From assembly GCA_021234155.1 (NCBI GenBank), contig JAJEKV010000420.1, forward strand, positions 62,001 to 126,000: a stretch of 64,000 nt of DNA, given 5' to 3'. Below are positions 1 to 64,000 of the stretch, in pieces; positions within the stretch are counted from its first letter, which is position 1, and every line of letters begins with the position of its first letter. The notes beneath the pieces were generated by a model that saw nothing but the letters and a program-made list of their open reading frames with translations, was not told where the DNA came from and searched no databases. Origin of the DNA: Isoetes taiwanensis (lineage: Eukaryota; Streptophyta; Lycopodiopsida; Isoetales; Isoetaceae). The position numbers were made by a program, and so were the translations under genes.

Positions 1-560
1 AAAATTACTAAACTCATATCTTAGATTAGCTAGAACAATTTTGGCTAATCTAACCCAAAATACATAGGAAATCTCTCGAATGTTTGGCTAAAGTTGAATA
101 ATTTTCCTTTAATAGTTTTGAATGTTTGGCTATTTGTTGTTTGAACCTTTATATAAACTTTAGCCAAGCATTTATGCTATGCCAAATTTTTTACCGTACG
201 AACATGTTAATAATAGAAATCTAATAGTTGGAGAACAAAAACTGTCCATCTAATATAGTATTAGCAACCTCTATTCCATGATCTCATGAATAATCTCATA
301 TTTTACATTAGCTATTAAAAAATATGACGAATCTATCCCTAAATGCATAGGAAAACGTTCAATCATTTGGCTAAAGTGGAAGAAGTTTTCCTCTCCTATT
401 TTCTTATGTTTGGCTAAATCTTGGTGTAAGGGAGGTCAACTTTGAGATTTTTTGGCGATTTTTTTCTTTTTTCCAAAAACTTCCTCCTTTTGTAGTTTAG
501 TCGTACTTTTTTCAAAAATGTCCAAAAAATCGCCATTTGGCTAATATTAGCCGCTATTTT
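1..560. repeat. AT-rich stretch with degenerate TTTGGCTAA repeats
   Basis: No gene is visible. The word TTTGGCTAA or TTTGGCTAT recurs near 83, 124, 366, 409 and 536. The segments around 40-110 and 335-395 look like two diverged copies of one unit, both reading ATAGGAAA...TTTGGCTAAAGT. It may be a decayed MITE or simple tandem duplication; I could not define its ends. Confidence 0.35.
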
Positions 561-574
561 TTTTCCATGATTGG

Positions 575-1639
575 CTACTCTGATCGGCACCATGGTCTAC
601 TGCCCTGATCGCTCCCATGGTCTAACGTTTTATTTTGCTCCAGATCATATATCATGATATATCTTCGCTTGCTTCCTCTCAGAGCTTTGCATAGGATCAT
701 CGCTCCCACAGGCTTAGATGTATTCCATCTAAGGAAGTTCTTAGTTCTAATATTAAAATTGGACGGGGTCTTGACATTTGACCGCATCACAACCTGGATA
801 TGTAGATGGTCAAGGGATGAGCCCCTCTCTAATGCCACCACTCCTGTCTTGCAGTTCTCCCTCGGAAACAAAATCATTCTATCGTATAACGCATGCAGGA
901 CATTGCATCCTCCAAATACTATAGTTACAGATGCATCCAAGAGGAAAGGTAAATCTATAGCTTCATTGGTTCCACCGCCGATGCCTATCCCAACATGCTC
1001 CCCTATGAAACTTGGAATTCTCCTATCTCTCCTCTGTCCGCATTTTCTAGTTCCACCTCTACTAGCCTTCACATTCACACAAATGTCCTTCTCTTCTACC
1101 GCCTCATTCCCCAGAGATTCAGTAATAGAGACACCGAATTTTACTTGCTTAGCACTTGAGCAACCACTACCCCCTCCTCGACTTCCAGCCCTACCCTTTC
1201 CCCTCCTCCCATGCTGCTTCCTAGCTCCAGCCAAGAATATATCTGGAATCACTGCGGCTATCCGGTCCCTAAAAATAATGGGAACTCCAGTTCCAGCCTG
1301 CTTTTGATTGTCACATCGCTGTGCTGAACTACTCTTTTTCATGTTCAATTGTCTAATCTTTGCATCTAGGCTTCCATGCCCATCGGCCACGAGGTTTCTA
1401 AACGGCTCATCAGACCTGGCCCATATGACTGGTGAGGCCCATGCACTGCAACTCACTGTCCTAACCTTCCTAACCTTGCTGCACTCTGGTGGATTCCCAA
1501 TGGCATCCAAGCAATGAAGTACAAGCCTGCCATGTCCGTGTCTGCAACACCTGCGAGCACAATTCTCTAGCAAAGCCCTCTGCTTTACCATCTTATACAC
1601 CTTCACTTTCAAATGAGCCTTCCTTCTCATATGCATCAT
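575..1639 (-). pseudogene. Replitron-like HUH endonuclease fragment
   Basis: A 354-codon open frame on the minus strand. Its C-terminal third has the layout of a rolling-circle (Rep/HUH) endonuclease: a strand ending ALERG, then DHLHIQ, which supplies a His-hydrophobic-His (HUH) metal motif. About 45 residues later ILCKAL is followed by YIMIYDLE, the place where Rep proteins have the catalytic tyrosine (GY-x-x-KD). The ERG...HLHIQ spacing and the later CKAL block are what I recall for Replitron HUH proteins of algae and some plants. The N-terminal part is basic and Cys/His-rich (CARRCCRHGH). No helicase domain is visible. The expected tyrosine motif is altered, so I treat it as a decayed fragment. 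A LINE ORF1 zinc knuckle is the main alternative for the Cys-rich part but does not explain the HUH-like block. Confidence 0.5.
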
Positions 1640-2471
1640 GTTGTAGCCTTCTCAACCGTCCTCTACTGGGATCAACAAATGCCTACACATGCACACAAAC
1701 TAGATTAAAGGCAGGCATGCTTACCAACATGTTGCATGCCGAATTCCCTCTGCCACTGACCACTTTGCAAGAAATACTGGCTGATCACGCTCTGCCCGAT
1801 GCAAATACTGGTAAGTTGATCCCCTGAAGCTTATGTAGCCGGTTGCATCAAACTTGCATGAATCGGACTGAGCATGAATCCGAGGGTCGTGATATGGCAT
1901 GTGCCTCTTCCGGGCATCTCGCCCATGCACATCCGATTCCTTCACGGTATCTGCCGCACAAAACTTGCCCACAAAAAGTGTGATGGGCTTCCAAATCTGG
2001 ACCTTTAAGAAATTTGCCATGCACATGCCATACAAAAACCACAAACAACATCCAGAATGTGAACAATTGATTAAGCTCCCCTCACATGGCAAAAACTATT
2101 GTTTTGAATACAATACAATACAATACAATACAATACAATACAATACAATACAATACAATACAATACAATACAATACAATACAATACAATACAATACAATA
2201 CAATGCAATACGCCAATTATAGCAAAAATACCCTCCCTCTATACGAAACGATTTGGACAAAGTATATGTCCATTGCCAAATGGGTCCTTATCAGCCAGAT
2301 ACCTTTAAGAAATTTAATATTTGGCTCAAATAGAAGTAACTTTTTTTGTGATTTGTGAGTGATCAAATAAATAGTAGAATTATCCGAATCAGAGTTGGAA
2401 TGTTGAAGTTATAGTGTTTTAAAAAAGCGTTAGAAAGAAGAACTAAAACGAGCATAACTTGTGAATTTCAC
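1640..2471. other. non-coding spacer with no supported gene
   Basis: Short open frames on both strands show no recognisable family or splice structure. The only clear structure is the pentanucleotide repeat listed separately. Confidence 0.5.
2107..2210. repeat. (AATAC)n microsatellite, about 20 units
   Basis: An almost perfect run of the pentanucleotide AATAC, interrupted only at the last unit (AATGC). Translated runs of Tyr-Asn-Thr-Ile across it are artefacts of the repeat. Confidence 0.95.
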
Positions 2472-2502
<31 letters not shown>

Positions 2503-5500
2503 TAAGAATATGGTATATTAAATTATAAAATAGAAATACAAAACTTTACCCAATGGGCCAGCCTTTGCAAGCCGACACTCGAATCATCCCTAGATACCCA
2601 ATCATCCCTAGATACCCAATGACATTTGAAGAACATGTAAAATCCTTGGATCTGACCAATCCTGTCGAAATCTATGTTATAATTTCGCCCAAACTTTTTA
2701 TGGTGGGCTAGAGCCATGAGAGCCACCTCGACATGGTGTTCTTCAACCTATCCAGAGAAAAGTGTTGTCCTCCAATCGCAATGCCACACCTATGTTTCCA
2801 TAAAGACCACAGTGCTATGTTCACCAACGAAGCTGAGACTAAGTCCCCATCTGTTACCCCAATTATCTCTGGCCATAGACATTGCTGAATACGAATCCCA
2901 ATGAGAGGGCATACCCATACCCAAAACTCCCGTATCTTGGGGCAGACAAATAAATGTGATATGGTTTCTATGGTATTACATCCTATAGGACAGGTATCAG
3001 TAGGGCAAATACCATTTTGATGGAGTCTCTCCATAGTGCTTAGACCTCTCCCCCGTAATGCCAACCATCGAAAAAACTGTAGTTTCCTAGAGCAAAGAGT
3101 CGCCCATGAACTGGTTAACAGTTGCGCAATTTGAGAAGCGCCAATGGCTAACCTTCCAGCTGCTTTTAGAGGGGAGCCTGGACAGAGAAGACGGTAAATA
3201 GTATTGACAATATAACTCACCTTCCCTTGACAAGCCCACTAATCACTAGGACCATCTCTACCAGACAAAGTATCCAAGGTACCACGTAATTCTTTAAAAA
3301 TCTTCCTATCTCCCTCCCCTACTCCGGGGACCTTTCCTTTAAAACGGGACCAGGAAAGCCACCGCATGCCATCCCAAACGTGCCCAACCTTGGTGATACC
3401 TGCTTGTCTCCATTTAGTAAAAATGCGAGGGTGTATGAGTGCAAGGGAAAGGTTATTTTGCGACCATATCCGTGTATTCCAAAATATGCTCAACCTCCCA
3501 GCCTCCCTTGGTGCAGCCAACGGAGCAAAACGAGGTTGAACTTTCAGCCAAGCCTCTAGAAGCTTTCTCATCACTGGGGATGTGCCTAGAGCGATTTTAT
3601 ACTATAGAAGAAGGAGCCAAGTTCAAGACGGGTTATGGATGGCTTACCTTTAAGCTTGCATTTTTGAAGCCAATGCTTAACAAAGTGCAGAGCAGGGGAA
3701 GAGGTATCGTGTAGTGCCCTCCATACATATTTTCCATCCAATGCTTGAGCTTGAACAGCCAGATCCTTGCAACCCAAACCACCATCTCTCCTATCAATAC
3801 ACATCTCAGACCAAGCCACTTTATGCATTCCTCCCCCCCATATAAATTTCCTGATGATGGTTTGGATTTGATTGTAAACACCTTTCTGAGCCACAATAGC
3901 CAATGAGTAGTAGACATGAGATCTTTGCCAAAATGGCCTTTGCCATTGCTATCCCCGCCGTGGGTGGAGAGACCTTTGGATGACCATAGCTGGACCTTTT
4001 CCCGAGGGTGTCCGGGATAGGAGTCCACATCCCTTTCGGGGTTATCGAAAGGACCAAGGGTAGCCCTAGCAATTTAGTGGCCTCATTTTTAAGAGCTCGG
4101 AAACCAAGGCCATTAACCCTCGGATCAATATCCTCATCAAAGGGCCATAGAACAGCACACTTTGCCACATTGAGGTGTATCCCAGATATCAATCCAAATG
4201 CACCCAAAACCTCATAAAAGACACAAAACTAGAGTCATCAAACCTACTGAAAAGAAGAAGGTATAGATCCACATATTGCATGATTGTGAGCTTGTTTGGA
4301 GAGTCCAGGTAAATTTTAACTTCAAGAAGAGTGCCTGGATACTTTGAATGCTATCATTTTGGTAAGCAGGTTGGCTATGATTAAAAACAGATAGGGAGCG
4401 AGGGGACAACCTTGTCTTATTCCCTTTCTCAAATGAAAGACCCCTGAAGGTTGGCCATTGATAAGGACTGATGCCGACGCGAATTTGTTCAGGCCTAAGG
4501 AGAGCTTAATAGATGAAGCATCAAATCCTATGTGTAGCATGATATCCTCAAGTCCCTTCCAGCGAAGGGTATCATAAGCCTTACGAAAGTCTAATTTGAC
4601 GAACACACAATTTTGCTTAGAGACCTTACACCAATGTAGGCCCTCTCTGGCTGCCACAAAGTTATTCAGAATATATCTACCTAGCAAGAAGGCTGTTTGC
4701 TCACATCCAATAACTTTAGCAAGGATAGGCTTTAGGCGATTCGCAATTATCTTCATGATAACCTTGTAGAGCGCATTGGTCAGTGCTATAGGCCTCCACT
4801 CATTCAACATTTGGGGTAGGGCTGACTTTTTAGGAATCAAGGAGATGAAGCTGGCAGACAATTTTGGATGCAAATATTTGGCTTCCCAAGCTCCCCTAAC
4901 TGCTCTAGTAAAGGCAGGACCAAGGAGATCCCAAAATTCAACATAGAACTCCGGAGGAAAACCATCTGGACCAGGGGACTTACCTGAGGCGAGGGAGGAG
5001 AGAGTCCCAAAAATTTCGTTCTCCTCCAAATCACACATCAAGCTCCTATTGTCATTTTGTGAGATTTTCGTACCCCACTTGCACCTTTGCTAACCAATCT
5101 GAATTGTGGTGTTATAAGTATGGGGGAGAGGGTCTTCCTTGAACATGTCGTGGAAAGCACCCTTCACATATGTTGCAATCCCAACCTCTGTATCAATCCT
5201 GTTCTGTTGCTCATCCATAATGGATGTAATGCTATTCTCAGCCAGCCGAGCACCTGCAAGTCGGAAGAAGTCTTTGGAATTCTCATGGTCCACCTCAGTG
5301 TACCATTTGGTTTTAGACCTGACTGCCGCTCCTCTAGCCTCCTCCTCCTCAACCGCCTTAGCTCTGCCCTCAAGGTTAGCTTCAGGCGTTGTAAGGTCGT
5401 GTTATGAGGATCTCATTAAAGGTCTTGCTTGATGGATCTAAGTTGATCATATATGTTATTCTTGACCCTTTCGAACTTCAAGGCCCTCTCCCGCCCCCAT

Positions 5501-5690
5501 TTTTTAATCGGACCTCAATCATCCCCATCCCTCGAGTCCATGCCTTCATACTTGGCAACCCATCCTCCTGGTGAAAGGAAGCAAGAAAGGCCGAAGAGAG
5601 TCACAAAAGCTGGTTTCCCAAAGCATGCGGTATTGAATTTGAAGGGAATATTTCCGGTTCTCTGGCCGACGGAAAGCATCCTCAAAAGTT
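2472..5690 (-). mobile_element. L1-type LINE, 5'-truncated and decayed
   Basis: On the minus strand the order is an ORF2 linker region (5090-5430), reverse transcriptase (4322-5041), connection region (3240-4207), zinc-binding zf-RVT domain (2708-3220), then a 26-nt poly(A) tail seen as T at 2472-2497. The order and poly(A) tail are those of plant L1 elements. ORF1 and most of the endonuclease are missing, so it was truncated on insertion or later deleted. It shares sequence with the fragment at 62080-63005. I did not find a convincing target-site duplication. Confidence 0.9.
2523..5420 (-). pseudogene. L1 ORF2 reverse transcriptase remnant
   Basis: Catalyses target-primed reverse transcription in active elements; here it is broken. 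The best frame (4322-5041) holds the RT blocks GKSPGPDGFPPEF, SLIPKK, WRPIALTNALYKVI, LDFRKAYDT and GIRQGCPLAPYLF. The catalytic YxDD block should fall near 4270-4300, but only QYVD followed by LYLL is readable, so one aspartate appears lost. Downstream frames at 3821-4207, 3586-3903 and 3239-3574 carry the connection region (LSIFWNTRIW). 2708-3220 holds the C-terminal zinc-binding block with CPTDTCPIGC...ETISHLFVCP. At least four frameshifts separate the pieces, so no functional product is expected. Confidence 0.9.
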
Positions 5691-6174
5691 AGCTTTTGAG
5701 GAACATGAATTTCACTTCCAATGATATTGATTTTGTTGGAAAGATCCTATCCTAATCTATAATCTATAATGTTCATGAAGGCAACTTTTAAAATTGAGGA
5801 GCCCCAAAAACTATATTACTACTTTTACAAGAATGCTCTTCATTTGGAGGGTATTTTTGGAACATATGCAAAGTTGAAGGGTAAATTTGAATTTTTTCTT
5901 AATTTTTTGCTTTGAGGTTATAGCATTGAAGGCGACATTTGCTAAGACCATAGGCACTGCGTTGAACCGGTTCGAGTTACACCGTAATGTATTCAAAGCG
6001 TGAGATACCGAGAATGGCCGCAATAGAATTGTGAAGCTACTGAAAAGGCGAAATAACTCTTTTCCCCATCACTAAGGCTCTCGATGAGCAAAAAAATCTT
6101 TTCCCTATCTCATTAAGAGCCGTAGCTCCATTAAGCTCTATGATCCGGATCGGATAAGATTTGAGAAAAATGAA
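5691..6174. other. non-coding spacer
   Basis: AT-rich sequence between the L1 remnant and the left end of element copy A. No gene, splice pattern or terminal repeat was recognised. Confidence 0.5.
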
Positions 6175-6205
6175 AACGACCATTCATTTAAATTAGATTT
6201 ATGTC
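6175..6205 (+). repeat. left terminal inverted repeat of large element copy A
   Basis: Reads AACGACCATTCATTTAAATT and continues AGATTTATGTC. It matches the TIR of copy B at 41873-41903 and 53563-53593 with only a few changes. The next roughly 120 bases also match the inner side of copy B's right end (GGATTTTGGACCATTTTGGC). The matching right end of copy A was not found. Confidence 0.75.
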
Positions 6206-6837
6206 GGGATTTTGGACCATTTTGGCCTTTGCAACTTTTTCGGGTTAGTAAATTTGCATCGAAAATTCGACTTTTTTTTATAACAAAGACAACATGATTG
6301 CATTAAAAATCGAAAATATTTTACATATGTATGTCGAGTGACATAATGCCAATTACTTCTCAGAAGTGACCCCTAGAGATATCATAGCTTTCTTCCTCAC
6401 TTCCATATGTACTGTAACCCTAACAGTCTTGCCTAGGATGACCTTTGTATCTAACTCAACCCAATCATCCCCTTCAATAGGGTTTTTTTCCATTTCTTTG
6501 TCCAACAGTCTCTATATCTTTCTTCCTCTGCCACTGCATTTAACTGGTGCACTGAACACCACCACTCCACAAGAACTTTGTTCACATTGCGGTCACCCTT
6601 GCAAACATCTGAGATGGTATAACCCATCCACACAAGGTATATCTCTTTGCGCTCTGGTACTATAAGTGCAAGTTGATGGCAAAGCAAGTCATCTTTGGGA
6701 TCATAATCCTCCAACCCGAGATATTTAGGCCTTCCTTTCCTAAGACCAACATAATGTTTTTCAGCAACTAGAGGAGCCATCGACTTGCGAATACTACTAA
6801 CCATATCATCAACTTCCTTAGGTGTTATCAAGTCTCT

Positions 6838-7509
6838 CTACCTAGCAGGGATAGGTTCAATACGCTGTACGTTTTATACGGAATACGTATGAATTGTATG
6901 ATACGGCACAAATTTGCCGTATAAAACGCAAAAAATACGGCAAAAAACAATTCCGGCGTCGGAAGATTTTCGCGTACGCGAAAACAACTATATCGCGTAC
7001 GCGAAAAATTTTTCGCGTACGCGAAACCTTCAGAACCGCGTACGCGAAACCAAAATTTACCGGCGTGAAAAACAGCGCTCCGGCGTCGCAGCGGACTTTT
7101 CAGCGTGCAGCGATTTAGTTGTTCACCGGCGTCGCAAAAATCTTCCGACGCCGGGGCCGTATTTTTTGCCGTATTTTTTTTTTTGAACACATTTTGCTTT
7201 CAGCGTCTGTGAAATGAGGCTGGATAAGCGTCTGCGAAAAAATTTTCGCGTCGCTATCCAAGCTTTTCAGCGTCTGCAGCGAATGTCGAACTGTCCTTCG
7301 GCGCCAGCGATTCTTTCTATTCGGCGACGCGAAAAAATTTTCGCGTCGACGCTTTCCACGAAGGTTTCAAGCAGACGTGCGAAGATTTTTTTTCGGCCGG
7401 GCGAGGTATTTATCGTTAAATACGTATTTTATTAAAAAATACGTATTTTTTAACTTTATACGTCAGAAATTTTAATTTTGTACGTATAGAACCTATCCCT
7501 GCTACCTAG
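6838..7509. mobile_element. hAT-type MITE with 8-bp target duplication
   Basis: The element itself is 6846-7501 (656 bp). The ends are inverted: CAGGGATAGGTTC at the left, then AATACG, and GAACCTATCCCTG at the right preceded by CGTAT. It is flanked by the direct 8-bp repeat CTACCTAG (6838-6845 and 7502-7509). CAGGG-type ends plus an 8-bp duplication are the signature of the hAT superfamily. The paralogous gene in copy B carries the uninterrupted site (CTAGGTGG at 52892-52899), which confirms the insertion. No transposase is encoded; open frames inside are by-products of repeats. Confidence 0.93.
6960..7055. repeat. tandem TTCGCGTACGCGAA palindromes inside the MITE
   Basis: Four near-identical palindromes with core CGCGTACGCG lie within about 85 bases (near 6973, 6996, 7014 and 7037). 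Related GCGTCGC/AGCGTCTGCGAA words follow to 7400. Clustered subterminal motifs in hAT elements are transposase-binding sites, so this is a candidate binding array; that role is inferred. Confidence 0.7.
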
Positions 7510-9007
7510 ACTTAGGTAGCCATCCATCTTTCAGTTCATCAGAGGATGTGTCTACTTGTCCCAATAATCCATGTACCTGTGTCCAATAATCTATCAATGC
7601 AAGGTTGGTGTCATCATGGTTATTTTTCTAATACTTGATGTATTGAAGTCTTAGATCCAATGTGCTTTGCAATGAATCCACCCTTGCAAAAGGCTTAAGA
7701 GCTTTTGGTTGACCCCGTGGAATCTTAGGTTTACCATTTTCATTTTCGTGCTATATAGGTACTCCCTCATCTGGCCTCCATTTATCATCTGAAGGTCTCA
7801 TTTTCCATTGCATTATTGGCTTATTTTCCATGATCCAGAAAGTGTATTGAAGAGGTCTAGATTGACCTTCCATATCAAAAGCATAACCTTCGATAAAATT
7901 CTTCCAATCAGGCACCTCTTGTATGATCAACGCTATAGGAGAAGGTGAAATGCAAACACTAAGAACTTCCATTAGTCTAGGAAGATTGGTCACAGTTTGA
8001 GATTTCAACTGCGCACTATACTTCCCAAACAATGCATCCTCATGAGTATGTCCAGGTAATAAGAACCCTAAATTCACTCTTTCAAAGGCACCCACAGTTG
8101 TTAAATAAGATAGGAATGAGAACATGTTTGTCTTTCCAGCATAATTGTCAAGTTGGAGGAGGAACTTTGGTGGTAGATCTCGAGGTTGGGGACGTGAACT
8201 TGAGGATCCAACATGTTCAGAAACACCTGACTTTCTAAACCTTGTCTTAGTAAACTTCTCTAAATTATTAGGCTTTCTATCCAACGATGCACTGAAGAGT
8301 GGTTGGCTACCACCTCCAGGGTTGTGGAGGTCACCAGAATAACCACTCTCATAATTCCTCAAGCACCTCATCACACTTCCAATATGAAAATCAGGACCAT
8401 CACTCCACAATTGCAAACTAAAATGGCCATAATAAATTGGCACCGAGCTATACACTATTGCACCTGTCAGAGAGACTTGAATGGATAAGCTCTATTGATT
8501 TGCTTGGGTATGTAACTATACTGTGGCAAACAAGCCGTCGATTGATCCATCTTGTCATGCATAATACAAATATAGTTATTGAGTTCCAAACATGATAACG
8601 TTCTCCACATCCAATAAGTGGATCTACATGATAGTTGGCATGTCATGTGATCTTTCATTTTCTCCCTTATCTTAGCCTTTGGTTTGGTTGCTTGGTCTTA
8701 TGCAGAATCTATTTCAACTTAGCACACAAGTTGTACTTTGCAAAGTTGTTCGAAGTGTCTATAGTGACATGTTTGAAGTGCTTGCTCCGTAGTCTACTGA
8801 AGCTGGGTTGAGATATTGCAGGTACCATTAGTTCTCGAAGCAAAGCATTCACTTCCTCCATTATGCTCTTCTGTGTACAATGGGATGGCAATATCTTCTC
8901 GACAATTATTTTTCCTTGTTGATCTTTCCTACTTTTATGTGGCATATTCTCAGCATTGAATTCAACATATTTATCAAAAACCTCCTAGTTGGACAAGAGG
9001 AAAGCAG

Positions 9008-10060
9008 ATGCAATTGGTGGGCCCTGGTCCATGTTTAAGAGAAAGGATAGAAGTGATAAGCTCTCTTTTAAAGATCGAGAGAAGATATATAGTTACTGGG
9101 TTTGTAAACATAAGAGTATCTCCCAACAAGAAACAAGTTGTGAAGCTTAGGAGAACCAATGAAGGAATCAAGAATTTCAAGCCATATATGTTGCATCCCA
9201 TCCACTTTTTGGAATAATCTCAGGTTAGTGAACCTTGATATTAGTTTTGAAGTTCCTAGTATTGTCAATTTACTGCTACATTTGAAGATCAGACATATTT
9301 ATTGAAGTGTAAATGTCATAAAAGTTTTTTTTTTTGTTGGCTTGACGTGCAGGTTGTCTTCTACAAAAAGTTTCAGAAACAGAATCCTGACATCAAATAG
9401 GTTTGAGAAGGTTTGAGTGCTTGAAACCTTTGTTTGTTAGGAGACTAAAAGATCGTGAAATTTGCATGTGCATTTATCACATGAAGATGGAATTTGTGAG
9501 ACAGACATTGAATAGAATTAGAAGAGACATAAACACACATGGAACAAATTGTAAGTGCAAGTGTTCAATTTGTGGTGCTGGAGATGCTTGTGAAGCAAAG
9601 GAGAAGACTTTCAATAGTGTTAGTGAATTATGGAGGTATGTTCTAAGGCAGATGAGGATCTTTGGCACAAAGCAAATTGTCTACAACTTGATTGCAGCTC
9701 ATGTGGAATAAGAAAATTCAAAAGATGTCCAAGGGAAAAGAGCGCTATTCGGACAATCGATTGGAAGAACTTGGAGAAGGTATGTACATGTTTAATTCAT
9801 TGTTTTTGCATTTGTATTCAATATTTGAAATAACATGTAACTTATTTAAACTAAATCTGAAACTATGAATCTGAGACTGCTGCAGGTTAAAGAGAAAATA
9901 AAAAGGAATGTGGGATAAAGGATGGCTCCATCAAAGAGAAGACCGAGGATATCATGAGGCTAGTCTACAAAACAACAACATTGAAAGAATTCATGTCTCA
10001 TGCTGAATCTGTCATGGAGCAGTTCATTTCGTGTTTCAAGTATTCCATTGTAAACAAGTA
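9008..10060 (+). pseudogene. cysteine-rich fragment of a DUF7869-type transposon protein
   Basis: A plus-strand coding remnant of different origin from its neighbours. The frame at 9403-9711 reads CMCIYHMKMEFVRQTLNRIR, then CKCKCSICGAGDACEAKEK, then SVSELWRYVL. A shift into the next frame gives DLWHKANCLQLDCSSCG...KRCPREKS (9650-9770). The order C-x-C-x2-H, C-x-C-x2-C, C-x4-C-x2-C, CP is what I recall from the N-terminal half of transposon proteins related to DUF7869. A likely intron (GTATGTAC at 9780) separates a last piece with KEFMSHAESVMEQF (about 9985-10025). The C-terminal domain is absent. It sits between the two halves of element copy A where copy B has nothing similar. Confidence 0.5.
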
Positions 10061-10484
10061 TTGAAGTATTCAAGTATTGCTAACCCTCTAAGTTTCAGTA
10101 CATTTAACCTGTTGCAAACCACATATTCATGAAAAAAACTGCTCACAAATTTGACAACCATAAATATTTCATTCATTTGGAAGGCATTTACATTGTGAGA
10201 GGTTCAATCTTTTACGCCTTTCTGAATTAGGGCAAAAGTACAAAATCATTGACACAAGTGTCAATGGATTGACACTCATCCGCACAAAACAAACATTGTA
10301 GTTCATGTCATTTGAAAAGGGATCTTCACTGCATAATAGAAACATGGCCGAAACTAAACATACACATAGATGTAGTTGCAAGATCAATAAGTTACAAAAC
10401 CGGCAAGTGTAAAGAGATCTTCTGCTTTAACAAAGCTCCAAAGTGTCATGGCTTCTTCATTCTTTGTCATCATCACGAGCATCA
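10061..10484. other. non-coding spacer
   Basis: No gene seen. It separates the cysteine-rich fragment from the start of homology between the ParB halves of copies A and B, which begins near 10485 (matching about 50075 in copy B). Confidence 0.4.
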
Positions 10485-10603
10485 GGCAATAGAATTAATG
10501 ATAGCTAATTCATATACGGTATAATTCGTATATGATGTGATGGAATCATAATTACAACTGCGCCTACTAAGCTATACGAAATCTTGCATGCAACTACTAT
10601 ATC

Positions 10604-11156
10604 TTGCATGAAACTCTTCATTCCTTCAAGCGCCCATCCTTTCTTCCTTCCAGCGCCCATCCCTTCTTCCTTTCTTCCTTCCTTCATTCCTTCCTTACCA
10701 TCGTGAGCCATGCCGCCCGGCCCGCTCCATCCCGCCGGACTCGCCTCAGAGAGGCGAAGAAGGAGATCAATAAATTGATCTCGAAATCCCTTCCCCCCTC
10801 CCGCAGATGCCGCTGTGGCTGCCTTCCGCACCACGGTCCAGAGGAATGCAAGGACCTCTTTCTTGAGGGCAAGCTTCGCCCAGAAAATCAAAATCTCAGT
10901 AGCAACACTAGCAGCCCGGAGTCCCCCCCATACACCAGCAGATTCTGATGAAGAGCTGGAGAAGGATGTCAAAAAAGCAGAAAAAATGGAGGAAGCAGAT
11001 GAGGAGTGGCGCGAAGAATTGGAAGAAGAGAAGAAGAAGATTATCATGAATGCCCTCTCCTCCTCTGATGATGAAGATGTTGCAGAAGCCACCCTTGAAG
11101 AGTTGGCAGAAGAAAGCAAAGAGGAAGAAGAGGAGGACGAGGGCTCTTTTTTTTTT
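10604..11156 (+). pseudogene. small acidic protein gene, copy A
   Basis: Homologue of the minus-strand gene at 49472-49948. The N-terminal half is basic with a CRCGC...C cluster (frame 10604-10948). The C-terminal half is strongly acidic (frame 10815-11156): EEADEEWREELEEEKKK, ALSSSDDEDVAE, then a Glu run. The start codon position used in copy B (ATGGTGAGCC) reads ATCGTGAGCC here at 10700, and the two halves are in different frames, so this copy is dead. Function unknown. The SSSDDED block and acidic coiled coil could be a protein-interaction surface. The upstream 10485-10600 matches copy B's promoter region. Confidence 0.6.
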
Positions 11157-12149
11157 TTGTTATTTACTTTTTTGTTCATGAAAGTTTTCCATTTGGCAGG
11201 ACTTCTTGGGTGTGGTAGATGGTGATGGTCAGTTTGTACAGCAGTAGAGTTGCAGTTGTTGTGGAGTGTCGAGGTATCACTGTCTCTTTGGGGCAGTTCT
11301 CCTTCCTCCTCACTTGCTTTGTAACATTACCATTCTTTTAATATATTGCTGACACAGTTCTTCAAAAAAAAAAGGCCTCACCTTAAGATTTTGAATGGAG
11401 CTAGGCATTTCCTTAAACTGCCTTGAACTTTTTTTATTTTGAATGAAAGAGCTGGGCAACTCTAATAAAAGGCCCTCCTTATGTGTTATATTTTTCTGAT
11501 AATATAAAGACTTAATTTCTGTAATTTATTTCTCGTCTCACTTAAATGTTGTACTTTAATTTCTTCAACTTGCCTTAACTATAATATATTTTTTTGATAA
11601 TATAAAGGCTTAATTTTTGTAATTTGTTTCTACTCTCACTTTAATGTTGTACTTTAATTTCTTCAGAAACTGTTTTGAATTCTCGCTCTTTCAATCTTAG
11701 TTTTGAGAGAGCTCAACCTTAGTTTTGAAATCACGCCAGGCGCGAATTACGTTTGTGTGCAAAATGTTTAAATTACAAATTAGTCCAATTCACACTTGAC
11801 GTGAATTGCATACAATAACTAGCTTTCTTATCTTAATATTAATGTCTTACAACAAAGACTTCTGCTAATTTTATTAATGCATTCAAAGAGTTTAAACTTG
11901 CATGAATTGGGTACAATGGTAAGTCTTTTTAATATTAATCTCCTACATGCCTCGCGAATTAGCAAATGGGCATAAAGTGCATTTAAAGAGTTTAAATTAT
12001 AAATTAAGGGAATTCACGCCTGGCGTGAATTCACTAATGTACAGTTACTACTATTAATCTCTTAATCTCTAGTTTTCTTCCAGTTCAAATCTGATTTTGT
12101 TGTCTTTTTTTCTTTTCTGTAGATCATTAATTATCTCTTTCGCTCAGTA
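11157..12149. other. AT-rich intergenic region of copy A with palindromic sites
   Basis: No coding potential. It holds two pyrimidine-rich repeats (near 11500-11560 and 11590-11660 share AATATAAAG-CTTAATTT-TGTAATTT and GTTGTACTTTAATTTCTTCA) and three copies of the GAATTCACGCC-type palindrome. Confidence 0.6.
11728..12032. promoter_or_regulatory. palindromic sites 1-3 of copy A
   Basis: Three palindromes: 11731-11749 (TCACGCC-A-GGCGCGAATTA), 11786-11808 (CAATTCACACTTGACGTGAATT plus G) and 12010-12032. The last is perfect, GAATTCACGCC, one T, then the exact reverse complement. They lie between the acidic-protein gene and the coiled-coil gene, as do their counterparts in copy B. Binding by the element's own ParB-like or another protein is inferred. 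Confidence 0.7.
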
Positions 12150-12581
12150 ATGTCAGGACTCATGATCGAGGGGGTGGAGGAGGTGCCCCCACCTCCCACG
12201 CCTAGCGTCAACTCTAATGACGCTGAGGTTGAGCAGTTTAAACACACACCTGGCGTGTATTCAACTGAAGTTCCTCCTGTGCCAGAAGAACATTTCGTGC
12301 CAGGGCCCATACCAATCTTATAGTTTCGTGAAGGTCTTGATATTTATCGCCATAATATGACCGTTCTTGGTGAGATGTGTTCGAGGATGGCTACAAGCAT
12401 AGGCATATTCAATGGGGAGTTATGCCATGCTCTGGAGGGGCTTGAAATAGAGAATGCGCAGCTGAGAATGAGAATTGTAGAGCTCGAAGCCATTTTGGAT
12501 AATAGCCCAATAGCTGCACTATCTAATTTGCCAGATTCTTGTGTGCCAGCTTCTCTTATTACAACATGTGCCAGCATTTGA
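12150..12581 (+). pseudogene. small coiled-coil protein gene, copy A
   Basis: Starting at ATG 12150 the frame runs 143 codons with one in-frame TAG at 12321. The N-terminal part is acidic and Pro-rich (EEVPPPPTPS). After the stop codon, the segment from 12357 is helical with a short leucine-zipper-like stretch (ALEGLEIENAQLRMRIVELE). The same C-terminal helix exists in copy B (GLEMENAKLIIRVADLK, 48218-48430). One palindromic half (ACACACCTGGCGTGTATTC, 12244-12262) lies inside the coding part. The family is unknown to me. Confidence 0.5.
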
Positions 12582-12788
12582 TACTACTGTGCCAACATTT
12601 GATACTACTGAGGAATAACACACAGATCTAATTAAAAAAATGTAAAGAGTGTCTAGTGTTTTGTAAATTCCTGAATGGTCTGGTCTGCATGCTTTATAGT
12701 TTTGAAATTTTGAATGAATAGTCTGGTCTGCAAGCATATTAATTTCATACATATGACAGAATCAGCTTGAGCATCTTAGTATATGTAC
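12582..12788. other. 3' flank between convergent genes of copy A
   Basis: Short AT-rich spacer containing two GATACTACTGTGCCA / GATACTACTGAGG repeats (12575-12615) and two TGGTCTGCA words (12678, 12723). It separates the convergent coiled-coil and DUF8039-like genes. Confidence 0.4.
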
Positions 12789-13337
12789 TCAATCTACTTC
12801 TTCTGATGCATCTTCCTCTATTTCTTTCGAAAAAATGAAACTCGCCTTTTTTAAGCGAATTACTGGCCATGCAACAAATGTTTCGATGCTTTCTCCGACT
12901 ATGTCTCCATCAGGATGCCTTCTGGATAATGCTTTGTCGTTGAAATGGCAATTGGTAACTAGGATCTTCACATGATCATTTCTCAGAGGAACTCCATGGC
13001 ATATGTTTCTGGATCGACTGATTCTATCTTGTAATTTCCCACCCTCCTCTTCAAATTCGTCGTCTGCATGTAACATTCCTCTCCAACGCTGTTCAATCTC
13101 GTAAGATTATGGGATTAAATTGTAGCTTGCGATCCAAAAGAGTAGATGAACTTATATGAAGGCGCTCGACATCGCCCAGGCGCATGCTTCTTCCCTGTTC
13201 TTCCGAGTTCTTCCCAGTTCTTTCGAGTTCTTCGAATGGCAAGAAAGGCTGACAGCAAGATTAGGTGGCAGTTTCAAATTATCTGTTAACTGTACTGCTT
13301 TTTTAGCAGCTGAGTGAAATCTAATTTTGACTTTCAT
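12789..13337 (-). pseudogene. DUF8039-like gene, copy A (divergent from ParB gene)
   Basis: Two exons on the minus strand. Exon 1 (13337 down to about 13155) encodes a basic stretch with AVQLTDNLKLPPNL and a KELGRTRKN repeat. Exon 2 (about 13092-12789) encodes HGVPLRNDHVKILVTNC, HPDGDIVGES and ETFVAWPVIRLKK. The pattern of VPL-x2-DHVKV, a conserved Gly-x-Val-Gly-x-Ser/Ala, then FVAWP resembles the DUF8039 region found with plant En/Spm-type transposases; this match is from memory and weak. The donor splice site has mutated: ATAAGT here (13157-13152) against GTAAGT in copy B (47671). Exon 2 is open in this copy and frameshifted in copy B. Confidence 0.55.
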
Positions 13338-13684
13338 AATATGGCGGTCGTTGAACCATTGACTGCTGGTACAATCGCATGCCGTCCATTAGGCGTAATC
13401 GTAAGATTTCTGACCGTTGATTTGAAGTCGATCCGTTAAATCTAAATAACCGCTTGCATCTATCAGATCGTCGATCTAAAGTCGATCCGAATGACACCCG
13501 TCGATCCAAAGTCAAATCGGCTAATCAAATCCGACCATCAATTGCTTATGGAAATCTATATAAGTTTTTGAATTTTATTTCTTGTTTTTTGATTGCAGAC
13601 TTGCTCCGAGACGCTCAAGAACTCAAGAAACTCCGAGGCGCTCAAGAACTCAAGAACTCCGAGGCGCTCAAGATCGTCCCAAAA
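13338..13684. promoter_or_regulatory. bidirectional promoter of copy A
   Basis: Lies between the divergent DUF8039-like and ParB-like genes. It contains repeated ATCGTCGATC/GTCGATCC and TTGAAGTCGATCCG words (13425-13520) and a TATA box CTATATAAG (13556-13564) for the ParB gene. The transcribed leader then has an imperfect tandem repeat of GAACTCAAGAACTCCGAGGC (13615-13675). The same arrangement, with a clearer tandem repeat, is in copy B. Confidence 0.65.
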
Positions 13685-14156
13685 ATGCCGTCCAAAGGTC
13701 GTGCTGCACCGAACTCTGGCCGAGCCACGAGAGAAGCTGCTCAGGTCAGTATTCTTCATCATTCTGTGTGTGATTCGTTCATTGTTCGATTCTTTGTTCA
13801 GTGTTTAGGGTTATGTTCATTGGTCTGTGTATTGTACAGTGTTTGTTCTTTATTTTCTGTCAATAAATCTTCTGCCCCGGCTGCTCATACTCCTGTCTGT
13901 CATTTCTCTGGCAATGATTTTAATCTGCCTTTGCATAATTGTCCTTCCTGTATTTAATTGTCTTGCCCGTGGGATTAACTGTTATATCTATAATTTGTCT
14001 GGCAGTCAGTAAATTAATCTCCCCGTGTTTAATTAGCCTGCCTGTGAGTGATTGTTCGGTCTTTCCTTTTTTGTCCTATCTATGATTAATCTGTCTGTAA
14101 TTGGCGATTGTATGCCATTCTTTATAGTTTAGTCTGGCTGGAATGGTTGACCACTC

Positions 14157-14180
14157 GAAATTGCGCTAAGCGTGTATTGC
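14157..14180. promoter_or_regulatory. palindromic site in ParB intron 1, copy A
   Basis: AAATTGCGCTAAGCGTGTAT followed by TGC, lying 15 bases before the splice acceptor. Copy B has the same site at the same place (46627-46650). Confidence 0.6.
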
Positions 14181-15407
14181 ACTCTCGTTTGCAGGGAAGA
14201 AAAGGCAAATCCGATTGATAATTGCTACACCTCCTCCTAAAAAAGCAAGAGGCTCGGAAGATACTCTAGCGACCTCAAGCTCACAGAAGAAGGGAAAGCC
14301 TAACGAGGATGCAATATCCTATGCATTGTCAATGGATGATAGCGGATTCATTATCAGAGCAGACACAGATCCTCGATGCCCCGAGGAGAAGATGGATGAC
14401 AGTGCGGAGTGGTATGTTGACGTAGGCAAAAAAAGTGGTAAGGTGGATCTTGTGTTACACTCCAGGAAGAAAGAGACCGATCTTATAAAGAAACAAGATA
14501 TTCTTATCATTTGTGAGGAGCAGGATGACATATATTGTCAACTCCTAGTGGAGGTTGTGAAGAACCACAAGAAATATCTCGTCAGATTTACACATGCCAG
14601 GGCAACGGCTTTCAAAGATGGTCTGATGAAGAAGGATGTGAGTGTTGAGTCATGTTTCAAGTATGGATGGCCTCAAAATACTGCTCTCACTCTAGTGTCT
14701 ATAAGTGAAGGGGTGTCTGAAGTGAGGAGGGCATTGCGAGGACCTTTTCCAAGTTACTGCCTGAAAGACTTGAAGCATCAAAATGATATCAGGGAAGATT
14801 GCTAGACTTAGGAAAGGACATCCAAGCTACAACAGTTGATGGCATGCTGGCAGAAAATGAGTCCAAAAAAAAATTGCAGCTGGAGGCAATGAGTAGGTTA
14901 GTCAAGTATACAGACAACTACCCACTTGGCCAATCTTTTACATATCCTATCCATGTTGACCGTTTGGTGAGATCATATAAGTCAACATTTGTTAGCAGGA
15001 GGTATGACCCTGAGCATGCAAGAGAAATCTTGAGGCGATAGTGAGGAATCCAGGCAAGTCTCTATGCCAGCAGACGTGCTTCCTTGGGATAGGAAAAAGG
15101 ATGCTCCACTCCAGTGGACAACGCTGGAGGAGCTTACAGTGGAGAACCTAAATGTATACTTCCTTATTATTGACGGACAACATTCTATTGAAGCACAACG
15201 ATCCCTATCCAACTAGGCTAAGCAAACCGGACAAACCATGTATCTGCTTCATTACAACCACAGGAGGTGTCAGTTTCTAAGCCCTCGTACCCCTGCAGAG
15301 GACCTCGCAGAGATTAGTGCAACATTAAACAAAATGGGCGATGTCAAACGGTTAGTATATTAGGTGGCATTTAGATATATCAAGTAGGAATAACAATAGT
15401 AGACTAG

Positions 15408-15520
15408 GTCAGGCGTGTATTGAGGCTGTCAGTTCGCGCCTGGTGCGAATTGTTAGCATGAGTACACGCCAGAAGCAAATTGGGCACGCAATAGATTGCC
15501 AATTCGCGCCTGTTGGCAAA
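15408..15520. promoter_or_regulatory. cluster of four palindromic sites, copy A
   Basis: Sites at 15408-15422 (TCAGGCGTGTATTG), 15431-15452 (AGTTCGCGCCTGGTGCGAAT plus TG), 15459-15480 (TGAGTACACGCCAGAAGCAA) and 15500-15520 (AATTCGCGCCTGTTGGCAAA). They fill the presumed intron after the DGQHS exon, matching the dense cluster of copy B at 44961-45345. Confidence 0.65.
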
Positions 15521-15760
15521 CTTCTGCGTGCCCAAATCATTTCTGGCATGTACTTGTGCACGAACTTCATGTTGGAGGGTACATTGGTAGAGAAGCCCTG
15601 AAGACATCAAAAAGATGTCTTTCATCAACGATGACCAGCCCAGGGATCGTTTCCTTGAAGTGTTCTTCGAAAAGCCGTGGCTGTCAAAGATAAAAATCCG
15701 TTTGCTTTGATACCTTACAAAGGGAAGAAGCAGTTGTTTCTTACTATGTGAAACTGATGG

Positions 15761-16841
15761 TGAAGCTAATGATTTGCCACCCTACCTGATTTTAGCCATC
15801 TATGTTAAATTGAGTTGATTCATGAGTGTTGATATAACATGATGTTGTAAACGTCCACAAAGCAGAATTTTCGTATTTTTTCACCTTTTGTTCAAAGCAT
15901 AAACCATCTTGGTCGAGAGATTAGGGGTGCCACCAGAGCTCAGCCAAGAAACCTCCAAAAGATTTTTTTTATTTCCATTCGCTGTTCCGTTCCAGTTTGT
16001 TCCACTTTGCAAAGCTCTGGCTATGGAGGTCAGTTTGTGTTCAAGCCTCTGCACTTTATATTTTCTATAGCTCCGCCATACTGGTTCTTCCCACAGAAGA
16101 TAGAAAATTTGCCATAACCAGGTCTTGCACCAAAACACGGTCATATCTGAGGTTTCATGACCCAGGTGGCGAAATCTGTGAGTGATATTTTTCCTTTCTT
16201 GGTCTGCAGGGTGAAGACAATATGATTTGCTCAACCGATGGTGCTCAGAAGGAAAAAAAGAAAAGGGCAACACAATAGCCAATCAGCAAGACCTTCTGGG
16301 CAGGGTGTAAATCCAGCAATTTTTTGTGGGTATGAAGCCCCTTGATCATTCTGGGCAGGTTCGGCAATTTGGCACCCATTAGCTCTCTCATTGGTGCCAA
16401 ACAATCTAATGCAGGTCCGACGATGTAGCAGAAAAGAACCGGCAATGCAGCAGAAAAGAACCGTAGAAAAGAACCAAATATTTTTGCCACGTAGCAAAAA
16501 ATTTCCGCCTTGTGGACTTCCGGCTCGGGGGCTTCCTCCATAAAAAATACTATCTACCTACCTACCTACCTATCTATCTATCCATCTATCTTTCTTTCTT
16601 TTTTTATTTTAAGATTGTGTGTTGTTCTTATAATAATCTATTTTAATAGGATTAGAGCGTGAAAGGATCGATTAAGGGACCGAAGCATTGGGATTGATTG
16701 TAAATTAGGCAAGCTTAGGTGCATGTGAAGTTAACACACGTGGTGTATGGCTTATAAAAGATCCAATATGTGATGTACTAATGCATTCATGAGGCCTTGC
16801 AAGATGAACCATCATTCAATTAAATTGGGATTATATCTTAA
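15761..16841. other. unassigned sequence with tetranucleotide repeat
   Basis: No supported gene. A minus-strand frame at 16245-16541 has no recognisable family and contains short repeats of GGTTCTTTTCTGC. A (CTAC)n(CTAT)n(CTTT)n tract spans 16551-16605. The last 35 bases (16807-16841) resemble the element terminal repeat and are listed separately. Confidence 0.4.
16807..16837 (+). repeat. diverged element terminal repeat, interrupted by Helitron
   Basis: AACCATCATTCAATTAAATT continuing GGGATTATATC is a diverged copy of the large element's TIR. If the Helitron at 16842-30286 is removed, the next bases are TTTTGGGACAAATTT, which line up without gaps with the copy B right end (inner side) ATTTTGGACCATTTT. 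This marks a third, older member of the family. Confidence 0.55.
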
Positions 16842-16929
16842 CTAGAAAAAGTGCCCAGCGTTGCTGGGCTTTTCGTTGGAATTAAATTTCAGAATTAGTA
16901 AAGTTATAGTTGAAATCGTTCTTATAAAA

Positions 16930-18120
16930 CTAGTCACGGTGCCCAGCGTTGCTGGGCATAATTTGGAAGCATGTAAATGATAAGGCAGCAATATTATCGA
17001 GGTGTCGCTCCAGCTATTGCGATCCCCCCTCTTTCCCTTTGTGTTGGTGTTAGTGGATGTTGTGCCATTCATAAAGTGCCCATGATAATATGGTTGGGTT
17101 TGTTCCAAGAAACCATTGAAGATTATTGGTGGAATCCATAGAGTAATTTGGTGCACAAAAATATTCTCTATTATAATACACTTCTAAAAAATTTCTAAAC
17201 CACTAAGCCTCAGTGAGGACTCTAAATATGTATAAATGTGTTGATTATTAGTGAGAACTCTCAACATGTATAAGTCGGGTTATATTTGACAATGCCAAGT
17301 TGTGTCTATGCATTCATAGTCCAAATTCCCATTAGTCCCTTAACAAATTCCTAGTTGATGAACATCATCAACACTAATTTGTAAGAGAAGAATTATTAAC
17401 CAAATGCACATATCCCTCTGTCCCAAATGCACACTTAATTTGTCTATATACTAAATCCCGACCAATCTGCTATGTGACATCATTTTATGACACACATCTT
17501 GCTTCATGTTACCACTTAAATGCTTTATTATATGCGATAGTACTTTTGATCTAACATCAACTTCTAGCTCGTTCTCAAGGAGAAGATATAAGGTTGCCTT
17601 TACTTTGTAATTTGGTAGCTTAAAATTTGCTAGAAAGTGCAAAATGCGTAACATGGCCAAGGATTTAGCTAATGATTTGTAATAATTTACATCCATGGCC
17701 AAGGATTTAGCTAATGATTTGTAATAATTTACATCCTTTGTGGGCAAAGCGTTGGACACATGGGACACCTCAATAGGACGTATTGAATTTTTTCTTAGAA
17801 AAATCTGAAGCCTTATACATTGTTGAGAACATGACCAAGGTTTTAGTAAAGGTTTTAGCAAATGAGTTAATTTACATCTTTTGTGGGCAAATCATTGGAC
17901 ACATGGGACACCTGATGACATAAAGAGGGAATAAGCAAGCATAGGGCACACATGGGAGACACATCTATGGCCATACATTTACACATGGATTATCTATGAC
18001 CTTAAAGGCTAAGTTGTTAAATTTGTGAGCACCAGGCATCATAAATTAATTGGCCTTTACAAAAAGGTGTTCCATGATGCAAGACGTAGCAAATGTCAAA
18101 ACCTTTGCAATTTTTATAGA
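16930..18120 (-). mobile_element. nested 1.2-kb Helitron
   Basis: The minus-strand 3' end is GCCCAGC-AAC-GCTGGGC (16941-16957), ACCGTGA, CTAG, then host T. The candidate 5' end is TCTATAAAAATTGCAAAGG at 18120, preceded by host A. Its 3' hairpin is identical to that of the outer element, so the two are close relatives, and it lies 88 bp inside the outer one. No transposition protein is encoded. It contains an imperfect tandem duplication (17630-17900). Confidence 0.6.
17630..17915. repeat. tandem duplication in nested Helitron
   Basis: The unit CATGGCCAAGGATTTAGCTA, continuing ATGATTTGTAATAATTTACATC, is present twice in tandem (about 17652-17693 and 17694-17735). A third degenerate copy is near 17830-17880. 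After the second and third copies comes TTTGTGGGCAAA...TTGGACACATGGGACACC, so the duplication happened more than once. Confidence 0.8.
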
Positions 18121-18248
18121 TTAATAGACTTGAATCATAGGTCATAACAATTCAAGTCATTTAGTTTTAAAATTAGAATAACATAGTACGCTTTCTGCCT
18201 CATGTCTTAATACTGAAGGAGCAAAACTCATTGTTGATTTCTATAAAC

Positions 18249-18286
18249 ACAAGGGGCCAGCTTAAGTTATTAAGCTGGCCCCTTGT
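18249..18286. repeat. perfect 17-bp hairpin
   Basis: Arms ACAAGGGGCCAGCTTAA (18249-18265) and the exact complement (18270-18286) around a GTTA loop. No gene context explains it. It could be an end of a decayed element or fold in RNA. Confidence 0.85.
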
Positions 18287-18453
18287 CCATAGAGTTAAGA
18301 AGTCACTCAAATGACATATTAATAATTTCCTGACTTCGTATATAAAATTCTATGGTGATAATCATGGAAATCGGCTCTACATGCAATTAAAAGCAGAAAA
18401 AATTATTCTTGTTAAGAAACCACATATATACACAGACAAAGGCAAATACATAC

Positions 18454-18885
18454 CCGCCATATATCGGTAAAAATCTGGAGAGGCTCCATGGGAAATCATA
18501 TCCAGAGTGTGCCTCCACAGTCTCCAGCACTCTAAGACTCATCCAAAGCCATAATGTAAACAAAAGAGGGCCTGTAATAGCTGGACCAAAAATGGTTGCA
18601 AAACCAAGAAAAAGGATCTCTGCTGGATAAGCATATTCTGCTGTCAAACCGAATGGTGTTGCATATTTGAATGATACATTTTGTCAATGAATGATGCGTA
18701 AAGAAGCAATGCGTGAAAACATACTCATGATGGACACCATGAACATGCTTGTAAAGCCATTTCGCGTGAAGTCGTCTATGCTCCCAATAAAATATGAAGT
18801 CTTCAAGAATGAAGTACGAAATTATTTGAAATATAATAGTCTTCCTGCAGGAAAAAATGAACGTGCAGTATCCCAAACATCCCAA
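18454..18885 (-). pseudogene. C-4 sterol methyl oxidase (SMO) fragment
   Basis: SMO is a membrane-bound di-iron oxygenase that removes C-4 methyl groups in plant sterol synthesis. The minus strand encodes the central part with histidine boxes HRRLH and HGVHHEY (about 18720-18800). After a 60-base disruption come TPFGLTAEYAYPAEILFLGF and LLFTLWLWMSLRVLETVEAH, SGYDFPWSLSRFLPIYGG, ending at a plausible donor (GG|GTATGT at 18454). The disruption between HHEY and TPFGL (18665-18720) shifts the frame. The first His box and the ends are missing. It lies within the Helitron and looks like a captured fragment. Confidence 0.88.
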
Positions 18886-19021
18886 ACAGTAAAAGCTTTC
18901 ATTATAACCAAAATCTGAATCTGCCCTAAATAGTATCAGAAATTCTTAGTAATAGATTCGTCCTGCTTATGTACCTCAAAAATCTACATCATTGGCGACT
19001 TCACAAAGCACAAGCAACTTA

Positions 19022-20493
19022 ATATGTAGCACAATAACAGGGGGTTACTTTTAGAATTTTATACGCTTTTTCACATGGTTTTTCTATGATTTCGTTGTTG
19101 TATTCGTTGAGGTGTACTAAATAGTATTTCTAGAGTGCACCATTTATGGGCCGTTGATTTTCGTTGGTGGGAACAATCCGAGGGTTGTTGTCTTTCTCTG
19201 CATGTGTTTGTGCATGAACACTGCGCATGTGTATGCATGTGCATGTGCACATGCATGTGCATGTGTGTGCATGTGCATGTGTATTGTGCAAGTGCAAGTC
19301 CAAGTGCAAGTGCAAGTGCAAGTGCAAGTGTGTGCATGTGTGCATATGCATGTGTACTTGCCCTCTTGGATTCTTATTGCCGGAGTGGATTTTACAACCA
19401 CGAGATGGATTTTTTGCTCACACTTACAAAGGTATTTGTTCTTTAATGTTTCTTCAGTTAGCATAATGTTTTTTTTTACAAGGTATTGGTTTCCTGATTC
19501 TACAATGTAGTGCTGCAAAACCCCCTTTTGTTTCCTTCCTAAGATTTGCTGCAGATTCAAGTTTAGGCCCTCTGTTTGCTTCCAACTCTTGGATATTCCT
19601 GGCTGCCGGATTGTTCATAGTAGCCAGCCTTTAGCTTCAATCAACAAATGGATTCTTATGCACACAACAGGCGGATTATTCCACGCCCTTTTCCATGTCA
19701 CGTAGATCAGTCAAACAGTGGCCACAAGAATGCATTTATATTGTAGGTTTGGAACTTTAATCAAATCGTAAGGTGAATCATGCATTACCTTTAAGCTAGA
19801 GATGGAGCATCCAAAATCATATGGATTGATAAACAATGGTGTCATTGTGAAAGAGAAATAGTTGTAGCGGAAGTAACAATATGTAGCATAATAACAGGGG
19901 GTTTTTGTTGTGTTGCAAACTTTATGACTTTTAGAATAAGGGATCAATCTGCTCTATCTTTATGGTAAATTTTACTTATGTTCTATTTGTTTTATTGTGA
20001 TCAAATTCAAAAGCTACAGGTGATGAAAGCCTCAAATGAATTCTAGTTTTTTTCTGGTTTGAATTCTAAAGTTTTTGTCACACCGAGGGGGACGTCCCTA
20101 AGGCCCCGAAGGGGCCAAATTTTTTTTTTTGCAACACAAACCATTAACATCCAACATATAAAAATTAAATCCCCCAACACATAACAACCATCGACATTAA
20201 CAATCAACACATAACTACCATTGACATTAATTAACACAACCATTGGGTCCAACACATTTAAATTAAAATCCCCCTTAAACCCCCTTTGGTTTAGGTGCAT
20301 ATTCACACGGGGGGTGACGTAGGGCAGCGAGAGCCTTCATAATTGTATTTTGCACGTACGAAATCAACACCATATAGTATTCTGCTTGAAATCTTATAGT
20401 ATTTTGCGAATCTTGTTATACAGTATAGCAAATTTTGTACTTGCATACCCCACAAACGAGGAACTTTATGTACGGTATAGATTAAGGAATAAG
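19022..20493. repeat. Rep-1 repeat, copy 1
   Basis: Starts ATATGTAGCACAATAACAGG. It contains a CATGTG/AAGTGC hexanucleotide tract (19200-19350), an internal second copy of the start word (19881-19906), the hairpin GGCCCCGAAGGGGCC (20092-20108) and the fold-back arm ACCCCCTTTGGTTTAGGTGC (20279). 19022-20334 is almost identical to 22353-23671. The tail 20335-20493 matches the copies at 60453 and 63594. Frames reading Cys/His/Met or Ala/Leu repeats over the hexanucleotide tract are not genes. Confidence 0.85.
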
Positions 20494-22352
20494 AGGCCTT
20501 GAATGTTTTGACCAGCCACTAAAGCTTTTTAATGTTGTTAAGACTGCAACACTGCAAAACTCTGAGACCTAAAATCTGCACAAATAAAGTACATCAACCT
20601 TTGCATCAACTTCATGAACAAATGCCCATACTTAAGATATTGTTGAACTACAAAACTTATCTATAAATTTGCTTTGAGTAATGAATATCTTGTTGTAAGC
20701 ACTATGGCAAGAAATCAAGAAAATAAGCCAAAATCATATCTTCCTGCAGGAACCGATTGTGCAACAACATACTAACTTGTTCAATTTCATGGTGCTTAAT
20801 TCTTCCTAGTCTGTTTATTCCTCAATCCAAAGCTATGTTCCACAAGATTGATATCATCGTATGCGAAGGCAAGACCATGTCGAACTGGAGCGGGGATTTC
20901 AATACTACGGAACAATCATTTACCTCGAGTTTTTTCTCGCTTTCCGAGCTTGAGCTATAATGGTAAGAAACCCGGTTAAAGAGGCCGGAATCACCATTAA
21001 AGGGCTAATGACCACCTCTTCAATTTCGTTTTTCAAAGACATGAAAATCAAAAGCATCTTTTTCGACTATGGGCCAAGCGCTTACGCCTTTGTCGGATCC
21101 GAACATGCAAAATCGTAACGTTTTTATCCCTGTATTTTCGGATTAGCTTTGCCGGAATAGTCGTTTTGGTGCCAAGGCCTTTGGCGAGGCCCGACCAAAT
21201 ATCGTACTTAGGGCAACCACTATGAAATGGGCGTCTATTTGTGGCTTCTGTGAAATTATAAAACATTAGCTTCTTGCAAGAAACAAACTGGAACAAACTA
21301 CAAAACCTCGGTTTACCGCGCAAGCCCGATTCGTCATTCCTAAAAGATAAACCACGATGTAAAAGACTTAAGTTTTAAAACCGAAGTGAAAATCCCATTG
21401 AAATGAAGCTGAAATCCATTTTTCTCGATACTCAACCCCAAGACCAACATCTTTACCATCATTCGGCTCATTCAAGCGACCTACACCGTGAGTAAAAGGG
21501 GATACGAAAATGATCAAAGAGCTCACTCAGCTCAAAAAAGAATTCTCAGCTCCAGTCTGCCATACCAAGTAAATGAAGAAAACAATCAGAAAGAAATGAA
21601 AACCTGCATCAAATCGTTGCCTTGCCATGTTGATAGCCGAATGCAATCTCGGCTATGGCGTCTTTCAGCTCCATCGGCACTTTTCACGACCTCATATCAC
21701 ATTCTTTGGTCTCCACTCACAGATTCAGGTTAAACCCGTAGTAATCAAAGCCTACAGAGATCAGCCTAAGTTTCTGCAACTTACTGTGGCTCCAACACAG
21801 GAATGCCCCTCGTTAATCCGAAAAGCATGATAAGGATGAACTCGAAATGAATGCATCCCCTCCTTTCGTTCAACAAAATTGGCCCATCGGATCTACTCGT
21901 TGAATTCTAGCCATTGGATTTAGGGCTGGATTCAACACCGCATAACATTATAATATAGGATGTTTTACTTAATTGAGCTTAGAGTATAAATACAACTTAT
22001 GAAGTTTTGAAATGTTCATAGCAATTGTCTTCCATTTGTCATGCATGTGAATCCATGTGTCCACTTTGGATATTGCCTTGCGAGAATCATACCTATTTAG
22101 TTCCGATTGGAACTCTTGCACTTTGTCCAAATTGACTTCCACTTGTAGAGCTATCATGGGACATCTTTATTGTATATGGCATATTTTTAATTGCGATCAA
22201 TGAAGATCGACATTTGTCAATTATGTATGGCAGCAATCTAGGCATTTGTTGAGCGCCCTACATAAATTGGCAAACTCTATTTAGTTGTCTATCTATGATA
22301 ACTGTGAATGTTTTGTTCTACATCTAATCTAATGTTTATGACTTATTCATGA
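20494..22352. other. Helitron interior, no gene recognised
   Basis: Short open frames (20757-20960 plus, 21048-21323 minus, 21627-21830 plus) have codon-like composition but no family that I recognise. They may be further captured fragments. Confidence 0.4.
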
Positions 22353-23671
22353 ATATGTAGCATAATAACAGGGGGTTACTTTTAGATTTTTATACGCTTT
22401 TTTCACATGGTTTTTCTATGATTTCGTTGTTGTATTCGTTGAGGTGTACTAAATAGTATTTCTAGAGTGCACCTTTTATGGGCCGTTGATTTTCGTTGGT
22501 TGGAACAATCCGAGGGTTGTTGTCTTTCTCTGCATGTGTTTGTGCATGAACACTACGCATGTGTATGCATGTGCATGTGCACATGCATGTGCATGTGTGT
22601 GCATGTGTATTGTGCATGTGCAAGTGCAAGTGCATGTGCATGTGTGCATGTGTGTGCATGTGTGCATATGCATGTGTACTTGCCCTCTTGGATTCTTATT
22701 GCCGGAGTGGATTTTACTACCACGAGATGGATTTTTTGCTCACACTTACAAAGGTATTTATTTTTTAATGTTTCTTCAGTTAGCATAATGTGTTTTTTTT
22801 ACGAGGTATTGGTTTCCTGATTCTACAATGTAGTGCTGCAAAACCCCCTTTTGTTTCCTTCCTAAGATTTGCTGCAGATTCAAGTTTAGGCCCTCTGTTT
22901 GCTTCCAACTCTTGGATATTCCTGGCTGCCGGATTGTTCATAGCAGCCAGCCTTTAGCTTCAATCAACAAACGGATTCTTATGCACACAACAAAGTGGAT
23001 TATTCCCCTTTTCCATATCCGCAGATCAGTCAAATAGTGGCCACAAGAATGCATTTATATTGTAGGTTTGGAACTTTAATCGAACCATAAGGTGAATCAT
23101 GCATTACCTTTAAGCTAGAGATGGAGCATTCAAAATCATATGGATTGATAAACAATGGTGTCATTGTGAAAGAGAAATAGTTGTAGCAGAAGTAACAATA
23201 TGTAGAATAATAACAGGGGTTTTTTTTTTGTGTTGCAAATTTTATGACTTTCAGAATAATGGGATCAATCTGCTCTATTTTTATGGTAACTTTTACTTAT
23301 GTTCTATTTGTTTTATTGTCATCAAATTCAAAAGCTGCAGGTGATGAAAGCCTCAAATGAATTCTAGTTTTTTTCTGGTTTGAATTCTAAAATTTTTGTC
23401 ACACGGGGGGGGGGACGTCTCTAAGGCCCCGAAGGGGCAAAAAAAAAATTTTGCAACCCAAACCATTAACATCCAACATGTAAAAATTAAATCCCCCAAC
23501 ACATAACAACCAACACATAACAACCATTGACATTAACAACCAACACATAACTACCATTGACATTAATTAACACAACCATTGGGTCCAACACATTTAAATT
23601 AAAATCCCCCTTAAACCCCCTTTTGGTTTGGGTGCATATTCACACGGGGGGTGACGTAGGGCAGCGAGAGC
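22353..23671. repeat. Rep-1 repeat, copy 2
   Basis: Direct repeat of 19022-20334, displaced by 3331 bp and nearly identical. The main difference is the length and phase of the CATGTG/AAGTGC tract (22545-22680) and a longer G run (23405-23413). It ends inside the fold-back arm at GAGAGCT. Confidence 0.9.
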
Positions 23672-23979
23672 TGTTGGATCAAACCCTAGGGATGTAAAAT
23701 ACAACTTTTGGTAACAGAAGAAATAAATTCTTGAGCATTCATTATTATAAAATAGAGACATGTTGAGAGCAAATGTACAGAAACAATTGGTATGCGCATC
23801 TATATCCTTCACTATGCATAATATATTCCATTTGGGTTCTCATATGGAGGCCTATAGTTGGATCATAAACAAGTACTTTTGCTTTTCTCATCTTCCTTTT
23901 TTTTTTAGTTGAAGGAAACAAATATTTTATATCATAAGGGCTGTAAGATTAGGTGGAACATTGTAGAATTTTATGCAAT
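23672..23979. other. Helitron interior spacer
   Basis: AT-rich, no gene or repeat recognised. Confidence 0.4.
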
Positions 23980-24530
23980 ATTAGTGATGAGCAACTTGTC
24001 TAAATGGAATGGCTATGTTGTAATTTGACATAATTTTGCATCAGTTAAGTTGTTACTAATAGCAAGGATTGATATTCTCAAGTTGAGGGGAAGAGGCTAG
24101 AACTCATAAGGCTCTGAAGATACCCCAACAACCATTCTACTTATTTTCTTCTCAACTGGTACTTTGACATGTAAAAATATCTAGAAGTTGATAATGTCAT
24201 ACACAAAGTTTCTAAGCACATTTTATGTGTAGATGTACTGTGCTCAAACATTAGAGTTTCCAAAATTTTTGGCATTTTGGCAGAGTTTACAACAATGTGT
24301 CCATGAAGTGTACAACAATTGTTGTCCAAATGCACAAGTTCTGCAAACTGGTGAAGTAACATGAATTTGATTCGTGAAGAAGTCCAAGAACTTCAAGTTG
24401 AGGGCATCAAAATCATCTTCATTGCTGCCATTTAAATTGTTACTAATAAGCTCAAGCATTCTGATGACTTGAAAACTGTGGAGCTCTTTGGGTAAGTTGT
24501 AAATAGTGCCTCAAGCTTTAGTAGATCCCC
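23980..24530 (-). pseudogene. possible leucine-rich-repeat gene fragment
   Basis: The minus-strand frame 24141-24362 reads LVHLDNNCCTLHGHI, then MPKILETLMFEHSTS. This follows the spacing of plant LRR units (L-x2-L-x-L-x2-N-x-L-x-G-x-I-P) with many losses. Sequence on either side has similar LRR-like words in other frames. The evidence is weak, and no kinase domain is present. Confidence 0.3.
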
Positions 24531-26214
24531 AAATTGTCACAAATAGAACCAGTGAGCTGGTTGCCATGATAAGATGAGGACTTGCAAATTTTCTCCCAAT
24601 GCCTAAAACACATCTGCAAGTGACATGCATTGTAGAAAATCTAAATTAACCAACAAATACTTTTTCAGGAACATATGATCTTTGAAAATTTGATGAAATA
24701 GCTCTCGGCTCCTTCCTGCATGCAGAAAATGAATTTGATATTCCATATAGGGAAAAAGAAAAATAGATCGCACCCGGTCTTATTTGCTGTTGATGCACGA
24801 AAAGAAAAAATAGAAAAAGATACAACCCTGTGCCTTATGCCTTGCAAAAAGAAATCTGTATTCTTAAATCTGGCAGTTATGGTGGAGAAAAGGGTGCTAT
24901 GTGGCAGTGAAGTTTGCAAGAAAAGGGCGCCACAATGTTTAATATGAGATGCCCAATCCTCACACATTTTAGGAAGTAATGTCTGAAACATAATTAGAGC
25001 CACAATGTTTAAAATGAGATGCCCGTCCTAAACCGAAGTTCAATCCAATGGAATTATAACGGAAAAAATATCAAATAAGCAGATACAATGCATTCCATAA
25101 GTGATGTAACTCCATTTAATAATCTCTAGCAACTATGGACGTTGCAAATCCAACATGACAAACTTGAACAAATAATTCAAGCAACAATAAGATTCTCTGA
25201 GCAAGAATAAGTCACAATTTTTTACTCACTATTGTGTGGGGGTACACCCGGAGTTAGAAATCATGATAACCATGACCCAAAATGGCATACCAGCATTTAC
25301 ATTTTCTTTATCGTCATAGTCTTTTCCAAGGCCCTTAATATATTTCGACAAGCATTTGACAGATACTTCAACTTTTCCATAAGCTACCATCTCAAGAAAG
25401 CCTTCACCAATTTTTTGAACAAGATATTTGGCCTTTTTCTAAAAAAACCACTAACACGTCCAATGGAGGCTCAGAGCTCTTTCAAAACAACACAGAAATT
25501 ACCAGAATATGCCTTCATTACATAGATACATAATAATTATAACCACACTAAACTTTTTGGAATAATAATACTTACTGGACCAAGGCCATGAAGTCACGGG
25601 AAGTAGTCACGCCCAAAAGAAGAGCTAAAGAAATCTGCAAACATTATTCAAAGGCCGGAGGTTAAATAAAAGCATCACTTCTAATGTCAACTCTAAGAGC
25701 ATTTCGCACATAAATGACATTTTTTAAATTGCAACACAAACTTAAGCCATATCAAACTTAGCACCATTCCTCAATCATCATAGTAATATAGAAATATGGC
25801 CATTCTAGATTAAATTATTTCTTTATTCCGATAGTTAGTTCTGAACCTGAATGAACTTCAAGAAATAAGAAATGCAACCAAATACCAAGGAGTTTCGGCC
25901 ATATCCAAGCTCCCATGTTATTCTCTCCATTATATACATGATGACATGGCCATCACATATTAACCCAAATAATAATGTAACTTTCTTCATTAACAATGCA
26001 TTTCAAATAAATGCAAGCGCATAAACCGGATAGGAACGCCATATGTTGATGTCCTAAGCTAATATCATAAAAGGGGAACATCTACGAAACATTTACCATC
26101 TGTTCCACAATAATCAGGAATTTAAAAGATGTATTTTACACATTTGAAGCGTTTAAGTGTTATTCACTCTATAACAAGATTTCATCTTACAGCAAGTTAA
26201 AAAATATGCATTTT
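24531..26214. other. Helitron interior, no gene recognised
   Basis: Only short frames. A minus-strand reading near 25330-25440 (EVSVKCLSKYIKGLGK) looks protein-like but matches no family that I know. GCCACAATGTTTAAAATGAG is repeated at 24929 and 25000. Confidence 0.35.
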
Positions 26215-28330
26215 AGGAAGGAAGGAAGGAAGGAAGTTTATTTTAACGTCCACGGAGGCCAGAGGCCTATGAGACGGCACAGAACAGGCAAAAAAGCCAA
26301 AAACCCCAACACCAAAAACAAACAATGTAACTGTACAGTAGAACCCTACTACCGGGATGAAAAAACCCCCACTTGGGAGGAAAAACCCTAACAGTAGGCT
26401 CTCAAATACCATGCCCCAGAAGAGCAAGTCTGACGGCCGAAATCTGCAGGATGTAAGCTCCCAGTCGCGCTACCATAGGTGATGCGAGTAACAGATGTAG
26501 CGGTGTGTCGGGTCTGTTTTTACTAGTGATACACACTTTAGCATGTCGTGACACAGGTGCTGATTTAGTGCTGATTGCCCTTCAAGCTGCCCTTCATTGC
26601 CCTTCCCTTGCCCTTTATTGCCCTTCAAAAAATATTGGAATGTTCTTTATTTATGTATAATATAATGAGCATATTGGCAATGTGATTGCTGATCACACAT
26701 GTTACTTATGAAGCTGCTGATTTAGTGCTTGAATTTCGTTTTTTTGTATACCACTACTAAAAAAACACCCTGTCAGAGCATCTAAGATCAATGTGCACTG
26801 CTCGGACATGGGCATATGCTGGGCACCGCTGGAGGGCATGATGCTCATCCTCTATCACGTGCATCTCACAACACTGACATATCCTCTCCTCCCTGGGGAT
26901 CACGTGCCCGCCATTCACCCCCCAGCGACCTGTCTCAATTCTGAGGTAATGGGAACCCGTCCTTATGGCGGCAATAGCTCTCTGTTTCTTCACAGAGATG
27001 TGTGCTTTCAAGTACCGATGGGGTCCATGCTCAAGGCCGGGATTAATCTAAGCGTGATAGTGCTCTGTCTTGGGCTTTGCAAGAGTAGAGGCATCCCACA
27101 GAGTGGCAGCATAGCCCGCATCCAATTGCCCATTCTCGCCGAGAATGCGACCGGTGCCACCATCATGTTGGTAATCCATAAACCACCTCCTAAACCATCC
27201 CCTTACGATTGCTCGTGCCATACCCTCTTTTCATTTGGGGGCCTGCGTTAACAACACGGCTGTGGGGCAAGCGATGCTCATCCATCCCATCCACCTTATG
27301 GAAGCAAGTAAGATGCCTTCGATAGCGAATCTTTGTAAAGGCCGAACCCCGTCTCATACAACAAAATCGTCTGACACGGTGCGGTGTCCTTCACTCCCAA
27401 GCTATATGTCAAGAAAGCTTTCTCGCACCCTTTCCAACCTATCCCACGTATTTTTGCTAACTTCTTTGGGCCCCAAACCTCCACCCCATATAGCAAAGCA
27501 CCGGCTCAACCAAAGCCCTAAGCGGGGTGTGCTCTCCTCGCCCGATCCACAGAGATCTATCCTAAGCAACACGCGTTTTTGCCGCGCATATAAAGCCTTC
27601 CACCTGACAGCGGCTCTCCTCTCCACACACTCATCCCACGGCATGTTAGTAGTGAAATCAATTCCCGGATACTTGAAGCTCGCGACCGTCTCCACTTCCT
27701 CGCCCCTCGTAATAGAACTCGGGATAGGGTGTTGCGAGGACGAGGATCGCGAGAAGCTTAGTTTTGTGCAAGTTCACCGTCATTTCCGTTGCCCCACAAA
27801 ACCCCCGAGGGCATCCAAATCTTTGTTGCATCTCGCTGGCGTGTGAGCTAGCAAAGCTACATCATCCGCGATATAGTAAGCGGCTCACGAGGTCGCGATC
27901 GGATAATTGCACCCGGCTCCCCCCATGGTGCCGCATCCACGTCTCCAAGCTATCAATGTACAACCCAAAAGCGTTGGAGACAACGGGCAGCCCTCGCTTA
28001 ACTCCCATAGTGCTAGCTACCCGCCCGATCTTCATAAGGCAAAGGCGGCATAAATCCCATCATAAAAGCTGGTGCACCACATTACGCAACTCCCCGTGGA
28101 ACTCGCAATTCTTGCAACCTACGCCACGGTATGTCTCGGGGCGGTATCATATGCAGTCTTAAAATCTACAAAGCGACAATACAAGTCACTGTCGCTCATT
28201 CGCTTGCCTCCATCAATACTCTCAAAGTGAAGATATGGTCGGCCGTGGAGTGAGCTGGGCGAAAGCCTGCCTGGCCAATTGCCCGCACCCCATAGTTTAT
28301 AGCATTAGCACAACTCCACGAAATAAAACC
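26215..28330 (-). mobile_element. non-L1 LINE with (GGAA/TTCC)n tail, 5'-truncated
   Basis: Minus-strand RT fragment. It begins inside the RT with QAGFRPAHSTADHIFTL (about 28240-28300), then FVDFKTAYDT (28150-28180), YIADDVALLAHTP (catalytic YxDD block, near 27860), the thumb region and a C-terminal Cys/His block, RICQCCEMHVIEDEHHALQRCP (26810-26900). The 3' end (GGCCTCCGTGGACGTTAAAA) is followed by (TTCC)n at 26215-26236 instead of poly(A). Many frameshifts. Two relatives are in the window (32733-33728 minus, 55490-58626 plus). It lies inside the Helitron. Confidence 0.85.
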
Positions 28331-30286
28331 ATGCCTGAGTTTCCAAGTATAATTTCTTTATAAACCGTGTTTGCACCAAACAGAAATGCATCCGAGTCCA
28401 TGAGTTAGGCACCCATCCCGAAAACACATACATAAATGTCACTAAATTTAATCGTAAAACATCATAAATTATGTTGGTGCAGAGTAAAGCTCTTGAATAG
28501 GGCACAATTCTTTAAAGCTCAACATGATGGCAAGTTAACTCAATTTGGAGAAGAAGGCCAGAAAGGGACTTGAATTTGCAATGTAGAAAGAAGCACGCCA
28601 TTAATTTATACGTTGAGTTGACTCTCAATAGTTGTTATGAACATTTACCGCAGGCTAATGTCCTCAAACTGTTTAGCTCCTTACCATGCAATATACAAAC
28701 CTATACAATCATGCAGTGTAACTTACACTGATCCCATGGCATTGAAAGTTGCGCATTGTGCTTCGCTTCTTCCAAGCTGGTGTACAATAATAAGGAAGGT
28801 TAACTAAAAGGGAAGGAAAAAGAAAAATAAGAGGAGGAGGAGCTGCTGCAAAGCATACACATAGATGTTACCTTGTCACACAAAGGGATTCCCATTGCAA
28901 GTCCAAGGGCCTTACTTCCTCAATCATTCTACCAAATTCAGATCCTCGGTTCCTCTTCTGGGACCTAGCAGAATTAGACCGATGGCCAGCCTATATCGGT
29001 GGTAGATTTCAAAAGTATAGCTACATGGCTCTTGTTGTATTGGAGTTCCTAATAGAAGAATTGGCATTCTTTGGCATCTGCAGAGATGGGCTATGGCAAT
29101 ACCCAAATTGGTTTAACTCTACTCGCTTTGTTAGTTTAACTCTCCAAGACAAACAACCATATTAACTACCTAAAATTGAAGAGAATATGTATAAATAAAA
29201 GACTTACATGAAAAGCGAGTGGTCAATCTTGGAGAATTCCACCGACCACCTAGGGATCAGCCTGAAAGGCGGATCGTTGGGCAAGCTTCATGAGGGGCAA
29301 TTAGTAATACATTCCGCTCTAAAAACTTGGCCGATCATTCATTCTTCAAGGAAAAAAAATCTAGCCCCGCTTCCGCGGTGTATATAAGCGCCTTAAATAT
29401 GAAGCCTCAAACGTCAAGCGGGAAGCAGATGAACTATGTGGTCGGGCTTTGCGGATGCCCAACAAAAACCCTATTTATTTATTAAGGAGAATGAACTTAC
29501 CTCAAGAAGGGGAATAGGAGCGGGCAGAACTCCTCGCCATTGAGATGTTTTCCACATACCGCTCGACTCTCCCGGTAGCATTTCTCCATCCGCTTAGAAT
29601 TCAACCTTCAAAATAAACCGCAAAAATGTTGACGGATTGCATGAATACAGGCTGCTCCATACTCAAATCCACAAAAAGTGCCACAAAGTGCCATGACAAA
29701 AAAAAAGGGAGCCACAAAATGCTTTGGAGAACGCATTACTGAAAGCTGCCGCTATATATGATTTGAAAGGAAAACCGCCCTACATTTCTCCATCCGCTTA
29801 GAATTCACACATCCGGATGCCTTCAAAATAAACTACAAAAATGTTGACGGATTGCATGAATACAGGTTGCTCCATACTCAAATCCTCAAATCCACAAAAA
29901 GCGCCACAAAGTGCCATGACAAAAAAAAGGAGCCACAAAATGCACTGGAGAACTGCCGTTTGAAGGAAAACCGCCTCTACAACCTCTTCATTGAAATTTT
30001 CCTATCAACCGGACCAAAATGAAAGCAACAAAATCAACAATCAAGATGGTGCAAAATGGCTTATTGCTTCGTGATCCAGGCCATTTCGTCATTCATGACG
30101 CGGCAAGGAAAGACAGGAAAGACGCCGGCAAGGAAAGACAGGAAAGACGCTCCCATTTGCCTAGACACAAATCTTTCTAACTGATTTTAAATCTGACGCT
30201 CTAAAATGGAAGTTCTGAAATGCAAAAAATCAAGGGTTAAGATTGCGCACAGACTATCACAAAACTCCTTTATTATTATATATAGA
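28331..30286. other. Helitron 5' part with local duplications
   Basis: No gene recognised. A stretch of about 140 bases (CTCCATCCGCTTAGAATTCA ... GCCACAAAATGC) is present twice, near 29583-29720 and 29788-29940. GGAAAGACAGGAAAGACGC occurs twice at 30108-30151. The last bases are the Helitron 5' terminus. Confidence 0.5.
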
Positions 30287-31229
30287 TTTTGGGACAAATT
30301 TCATATTGCATGTTTTTAGTAGCATGTTCAAATTCACATATTTCATGTTGAAATTATGAAGAAGTAATGTCATATTACTTGGAGAACAGACAATATTTTG
30401 TAAAATAGCACGATATCATATATAAATCTAATGAAGAAAGTATATCCACCTTGCAAAAATCATTCTAGCATTTATATAGTAACACCGAGTCATTTCCACA
30501 AAGCTAGAGCTATCACACGGCGAATATATATATCGTATATATCACATTTAAATTGCATCCATGCCAAACATAATTTTATATACCAAACCAAAAGCCAATC
30601 AAAAGAGTAGTATCTAAATTAGAAATATGTAAAAGAGCTGAATAAAGAACTGTATCAAATTTATATATTATTTTCATCTCAATGCTCCAGGATTATAATG
30701 TCATAAATTTGAAAAACTTGCCAATTTTTTTTACATATTTCAAGTTCTATGTAAATGACACATGATTTTTTGGTGAAGTTTATGTCTATTATGAATAATT
30801 TGGCTATGGGGATGACAGTGCATGAAGTGTTAAATTCACACCCAGAACTAGATAGAACGGCTGACATGGAACCACACCTTGTTAAATACGTGGAAAAACA
30901 TGGATTGATTCTTTAATGTTTTATTGGAATATATGATATTTTTATATGATATTTGTGTCATGTATCCATAATTTCGGGTCTCCAATGGCCTCACAAATAA
31001 TATAATCTGCTATTATCTAACCTATTATTTTCTTCTTAATACTCTTCAATTTTGGTGTCATCTATCTTAGCAACTTGCCCTTCATTTTTGTATATTTCAA
31101 TTTGCATCTGAAATGACACATGGGAATTGCAACTTTATGTTATTTATCAAGTCCAAACAAAAGATTAAAAAAAAAACAAAAACCCCCTAGAAGACACCAG
31201 CAGGTTGGCGTGATTTTGGAGTTGAATAT
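30287..31229. other. older element remnant to the right of the Helitron
   Basis: Continues the repeat terminus interrupted at 16841. It holds the coding fragment at 30773-30916. Otherwise AT-rich. Confidence 0.45.
30773..30916 (+). pseudogene. orphan homologue of the ParB-element C-terminal exon
   Basis: The frame VKFMSIMNNLAMGMTVHEV, then HPELDRTADMEPHLVKY and GLIL, stop. It matches the end of the minus-strand frame at 42131-42436 (FMSIMSGLASGKTVSDVV, HPELDQTKEMDPYLESY, GLVPT). About half of the residues are identical and the stop codon is at the same place. It shows the C-terminal domain is conserved in an older, independent copy. The function is unknown. Confidence 0.65.
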
Positions 31230-31420
31230 CTAGCATTATAACAGGGGATTTTTTTTGTGATTTTATACGCTTTTTGACATGGTTTTCTTATGATTTTAGT
31301 GCTGTATTCATTGGGCCATACTAAATAGTATTTCTAGAGTGCGGCTTTTTTGGAGCATTGATCTGGATTAGCTTCAACAATCTAACGGTTGTTATTTTGA
31401 GCTCCTTATTCATATGCATG
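31230..31420. repeat. Rep-1 5' fragment
   Basis: ATATCTAGCATTATAACAGG, then ATTTTATACGCTTTTTGACA and TACTAAATAGTATTTCTAGA follow the order of Rep-1 copies 1 and 2 with more divergence. Confidence 0.75.
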
Positions 31421-32005
31421 AAACCAGAAAAGTTCTCTTCTCTCAAAAGTTCTTGTGGTGGTATTATCGATCCGCCCTGTTGATCCGTCTTCCTCTGTCC
31501 TCATTCAATAGTTGTGGTATGCAAGATTTTGCTTTTTTGTTTGCTAACAATGTTTTCTGTTTTAATCTTATTTGGAATATAGCATGAACATGGCGAAAAA
31601 GCATTCATAAGAAGATCCGTTCTTGATTCTGTTCACAGATAATATTTCATGGCAGATATTAAAATAATTCATGATCTATTCTATTCTATTCATGATCTTA
31701 TCTATTCTTTCATGCCAGATATTAGAAAAAACCGTTGTTATTCTGTTTTTCTTCTTCATTCATCTTCTTAAAACAGTTCAGATAAAGTGTTGTGTTATTT
31801 GGTCTTGCTTTTCAGAATTCGAAACCTGCAGGCAAATATTTAGCATGGAAAAGTGGAGATGGAGACAGATGTTGCAGTTTTTCTTTATGTTTATCTTCCT
31901 CAACTTTTCCTCTGTTTAGCATTCGCCCCTTAGTTCGAAACTGGAGCCCTGTATATGTAGCCAGAATCTGCATGCCAGGGCCAATCTGGAACTTCAATTG
32001 ACGTT
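31421..32005. other. unassigned sequence
   Basis: No recognised gene. Contains CTATTCTATTCATGATCT-type short repeats at 31670-31715. Confidence 0.35.
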
Positions 32006-32236
32006 ATGTCACTGTGGATAGTTGGATACATCAATGACATGCGATCGTCTATGCAACAAATCCGTAATGCACTGAACTCAATTAAGAACTTCATACTTGA
32101 TGCACACATTCGTTTGGACATAGATCAACGGAGGCAATTATGTGCGCAAGTAAATAGGCTAACTGCCCTCTGCAGACTGTTTGATAGGCAAATCAACGAA
32201 GATGTGTATCATATCTTAAGCCGTTATCCATTTTGA
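32006..32236 (+). CDS. hypothetical 76-aa protein
   Basis: An ATG-started frame with a helical, charged composition (MRSSMQQIRNALNSIKNF, RRQLCAQVNRLTALCRLF). There is no known domain, no homologue in the window and no splice signals. Its composition looks coding, but it could be a captured fragment or chance. Confidence 0.3.
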   Translation: MSLWIVGYINDMRSSMQQIRNALNSIKNFILDAHIRLDIDQRRQLCAQVNRLTALCRLFDRQINEDVYHILSRYPF

Positions 32237-32379
32237 ATGCTTCAAAATTGCTATACTACTTTTACTATCTTCAATGACTTAATAAATTTATAAATAATAT
32301 GCTGTTAAAGCGTATGTAATTAAATTACATTATGCTATAATATTATAGTTACTCAGGCTTCATATTAGTTATTTTTGGG

Positions 32380-32460
32380 TTGCCCCTAGGGGGGCAAGCC
32401 CTTGTTTATGTGGGCTTTTGGCATATCCTAGGTATATGCTAGAATATCCCTAGGATATGC
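32380..32460. repeat. two adjacent hairpins
   Basis: First: TTGCCCC-TAGG-GGGGCAA (32380-32397), followed by GCCCTTGTTT. Second: GCATATCCTAGG (32421-32432) with its exact complement at 32449-32460. They could be the ends of a decayed element. Confidence 0.6.
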
Positions 32461-32732
32461 TGCTGACTGCTCCAAACTTACGATTGGCTGTAAACTCTCG
32501 GTCACTTTTGTTGGTGGGCAGCCGCTCACGAAACCGGCTAATCGGAGAGGTCTTTTTGTTTCGTGCACTCTCGACGCTCAGATGAGCAGATGCACATGCA
32601 CGCCATCGCCACCAGAAACAACCAAGGATCATTGAGATCTGAAACCCTACCTTCCTCATAATAATACTCAGGGGCAGCTGCAAATGCAGAATGGGTATGG
32701 GAAGGCGGAGGTCTGTATTGCTCTCGACTTGG

Positions 32733-33728
32733 AGGAAGGAAGGAAGGAAGGAAGTATATTTTAACGTCCGCGGAGGCCAAACTTGACCTATGAGACGGTA
32801 CATGCAGTACACAAAGCAGACAAAACCACACCAAAAAGACAAATGCTACTATACAATGTGTCCCTACTACTGGGATGAAAAAACCCCCACATGGGAGGAA
32901 AAACCCTGGTAGTAGGCTCTCAGATCCCTTGTCCTGTAAGGGATTCTCTAACGGTAGAGACTTGCAAAATGTAGGATGCGAGGCGTGCAACCATTGGCGA
33001 TGCCGGCAAAGAATTGATGCGGTGGTGCCTCAGAGCATCTAAGATCGGCATGTGTTGCTCGGATATGCGATATGTCGGACACTCTTTGCAGAGCATGGTG
33101 CTCATCCTCTCATCGTCCGCGATGTGGCAACACGGCATATTCTCTCATGCCAGGGGATTCTGTCCTCCATCCGTAGTCCAACGACTGTTTCACCTCGAGA
33201 TGATGGGGGACCCGTCCTCACCGGAGGCAATAGCTCTCCGTTTCTTCATAGATATATGCGCTTTCAAATGCGGGTGTGGGCCATGTTCCGGTGTTGGATT
33301 AACTTGGCGTGTGGTAGTGCTCGTTTTAGGCTTTGCACAGTGGTTGCATCCCACGTAGTGGTGGCAAAGCGCTCATTCAGGTGTGCAACCGTCCACGGGC
33401 ATCAAGCATAGCCACAATCTGCTGGTAGTCTATAGACCACGTTAACCACCCACGACGGTGCTGCCGCCATACCCTCTTCGGTCGTTGTGGCTCTTGTGCC
33501 AATAACAAAGCCCTCGGGGGAAGGCGTTGTGCATCCATCTTTGGTGACCTTGTGGAAATATGCAAGATGTCTCGCGCAAGATAGGAATGTTGCAGGGGCG
33601 AGAACCCGATCTCTCATATAGCAAAATCTGATAAGGCACTGTGTCTTTGATACCTAGACTGTATGTTAAGAAGGCCTTTTGCACCCTCTCTAGCTTATCC
33701 CAGGTGTTCTTGCTAATTGCTGGAATGA
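32733..33728 (-). mobile_element. non-L1 LINE 3' fragment
   Basis: Same family as 26215-28330. The tail is (GGAA)n at 32733-32755 and the conserved 3' end is GCCTCCGCGGACGTTAAAAT. It encodes only the thumb and C-terminal region (AFLTYSLGIKDTVPYQ near 33650). Heavily 5'-truncated at about 33728. Confidence 0.8.
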
Positions 33729-33820
33729 GGTTATAATGGAAGGCTCCAACTGGCCGAGATACACCAGGGTTTTGGGTTTCGATGCCTTTATGGCATCCAA
33801 AACAGGTCTGCGCCAGGGTA

Positions 33821-34165
33821 TTGAGGGTTTCGATGCCTCTGATCTTCTCATTCTCAAATGTGTCTATGTGGTTTACAAACTGTGCATGTCGCTGCTGATG
33901 TCTTGACCTGCAGCATGATCCATATTAGAAAGTCATTTCGATGTGACAGGTATAGTCTAAACTATAATGGAAAAGGGCAGAGCTGAGGTTGACACTGTGC
34001 AACAATGCTGAGGGTTTCGATGCCTCTGATCTTCTCATTCTCAGTGTCGTGTGGTTTACAAACTCTGCATGTCGTTGCTGATGTCTTGACCTGCAACATG
34101 ATGCATATTAAGAAGTCGTTTCAAATGTGACAGGTAGGCCTATAGTCTAAGCTATAATATGCAGG
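33821..34165. repeat. tandem duplication of about 150-190 bp
   Basis: GAGGGTTTCGATGCCTCTGA...GTGACAGGTA...TATAGTCTAA is present at 33823-33965 and 34011-34155. A shorter start (GGGTTTCGATGCC) also occurs at 33772. No coding function seen. Confidence 0.85.
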
Positions 34166-34703
34166 GTAACTCGATTGTTTAGCCCATTTGTTTCCAGTCT
34201 ATCATGCTTATTCAAATGCAATATGATCTTCTGTGTTTATGGCATGTGTGTAGAATTTACTTAGTAAACCCAATGCATTTTTTTCTCATGTGCAGCAGTA
34301 GATCTGTGTTTGATTATTTTTAAGATTTTCTTATGACTTGGATATAAAATTACCTATTCCCTGTGATGCAAGAGAGATGCAGCACAAACAGCCATGGACA
34401 AGGCATTAAGGTGATCTTCACATCTACAATTATGGTCCACATGTCTATGGGACAACAAATTAAAATTATCCCTTGACTCTATAATCCAGGAAAGGTCATG
34501 TGATTCTTGATGCAGAATAGGATGTTGGCATGTGCAAGTTCACCATCTTCTAGAATAGCTCATTTCTAAGTTACAGCCTTTTTATGCATTCATTGGACCG
34601 CTCGAGTTAATATATACCCTTCCTATTTGATTCTGCAACCTGTAACATGCTCTCTGTCTCAGTTAATTCCAAAAGCTGGAAAATAAAAACAGGAGAGTAG
34701 AGA

Positions 34704-36591
34704 TTGGAAGCTGATCTTGAAACTGGAAGAGAAGAAAGATCTGGCATGGAAAAAGATGAGGGAACTTACAGGACATTTGATATCATCCGAGATCAGCAAA
34801 ATGCAGCCATTGAATGTATGGGTATCAAGAAAGAGGGTCAGATTCTCGCCTGTCAGCAAGAAATCACCAGACTGGAGAGACAATACGCCGAGGGGAAAGC
34901 CAATGACAGGGATCTGGTCTGGAATATGATAAATAGACTCCAAGACCTTGACTTATTGCTCTATCAGATGATTCGAGTCAAGTCCGGGCACTCCAAAGAA
35001 GACTGCTGCAGCCTCAAGAACCAAGTCTTCAAAAAATCGATGACCGACCTTCTCCAGACAACCAAGGACCTGGCAGAGGACTTAGAGCTCATGGAATGGA
35101 AATCTAAGGCTACTTTCCGACTGGTTCGGGTATGGGAGAGTGCAGATGACCACAAGATAATTGAATTCAAGGAAAAATTCAAAGAAGATCTGTCCTTGAT
35201 AGCTGCAGAGGAATTAAAGAATGTGAAAGTAGATTATGACACCTTCATGCACAAACTTGAACCAACCAAGGAGTGCATGATCAGTGATAGCAATGGCTAC
35301 TTCAACCCCCGAGATGCAGGAGAATGCCCTTGTCCCAATCAGTAAAAAGTAGTCAGCCTCCACTTGGACAAACGGGTCAACCAAGATCTCGATTCCAAGC
35401 TTAGGTCAAAGATTCCAACTATGGGCAAGTATGACAAACTAAATGGTACGTCCCCTTCATTCAAAAATGTTCTTTTAAATTCTGATAGGGGAGAAAAGAG
35501 TAATAAAAAACAGGAAAATGACACTTATACTAAGGGGTCTCAGGTTGATCTTTTTGCTATTAAGGATAATGAGGCTAAAGTAAAATACTCTGCTAATGGG
35601 ATTATGATTCATTTTCCTGCTAAGTGTCCTAACATAAGTGAGGTTAAGCATTGGTTTAACAGAGCCATAAATATCCCCATTCTTTCCATCCTTAGAATGG
35701 ACTCCAAAACCTACCAAATCTTATGCGAGACAAAGAATCACGTAAAAATTATGCTCACAAGGAAAATTTCTTCCATAGCTAATTGCCGGTCTACATTATG
35801 GACCTGGAATCCCTCTATATCCCCGGCAATTTTTCTGGTGTTGCCACTACTACTTGGGTTTCCTGCCCAAACCTTCCCCCAAATTTCTGGACTCATAATC
35901 ACCTTACTGCTATAGGAAGCTGTCTGGGGGAAGTTGTCGATATTTCTATCCCACAAACCGACTTCCCCTCTATCTGCATTTTGAAAGAAATTGAATCTGA
36001 CTGGGAGAAATTCATTGGTACCAGGATTGATGAAGACATCTTTCTAGATGTTGTAATCAAGTATTCCAAAATTCCTGTCAAAAAGGAATATAAGGAAGAT
36101 AAAGCCCCCCCTGATAAAGGAAAGGCTCCAATGTACCCCCCCAGCCTAAAAAGGTTTGGGTTCAGAAAAAGCCTAACAGTAGCAAGCAAGAGGGAGATCT
36201 CTGCAGTAGAGGGGAAACCAGCAAACAAAGGAATGATAATCCTATAAACATCATTCCTCTTATGATCTGCTGTGCTAATAAGGTGAATAACATTGAAAAT
36301 ATCAAGGCAAATAATGTGATTATCGAGGAGATTGAAGAGATGAAGGATGACAAAGCTTTAGTTATAACAGAAGAAGTTTTGGAAGAAATTCACTATGTTT
36401 ATGATAGTGACCATTCTGAACAGCACTTCCTAGAGCAGGGGATTGAAAGGGACCTAGATAAAGAAGATGAAAAAGGCTCTTGGGAACTGGTCACATCAAA
36501 CAGAAAAAAGAGAAATAAAAAACAAACCTTTGAAGTCTCAAGGAGAAGTTCAAGGGTCCAGAAAAAAAAAACCGATTTTTATGGATATTAA
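34704..36591 (+). pseudogene. L1 ORF1 with DUF4283-like domain, frameshifted
   Basis: In L1 elements ORF1 is an RNA-binding chaperone. The first segment (34704-35345) is a long charged coiled coil (RLERQYAEGKANDRDL, LQDLDLLLYQMIRVK). The second (35364-35770) has HFPAKCPNISEVKHWFNRA and SKTYQILCETKNH, a region placed like DUF4283. The third (35783-36247) continues with ILKEIESDWEKFIGTRI. The last (36262-36591) is a basic-acidic tail ending 11 bases inside ORF2. It needs three frame changes, so this copy is not functional. No CCHC knuckle is visible. Confidence 0.7.
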
Positions 36592-39500
36592 CTTTAGATG
36601 TGTATCTTGGAATCTCCAAGGTATTAATTCAAATGTCAAACGAGATAGGCTAAAAGTTTGCATTTCATCCATTAATCTTGACATGATTTTCTTTTCAGAA
36701 CATAAGCTTCATGATGATGATTTTGAGAGGCTTATAGCTAACACCCTTCCTCCTAATTTTAGACTTTGGGCTATTAGGGCAAATAATAACTCTGCAGGTA
36801 CTTCTATAGCTTGGAAAAACAGTTTAAATATATCCAACATTCAGATGATGCATGGCAACTGTGGGAGATGGCAAATTCTCCATGGAGATCTCGGAACCAA
36901 AAGGTTTGCCTTTGTCAATATCTATGCTCATAATCAGCCTGGTGAGAGAAGTCCCATGTGGAATATAATCAGAAATAGCTTAGCTAATATCCCTTATGAT
37001 AACTGCATTCTTGCTGGTGATTTTAACATGGTTACTCATGATTTTATGAGGAGTACTAACTTTAGACCTCTCCTCAACCAAGAGCAGAATTCTTGGGGGC
37101 ACCTTATCTCCATGCATGATCTTAAACTGGCTAGAACTCAACCAAATACTTTTAGCTGGTTTAATCAGAGAATTGATGACCCTATCCACTGCCTTCATGA
37201 CCGTTTCTATGTCAGTGAGAACCTTTGGAACCAATGTGATAGGGTTTCCAATCTAAATGGCTTTACTATCTCTGATCACTTTCCCCAGTTGCTGGAAATA
37301 AGAGGAGACACCTCAAATGCCAAGAGAAAATCCTACTTCAAATTAAATGTCTCTCTTCTTGATCAGAATACCTTTCTTCCTGAATTTGAACAGGTTTATA
37401 GGAAGACCCCTAAACCTAGAGATCAGTTCGGATGGATGGAATGGTGGGTGAAAACTGCCAAAAATATAAAAAACTGGCTCAAAATCTGGGGTAAGCAGAT
37501 TTATAATCAAGAAAAGCAGTACCTGGTGGACTTGAGAACTCAACTCCAGCAAACTCCCTTGGATCAGCAAGAGAATATAAAAATTCAAGTTGAGAGAGAA
37601 GAACTCAAAATTGCTAAAGGTTGGAAGCTAAAAGCAAAAATCAGGGAACTTAAGGATGATGAGAGGAGTAATTCCAAGTATTTCTTTATCAAAGCTAAAG
37701 GGAGGGCTAAGAGAAATCAGATCTATAGTGTAAAGGTCAATGGCAATCCCATCTCTGAGGACAATGATCTTAAACAAGCCGCTTTCTGCATCACTTTTAA
37801 GAGAATAATGGGAACCTCTCCTACTACTAGGGAGGAGAATATTGACAATTTCATTCAGATTCAGAGATCCATCCAAGATGAGCAGAATGATAGCATGAAT
37901 GCTCCTTTTACCAATGAAGAACTGTGGGCAAATGTTTCAGGTATGGAAAATGGTAAGACTCCGGGTCCTGATGGCCTCCCAGTGGAATTTTTTAAAAAAA
38001 CTTGGAATATTATTGGAAATGAGGTTACTAATGTGTGTAATGAGTTTTTAATTCTCAGGAATCTAGACTGCAGAATCAATACCAGCTTCATCTCCTTGAT
38101 CCCTAAAATAGATGAACCTGAAACTTTCTCTGATTTCAGACCCATATCCCTCACCAATGTTATTTATAAAATCATCTCTGCTACCATAGCCTCTAGACTG
38201 AAACCTATTCTGGATCTCACCATCTCCAATACCCAAAGTGCTTACCTAAAGGATAGGTCCATTCTAGATAATGTTGCCACAGCTATCATTGGCATGCATT
38301 GGGCTAAAGAAACTAAACAGGACATTGCCCTGCTCAAACTGGATATTACTAAGGCTTTTGACACGGTCAGCTGGAGTTTCCTTTTCAAATGTTGTCAAAA
38401 GATGGGGTTCTCCCAGGAAGTGATAAGTATTTTTCAAGCCATCCTCTACAACTCAAGATCCTCGGTTCTGATCAATGGAGAATGCAGCCCTTTCTTTGAG
38501 ATAAAGAGAGGCGTCAAGCAAGGTTGCCCTCTCGCCCCTTTTCTTTTTCTTATAATCATGGAAGCCTTGAATTGTGCTTTCAAAAAAGCTGACCAGGAGA
38601 AGAGAATTGTGGGACTCAAACTTCCTGATAATCAAGAGGCATGTTTTTTCCTTAATGCTCACTTTGCAGATGACACTTTTCTCTTTGTCACTATGGAAGA
38701 AAGATCCATCACAAACACCCAAATTGTTCTCCAAGACTTTGGAAATTGCTCGGGATGTAAGATCAACCCTCTCAAATCCAAGCTCATTGCAAGAAATCAG
38801 GTAAAAGGGCAGCAAACTGCCCAAACCCTTGGCTGTGAGTATCTCTCCCCAATTATTAAATCTAAAATCTTGGGTATTCCTTTTGCTTTAAGGACTAATG
38901 CTAGTAATCTTTGGGGGGATATTATTGAGAAATTCCACAGAAAGGCTGATCTCTTAAACAGTAAATATCTGTCCAAAAATGGAAGAGCTATCTTAGCCAA
39001 CTCGGTTATTTCTTCTTCTCATGTTTACCAGTCTTCTATCCTCTTAGCTCCTAAAAAGGTCACTTCTAAACTCCAGGGCATTTTAGGTAGATTTATTGCT
39101 AGTGGGGGTAGCAATGTAACCACGGGTTCCGTTTCCATGAAAGAATGTATGAAGAAAAGGAAGCATGGTGGTCTTGGAGTTCGATATTGAGAAACAAGGG
39201 CTGGCCCCGGGTACCAAATACATTTACAGAGCTGGCCATGATGAGATTAATCACCCTGTGTCAAAGCTTATTAATCATTACCTTGCTAAGTGTAAACCCT
39301 TCGGGTGGAGAAATGTGAACATGCACCTCCCTGAAAGCTTATTCTTTGATTTCAAGGTTCCTAATAATACTCCTCGAATCATTAAAAGTGGATTAGAGCA
39401 TGGAAAGCGATTAGCGAGGATGTATTCTTGGAAGGAGGGCCTTTCTAAGGATCAAACAATTTTTTGGAACCCCTCTCTAATTCTAAATAACCCTGACATC

Positions 39501-40076
39501 TGCTTGGCTATGCATTTTCCTATTCAGTGCAAAAAATGGTCAGATAGAGGCATCACTCACATTTCTCATTTGTTTAATGATGTGGGCTTTATAGAATTTC
39601 AAAATTCAGTTCTTGCAGACATGGGTGAAGATCAGGAGAGACTCTATCAAGCCATAAGGAGTTGCCTTAATGAAGGAGTGTGGCATAACCAAGAAACCCA
39701 ATGGCATGTTCATGGTAACACGGGTTATAGGGTTAAAAAATGCTTACAAATTTCGACAAGGAGCTACACCATCTCCATTCATACCAAATGGGAGATCACT
39801 GAGGAGAGATGTATGGCAAATTTAAAATTCATGTGGAACTCTCCTATCAACCCCAAAATCAAAGCCTTTATGTGGCAACTCTGGCATAAGGCTTTAGCCA
39901 CCAATGTAAAAAGATTTAGATTGAACATGGCTGCTTCTAACTTATGTGAGAGATGTTTACAGGAAGCTGAAGATGAAAGTCATTTGTTCAAGAACTGTTT
40001 ATGGGCTGAGTGGGTACTTGAGCTAGTCGGGCCGAGGAATTCCAAATCCCCAACCTGTCCTCTACCCCCCAGTTGA
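36581..40076 (+). pseudogene. L1 ORF2: endonuclease-reverse transcriptase-zinc domain
   Basis: The likely start is ATG 36581 (MDINFRCVSWNLQGINSN), which opens the endonuclease; the longer open frame to 36467 overlaps ORF1. The endonuclease has FFSEHKL, ILAGDFNMV and SDHFPQLLEI. The RT begins near 37950 (GKTPGPDGLPVEF), followed by SLIPKI, FRPISLTNVIYKII, LKLDITKAFDTVSW, GVKQGCPLAPFLF and the catalytic block FADDTFLF (38663 onward). The frame stops at 39190. The zinc-binding zf-RVT domain (FMWQLWHKALATNVK, CERCLQEAEDESHLFKNC) continues in the frame 39165-40076. One frameshift therefore disables an otherwise complete protein of about 1150 residues. Confidence 0.93.
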
Positions 40077-40833
40077 AATCCTTTTTCCTAATGATCCTCG
40101 GACCGAGAATCTACATTCTACTCGGAGGATCCGAAAGCAAGGAACTCAATCATTTTTGACCAAGAGATTATCCGCCGATTTGCAGTTGATCAAGCAAACC
40201 AAATATGATATCTCTTGGATAAGAGAGATTTTCTCAATTCACTAACCGCTCTTCGTTTTCTGACCAGAGGTAATATTCTCATTGCACAAAAGAAGCTGAA
40301 GTGGAATCGGATTAATCTCGGGGTAAATTCCATGTGGCTGGACCAATTCGGAGCCACACCAACAGATTACCATGGTGATCATTGTCGTTGTGACTGTTCG
40401 TGCATTCAAAGTCTGGATGCCAGGAGAGGACTCATTTGTGAAGCAAAGAGACCACTCGTGTCGTTTTAACCCTTCTAAATGTCAGTCATGTAGCTGCCCG
40501 TTCTGCTCATTCATTTCTGCTACCAGAGGCATGGGCAGAAAGGATAAAAGAAAAGTTGGAGAAGCATCTGGATCTGCTAAACCAGAAATCTGAAATCAGA
40601 CTTATCATAGAACTATATATTAGATCATCTCAGTTTTAAGTTTTTGTTAAGTCTTATATGACTATGGATGTAGTATCTAAGTTTTAGATTTTTCCCAGAA
40701 TCTAAAAGATAGATCGAATGGGTTAATCACTTCCCAAGATAAAAAAGTTGACTTTTTGTACTCATATATACATATGTATTTCTATGTATAACTTATTAAT
40801 ACAAATATAGCCTTCAATCAAAAAAAAAAAAAA

Positions 40834-41027
40834 GTAGAATGCTTGCTTCGGTTATGCTAGATTGCATTTTCGCATGCTTCTTTTATGGACAAATAGAGGT
40901 GTTAAGTTAATAGGCTGCATTTTCTCTTAAGGTAGTTAATGCTTTTTCTCCTTTGTAGGAAGCTGCAAACAAGGATGGCGAAGAACCTTGATGCAATCTT
41001 TATTTCTGATTGTATGTAGGCCATCTC
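40834..41027. other. junction of LINE and ARP3 fragment
   Basis: May contain a degraded upstream ARP3 intron or exon; no clear coding match before 41028. Confidence 0.3.
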
Positions 41028-41804
41028 TGGCAGTGTGAAATGACTGAGGTGGTTGTAGATGCTGGAGAGAAGATAGAGTAACACATGTCGTACCAGTTGC
41101 AGATGGCTATGTAATGGGGAGCAGCATCAAATCTATGCATGTTGATCTTTGGCAGACATGTTTAGGAACGAGGTGAGCCCGTACCACCTGAGGATTCATT
41201 TGAAGTGGCATGGAAAGTCAAGGAAACGTATGGTTACACTTGTGCTGACATTGTCAAGGTAGGCTATTTCTTTGTCCTTATTTGGCTATTTACAGTCCTA
41301 CCCAAGGTCCATTCAAATTCATCAGGATGAATGCGTTAATTTTTGAGCAACATTTTTCCTTTTGGGCCCTGTAAATTTCAATTTGTGTGCACAAATGCAG
41401 GAGTTTAACAAGCATGATAAGGAGCCTGCAAAGTATATAAAATGCAAAGGGTCGGGCGTAAATTCCAAAAAACAGGCGGATATATGTTTGTGAGATCGGA
41501 TATGAGCGTTTTCTTGCACCAGAGGTTTGAGTGTGGACCTTTCTTATGTTTGAATGAAAGGCAGGCCGTTTTATACTGCTCCAATGGCTGCAATCTGTTG
41601 TAACATAGCTGTGAAACTTTGAACAGAATCAACAATTGTTGGCAGTCAAATTTTCACTTTCTTTTTTTTTTTTTTTTTTTCTCTTTTCATAGGTGTTCTT
41701 CTCTCCAGAGATTTATAGCGGTGACTTATACTGTCCCTCTCCCAGACGCTGTATATAAATGCATACAAGCATCACCAATAGACACAACACATGCTTTATA
41801 CAAG
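41028..41804 (+). pseudogene. ARP3: actin-related protein 3 (ARP3) exons, upstream part
   Basis: ARP3 is the actin-like subunit of the ARP2/3 complex that nucleates branched actin. Three exons are visible. 41028-41258 encodes MTEVVVDAG, THVVPVADGYVMGSSIKSM and [20 protein letters not shown]. 41401-41524 encodes EFNKHDKEPAKYIKC and CEIGYERFLAPE. 41693-41804 encodes VFFSPEIYS, then PLPDAVYKCIQASPID and ALYK. Each is flanked by GT and AG. Small frameshifts occur in all three, and the N-terminal exons are absent. The next exon is at 53635, beyond the large transposon. Retained introns point to DNA-level capture or duplication, not retroposition. Confidence 0.9.
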
Positions 41805-41872
41805 GTTGATTCATTTTTTATAAGCCCCATATCTGGGATATAGTAGCAGTGAAAACTTGAAGCTTTTCTTAT

Positions 41873-41903
41873 AACCATCATTCATTTAAATTGGATTTAT
41901 GTC
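41873..41903 (+). repeat. left TIR of copy B
   Basis: 31 bp, identical to the reverse complement of 53563-53593. Preceded by the target duplication TTAT. Confidence 0.95.
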
Positions 41904-42810
41904 TGTTCCAAAAGCACGCCACTTTTGCATACCCTTTTCTCAATATAGTGTTTTGTTGTGTGACATGCTGTTTTGCATTGTTGCAAATTTTTGCATTGTA
42001 GTACTGGGTGGTTTAACATTTTCTTATTTTAGTGAGAAGAATGTGGTGTTTGATTAGCATTTGTAGATAACAACACATCAATATACAGAGAACACTTTTT
42101 ACATTGTATTCACTTGATATGAAGATTACATCATGTAGGGACTAGTCCTTTCTTTGTCAAATAACTCTCAAGATAGGGATCCATCTCCTTAGTCTGATCT
42201 AGTTCTGGATGCGTTTTGACAACATCTGATACTGTTTTACCAGAAGCCAAGCCACTCATGATGGACATGAATAGTACTAGAAACTCAACTGTTGAGTAAT
42301 CTTGTGGAGTATAAGTTGGTGGATTTAGAGACTGACCTTGATTATAAAAGCACTTAAGAGCATCATCATCTACTATTATGATGTCCTCTTTCTTTTGAAT
42401 GCCAAGCTGATCCATCATAGTACCAAGATGTTTCACCTAAGACCGGTTTGCCATCCGGATCTCTTGGATGTGGAAACTTTATACACTTACTTTGGTCCCA
42501 AATCGTCACAAAGTCTCAATTCATGCCCGGTAACACCCTAAGTACTTCATCAACATTTTGCGTTCCATTGAGGACCGGATGGCAACTCAAACAATCTGAA
42601 CGCCTCATTCATCATATCTTCTAAGTGTGGACGAGGATAGATCCACTTAGTATTCGATTCTAGAGGGACTTGCTCAAGTCATCACTGTTAATAAGCTTCT
42701 TAGGAAACATTTTACACAAAGACACCATTCGATCGAAGACAATGATTTTGTCACAAGCGGTGGAGCCCCGAACCATGGAAAACAAAGAGTTAGCCATGCA
42801 AAAGTGTTCT

Positions 42811-42873
42811 CAATACACGCCAAGCGCATTTTATCCTTCATAACAAAGCTACATATCGGCCGGGCGTGAATTA
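42811..42873. promoter_or_regulatory. two palindromic sites, copy B
   Basis: CAATACACGCCAAGCGCATT (42811-42830) and ATCGGCCGGGCGTGAATTA (42855-42873). They lie between the methyltransferase-like part and the last coding segment, probably in an intron. Confidence 0.6.
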
Positions 42874-44960
42874 CCTTTCATCGCCGCCGCCATCCCAGCA
42901 GATCTTTAGCGTCTACTTCACTCCCCCGGATGCTTATCGAAGCATGAACGCCACCGTTAAGTTCGGGATAACGTTCTCTTCTATGAAAGCTACCACGGGG
43001 GTTTGATTCCTAACCTCGGTGGTTGCATCCGAGCTTGCATGATCATCCTGGCTGGTATCAGGAACTGCCGCACTCGTACCCCCAACCTAAACATTACGAC
43101 CTCCTGGAATGTTATCAAGCATGGACGCCAAATTTTTCTCCATGCTCTCACGTTCCCGCTCTAGCATTTCGGCCTTCTCCTCGGGGTTGCATTGCTTTTT
43201 GAACATTCTCGAGTTGCACTCGGAGGCTTTTGTGAACTAGTATTCCTTACGCCCCTTCGTAGAAGGTACCAAAGCCAACACTTTTTATCTTTCACGGGAC
43301 CCCAATCAGCCGTGGCTAGTACCTTTTCGAAAAACACTTCAAGGAAATCCCCGGACTGGTCATCGTTGGATCTAAACTTAAACATCTTCTTGATGTCTTG
43401 TGGCCTCTCTACCAATATACCCTCCAACATGCAATTCACAGCAAGTGGTATCAAGTGGTGCAAATGCCTCAACAAGATAGCTTGCCAGATTGATTGCAAA
43501 CCCATGTTTATTCAAGGGTCCCTTTTCTTTTGTCAGCAATTCCAGAGTGATGTCTTTGCGGTAGAGGTTAGGAACATCAAATTCCTCGCATTCATTTTCT
43601 TCATCCTCATCATCCGCTTTGTAGAAGACATTTTTCAAGTTGGGTTCATCGAAGAAAACACCGCCATGCACCTTTTATCCGATGCCCCTTTGCTCTTAGC
43701 TACCTCATAGTCGCTATCCGCACAAGGGATATCATTATGAAGATTATACAAGCGCTTTTATCTTTGATCCTCAAATCAGTATCCTTTGTCTCAAAGAGAA
43801 GAGAGCCTTCCCTAACGACCTTTAGGCATTCCAAGTCGTATGAAGCCATCAAAGCATGCATATGAGGCTCTCCTGGGGGGCATATGATGACAATAGTAAA
43901 GAGTTTCTGAGTTGTTAAGCCTATGTAGCTACTAAAAAAACTGTTGTACTCCTGTTGAGCCATCCCCTTCTCTCCTTTTGCAGTCCTGCTATCCAATACA
44001 AATAGAGAAATATTACGAGGGCCTATTGTTGTATCGGGTAGAAGACCTTTATAGCCAGTAGAGACCAGGTATTGGAGTGCAGGTAAGTCACCACCAACAT
44101 CTTCTAGGACGGCAACCTTTCTTTTGAGCTCAGCCATCACCTTAATTTGATAGCTTTGAGGTGTGCTGTTGGTTCTTTGATTTCCTGTTTTACAGAAATT
44201 CCTTCGACCAAAAGACGTATTTCTTGATGTCATCAGCAGACACGCCATACTTGTCTAGCAGGCCGACTTCAGACAATGTTACATCACCGGATAGCTTCAA
44301 GTTCTTCACCAACCGCTACCTTCATAACTCGCATGTTCTTTATATGAGTGCAACAATCAATGAAGGACATTTTGTCCTTAACTGAAGAAGCCTTCTTGTA
44401 CAGAACTTCTTTGTTTATGCATTGATTTAACAACCAAATGATTTCATCATCTTGGAGGCCCTGTACTTTCCTCATCTCGGTAGTCTTGAGATCAAATATT
44501 GAAGTATCTTGAGGAGGCACTTTCGTCCCATTGGGTCCGGTAGCTGTTTTCGAGCATAAGCATCCGAACTTCGTTCCACTTCGCCCCGACTTCGTCCTTA
44601 AGCTAAGACGCATCTTGTAGGCATCTGAGGGACCTCGAAGCCGCCGCACGCCTCACCGCTTCCTCCCCCTTTTTTTTTTCTGCTTTTTGGCTCTTGGTTT
44701 CCTATCTTGGATGATAGTCCGAGACAAGGTCTTTTCCAATGCCTTAAACTCCTCGGACTTTGTTCCTCCCTGTTTTGTTTGCGTGGGTCTTCCATATTCT
44801 ATCCATTCTTTGGCGGGGCATGACGGAGTTGTTCCACGAAGGGTCGCGACGTGTAAGGAAAGCATGTCACCCAATATGAGCAGGGGCATACAAAAGTTAA
44901 CCGCTTTTAGATCAAGCAAACGGGATAATCAGGAAACGCCAAAGTGATGCGTTGCCAATC

Positions 44961-45345
44961 CTACCGGGCGTGTATTCATCCCGACATTTGGCGGACGAAT
45001 ACACGCCAGCGGAACCGGCAAAAAGATGAATACACGCCAGTCGCGGTCGCTACTGGGGTGTATTCGTCATGAACAGCAAAGATGAATACACGCCAGCGCC
45101 AATTGGCAAGCCATCGCATTCGCTACCGGGCGTGTATTCGTCCGCTGATGAAAATGCGTTCATTGGCAATTCGCTACCGGGCGTGTATTCATGCTATTAA
45201 AATTGTAAATTGTTGTTCATGTGCTCCATGGCCTCGAGGCCCAAGTGAGCATTAGACATTATATAATAATAATAATAATAATAATACCGCGGACGAATAC
45301 ACCCGGTGCGAATTGGCAAAGATGAATTCACGCCAGGCGCGAATT
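44961..45345. promoter_or_regulatory. dense cluster of nine palindromic sites, copy B
   Basis: Sites at 44963 (ACCGGGCGTGTATTCATC), 44997, 45026, 45052, 45083, 45124, 45174, 45294 (GAATACACCCGGTGCGAAT) and 45324 (GAATTCACGCCAGGCGCGAA). They occur in both orientations of the half-site GAATACACGCC / GGCGTGTATTC. Spacing is irregular (20-120 bases), and the flanking words CTACC or GATGAATAC and AATTGGCA also recur. The cluster occupies the presumed intron after the DGQHS exon. An (AAT)n run is at 45262-45286. Confidence 0.75.
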
Positions 45346-46626
45346 GGCACGCCTTGACAAACGCTGGACCTACTCTACTACTGTTATTGCTACTTGATAT
45401 ATCTGACTCTATTCCACCAAATATACTAACCTTTTATAAAGAAAGACTTCGCCCATTTCGTTCAATGTTGCACTAATCTACGCGTGTCCTCTGGGGTAGG
45501 GTATGGGGGCTTAGAAACCGACACCTCCCGTGGTTGTAATGCAGCCAGATACATTGTTTGCCGGTTTTGCTTAGCCTTGGTTGGATAGGGATCAAGCAGC
45601 CTCAATAGAATGTTGTCCGTCAATAATAAGGAAGCATACATTAGGGTTCTCCACGGTTAGCTCTTCTAGTGTTGTCCACTGGAGTGGAGCATCCTTTTTC
45701 TTATCCCAAGGAAGCACGTCTGCTGGCATAGGAACTTGGCCTGGATTCCTCACCATCGCCCTCAATATTTCTCTTGCATGCTCAGGGTCATACCTCCTGC
45801 TAACAAGACTTGACTTATGTGATCTCACCGCACGGTCAACATGGATGGGATGTGTAAAAGATTGGCCAAGTGGGTAGTTAATCCGTGATACTTGACTAGC
45901 CTACTCATTGCCTCCACCGCAATTTCTTTTCGAGTCATTTTACGCCAAAATGCCATCAATCAAGTTGGTAGCGTGGGGATGTCCTTTCCTAAGTCCAGCA
46001 ATCTTCGTACATCCCTGATATCATTTTGATGCTTCATCTCCTCCAGGTAGTAACTTGGAGAAGGTCCTTGCAAAGCTCTCCTCACTGCGGACACCCCTTC
46101 ACTAATAGAAACTGGATTGAGGACAGTATTTTGAGGCCATCCGTACTTGAAACATGACTCAGCACTCACGTCCTTCTTCATCAGACCATCTTTGAAAGCA
46201 GTTGCCCTGGCATGTGTAAATCTGACGAGATCTTTCTTGTGGTTCTTCACAACCTCCACTAGGAGTTGACAACAGATGTCATCCTGCTCCTCACAAGTGA
46301 TAAGAATACCTTGTTTCTTCATAAGATCGGTCTCTTTCTTTCTGGAGTGTAACACAAGATCCACCTTACCATTTGTTTTGCCTACATCAACATACCACTC
46401 GGCACTGTCATCCATCTTCTCCTCGAGGCATGGAGGATCTGTGTCTGCTCTGATAATGGATCCGCTATCATCCATCGACAATGCATAGGATACTGCGTCC
46501 TCATTGGGCTTTCCCTTCTTCTGTGAGCTGGAGCTCGCTGGAGTATCTTCCGAGCCTCTTGCTTTCTTAGGAGGAGGTGTAGGAACAGTCATTCGGTTTT
46601 GTCTCTTCTTCCCTGCAAACGACGGT

Positions 46627-46650
46627 GCAATACACGCTTAGCGCGATTTC
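46627..46650. promoter_or_regulatory. palindromic site in ParB intron 1, copy B
   Basis: GCAATACACGCTTAGCGCGA followed by TTTC, 14 bases from the splice acceptor, as in copy A. Confidence 0.6.
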
Positions 46651-47093
46651 GGGTGGTCATCAATTCCGGCCAGGCTAAAGCACCGAATGGCATACAGTCC
46701 CCAGTTACAGACATGCACTCATAAGGCGTGCCAATTACAGCATGCCGACCACACAGTCGAAGGCAGGCCAACTAAACACGGTCATACTACTTTACAAATT
46801 ATAGACATAACAGTTAATCACGAGCAGGACAATTTAACACAGGAAGGACATTTATTATGCAGATGCAAATACAAGTCACAGCAGAAATGAAACGACTAAA
46901 AGAAATGATAGGCGAGTGTATGCCTATAGAAATTTAAGTCACTGCTACAGAAATAATAGACAGGAGCATAGGCAGAAGATACAGAGCAATGAACAATAAA
47001 TGAATAACACACAGAATGATGACAATACTGACCTTGAGCATCTTCTCTCACGGCCCGGCCTGAGTTTGGAGCAACACGACCATTGGGCGGCAT

Positions 47094-47448
47094 CTTCGCG
47101 ATGATCTTGAGCGCCTCGGAGTTCTTGAGTTCCTGAGCGCCTAGGAGTTCTTGAGCGTCTCGGAGCAAGTCGACAATCAAAAAGCAAGAAATGGAATTCA
47201 AAAACTTATATAGATTTGCATAAGGCGATTAGGTCGGCTTTAGATCGACGGGTTTCATTCGGATCGACTTTTCATCGACGGTCCGATAAAAGCGAGCGGT
47301 TATTAAAATATCGCGGATCGACTTCTAATCGACGGTCCGATAGAAGGGAGCGGATATTTAAATTTTGCGGATCGACTTTTAATCGACGGTTAGCAATCTT
47401 ACGATTGGGCCTAATGGGACGGACGCGATCGATCGACGAAAGCGATAA
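47094..47448. promoter_or_regulatory. bidirectional promoter of copy B
   Basis: Between the ParB-like gene (minus) and the DUF8039-like gene (plus). The TATA box CTATATAAG on the minus strand is at 47205-47213. A tandem repeat of about 57 bases, each with GGATCGACTT and AATCGACGGTCCGATA, followed by GAGCGG and ATTAAA-like words, occupies about 47255-47395 in three units. This could hold binding sites of a shared regulator. The ParB leader (47095-47165) has a repeat of GAACTCCGAGGCGCTCAAGA type. Confidence 0.7.
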
Positions 47449-48018
47449 ATGGCTCTCCTAACCACCGTATTGTCAAATCCCATAATTAGATTTCACTCAG
47501 CGGCTAGAAAAGCAGTACAATTAACGGATAATTTGAAACTACCACCTAATCTTGCCGCCAGCCTTTCTTGTCATTCGAACTCGAAAGAACTTGGAAGAAC
47601 AGGAAGAACTCGAAAGAACTCGGAAGAACTGGGAAGAAGCCGACGCCTGAGCGATGTCGAGCGCTTTCATGTAAGTTCATCTACTCTTCCAGAACCCAAG
47701 CTCCAAATTAATCCCATGATCTTGCGACATTGAACAGCGTTGCGGAAGAATGCTACATCTTCGAATTTTAATTTGAAGAGGAGGGTGGGAAATTGCAAGA
47801 TAGAATCGGTCGATCGGAAGCACCGCCATGGAGTTCCTCTTGGAAATGATCATGTGAAGATTCTAGTAACCAGTTGCCATTTCAACGACGAAGCATTACC
47901 CAGAAGGCATCCTGATGGAGACACAGTGGGTGAAAGCATCGGAACCTTTGTTGCATGGCCAGTAATTCGCTTAAAGAAGGTGAGTTTCATTTTCTTGGAA
48001 GACATAGAGGAAGATTGA
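47449..48018 (+). pseudogene. DUF8039-like gene, copy B
   Basis: Exon 1 is 47449-47670, with donor GTAAGT; a 67-bp intron ends in CAG at 47735-47737; exon 2 runs from 47738 to 48018. Exon 1 encodes AVQLTDNLKLPPNLAASL and a basic RTRKNSEELGRSRR repeat. Exon 2 holds HGVPLGNDHVKILVTSC, HPDGDTVGESIGTFVAWP and a C-terminal acidic tail. Start chosen because both copies align from here. A small deletion early in exon 2 (near 47765) breaks the frame. Resemblance to DUF8039 of plant transposon proteins is from memory and tentative. It is divergent from the ParB gene and convergent with the coiled-coil gene. Confidence 0.55.
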
Positions 48019-48217
48019 GTGCTCATACTAAAATGCACAAACTGATTCCGTCATATGTATGAAATCATTCATTCAATATTGCAAAAATATAAGGCCTGCA
48101 GACCAGAGCATTCATGAATTCAAAAAACACTGTTTTCTTTACATGGATGGGATATTCTTTACATGGCATTCTTTACATTGTTTTAATTGCATCTGTGTGT
48201 TATTTATCTAGGTGTTA

Positions 48218-48598
48218 TTAATCTGTGTGTTGTTCCTCAGTAGTCTCAAATGCTGGCACAATAGTCTCAAATGCTGTTGAAAAAAGATAAACTGACATAC
48301 AAGATTCTGGCAAATAAAATAGTGCAGCTTTGAGGTCTGCAACTCTAATTATCAGCTTAGCATTTTCCATTTCAAGCCCCTCCATAGCACGGCCATGAGC
48401 TAATACCAAGCACCATGAGCTAATACCATTCAGTTGTAATTTAAATGCCATGCTAATTACTGTGTGTAATTCACGCCAGGCGTGTATTGGACTGCTTGAC
48501 AATTTAAACATTTTGTACACAAACATATTTCGCGCCTGGCATGATCTCACTTCAGCTCTCTCAAAATTAAGAATGAAAGATCGAATTAGATAGATCAA
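48218..48598 (-). pseudogene. small coiled-coil protein gene, copy B
   Basis: Only the C-terminal part (48218-48440) matches copy A: GRAMEGLEMENAKLIIRVAD, then IVPAFETTEEQ. The N-terminal part of this open frame (48440-48598) runs through a palindromic site and is probably not coding. The original start is lost. Confidence 0.4.
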
Positions 48599-49067
48599 AG
48601 CGAGAACTTCGAAAAGGGAGTAAGTCGGGCATGAAACAAGATCCGGTGGCTTAGTCTCTTTTGCTTCTCTGTTTTGTGTATCTAAAGTGCCCCCAGGATG
48701 AGATAAATTTCGCTCATTTTAGGGGACACTTTAAATATATAAAAGCAAGGGAACAACGTAAAGAGAGTAAAAAGGTCCGGAGCTTATTTAAAAAAGCAAA
48801 GCATAGTTACAATCAATTGTGATTCATTTCGGGTTTAGAGCATGGTGCCGTTTACTAATTCAGGTCTAAGCTCGTTCAAAGAAGTGAAATCCGCGCCAGC
48901 GCCGAAATAGGTTTGTGTGCAAAATGTTTACATTGTGCGAGGTCCAATACGCTGGCGTGGAACCGCATAAAGCTAATTGCGTGTGTAATTCACGCCCAGC
49001 GTGTATTGGACCGCTTGACAATTTAAACATTTTGTACATAAACATATTTGGCGCTGGCGTGATCTCA
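48467..49067. promoter_or_regulatory. six palindromic sites in a duplicated block, copy B
   Basis: Sites at 48467 (TAATTCACGCCAGGCGTGTA), 48529 (TTTCGCGCCTGGCATGATC), 48888, 48945, 48986 (TAATTCACGCCCAGCGTGTA) and 49048. The block 48460-48560 is repeated at 48980-49080 with ACCGCTTGACAATTTAAACA between each pair of sites. This is an internal duplication of a two-site module. Confidence 0.7.
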
Positions 49068-49440
49068 CTTCTCTCTCTCAAAATTAAGAATGAAAGAGCG
49101 AATTCAAAACAGTTTCTGAAGAAATTACAGTTATGCTTTCAAGTTAGAGTTGACACTAAAGAAATATATTGCAGTCATTAATCCTTGTATTGCCATTGAA
49201 AATTTTTACATAAGGCCTTTTATTAGAGTTGCCAGAATTCAAAGCGACCTGCCGAGAAATTAGAGTTACGCTTTCAAGTTAGAGTAGAAACTAAAGAAAC
49301 ATATTGCAGTCAGTAAATCCTTGTATTGCCATTGAAAAATTTTACATAAGGCCTTTTATTAGAGTTGCCCAGCTCTGTGTTACAAAATTACAGAAGTTCT
49401 AGGCAGTTTAAGGAGATGCCTAGCTCGCTCTTCTGAACCA
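48600..49440. other. AT-rich intergenic region of copy B
   Basis: No gene. Contains a duplicated segment (TTACGCTTTCAAGTTAGAGT ... GGCCTTTTATTAGAGTTGCC) at about 49128-49232 and 49263-49366, matching the pyrimidine repeats of copy A on the other strand. Confidence 0.6.
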
Positions 49441-49471
49441 AAAACTAAATAACAAAAACAAAACAAAAAAA

Positions 49472-49948
49472 TCAGCCCTCTACCTCCTCCTCTTCTTCCT
49501 CTGAGCTTTCATCTGCCATCCTCGTCAGGATGTCTTCGGCAACATCTTCATCATCGGAGGAGGAGAGGGCGTCCACAATCAGCTGCTTTTTTTCTTCTTC
49601 TAATTCTTCCTGCCATTCTTCATCTGCTTTCTCCATTTCTTCTTCTTTCTCAATCTCGTTCTCCATCTCCTCACCTGAATCAAGGGGAGTATGGGGACTT
49701 CGGGGCGGCCAGGTTGGTGCTCGGATAATCTTTTCGAAGCTTGCCCCAAAAAATAACTCCTCGCAATTATCCGGTTGTGGTGCGGAGAGCAGCCACAAGC
49801 GGCATCTGCGGGGGGGAATGGATTTCTTTATCAATTTTTTACTGCCTCTTAAGCCTCTCGGAGGCGAAGTCCGTGAGGATGGAGCGGGGACGAGGCGGGC
49901 AGCATGGCTCACCATGGTAGAAGGAAGAAAGGAAGAAAGGATTGGCAC
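49472..49948 (-). CDS. small acidic protein gene, copy B
   Basis: Open over 158 codons, or 147 from the second ATG (49915, MVSHAARLVPAPSSR), which is the start shared with copy A. The N-terminal half is basic with Cys (RRCRLWLLSAPQPDNCEEL). The C-terminal half is acidic and helical: EKADEEWQEELEEEKKQ, ALSSSDDEDVAEDIL, then Glu-rich to the stop. A TATA-like TTTATAAG lies at 49990-49997. No catalytic motif is visible. It is the only gene of the ParB half that is still open in this window, although a frame difference from copy A in the middle leaves its full sequence uncertain. Function unknown. Confidence 0.5.
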   Translation of the reverse strand: MPILSSFLPSTMVSHAARLVPAPSSRTSPPRGLRGSKKLIKKSIPPRRCRLWLLSAPQPDNCEELFFGASFEKIIRAPTWPPRSPHTPLDSGEEMENEIEKEEEMEKADEEWQEELEEEKKQLIVDALSSSDDEDVAEDILTRMADESSEEEEEEVEG

Positions 49949-50075
49949 TAGAAGGAAGAAAGGATTGGCGGTTGAAAGAATGGAGGGTTTCTTATAAAGC
50001 GGTTGTAATTATGATTCCATCACATCATACAAGATTTATATCATATCTGAATTACCTATCATTACTTCTATTGAA

Positions 50076-50437
50076 TTAATTCGCCCTAGGTTATCATAAT
50101 TCTCTATAGAATTACCCACATGTCGACTATACTTAAAACCTATGTTTTCATTAATTTTGTATAATTACCTAGACCCCAGCTATACTTACAACCAACTTTG
50201 GCCCATCTAGATTCACGACCTATACTTACCTCATTAGTACTACTAGCATACACCCTATGTTACCATTAATTTTGTAATAATTACCTACGCCTGAGCTATA
50301 CTTACAACCTATTTTTGGCTGCACTTACAACATATATTTGTCCATTTAATGGTTTTCTTGGTATTTCTTAAAGTTCCCTTTAATCGGTTCTCAAAATTAC
50401 TTTGTCCTTTTTTCTGACTAATATTAAGACATTTCAC
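50076..50437. other. spacer between the two halves of copy B
   Basis: Non-coding, with a direct repeat (CAGCTATACTTACAACC at about 50177; GAGCTATACTTACAACC at 50291; also TGTTACCATTAATTTTGTA). Confidence 0.5.
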
Positions 50438-51117
50438 TTTATATAGGTGAAGCGTGTGGATCCTAAAAAGGGTAAAAATGTAATGCCTATCCCTCCAACA
50501 TGTTTCAAGATTGTTACCACATGTTCTTATCATATTGTTACCCCATTGTAAACATTGTTCTTGTAGGTCAATGTTGTGGACCTCCCAAAGGGTGTTGAAT
50601 TTGAGACTACTAAGCAAATTGTCCTCTACGGTAGGTTGGATTGGAAGAATAAGAAGGTGAAAGTGAAGCACCAATGCAATAAAGAGCTAGTAGGTGAAGG
50701 GACTATCATACTAGCTGATCCTATCCAGGCTGTCAATGATGAAAGGTTAGGAGAGGATAAAGTGGGTGTGGCCATAACAAGTTTAGAGGAAAAATGGAAG
50801 GAAAAAGGATCAAATCACCAGGATTGCACTGCTTGTATTAAACAATTGGAGGTTCCATCGTCATGCCATGGCCTATAGCCTGCATTGAGTTTATAGGAGA
50901 ATTCCTTTTACCCGAGCGAGAGGTTGTGGATGACATTGATTTTCTTAATGCACCTCCAATAGCTGCCAGGACCACATTTTTGAGAGAAGAGGGCACACTT
51001 TCGGTGGTGAAACAGTATCCTAGCAAGAGGTCCAAGTCAAGTAGTGACCATTCACGTGAAGCTTCGACTAAGGTAAGGGGAATGGAATGTTGTTGGGCTA
51101 ATTGTGTTGAAGTTTGA
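50438..51117 (+). pseudogene. unassigned gene upstream of the DUF7869-like gene
   Basis: A TATA-like TTTATATAG at 50438-50446 precedes coding-like sequence. A probable intron ends at TTGTAG (50565-50570). The next exon encodes VVDLPKGVEFETTKQIV, EGTIILADPIQAVNDERLG and EDKVGVAITS (frame 50576), then after a one-base shift MPWPIACIEFIGEFLLPE and DDIDFLNAPPIAAR (frame 50863). The order G-x-I...V-x2-LGEDKVGV...MPWPIACI recalls the DUF8039-type layout of 47740-48018, so it may be a paralogue; this is tentative. It could also be the 5' part of the DUF7869-like gene. Confidence 0.45.
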
Positions 51118-53415
51118 AATTGATGAATTGGTGGAAGCAAGAGCCACCTTCCAAGAGTATACTTGTGATGAGAGGAGGACTTACATGTACTCCATTCATG
51201 AGCTTGCACTTCAAGATGAAAATTTCCAAAAAAAAAAATACCAATTGCTAGGGATATGGATATGTAAAGTTGCATGGATACATATTCATGGCATTCCAAT
51301 TTCATCTTGGCAAAATTGGCAAGCAAGTCATGCAAAGGGGAGTAAAATTGCATTACATGGAAATAATGGCATGTTGAGGCCAACTTCTAGGATCCTGGCT
51401 GCTAGGGAGGTTTTTGAAAAATATGTTGAATTCAATACTGAGAATATGCCACATAAAAGTAGGAAAGATCAACGGGGAAAAATAGTTGTCGAGAAGAGAT
51501 TGCCATCCCATTGTACCCGAAGAGCATATTGGAGGAAGTGAATGCTTTGCTTCGAGAACTCTGTGTACTGCAATATCTCAACCCAGCTTCAGTAGACTAT
51601 GGAGCAAGCACTTCAAGCATGTCACTATAGACACTTCGAACAACTTTGCAAAGTGCAACTTGTGTGCTAAGTTGAAAGAGTTTCTTGATAAGACCAAGCA
51701 ACCAAGCCAAAGGGCTAAGATAAGGGAGCAAATGAAAGATCACATGACAGACCAACTATCATGTAGATCTACTTATTGGATGTGGAGAACATTATCATGT
51801 TTGGAACCCAATAACTATGTTTGTATTATACATGACAAGATGGATCAATCGAAGACTTGTTTGCCACAGTATAGTTACATACCCAAGCAAATCAATAGAG
51901 CTTATCCTTTGCAAGTCTCTCTGACAGGTGCAATAGTGCATGGCAGGGTGCCAATTTATTATGGCCATTTTAGTTTGCAATTGTGGAGTGATGGTCCTGA
52001 TTTTCATATTGGAAGTGTGATGAGGTGCTTGAGGAATGAGAGTGGTTATTCCGGTGACCTCTACAACCCTGGAGGTGGTAGCCAACCACTCTTCAGTGCA
52101 TTGTTGGATAGAAAGCCTAATAATTTAGAGAAGTTTACTAAGGCAAGGTTTAGGAAGTCAGGTGCTTCTGAACATGTTGGAGCCTCAAGTTCACGTCCCC
52201 AACCTCGAGATCTACCACCAAGGTTCCTCCTCCAACTTGACAATTGTGCTGGACAGAATAAAAACAGGTATATGTTCTCATTCCTATCTTATTTAACAGT
52301 AGTGGGTGTCTTTGAAAAGAGTGAATTTAGGGTTCTTAATGCTGGACATACTCATGAGGATGTGGATGCATTGTTTGGGAAGTATAGTCTTGTGATTAAA
52401 ATCCCAAAGCGTGACCAATCTTCCTAGACTAATGGAAGTTCTTAGTGAATGCATTTCACCTTCTCCTATAGGGTTGATCATACAAGAGGTGCTGATTGGA
52501 AGAATTTTATCGAAGGTTATGCTCTTGATATGGAAGGTCAATCTAGACCTCTTCATTACACTTTACGGGTCATGGGAAATAAGCCAATCATGCAATGGAA
52601 GATGAGACCTTGAGGATGATAAATGGAGGCGGATGAGGGAGTACCTATATGGCACGAAGATGAAAATGGTAAACCTAAGATTCCAAGGGGTCAACCAAAA
52701 GCTCTTAGGCCTTTTCCAGAGGTGGATTCATTGCAAAGCACATTGGGCGGCATTTACGAATACATCAAGTATTGGAAAAATAACCCGATCATACCAACCT
52801 TGCATTGATAGATTATTGGACACGGTACATGGATTATTGGGACAAGTAGACACATCCTCCGATGAACTCAAAGATGGATGGCTACCTAAGACTAGGTGGA
52901 GAGACTTGATATTACCCGAGGAAGGCTGATGATGTGGTTAGTAGTATTCGCAAGTCCATGGCTCCTCCAATTTCTTTGAAAAACACTATGTTGGTCCTAG
53001 GAAAGGAAGGCCTAAATATCTTGGGCTGGAGGATTATGATCCGAAAAGATGACTTGCTTTGCCATCAATTTGCACTTATAGTACCAGGAAAAAAAGAGAT
53101 ATACCTGTGTGGATGGGTTACACCATCTCGAGAGGTTTGCAAAAAGTAGGTGACATAATGTGAACAAAGTTAGGTGTGGAGTGGTGGTGTCGTGCACCCA
53201 GTTAAATGCTGATGTGAGAGGAAGAAAGGTATAGAGACTGTTGGACAAAGAAATGGAAGAGAAACCCTATTGAAGGGGATGATTGGGTTGAGTTAGATAC
53301 TATTTTGTTTTCATGGACCCCAAAGGTCATCCCAGGCAAGACTGCTAGGGTTACAATACCCGTGGAAGTGAGGAAGAAAGCTATGATATTTCTAGGGGTC
53401 AATTCTGAGAAGTAA
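51104..53415 (+). pseudogene. DUF7869-like gene, candidate transposase, copy B
   Basis: The N-terminal frame (51104) has GIWICKVAWIHIHGIPISSW and AENMPHKSR-type sequence. The main frame (51486-52427) has KHVTIDTSNNFAKCNLCAKLK, IIHDKMDQ, VPIYYGHFSLQLWSDGP, LLQLDNCAGQNKNRYMFSFL and LNAGHTHEDVDALFGKYS. The later part (to TAA 53413-53415) has IRKSMAPP, GLEDYDPKDDLL-type and VEVRKKAMIFLG words in several frames. The D-N...QNKNR and GHTHEDVD blocks are the hallmarks I recall for DUF7869, which occurs in transposon-like proteins of plants and animals. The acidic residues could form a DDE-type centre; this is inferred. It is the only transposase-like gene in the element and sits beside the right TIR. 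At least three frameshifts disable it. Confidence 0.7.
52892..52899. other. empty site matching the hAT MITE target
   Basis: CTAGGTGG here corresponds to the duplicated CTACCTAG (on the other strand CTAGGTAG) flanking the MITE in copy A. The bases on both sides (GCTACCTAAGA and AGAGACTTGAT) match the flanks there, so this is the unoccupied version. Confidence 0.9.
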
Positions 53416-53562
53416 TTGGCAATATGTAACTCGACATGCATATGTGAAATATTTTTAATTTTTAATGCAATCATGTTGTGCTGTTATAAAAAAAAGTCAC
53501 ATTCTCGATGCAAATTTACTAACCCAGGAAAAAGTTGCAGTGCCAAAATGGTCCAAAATCCT

Positions 53563-53593
53563 GACATAAATCCAATTTAAATGAATGATGGTT
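53563..53593 (-). repeat. right TIR of copy B
   Basis: Exact inverted copy of 41873-41903, followed by TTAT, then ARP3 intron sequence. Confidence 0.95.
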
Positions 53594-53634
53594 TTATTTA
53601 GTGAGAAGTTATATGGTTTTTTGGTCACTTGCAG

Positions 53635-53756
53635 AATATTGTCCTCTCAGGTGGCTCAACAATGTTCGACTTTCAAAGGAGGCTTCAACGTGATATAAAA
53701 AAACTGTTGATGCTCGTCTTGCAGCTTCAACAGCTCGGTATGTTGAGGAGATCAAG
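53635..53756 (+). pseudogene. ARP3: actin-related protein 3 exon, downstream part
   Basis: Acceptor GCAG at 53631-53634, donor GTAAGG at 53757. It encodes NIVLSGGSTMF, then RRLQRDIKK and VDARLAAS, the actin-fold phosphate-2 loop of ARP3. It directly continues ALYK at 41804 in the normal order of ARP3 exons. It is missing two residues after STMF, and the following ARP3 exon is absent. The next exon belongs to a different gene. Confidence 0.92.
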
Positions 53757-53931
53757 GTAAGGGGTTATTATATGTGTGGTCTGATTTAGATTATTTACGT
53801 GCGGGACAGGAATTTTAATTTTTGGCTTTTCAAAATGTGGAGTTTTGTTTATTCACCGAAATGCATAGACTGCATATTGTTGGATATTGCTTCTACGGTG
53901 TAGTTATATTTTTTTCCCTTGTGTGTTTCAG

Positions 53932-54149
53932 TTGATGGACTAGCAAAATGCCAAACTTGGATACAAAATGATGATGATACATTAGAGGATCTAAATCAGT
54001 GGTGGAACAAGTTCATTGGACATTCTGCAAAATCAAGTGCCGAGTGGAGCTATCCGTTTGTGGAAGAGCTATTGTTTATCAGGGCAGGATGGGAAGGCCA
54101 TCTCATTCAGGCTGATGGAAAGCATGTTGCTTCGTTTCCATATGGAACA
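53932..54149 (+). pseudogene. hydroxyproline O-galactosyltransferase (GALT) exon fragment
   Basis: Acceptor TTTCAG at 53926-53931, donor GTGAGT at 54150. It encodes DGLAKCQTWIQNDDD, WSYPFVEELLFI and AGWEGHLIQADGKHVASFPY. This is the galectin-like domain region of plant GT31 galactosyltransferases that start arabinogalactan on hydroxyproline in the Golgi. Small deletions relative to the family. It lies immediately after an ARP3 exon in the same orientation, so it is part of a chimeric, captured assembly. Confidence 0.8.
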
Positions 54150-54417
54150 GTGAGTAATTGTTAGTCACTATTTCTGAAGACATTGATATACACTCTAGTG
54201 TGGCCACATTATTGTTGTACTCTCATCCAAAGTTCACAATAGAGCAGCTTATAGAGGAATGTGAAACTCTGATATCACTTCCATTGTCAAATTAGTCTTG
54301 CCTTGAGAAGGAACTTGTGTGAATTTGGGACTCGCGTGGAAAATTAGTAAAAGTGGGGCTATTCGTGTGCTCTTGTTTTTTGTTTTGAATGCTCTCGTTC
54401 TTTGTTTTAAAGATTAG

Positions 54418-55110
54418 AATGCTCTCACTCTGCATCACCGCAATTTGGTTTAGCTTATAGGAATATGCACAGAAGGTCGCACCCTTTGCTTGGCGTATGA
54501 ATTGATTCATAATGGAAGCGTGGATTCACACGCCCATGGTAATTTGGTATTGTTGAAACTAGAGTGGTTTACCCTTCTAATTTAAAGATTTTGCCACTTC
54601 AATACCTCAGGTTCCCTTGATTGGGAAGCTCGTTAAAAAATTGCACTAGGTGCTGCGAGAGGTATTGCTGACATGGCCAAGACCATTACTGACAAGTAAA
54701 GAAGGCTTAGAAAGCTGGGTAGATCCTGCTCTTGGAAATGAGTTTTATTTCAACTATTTGGCAACACCACCTGCAAAACCTGCAATTGCTTCCATGTATG
54801 TGCAACCAGAAGTTTCTCCCGGGCCTTTTATCGGTGAGGTGGTGCAAGCACTGAAGCTGGTCTATAATGATTCAGATGCAAATGATGGAATCATATCTGG
54901 AAATGCCAGCATGGCAAGAGGAATCATATATGGAAATGCCAGCATGGCAAGGGAGTCACTTGCTGACTATAATGGGAATGCCACTCAACAAACATGGAAT
55001 AATAGGTCCAGATTCACACCAGATAGTGCATCCTTTATAAGCATTGATTATGATTCTGGCACTTTTAAATTTCATGGCAGGAAGACCCACATCTAATTTC
55101 AACATCATTT
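54418..55110 (+). pseudogene. ALE2-like receptor kinase fragment
   Basis: 54425-54520 encodes LHHRNLV, GICTEGRTL-LAYELIHNGSV (kinase subdomain V). 54610-54660 has DWEAR and LGAARGI (subdomain VIa). 54665-54880 encodes WPRPLLTSKEGLESWVDPAL, then VQPEVSPGPFIGEVVQALKL (subdomains X-XI). The catalytic loop and DFG part are missing between them. The C-terminal tail contains a duplicated NASMARGIIYG segment (54897-54950). Similarity is to the ALE2/PERK-like group. Non-functional. Confidence 0.8.
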
Positions 55111-55489
55111 ATAAGCAGCAATCAGGGTCTTTTCAGAGGGAGAATGCCTTTGAAGCTTTGAGGACAAAAAATTGTATGCTACTGAGGTTTATATCCAGGC
55201 ATCGAGCTGAAGATTCAATAAGCGATAGAGTCAGAGTTAAAGGAAGCTTAAACCTTCTTCCACCAGCTTGTAAACAAAAGTATAATATTCTCACAGAGAA
55301 GCCCTTTAGGATGGCCTTTTTGTAACTATCGAGTCTCCCTTGAATTCTTTAGCAATTGTAAGGGCTCTCACGGTGGTCTTTGTTGTTGTATGCTTAACCT
55401 AACTTTTTTTTTGAAGGCAAGATATTTTAATTTATAATAAATATGGTATACAACCTTATTTATAAGCCTCCTCATAGCAGCATGCTACT
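55111..55489. other. kinase 3' flank and possible L1 tail
   Basis: 55406-55450 reads TTTTTTTTGAAGGCAAGATA, then TTTTAATTTATAATAAATATGG. This resembles the 3' end of the minus-strand L1 at 2485-2530 and may be a very short L1 stub. Otherwise no gene. Confidence 0.35.
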
Positions 55490-58400
55490 TTCCACATGCC
55501 GAGAGCAACTTCTATAACACTCATTCGGATGTGGATCGATTGGAGCCCTATGTCGATCTATATGATGACATACAGCAGCACAAACAATTGGGCAAGGTTA
55601 TGTTGCTTGGCGACTTTAATGCACGCACAGGAGCCGAGCAGGTTCCGAAATTTGACCCCTTGGCAGAGGACGTCTTGCAGCTGAACCCCGCAGAGGTGGC
55701 TTGGTCAAGGATATCAGATGACAGCCATATTTCACGCTATGGCAGGCAGTTGCTGTTGCTGGGTAGTATCTTTGACCTGGTTATTTGTAATGGATTGGCA
55801 CAATGGCCGTCTTCCAGTTGCTGCACTTGTAGACAGGAGAACCAAGGGGGCGGCTCCAGTGTGGTCGATTATCTGGCGGTTGAGCGGGCTCGCGCACGGT
55901 TACTCATTTTTCCATCGGACGGACACGGGGACGAAGAAATAGATTCGGACCACCGCCCCTATTCATGCATCTCCATTGGGAGGCTCCCCGCACCTAACGC
56001 CCCGGGCCGCAGGGGTGCCAGCTGCGCTGGACTACGACCGTCGCAGGGACCTATGCCCGGTGCTTGAGCATGATCCGCAGAACTGGCGCAACTCCCCACA
56101 CTTCAAGAGCAATCTGCCGGCTGACTCACACCGCTTCTTCTTTGGCGAAGATGCTTTGGGAGAGGCCGCTCCACGGTAGACCACGAGGCATTACCACCTT
56201 TCCCCGCAACAAATGGTTTGATGATGAGTGTCGGGAGCTTAAACGCACACTCCGGCAAGTCACTGATCCCATCTCTCGCCCACAGGCCATCGGTCAATAC
56301 CGCTCCTTTCTCAAGAACAAGAAGGCGGATACCTGAGAGCATCAAAGCGGATGTTTGGTCTCCGGACGGCACCCCAAGACATTACGGAGAAGGGTCTTGA
56401 GCAAGCCTGCACGCCCCCACGAGGGAACATCACCCGGAGCAATGGGTACAAGTACTTTTGCAATAATTTGTATGACCGGCTCGGGGCCGAACACCAGTCC
56501 CTCCACAGATAGGCATGGCTCCAGTTTATCACGAAGGGGATGTTATCATGGGCCTACAAACGTCTAGCTAATGGGAAGGCGGCCAGATCTAGATGGCATG
56601 CGGTGAGAACCACGAAATGGGTCGGGCCTCCAGCGGGTGCACATCCTCCACAAAGATTGTTCAATAAAGCATTGCGAGAAGGCTTCCCTCATTTAATGGA
56701 CCACGAAAGCGTAGTCGTGCCCATATACAAAGCGGGGACCCTCAATGCCCGCCAACTACCGTACTATTATGGTCAGCTCTCTCTTTTGCAAAACTGTTGC
56801 TATCGGCATCCTTGAGCGGCGGACCGACAATATGGGCAGAGGAAAGCGGAGGTGCGAGCTCTTACACAGGCGGTTTCCGACCCGGACATTCCACCATTGA
56901 TCATATCTTCACTCTGCGCACATTGATTGAGGATAGCAGGAATCGCCCGTGAGAACACATCTTTGTTGTTTCGTTGATTTTGCAAAAGCATTCGACCGCG
57001 GTACCCCGCAAAGAAGCTCGGGGACGATTGCGGCGGCCGGGACCCCCGACTTGCGAGAACGCGGTATATAGGTCATGCGAGGCATGCTCGGGCCGTATCA
57101 CACCGGCGGCACAACCCGATGTCGGTAGTATTGGAGTGCGTGAGGGTTGCCCCTCTCCCCACACTCTTTGGCTCGTACATTGATGGGTTGGAAGATTGGC
57201 TCACGAGCATGGAGGCGCTGGCACATCTCATGCATCACACAATCCGGCAACTCATATATCGACGATGTCAACCTCATGGCCTATACTCCGGAGGACATGC
57301 GGCACACGGATGCTCTTGACACTTTTGCCAATTTCGGCATGCGAGATAACTTGGCCAAAACTAGGGTCTTTGCTAGTTGCGTCGTCCCGTCGGCCGAGCT
57401 TCCCACCTTCACTTACGGGGGCAAGAGGTAGAGGTGGCTCCGACCTACAAGTACTTGGGGATTGAGTTCTCAACTACCACCCATTGGGATGCGGCTATCG
57501 AGGTTGCGGGTCCGCGGCGGGTTGGAAAGCACTATATGCCATGCGAGAACAACGACCACAAGGCAGAGTTATGCGCTGGGGCCTGATCACATTTGTTTGG
57601 GCTTTGGTTGAGCGGTCCTTTTGTATGGGGCAGAAGTGTGGGGTCGGTGATATCCCTCAACACCGGAATGACCTCGAAAGCAGTGCGAAGGCCTTCTTGG
57701 CACGGGCCCGGGGTGAAGTCCACGTTCCCGCACCGGATCCTACTCGGGGAGACGGGCTTTCTACCCCTTCAGCGGGCTGCATTGGAACGCCATATCGTTT
57801 ACTTTCAAAAGGTGGTCGCTATGGCTGATACACGCTTGCCCCATCTTGCTTTGGCCACGGTGATGGGGCCCCAACGCCTGAAATCCTGGCTGAAAGATAA
57901 GCAAACTCGGTGGTTCTCCGCGGTTGGCAGTCAAAACGGCAAGGCCCGTCGAGGGACAAAGAAAGATCGCGAGGCACTTAAACCGCACCTAGATGCTACT
58001 TTCCCCATCGCAAGCTCGGGATCAGAGGCTCGACGCGACGTTAGGCTGGCACACTATCGCCAGACAAGTCAATCCTAGGCTCACAAAGAGGCCCACACCA
58101 AGTGCTTGTACACCCAAATTTTGCCCATGAAGAAGCCGCAGACTTATAGCTTCTATTCGCGCGGGGCACATCGCCTCCGCATTGAAGCAGGCGTTATGCC
58201 GGAAGCACGAGCAAAGGCTTTGCCGATGTTGCCATCGGTAGCGATTGAGGATGAATGTCATACCCTCCGGATCGCCCCGCATTTGCCCATATCCAGAGAG
58301 GTATGTTCGATTGCTTTGGTGCACGGCCAGCCGTTGCATCGATTATTGACTACGGCGTCAGTGGGCTTGTTGGGGTCATACCTCCAGGAGGTTATGGATG

Positions 58401-58626
58401 CACGGACTCATTTGTGTCCTACGGGACGGTCTTGAACTGTCCTATGCAATTGTACAGTGTGCCAGCATGCTTATTACTGCTAAGGTTTTTCCCTCGAAAA
58501 CCCGCCGGGTGGGGTTTTTAATCTGTCGATGTACGCTTTTGTTTTTCTTTGTTTGGGTCCCATAGGCCAATTGGTCTCCGTGGACGCTAAAAACTTATTC
58601 TTATTCTTATTCTTATTCTTATTCTT
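55490..58626 (+). mobile_element. non-L1 LINE with (TTATTC)n tail, 5'-truncated
   Basis: Begins inside the endonuclease domain (LDRLEPYVDLYDDIQQ-type, then VMLLGDFNARTG at 55600-55640 and FDLVICNGLAQWP). The RT fragments include STIDHIFTLRTLIED (56890-56935), FCKSIRPRYP (mutated FxKAFDR), YIDDVNLMAY (catalytic block, 57256-57285) and YKYLGIEFSTTTHWD. The C-terminal part has HRLRIEAG and DECHTLRIAPHLP. The 3' end GTCTCCGTGGACGCTAAAAA is followed by (TTATTC)n at 58590-58625. It shares this 3' end with the other two family copies but has a different tail repeat. Frameshifts throughout. Confidence 0.85.
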
Positions 58627-59774
58627 AAAGACTAGATGGAAAAAATTTGCACCACACCCAAAAAACAGGTGAGAGTGAGGCACTAACTAACTTAGTACTA
58701 AAATTAGAGTAGCTCTACATCTTCTTTGCCGCATCTGATACTATTAGTGGACTCACGTCCAACCTTCTTCTCAACATGCAACAAATACTAAAGGAGCAAA
58801 GTCTACATTCTTTCCGCCCATTAGCTATGTCTCACGCCTCCCTGCAGTTCGGGTGTCAAAAATCCCTTAATGGATTGAATAGAATTAAGCCCTGAACAGC
58901 CTAGATTGGGAGCTAAACCAGATGCATGTTCTTCCAATTCAAATGAAAACCAAAGGACCGTGTAGGAGCTGAGGCCATCTGAAGCTCCTACTCCGAAAGA
59001 TGCAAGCACAAAAAGAGTTGAGGTTAGCAAACTTCACCCCGCATGCGAACTTGGACCTGGACTACGACCATCCTCCATAGAAGTACTAGAAGAGGCTACG
59101 CACTCTGTACTATGAAGGATTCTCACAGGGCCTGCCCTAAAGGGTGGTCTGCTTGCTCCTCTGCACCTCTCCTGTCCCAGCATAAGCCCCAAAATCCAGA
59201 TACCAAATCCTCTTTCTTCATTCCAACTGTGTAAACTTGAACCTGCTTGTAAAACCGTCTCTTCCCCTTACTGGGATAGGGGGCGGCTGACAGTAAGGAA
59301 GATCAACACCCTATATGGTTTCAGGTACAAAGGGCAGACTGTTATATCCGCCACATTTCCCTAAGATGCACAAGGATGCAGACCTCTAGCTGTGAAACGC
59401 CTACTGCTAGCATAGACTGTAACCTCAAAACACAGAAATGAAAGTGGAAGCTCGGTTTCTTCTTTTGTCATGATCCATCACAGAAGACCCAGCAATGAAG
59501 CAGCGGCCATACCCATCATCAATACCTCTTGCAATGGCTCTAGATAATACAAAAACAAAACAACTCTTCCTAACTTTGGAAATCAAGCTTGTGTTAAACC
59601 CTGCAGCTCTTTTTGATGTGCAGCAAAGAACTTTGTTTTAGTTTTGACATTGAATGTCATGAATTGTACAAGATGCAATGTGGAATAATATGGGTGGTGC
59701 AAAACAAAAGAAGAGAAGATTTTCTTTTTATCTTCATAACAGAGAAAGAGCTACCTTAAAAGCACATAACAAAT
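58627..59774. other. no gene recognised
   Basis: Probably intron or flank of the alpha/beta hydrolase fragment downstream. A plus-strand frame at 59043-59234 has no family. Confidence 0.4.
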
Positions 59775-60275
59775 TTTCAAGCAGAATGTTTGATGAACAT
59801 GATGAAGAAGTTGGGGGTAAAGGAGTGGCATGCATTAGGAACCAGCGGTGGGTTTGTAGTGTTCAGAATGCCTCATCTGTACCCTAAAATGGTGAAGAAA
59901 GTTATCATTGCAAGCTCGGGTGTGTGCACGGCACCTTCCAACAATGAGAATCTGTTGCAGGCCTTCAATGCATCACATATAAGTGAAATTCTGATCCCAA
60001 GAACACCTCAGATGGCCAAGAAGAGTCTCAACTTGGTATTGCATAAGCCCAACAACTTGATGCCAAAGTTCTTCTATGCTGACATGGTAGAGGTAAGTTG
60101 TGGAAGTTTTGAGTTTTGGTCTATTTGGTCTGTATGTTATAGCATGTTGGTTTCTCTTAAAAATGAGATAATGCTATTTTTATGGAGTTTTCTTCCCTTG
60201 GTCCTTGAAGGTAGCAAACCGAAACCACACCGAGAAAATAGAGCTTCTGGATGGTCTTGAGATTCCTGTAAACTG
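59775..60275 (+). pseudogene. alpha/beta hydrolase fragment
   Basis: Exon 59775-60092 encodes FQAECLMNMMKKLGVKEWHA, GTSGGFVVFRMPHLYPKMV, VIIASSGVC, then SHISEILIPRTPQMAKKSLN and FFYADMVE; donor GTAAGT. Exon 60211-60270 encodes VANRNHTEKIELLDGLEIP. The nucleophile elbow, GTSYGG in plant relatives, reads GTSGG, with one residue lost after the serine. The N- and C-terminal parts, including the acid and His of the triad, are missing. Same orientation as the ARP3-GALT-kinase fragments. Confidence 0.8.
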
Positions 60276-60327
60276 GCGGTCACCTGGTAAAGAACTCGAC
60301 TATAACTTAAGCCACTTCACTCTCTGG

Positions 60328-60363
60328 CCATGGAGGGCAACCCTCCATGCGCAGCACCTTGTT
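60328..60363. repeat. hairpin after hydrolase fragment
   Basis: CATGGAGGG-CAA-CCCTCCATG (60330-60350) followed by CGCAGCACCTTGTTTTT. It has the shape of a Helitron 3' end but ends in CTTG, not CTRR. Confidence 0.5.
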
Positions 60364-60452
60364 TTTATTTGTTATAATGCTACATATTAGATATTACATA
60401 TTGCTATGTGCTTTGCATGTTTTACATGTTTTTACCTATGTTTGCTTTTTTT

Positions 60453-60853
60453 AGGACCCGAAGGGCCCAAAATTTTTTTTAGTATAACAACCAACACATA
60501 ACTACCATTAACATTAATTAATACAACCATTGGGTCCAACACATTTAAATTAAAATTCCCCTTAAACCCCCTTTGGTTTGGGTGCATATTCAAACGGGGG
60601 GTGACGTAGAGCAGTCAAGAGCCCTTATAATTATATTTTGCACGTAGAAAATCAACACCATATAGTATTTTGCTTGAAATCTTATAGTATTTTGCAAATC
60701 TTGTTAGACAGTATAGCAAATTTTTTACTTGCATACCCCACAAACGAGGAACTTTACGTATGGTGTAGATTAAGGAATAAGGGGTGAATATGCCTATCCA
60801 ACAGCTCTAGTTTCCCGGAGTCAACCCCCATGTGAATATGCACCCAAACCCAA
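60453..60853. repeat. Rep-1 3' part with inverted arms
   Basis: Starts AGGACCCGAAGGGCCCAAAA. The left arm ACCCCCTTTGGTTTGGGTGC (60566) pairs with GCACCCAAAC near 60840-60849, and CACACGGGGGGT-type sequence pairs with AACCCCCATGTG (60823-60834). The unit between the arms is about 285 bp. Confidence 0.8.
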
Positions 60854-61740
60854 TTTAATCCCAATTTAATTAGATGATGGTTCATGTGCCTATTGGGGAA
60901 GAGCAGTGGGAGGTTCACCTTAATCCTGAGATGTATCTGGTGTAGGTAATTACTCGTGAAAAATCTCTCCTCATGTCATGAAGCACATTAACAAAGATGG
61001 AATTATTGTTGTGAGTCTACATAACTGTTGGTGCCATCCCCAGATATATAACGAGTTTATAACCCTATACCCTAAGTCAGATCTGATTAATCCAATCTGC
61101 AAATGACCGGAGATCGATGGGAGGTTTGACCATTGACATCTTGCGTCATCTAATGAGTGAGATATTCATGCCCTCTATCTTCGAGAAAAGATACGAGCCC
61201 AACCATTTCTCTCCTCCTCCTTCCTCAGTCCTAACCTGGTAGATGTGTACATTAGTTAGGGTTTATGGTGCATTGCATATTACAGATGTACTTAGATGCT
61301 CAATTTTATATCTCTTTGTGTATGTGTGTGTATGTGTGCGCATGTCCGCGTGCACGGGAGGTCCAAGTCTACGACAAAAAGATGTGGATAATGACTAGTG
61401 GACAACATGTAAAAGAAGAAAAAGAAAAACAAGATGTTGACGCATCACAAGGTTACCCTTTGGAAAAATGCGGTTCATATTTTTTTCATAATATTTTTTC
61501 ATATGGGGTATTTTGAAGCTAATACGAATGTAACAGATGACAAAAATTGAATGGATGTAATTGAAAAAGGGAGGCAAGTACCATATAAAAAATGGGAATA
61601 TATGTCTATGGAAAAGAACTTGGTTTTTCAGCTATGCTCTCCAATTAGTTGCTCCTGGGACAAGGAAATGTAATATGATCCGCACAAGAGTATTTGACTT
61701 CAGTGATACTTCTTAATTCCTAAGTACATTATTTTCTAGA
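60854..61740. other. no gene recognised
   Basis: Includes AATTTAATTAGATGATGGTT at 60852-60876, similar to the diverged element terminus at 16807 but inverted, and a GTGTATGTGTGTG run near 61320. Confidence 0.4.
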
Positions 61741-61744
61741 TAGG

Positions 61745-62045
61745 TTGTGATTAAATACGTACTTTATAGGTACGGTACGGGTACGTACTTTATAGGTACG
61801 GTACCCATATTTTATGATTTTTTTCACAAAAAAAAATGTTAAAGTACGTACCATACGTATTTTATGGTACCGTACGTACCGTACGCGTATTTTGAACAAC
61901 AACATTTTAACGTACTTTCGTACGTTAAATCGGCTGACGTATGTTACCCCGTACTGTACGTTGCGTACGTACCATACACGTACGGTACGGTAAGTACGGT
62001 ACTACACTGGAAGGTACCATACGCATACGTAACCTACACTGCCAG
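61745..62045. repeat. tract of palindromic TACGGTACG/GTACGTAC words
   Basis: About 300 bp dominated by overlapping GGTACGGTAC, CGTACCGTACG, GTACGTACC and ACGTACGGTACG. Many are self-complementary, so the tract can fold extensively. It borders the L1 fragment on its right. No coding role is likely. Confidence 0.85.
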
Positions 62046-62079
62046 GAACCCACCAAGAGTAGCAGGAACACCTCATCTG

Positions 62080-63005
62080 TAACATCCATGCTGGCCAAAA
62101 CCCTGAAGGGGGAGAGGTTTCTTTTTAGCCTGTAAATCCCACTTACCGAGTATCCCTCTTTTCCCTCAATCCCCCAAACCTCCCCAAGGCCTACAATCCC
62201 TGACCAATCATGCATTTTAGCCAAAATGCATCTAAAAATACTCTTGTCCAACACACTGGCTTGTTTGAGCCGAGTTTGGAGTTCAGACCAAGACAACCAT
62301 TGACCGTCCAACCACACGTCAGCCAAGCAGTGGATCCCTTGTTATCTCCACCTCGAATATATGCGGGGGTGGACCAAAGCCAGGGGTAGCCCATGCTTTT
62401 CCCATACTGTTGTGTTCCAGAAGATGCTAAGGCCCCCCACTTCCTCCAGGGGCGGCTTTAGGTGGAAAACCTCTATAACCTCTTGCCCTGCACTGAGTAG
62501 ACCTCGCATAATAGGAGATACGCCGCGTGGCATAGAGAACAAGTAAAAGAAGGAGCTTACCTCCTCCATAAGAACTGACGGCCTGCATAAGGGTGCGCAT
62601 TTGTCTAGCTAGAATCGAACAAAGAGAACCACAGGTGATTGTTCCCCCATAAGAGATCTCCAAATTATTCTTGCTGCCAGGACCTGAGCTTGCAACAGTA
62701 GGTCCTTGCAGCTCAATCCCCCATCTCTTCTGTCCCTGCATACTTCAGACCATGCAAGTTCAGAGGGACCATTCTATATGAACATCCTGATCATCCTCTA
62801 GAGCTTCTCTTAGACTGCCTTAGGGCCCATGAGGACCGAGGAGTAGAACACATGTGAGGATCCAAGCACAGCATTGGCTACCGTCCCTCTACCCATCGTA
62901 GAGAGGCTTCTTAATGACTAGAGATTTATTTTCCTCCGAACCTTCTCCAGAATGGGGGTCCACAGCCCACAAGTGGAGACTTGAAGAGAGAGCGGAATGC
63001 CTAGA
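62080..63005 (-). mobile_element. L1-type LINE fragment
   Basis: Minus strand: LPILEKVRRKI-type and STMGRGTVANAVLGSS (62840-62990), RRDGGLSCKD (about 62715), GGLSIFWNTTVWEKHGLPLA and LVHPRIYSRW (62342-62450), then DGQWLSWSELQTRLKQ (62260-62320). These match 3240-4100 of the first L1 in order. It lacks the RT core, the zinc domain and a poly(A) tail, so it is truncated at both ends. Confidence 0.85.
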
Positions 63006-63593
63006 AGCTTCATTGTATCTTGTTGTCTTAGGATTTGAAGCCCAAGGGCCAAAACAGTACTTGACTATAGTTGTCGGAGGTGCACCCTGGACTACCATAG
63101 TCGTCGGATTCGTCGATCTTACGACCCAGATCGTATGTTGGGGCCTGTGAGCACCTCTTGTTTCGCTTATAGTCATATATAATTGGATGCGCCTATGATT
63201 TTGAAATATGAAATATGATTTTGCCTATGGTTTTGAGGGAATATCGAACCTCTATATGTCTTTGCTAAGATTTAGAATATGAAATACCGGGGCTCGAAAC
63301 TCTACCAAAATAACTCAATGTCCTAATAAGACTAATTTAACCAATATACACGGTGAGCTAATGAGATTATTTTTCATCTTGAATCTATGTTTTTTTTTAT
63401 AACAACCCATTCAATTGTTTTAGGGATATATGTTCTATGGTTTCAAGAATTGTTATTTTTTACATCCATATCAAATCCCCCTGGAACCCCCTGTTATTTT
63501 TGCTACATTGCCTCATTTAATATAGTCTCTCTCATTGTTTCTAACATTTAGTATAGTTTGTGTGGTTGTTTCTAATATGTGAAATTTCTTCCT
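63006..63593. other. spacer with inverted Rep-1 start word
   Basis: No gene. 63485-63506 reads CTGGAACCCCCTGTTATTTT, the reverse complement of the Rep-1 start word (TAACAGGGGGTT), suggesting an inverted partial copy. Confidence 0.5.
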
Positions 63594-64000
63594 AAGGGCC
63601 CGAAGGGCCCAAAATTTTTTTTAATGTAGTAATCGACACATAACTATCATTAACATTAATTAATATAGACCATTGCATCCAACACATTTAAATCAAAATC
63701 CCCCTGAAACCCCCTTTGGTTTGGGTGCATATTCACACGGGGGGTTACGTAGGGCGCGAGAGCCCCAACAAATTTACAATACATGTACAAAATTAACACC
63801 ATTAAGTACATTATCTCAAACCTTATAGTATTTTGCAAACCTTAATATACAGTATACAAAAACTTGTACATGCATACCCCACAAATGAGGATCGCTATGT
63901 ACGGTCCAGATCTTGGAATAAAGGGCAAATATGCCCATCCGACAGCTCTCGTTGCTCGGAGTAACCCCCCGTGTGAATATGCACCCAAACCAAAGGGGGT
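63594..64000. repeat. Rep-1 3' part with inverted arms, runs off the window
   Basis: Hairpin AAGGGCCCGAAGGGCCC at 63594-63610. The left arm ACCCCCTTTGGTTTGGGTGC (63709) runs to GGGTTACG (63750). The right arm ends the window as the exact complement (63960-64000). Arms are at least 40 bp with few mismatches, and the loop is about 200 bp. Confidence 0.9.

Follow-up and report, generated by a model that had tools for sequence, protein, structure and literature searches.

A large multi-gene DNA transposon, most probably of Sola type, inserted in an ARP3-type intron of Isoetes taiwanensis

The window, i.e., the whole stretch of 64,000 nucleotides analysed here, comprises bases 62001-126000 of contig C131 of Isoetes taiwanensis, and the genome searched comprises 1,658,258,908 bases in 1110 contigs. 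Within the window, an 11,721-bp insertion (41873-53593) is located inside an ARP3-type intron. It is bordered by terminal inverted repeats and a 4-bp target site duplication and carries the gene of a DUF7869 protein and, on the opposite strand, a phosphatase-like gene and a long gene in several parts. The features are as follows:

6175-15727, minus strand: second, inverted copy of the element, its end at 6175 having 3 mismatches to the window end
41805-41872, plus strand: 5' portion of the ARP3-type intron split by the element, left TTAT included
41869-41872, no strand: left target site duplication TTAT, which occurs as a single TTAT at four empty sites
41873-41903, plus strand: left 31-bp terminal inverted repeat
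42137-42832, minus strand: NIF/FCP1-like HAD phosphatase-like gene, decayed in the window copy (tblastn with the 237-aa open reading frame of C834)
42893-44523, minus strand: C-terminal portion of the long gene opposite the DUF7869 gene (tblastn with the 550-aa open reading frame of C937)
45412-46020, minus strand: ParB/DGQHR-like part of the same gene with an IDGQHS motif, weak (tblastn)
46008-46637, minus strand: upstream part of the same gene (tblastn)
50606-53412, plus strand: gene of the DUF7869 protein proposed as transposase, decayed in the window copy, core at 51486-52427 (Pfam, tblastn, dN/dS)
53563-53593, minus strand: right 31-bp terminal inverted repeat
53594-53597, no strand: right target site duplication TTAT
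53598-53634, plus strand: 3' portion of the ARP3-type intron split by the element

The opposite end of the inverted copy was not found. Elsewhere in the window, a 910-codon open frame (36458-39190) looks, by eye, like a non-LTR retrotransposon with endonuclease and reverse transcriptase, and a 1.3-kb direct repeat pair (19021-20334 and 22352-23671) is 93% identical. Rfam gave no match in the window.

The terminal inverted repeats of the element are identical over 31 of 31 bp and flanked by TTAT on either side, as the first-pass annotation of this DNA had read them. Its further claim that removal of 41873-53593 together with one TTAT leaves a 105-bp intron with normal splice sites was confirmed by counting from the letters: the intron begins with GT at 41805, ends with AG at 53633-53634 and is restored from 68 and 37 bp. 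The adjacent coding segments had been described as consecutive ARP3 exons. This holds in so far as they match consecutive residues of the Arp3 chain 3dwl_A, the upstream exon weakly (residues 302-328, E 0.82) and the downstream exon more firmly (residues 329-352, E 7e-4; best match of that exon E 1.6e-5). However, single-base frame breaks were read by eye in both exons (41700-41804 and 53635-53760), and the segment is therefore referred to as ARP3-type and not as an intact ARP3 gene. As the I. taiwanensis assembly is Nanopore-based (PMC8566536), these frame breaks may represent assembly errors. The next coding stretch downstream (53904-54164) resembles another gene, not ARP3.

The joined flanks of the element (273 nt) were used as an empty-site query against the genome. 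Eight matches were obtained, two of them representing the window's own halves and six located at other loci; of the latter, four matched end to end at 92-94%, one over the full length at 83% and one partially. Junction letters were read for the four loci at 92-94%, all of which have one TTAT and no insert, while the 83% locus is known from the alignment alone. Empty paralogous sites, for which a search had been proposed, thus exist. They are the strongest proof of the element borders and represent paralogous ARP3-type segments, i.e., the locus is duplicated.

Genome-wide, the exact 31-mer end occurs 379 times (179 on the plus and 200 on the minus strand), and the reversed control does not occur at all. 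Among the 100 places listed, 23 inward-facing pairs were found, 9-34 kb apart. An exact 4-bp duplication was present in 20 of the 21 pairs checked out of these 23 (window included), the lone exception being C435 with GAAT versus TGAAT. Since C19b and C19c have identical flanks on both sides, these two are not independent and count as one event. The duplicated sequence varies (TTAT, CAAG, AGTA, ATAG, TTTA, ACCT, ATAC, TAAT, TAGC, CTGG, AGAA, CCAA, GCAA, TTTT, CTAT, ATTG, TATT); CCTC is also among the duplications found in this study. Seventeen full copies of 9.1-15.8 kb are collinear with the window copy and bear deletions and inserts; the copies C19a, C474 and C898 (14.6-15.8 kb) have extra inserts. 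The DUF7869 protein, the phosphatase-like protein and the long opposite-strand protein are common to the window and these 17 copies. By gene part, the DUF7869, phosphatase-like and methyltransferase-like parts were each found in 18/18 and the ParB-like part in 16/18, with partial coverage in two entries (one phosphatase-like part covered to 56%, one DUF7869 part to 60%). One conserved unit has thus moved repeatedly, by precise insertion with a 4-bp duplication, and paired ends, duplications, empty sites and the shared gene set bear out the earlier view of a large multi-gene DNA transposon.

Long open DUF7869 frames of about 75% identity pointed to another end sequence, AACCATCATTCAATTAAATTGGGATTATGTC, of which the genome has 1,441 exact occurrences, and a rarer variant of this sister type, ending in TATATC, has 16. 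Among the 100 places listed for the sister ends, 21 inward pairs were found; all ten of those checked (10 of 21) have 4-bp duplications, at a span of 12.1-12.5 kb, so that over the two subfamilies 30 of 31 checked copies have a target site duplication. The sister pair C112:184274-196560 encloses a DUF7869 match (194404-195300) at a distance of 1.3 kb from its right end, compared to 1.2 kb in the window copy. The window itself contains an exact end repeat of the variant with 16 genome places (16807-16837); the sequence inside this end did not match the sister right ends read and may be a derivative. At 30275-30910, a sister-type right-end sequence adjoins a phosphatase-like fragment (57% identical), which is probably the remnant of a sister-type element, an internal deletion derivative. 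Another related end, AACCATCATCTAATTAAATTGGGATT, is located at 60852-60882 and borders a repeat also present at 63595-63991 and 20198-20493.

The DUF7869 match in the window (E 1.2e-23) was obtained in a Pfam scan of 10 of the 38 window frames of at least 80 aa in and around the element, together with six proteins from other copies. In a loose first look at the genome, the window protein yielded 12,697 candidate places, of which 127 were scored and all 127 matched, and the Pfam DUF7869 model yielded 9,902, of which 150 were scored, the listed ones lying above the cut-off. Profile and protein searches of 14 control genomes gave no DUF7869 match. Codon phase across the copies was too noisy for a coding signal because copies drift after insertion, and dN/dS between subfamilies was used instead. 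The values of 0.11-0.21 (dS 1.07-1.53, nine pairs) led to the reading of the DUF7869 protein as a transposase. Inside the sister group dN/dS was 0.13-0.23 (three pairs), and the 0.48-0.63 inside the window's subfamily (three pairs) is expected given this drift.

In five aligned DUF7869 proteins, IIHDKMD, LDNCAGQNKN and GHTHEDVDALF are conserved, except for a G in place of A in L060. These motifs are recoverable in part of the copies, candidates for the third residue being the E or a D of HTHEDVD; the catalytic triad of Sola transposases is DDD. Searches against the PDB returned chance-like matches alone, and no relative of the transposase core was found in viral contigs with either the single sequence or the five-sequence alignment. 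More generally, the scans made revealed no DUF7869 relative in prokaryotes, phages or viruses. Of two genome-contig scans, the first was without a match, and the second gave a single one of 22 residues (L081), which lay antisense to a dehydrogenase-like frame and was judged to be due to chance. Pfam gives the domain no transposase name, and DUF7869 is absent by name from the literature searched, a body from which most subscription papers fall outside. By its low dN/dS between subfamilies, DUF7869 is likely to be the transposase of the element.

The phosphatase-like open reading frame of C834 matched Pfam NIF (PF03031, E 3.4e-15); its PDB match, to UBLCP1, was weak (E 0.0085). Genome-wide, 6,802 candidates were obtained and 150 scored; among the matches listed, a separate second cluster has 18 members of 58-63% identity, and stops are absent from 16 of these. 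Two members, C985 and C1058, can be paired with a DUF7869 match among those listed, which is oriented as expected and lies 16.9 and 22.3 kb away, respectively, from start to start; as the spacing in the window copy is 9.3 kb, inserts would be needed. Most of the 18 are unpaired because the DUF7869 places listed number 127. The phosphatase-like gene is likely present in the sister subfamily as well. Active enzymes of the NIF/FCP1 family have a second Asp in their first motif. In 10 of 17 aligned copies this motif reads DLN (6) or DPN (4), the remaining seven being out of frame or broken. With Asn at the second motif position, the protein may bind rather than cleave.

For the long minus-strand gene, the C556 open reading frame matched the NCBIfam DGQHR model weakly (E 0.063), and FLIIDGQHSIEA in the middle of the gene is like ParB/DGQHR proteins. 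In the C-terminal part, CPPG and DTTCCELHVGGYIGREALKTSRRCLSF were read by eye. Beta-class DNA methyltransferases have motif IV followed by motif I, and as CPPG and DTTCCELHVGGYIGREALKTSRRCLSF occur in this order, the part was read as a possible beta-class DNA methyltransferase; the motifs were counted after a ParB-methyltransferase parallel from Ectocarpus was known. Pfam and other HMM searches with this part gave no match, the PDB gave no meaningful one, and tblastn against phages gave none at E up to 1; in viral contigs, neither the methyltransferase-like nor the ParB-like part had a relative. The C-terminal part is a possible degenerate DNA methyltransferase, as a by-eye reading without HMM support.

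Taken together, we interpret the element as a large DNA transposon of the cut-and-paste kind and most probably as a giant, Sola-1-like element of Sola type, the comparison with Sola being one by description. Sola elements have 4-bp duplications and terminal inverted repeats of 11-1124 bp, are mostly 2-9 kb and in some cases more than 15 kb long, and are found in a moss (PMC10741241); in seed-free plants they are also described from Azolla (PMC6786969) and Ceratopteris (PMC6890710). A 4-bp duplication of unfixed sequence (20/21; sister subfamily 10/10), 31-bp ends within the 11-1124 bp range, copies of 9.1-15.8 kb and a seed-free host fit this description. Sola1-1_Ec32 of Ectocarpus (21.5 kb) carries a gene for a 1104-aa ParB plus DNA methyltransferase protein opposite its transposase (PMC12477816). 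Like it, the present DNA transposon is giant and has a long gene opposite the proposed transposase, here with a ParB/DGQHR-like motif, and this likeness of layout supports Sola-1 kinship as well as a possible ParB-methyltransferase nature of the long gene. In contrast to Sola1-1_Ec32, the host is a lycophyte, the size about 11.5-12.5 kb versus 21.5 kb, the methyltransferase part is not recognized by HMMs, and a phosphatase-like gene is present, the word phosphatase being absent from the main text of PMC12477816. One Sola2 group has AT-rich AWWT duplications (PMC3627910), and the occurrence of CTGG, CCTC and CCAA among the duplications of the present family is a point against the Sola reading. 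The Sola2-Fanzor1 chimeras of amoebozoa are similar in being of Sola type with an accessory protein, 4-bp duplications and short terminal repeats; however, their accessory is Fanzor1 and their duplications are AWWT, while those observed here are mixed (PMC3627910). Giant KDZ and EnSpm elements share giant size and accessory genes (PMC12477816), but no KDZ or CACTA transposase domain was found in the proteins scanned here, and the duplications are of 4 bp.

The first-pass annotation had stated that the ends and the 4-bp duplication are unlike those of CACTA, hAT, MULE and Helitron elements, and ends, duplications and Pfam agree. CACTA/EnSpm elements have CACTA ends, a 3-bp duplication and a CACTA transposase; here, the ends are AACC, the duplication is of 4 bp, and no CACTA Pfam match occurred among the proteins scanned. 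Helitrons have neither terminal inverted repeats nor a duplication, and the window element has both. The hAT duplication is 8 bp, and Chapaev-type CACTA relatives have one of 4 bp. For MULEs the duplication is 7-12 bp (PMC10741241); 4-bp duplications match neither hAT nor MULE, and no such transposase domain was found in the proteins scanned. TTAA, the specific target of piggyBac and Kolobok, is absent from the 30 duplications found. Ginger elements have TG..CA ends and a Gypsy-like integrase (PMC10741241), as opposed to AACC..GGTT ends and no integrase match in the proteins scanned here. Duplication length alone would favour another short-duplication superfamily, such as AcademX (3-4 bp), Ginger (4-6 bp), the Chapaev-type relatives (4 bp) or IS481EU (about 4, 15 or 25 bp; lengths partly from PMC10741241 and PMC10045372). 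We regard this as improbable, since Pfam revealed neither an integrase nor an XPG-nuclease or CACTA transposase domain (10/38 window frames and six proteins), the ends differ from those of Ginger, and the duplication length is uniform in 30/31 copies.

A stronger competitor, which we still consider unlikely, is a separate undescribed DDE/D superfamily with DUF7869 as its transposase, whose Sola-like 4-bp duplication would have arisen by convergence. The missing transposase name in Pfam, the silence of the searched literature on DUF7869 and the scans without prokaryotic, phage or viral relatives would be in line with it. Against it, Sola offers a precedent for the length of the duplication, for the size range and the host group, and for a ParB-like gene on the opposite strand. 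That the borders arose by coincidence, or that nested repeats form a composite here instead of one mobile unit, has next to no probability: the extra inserts of the three 14.6-15.8 kb copies might suggest nesting, but the ends are exact, duplications occur in 30/31 copies of two subfamilies, the copies are collinear, and the empty sites refute it. Of the two options left by the first-pass annotation, a new superfamily is not supported, Sola having been overlooked, and an unrecognised form of a known one stands as a probable large Sola-like form.

In the mechanism we propose for this probably Sola-type element, the DUF7869 protein would be an RNase H-type DDE/D transposase. It would bind to the AACCATCATT ends, excise the element and insert it at target cuts staggered by 4 bp. 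Binding and marking of element DNA would fall to the ParB/DGQHR-like protein, to which a DNA methyltransferase, perhaps a degenerate one, is possibly fused. For the FCP1/NIF-like phosphatase-like protein, possible targets are host proteins of transcription or silencing. Both opposite-strand genes would serve as conserved accessories. A gene content common to the copies, and probably to the sister subfamily too, argues for vertical inheritance over chance capture. With its decayed genes, the window copy could be mobilised only in trans.

In the I. taiwanensis genome paper, LTR elements are the most abundant transposable element class, and repeats resembling plant proteins were taken out of the repeat library (PMC8566536). 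Elements like the window transposon could have been lost at this filtering step. If, against our expectation, DUF7869 defined a DDE/D superfamily of its own, one lycophyte genome would hold thousands of its relatives, with phosphatase-like and ParB-type proteins as long-term partners, and the transposon would carry its own means of influencing transcription or silencing in the host. Under the preferred Sola-type reading, giant Sola-like elements that carry ParB-type accessories now have a vascular plant, a lycophyte, among their hosts, and the DUF7869 Pfam domain gains a likely role as a transposase. New are also the abundance of such a Sola-like giant family in a lycophyte and the phosphatase-like protein kept beside the transposase, in 18/18 copies compared and probably in the diverged sister subfamily.
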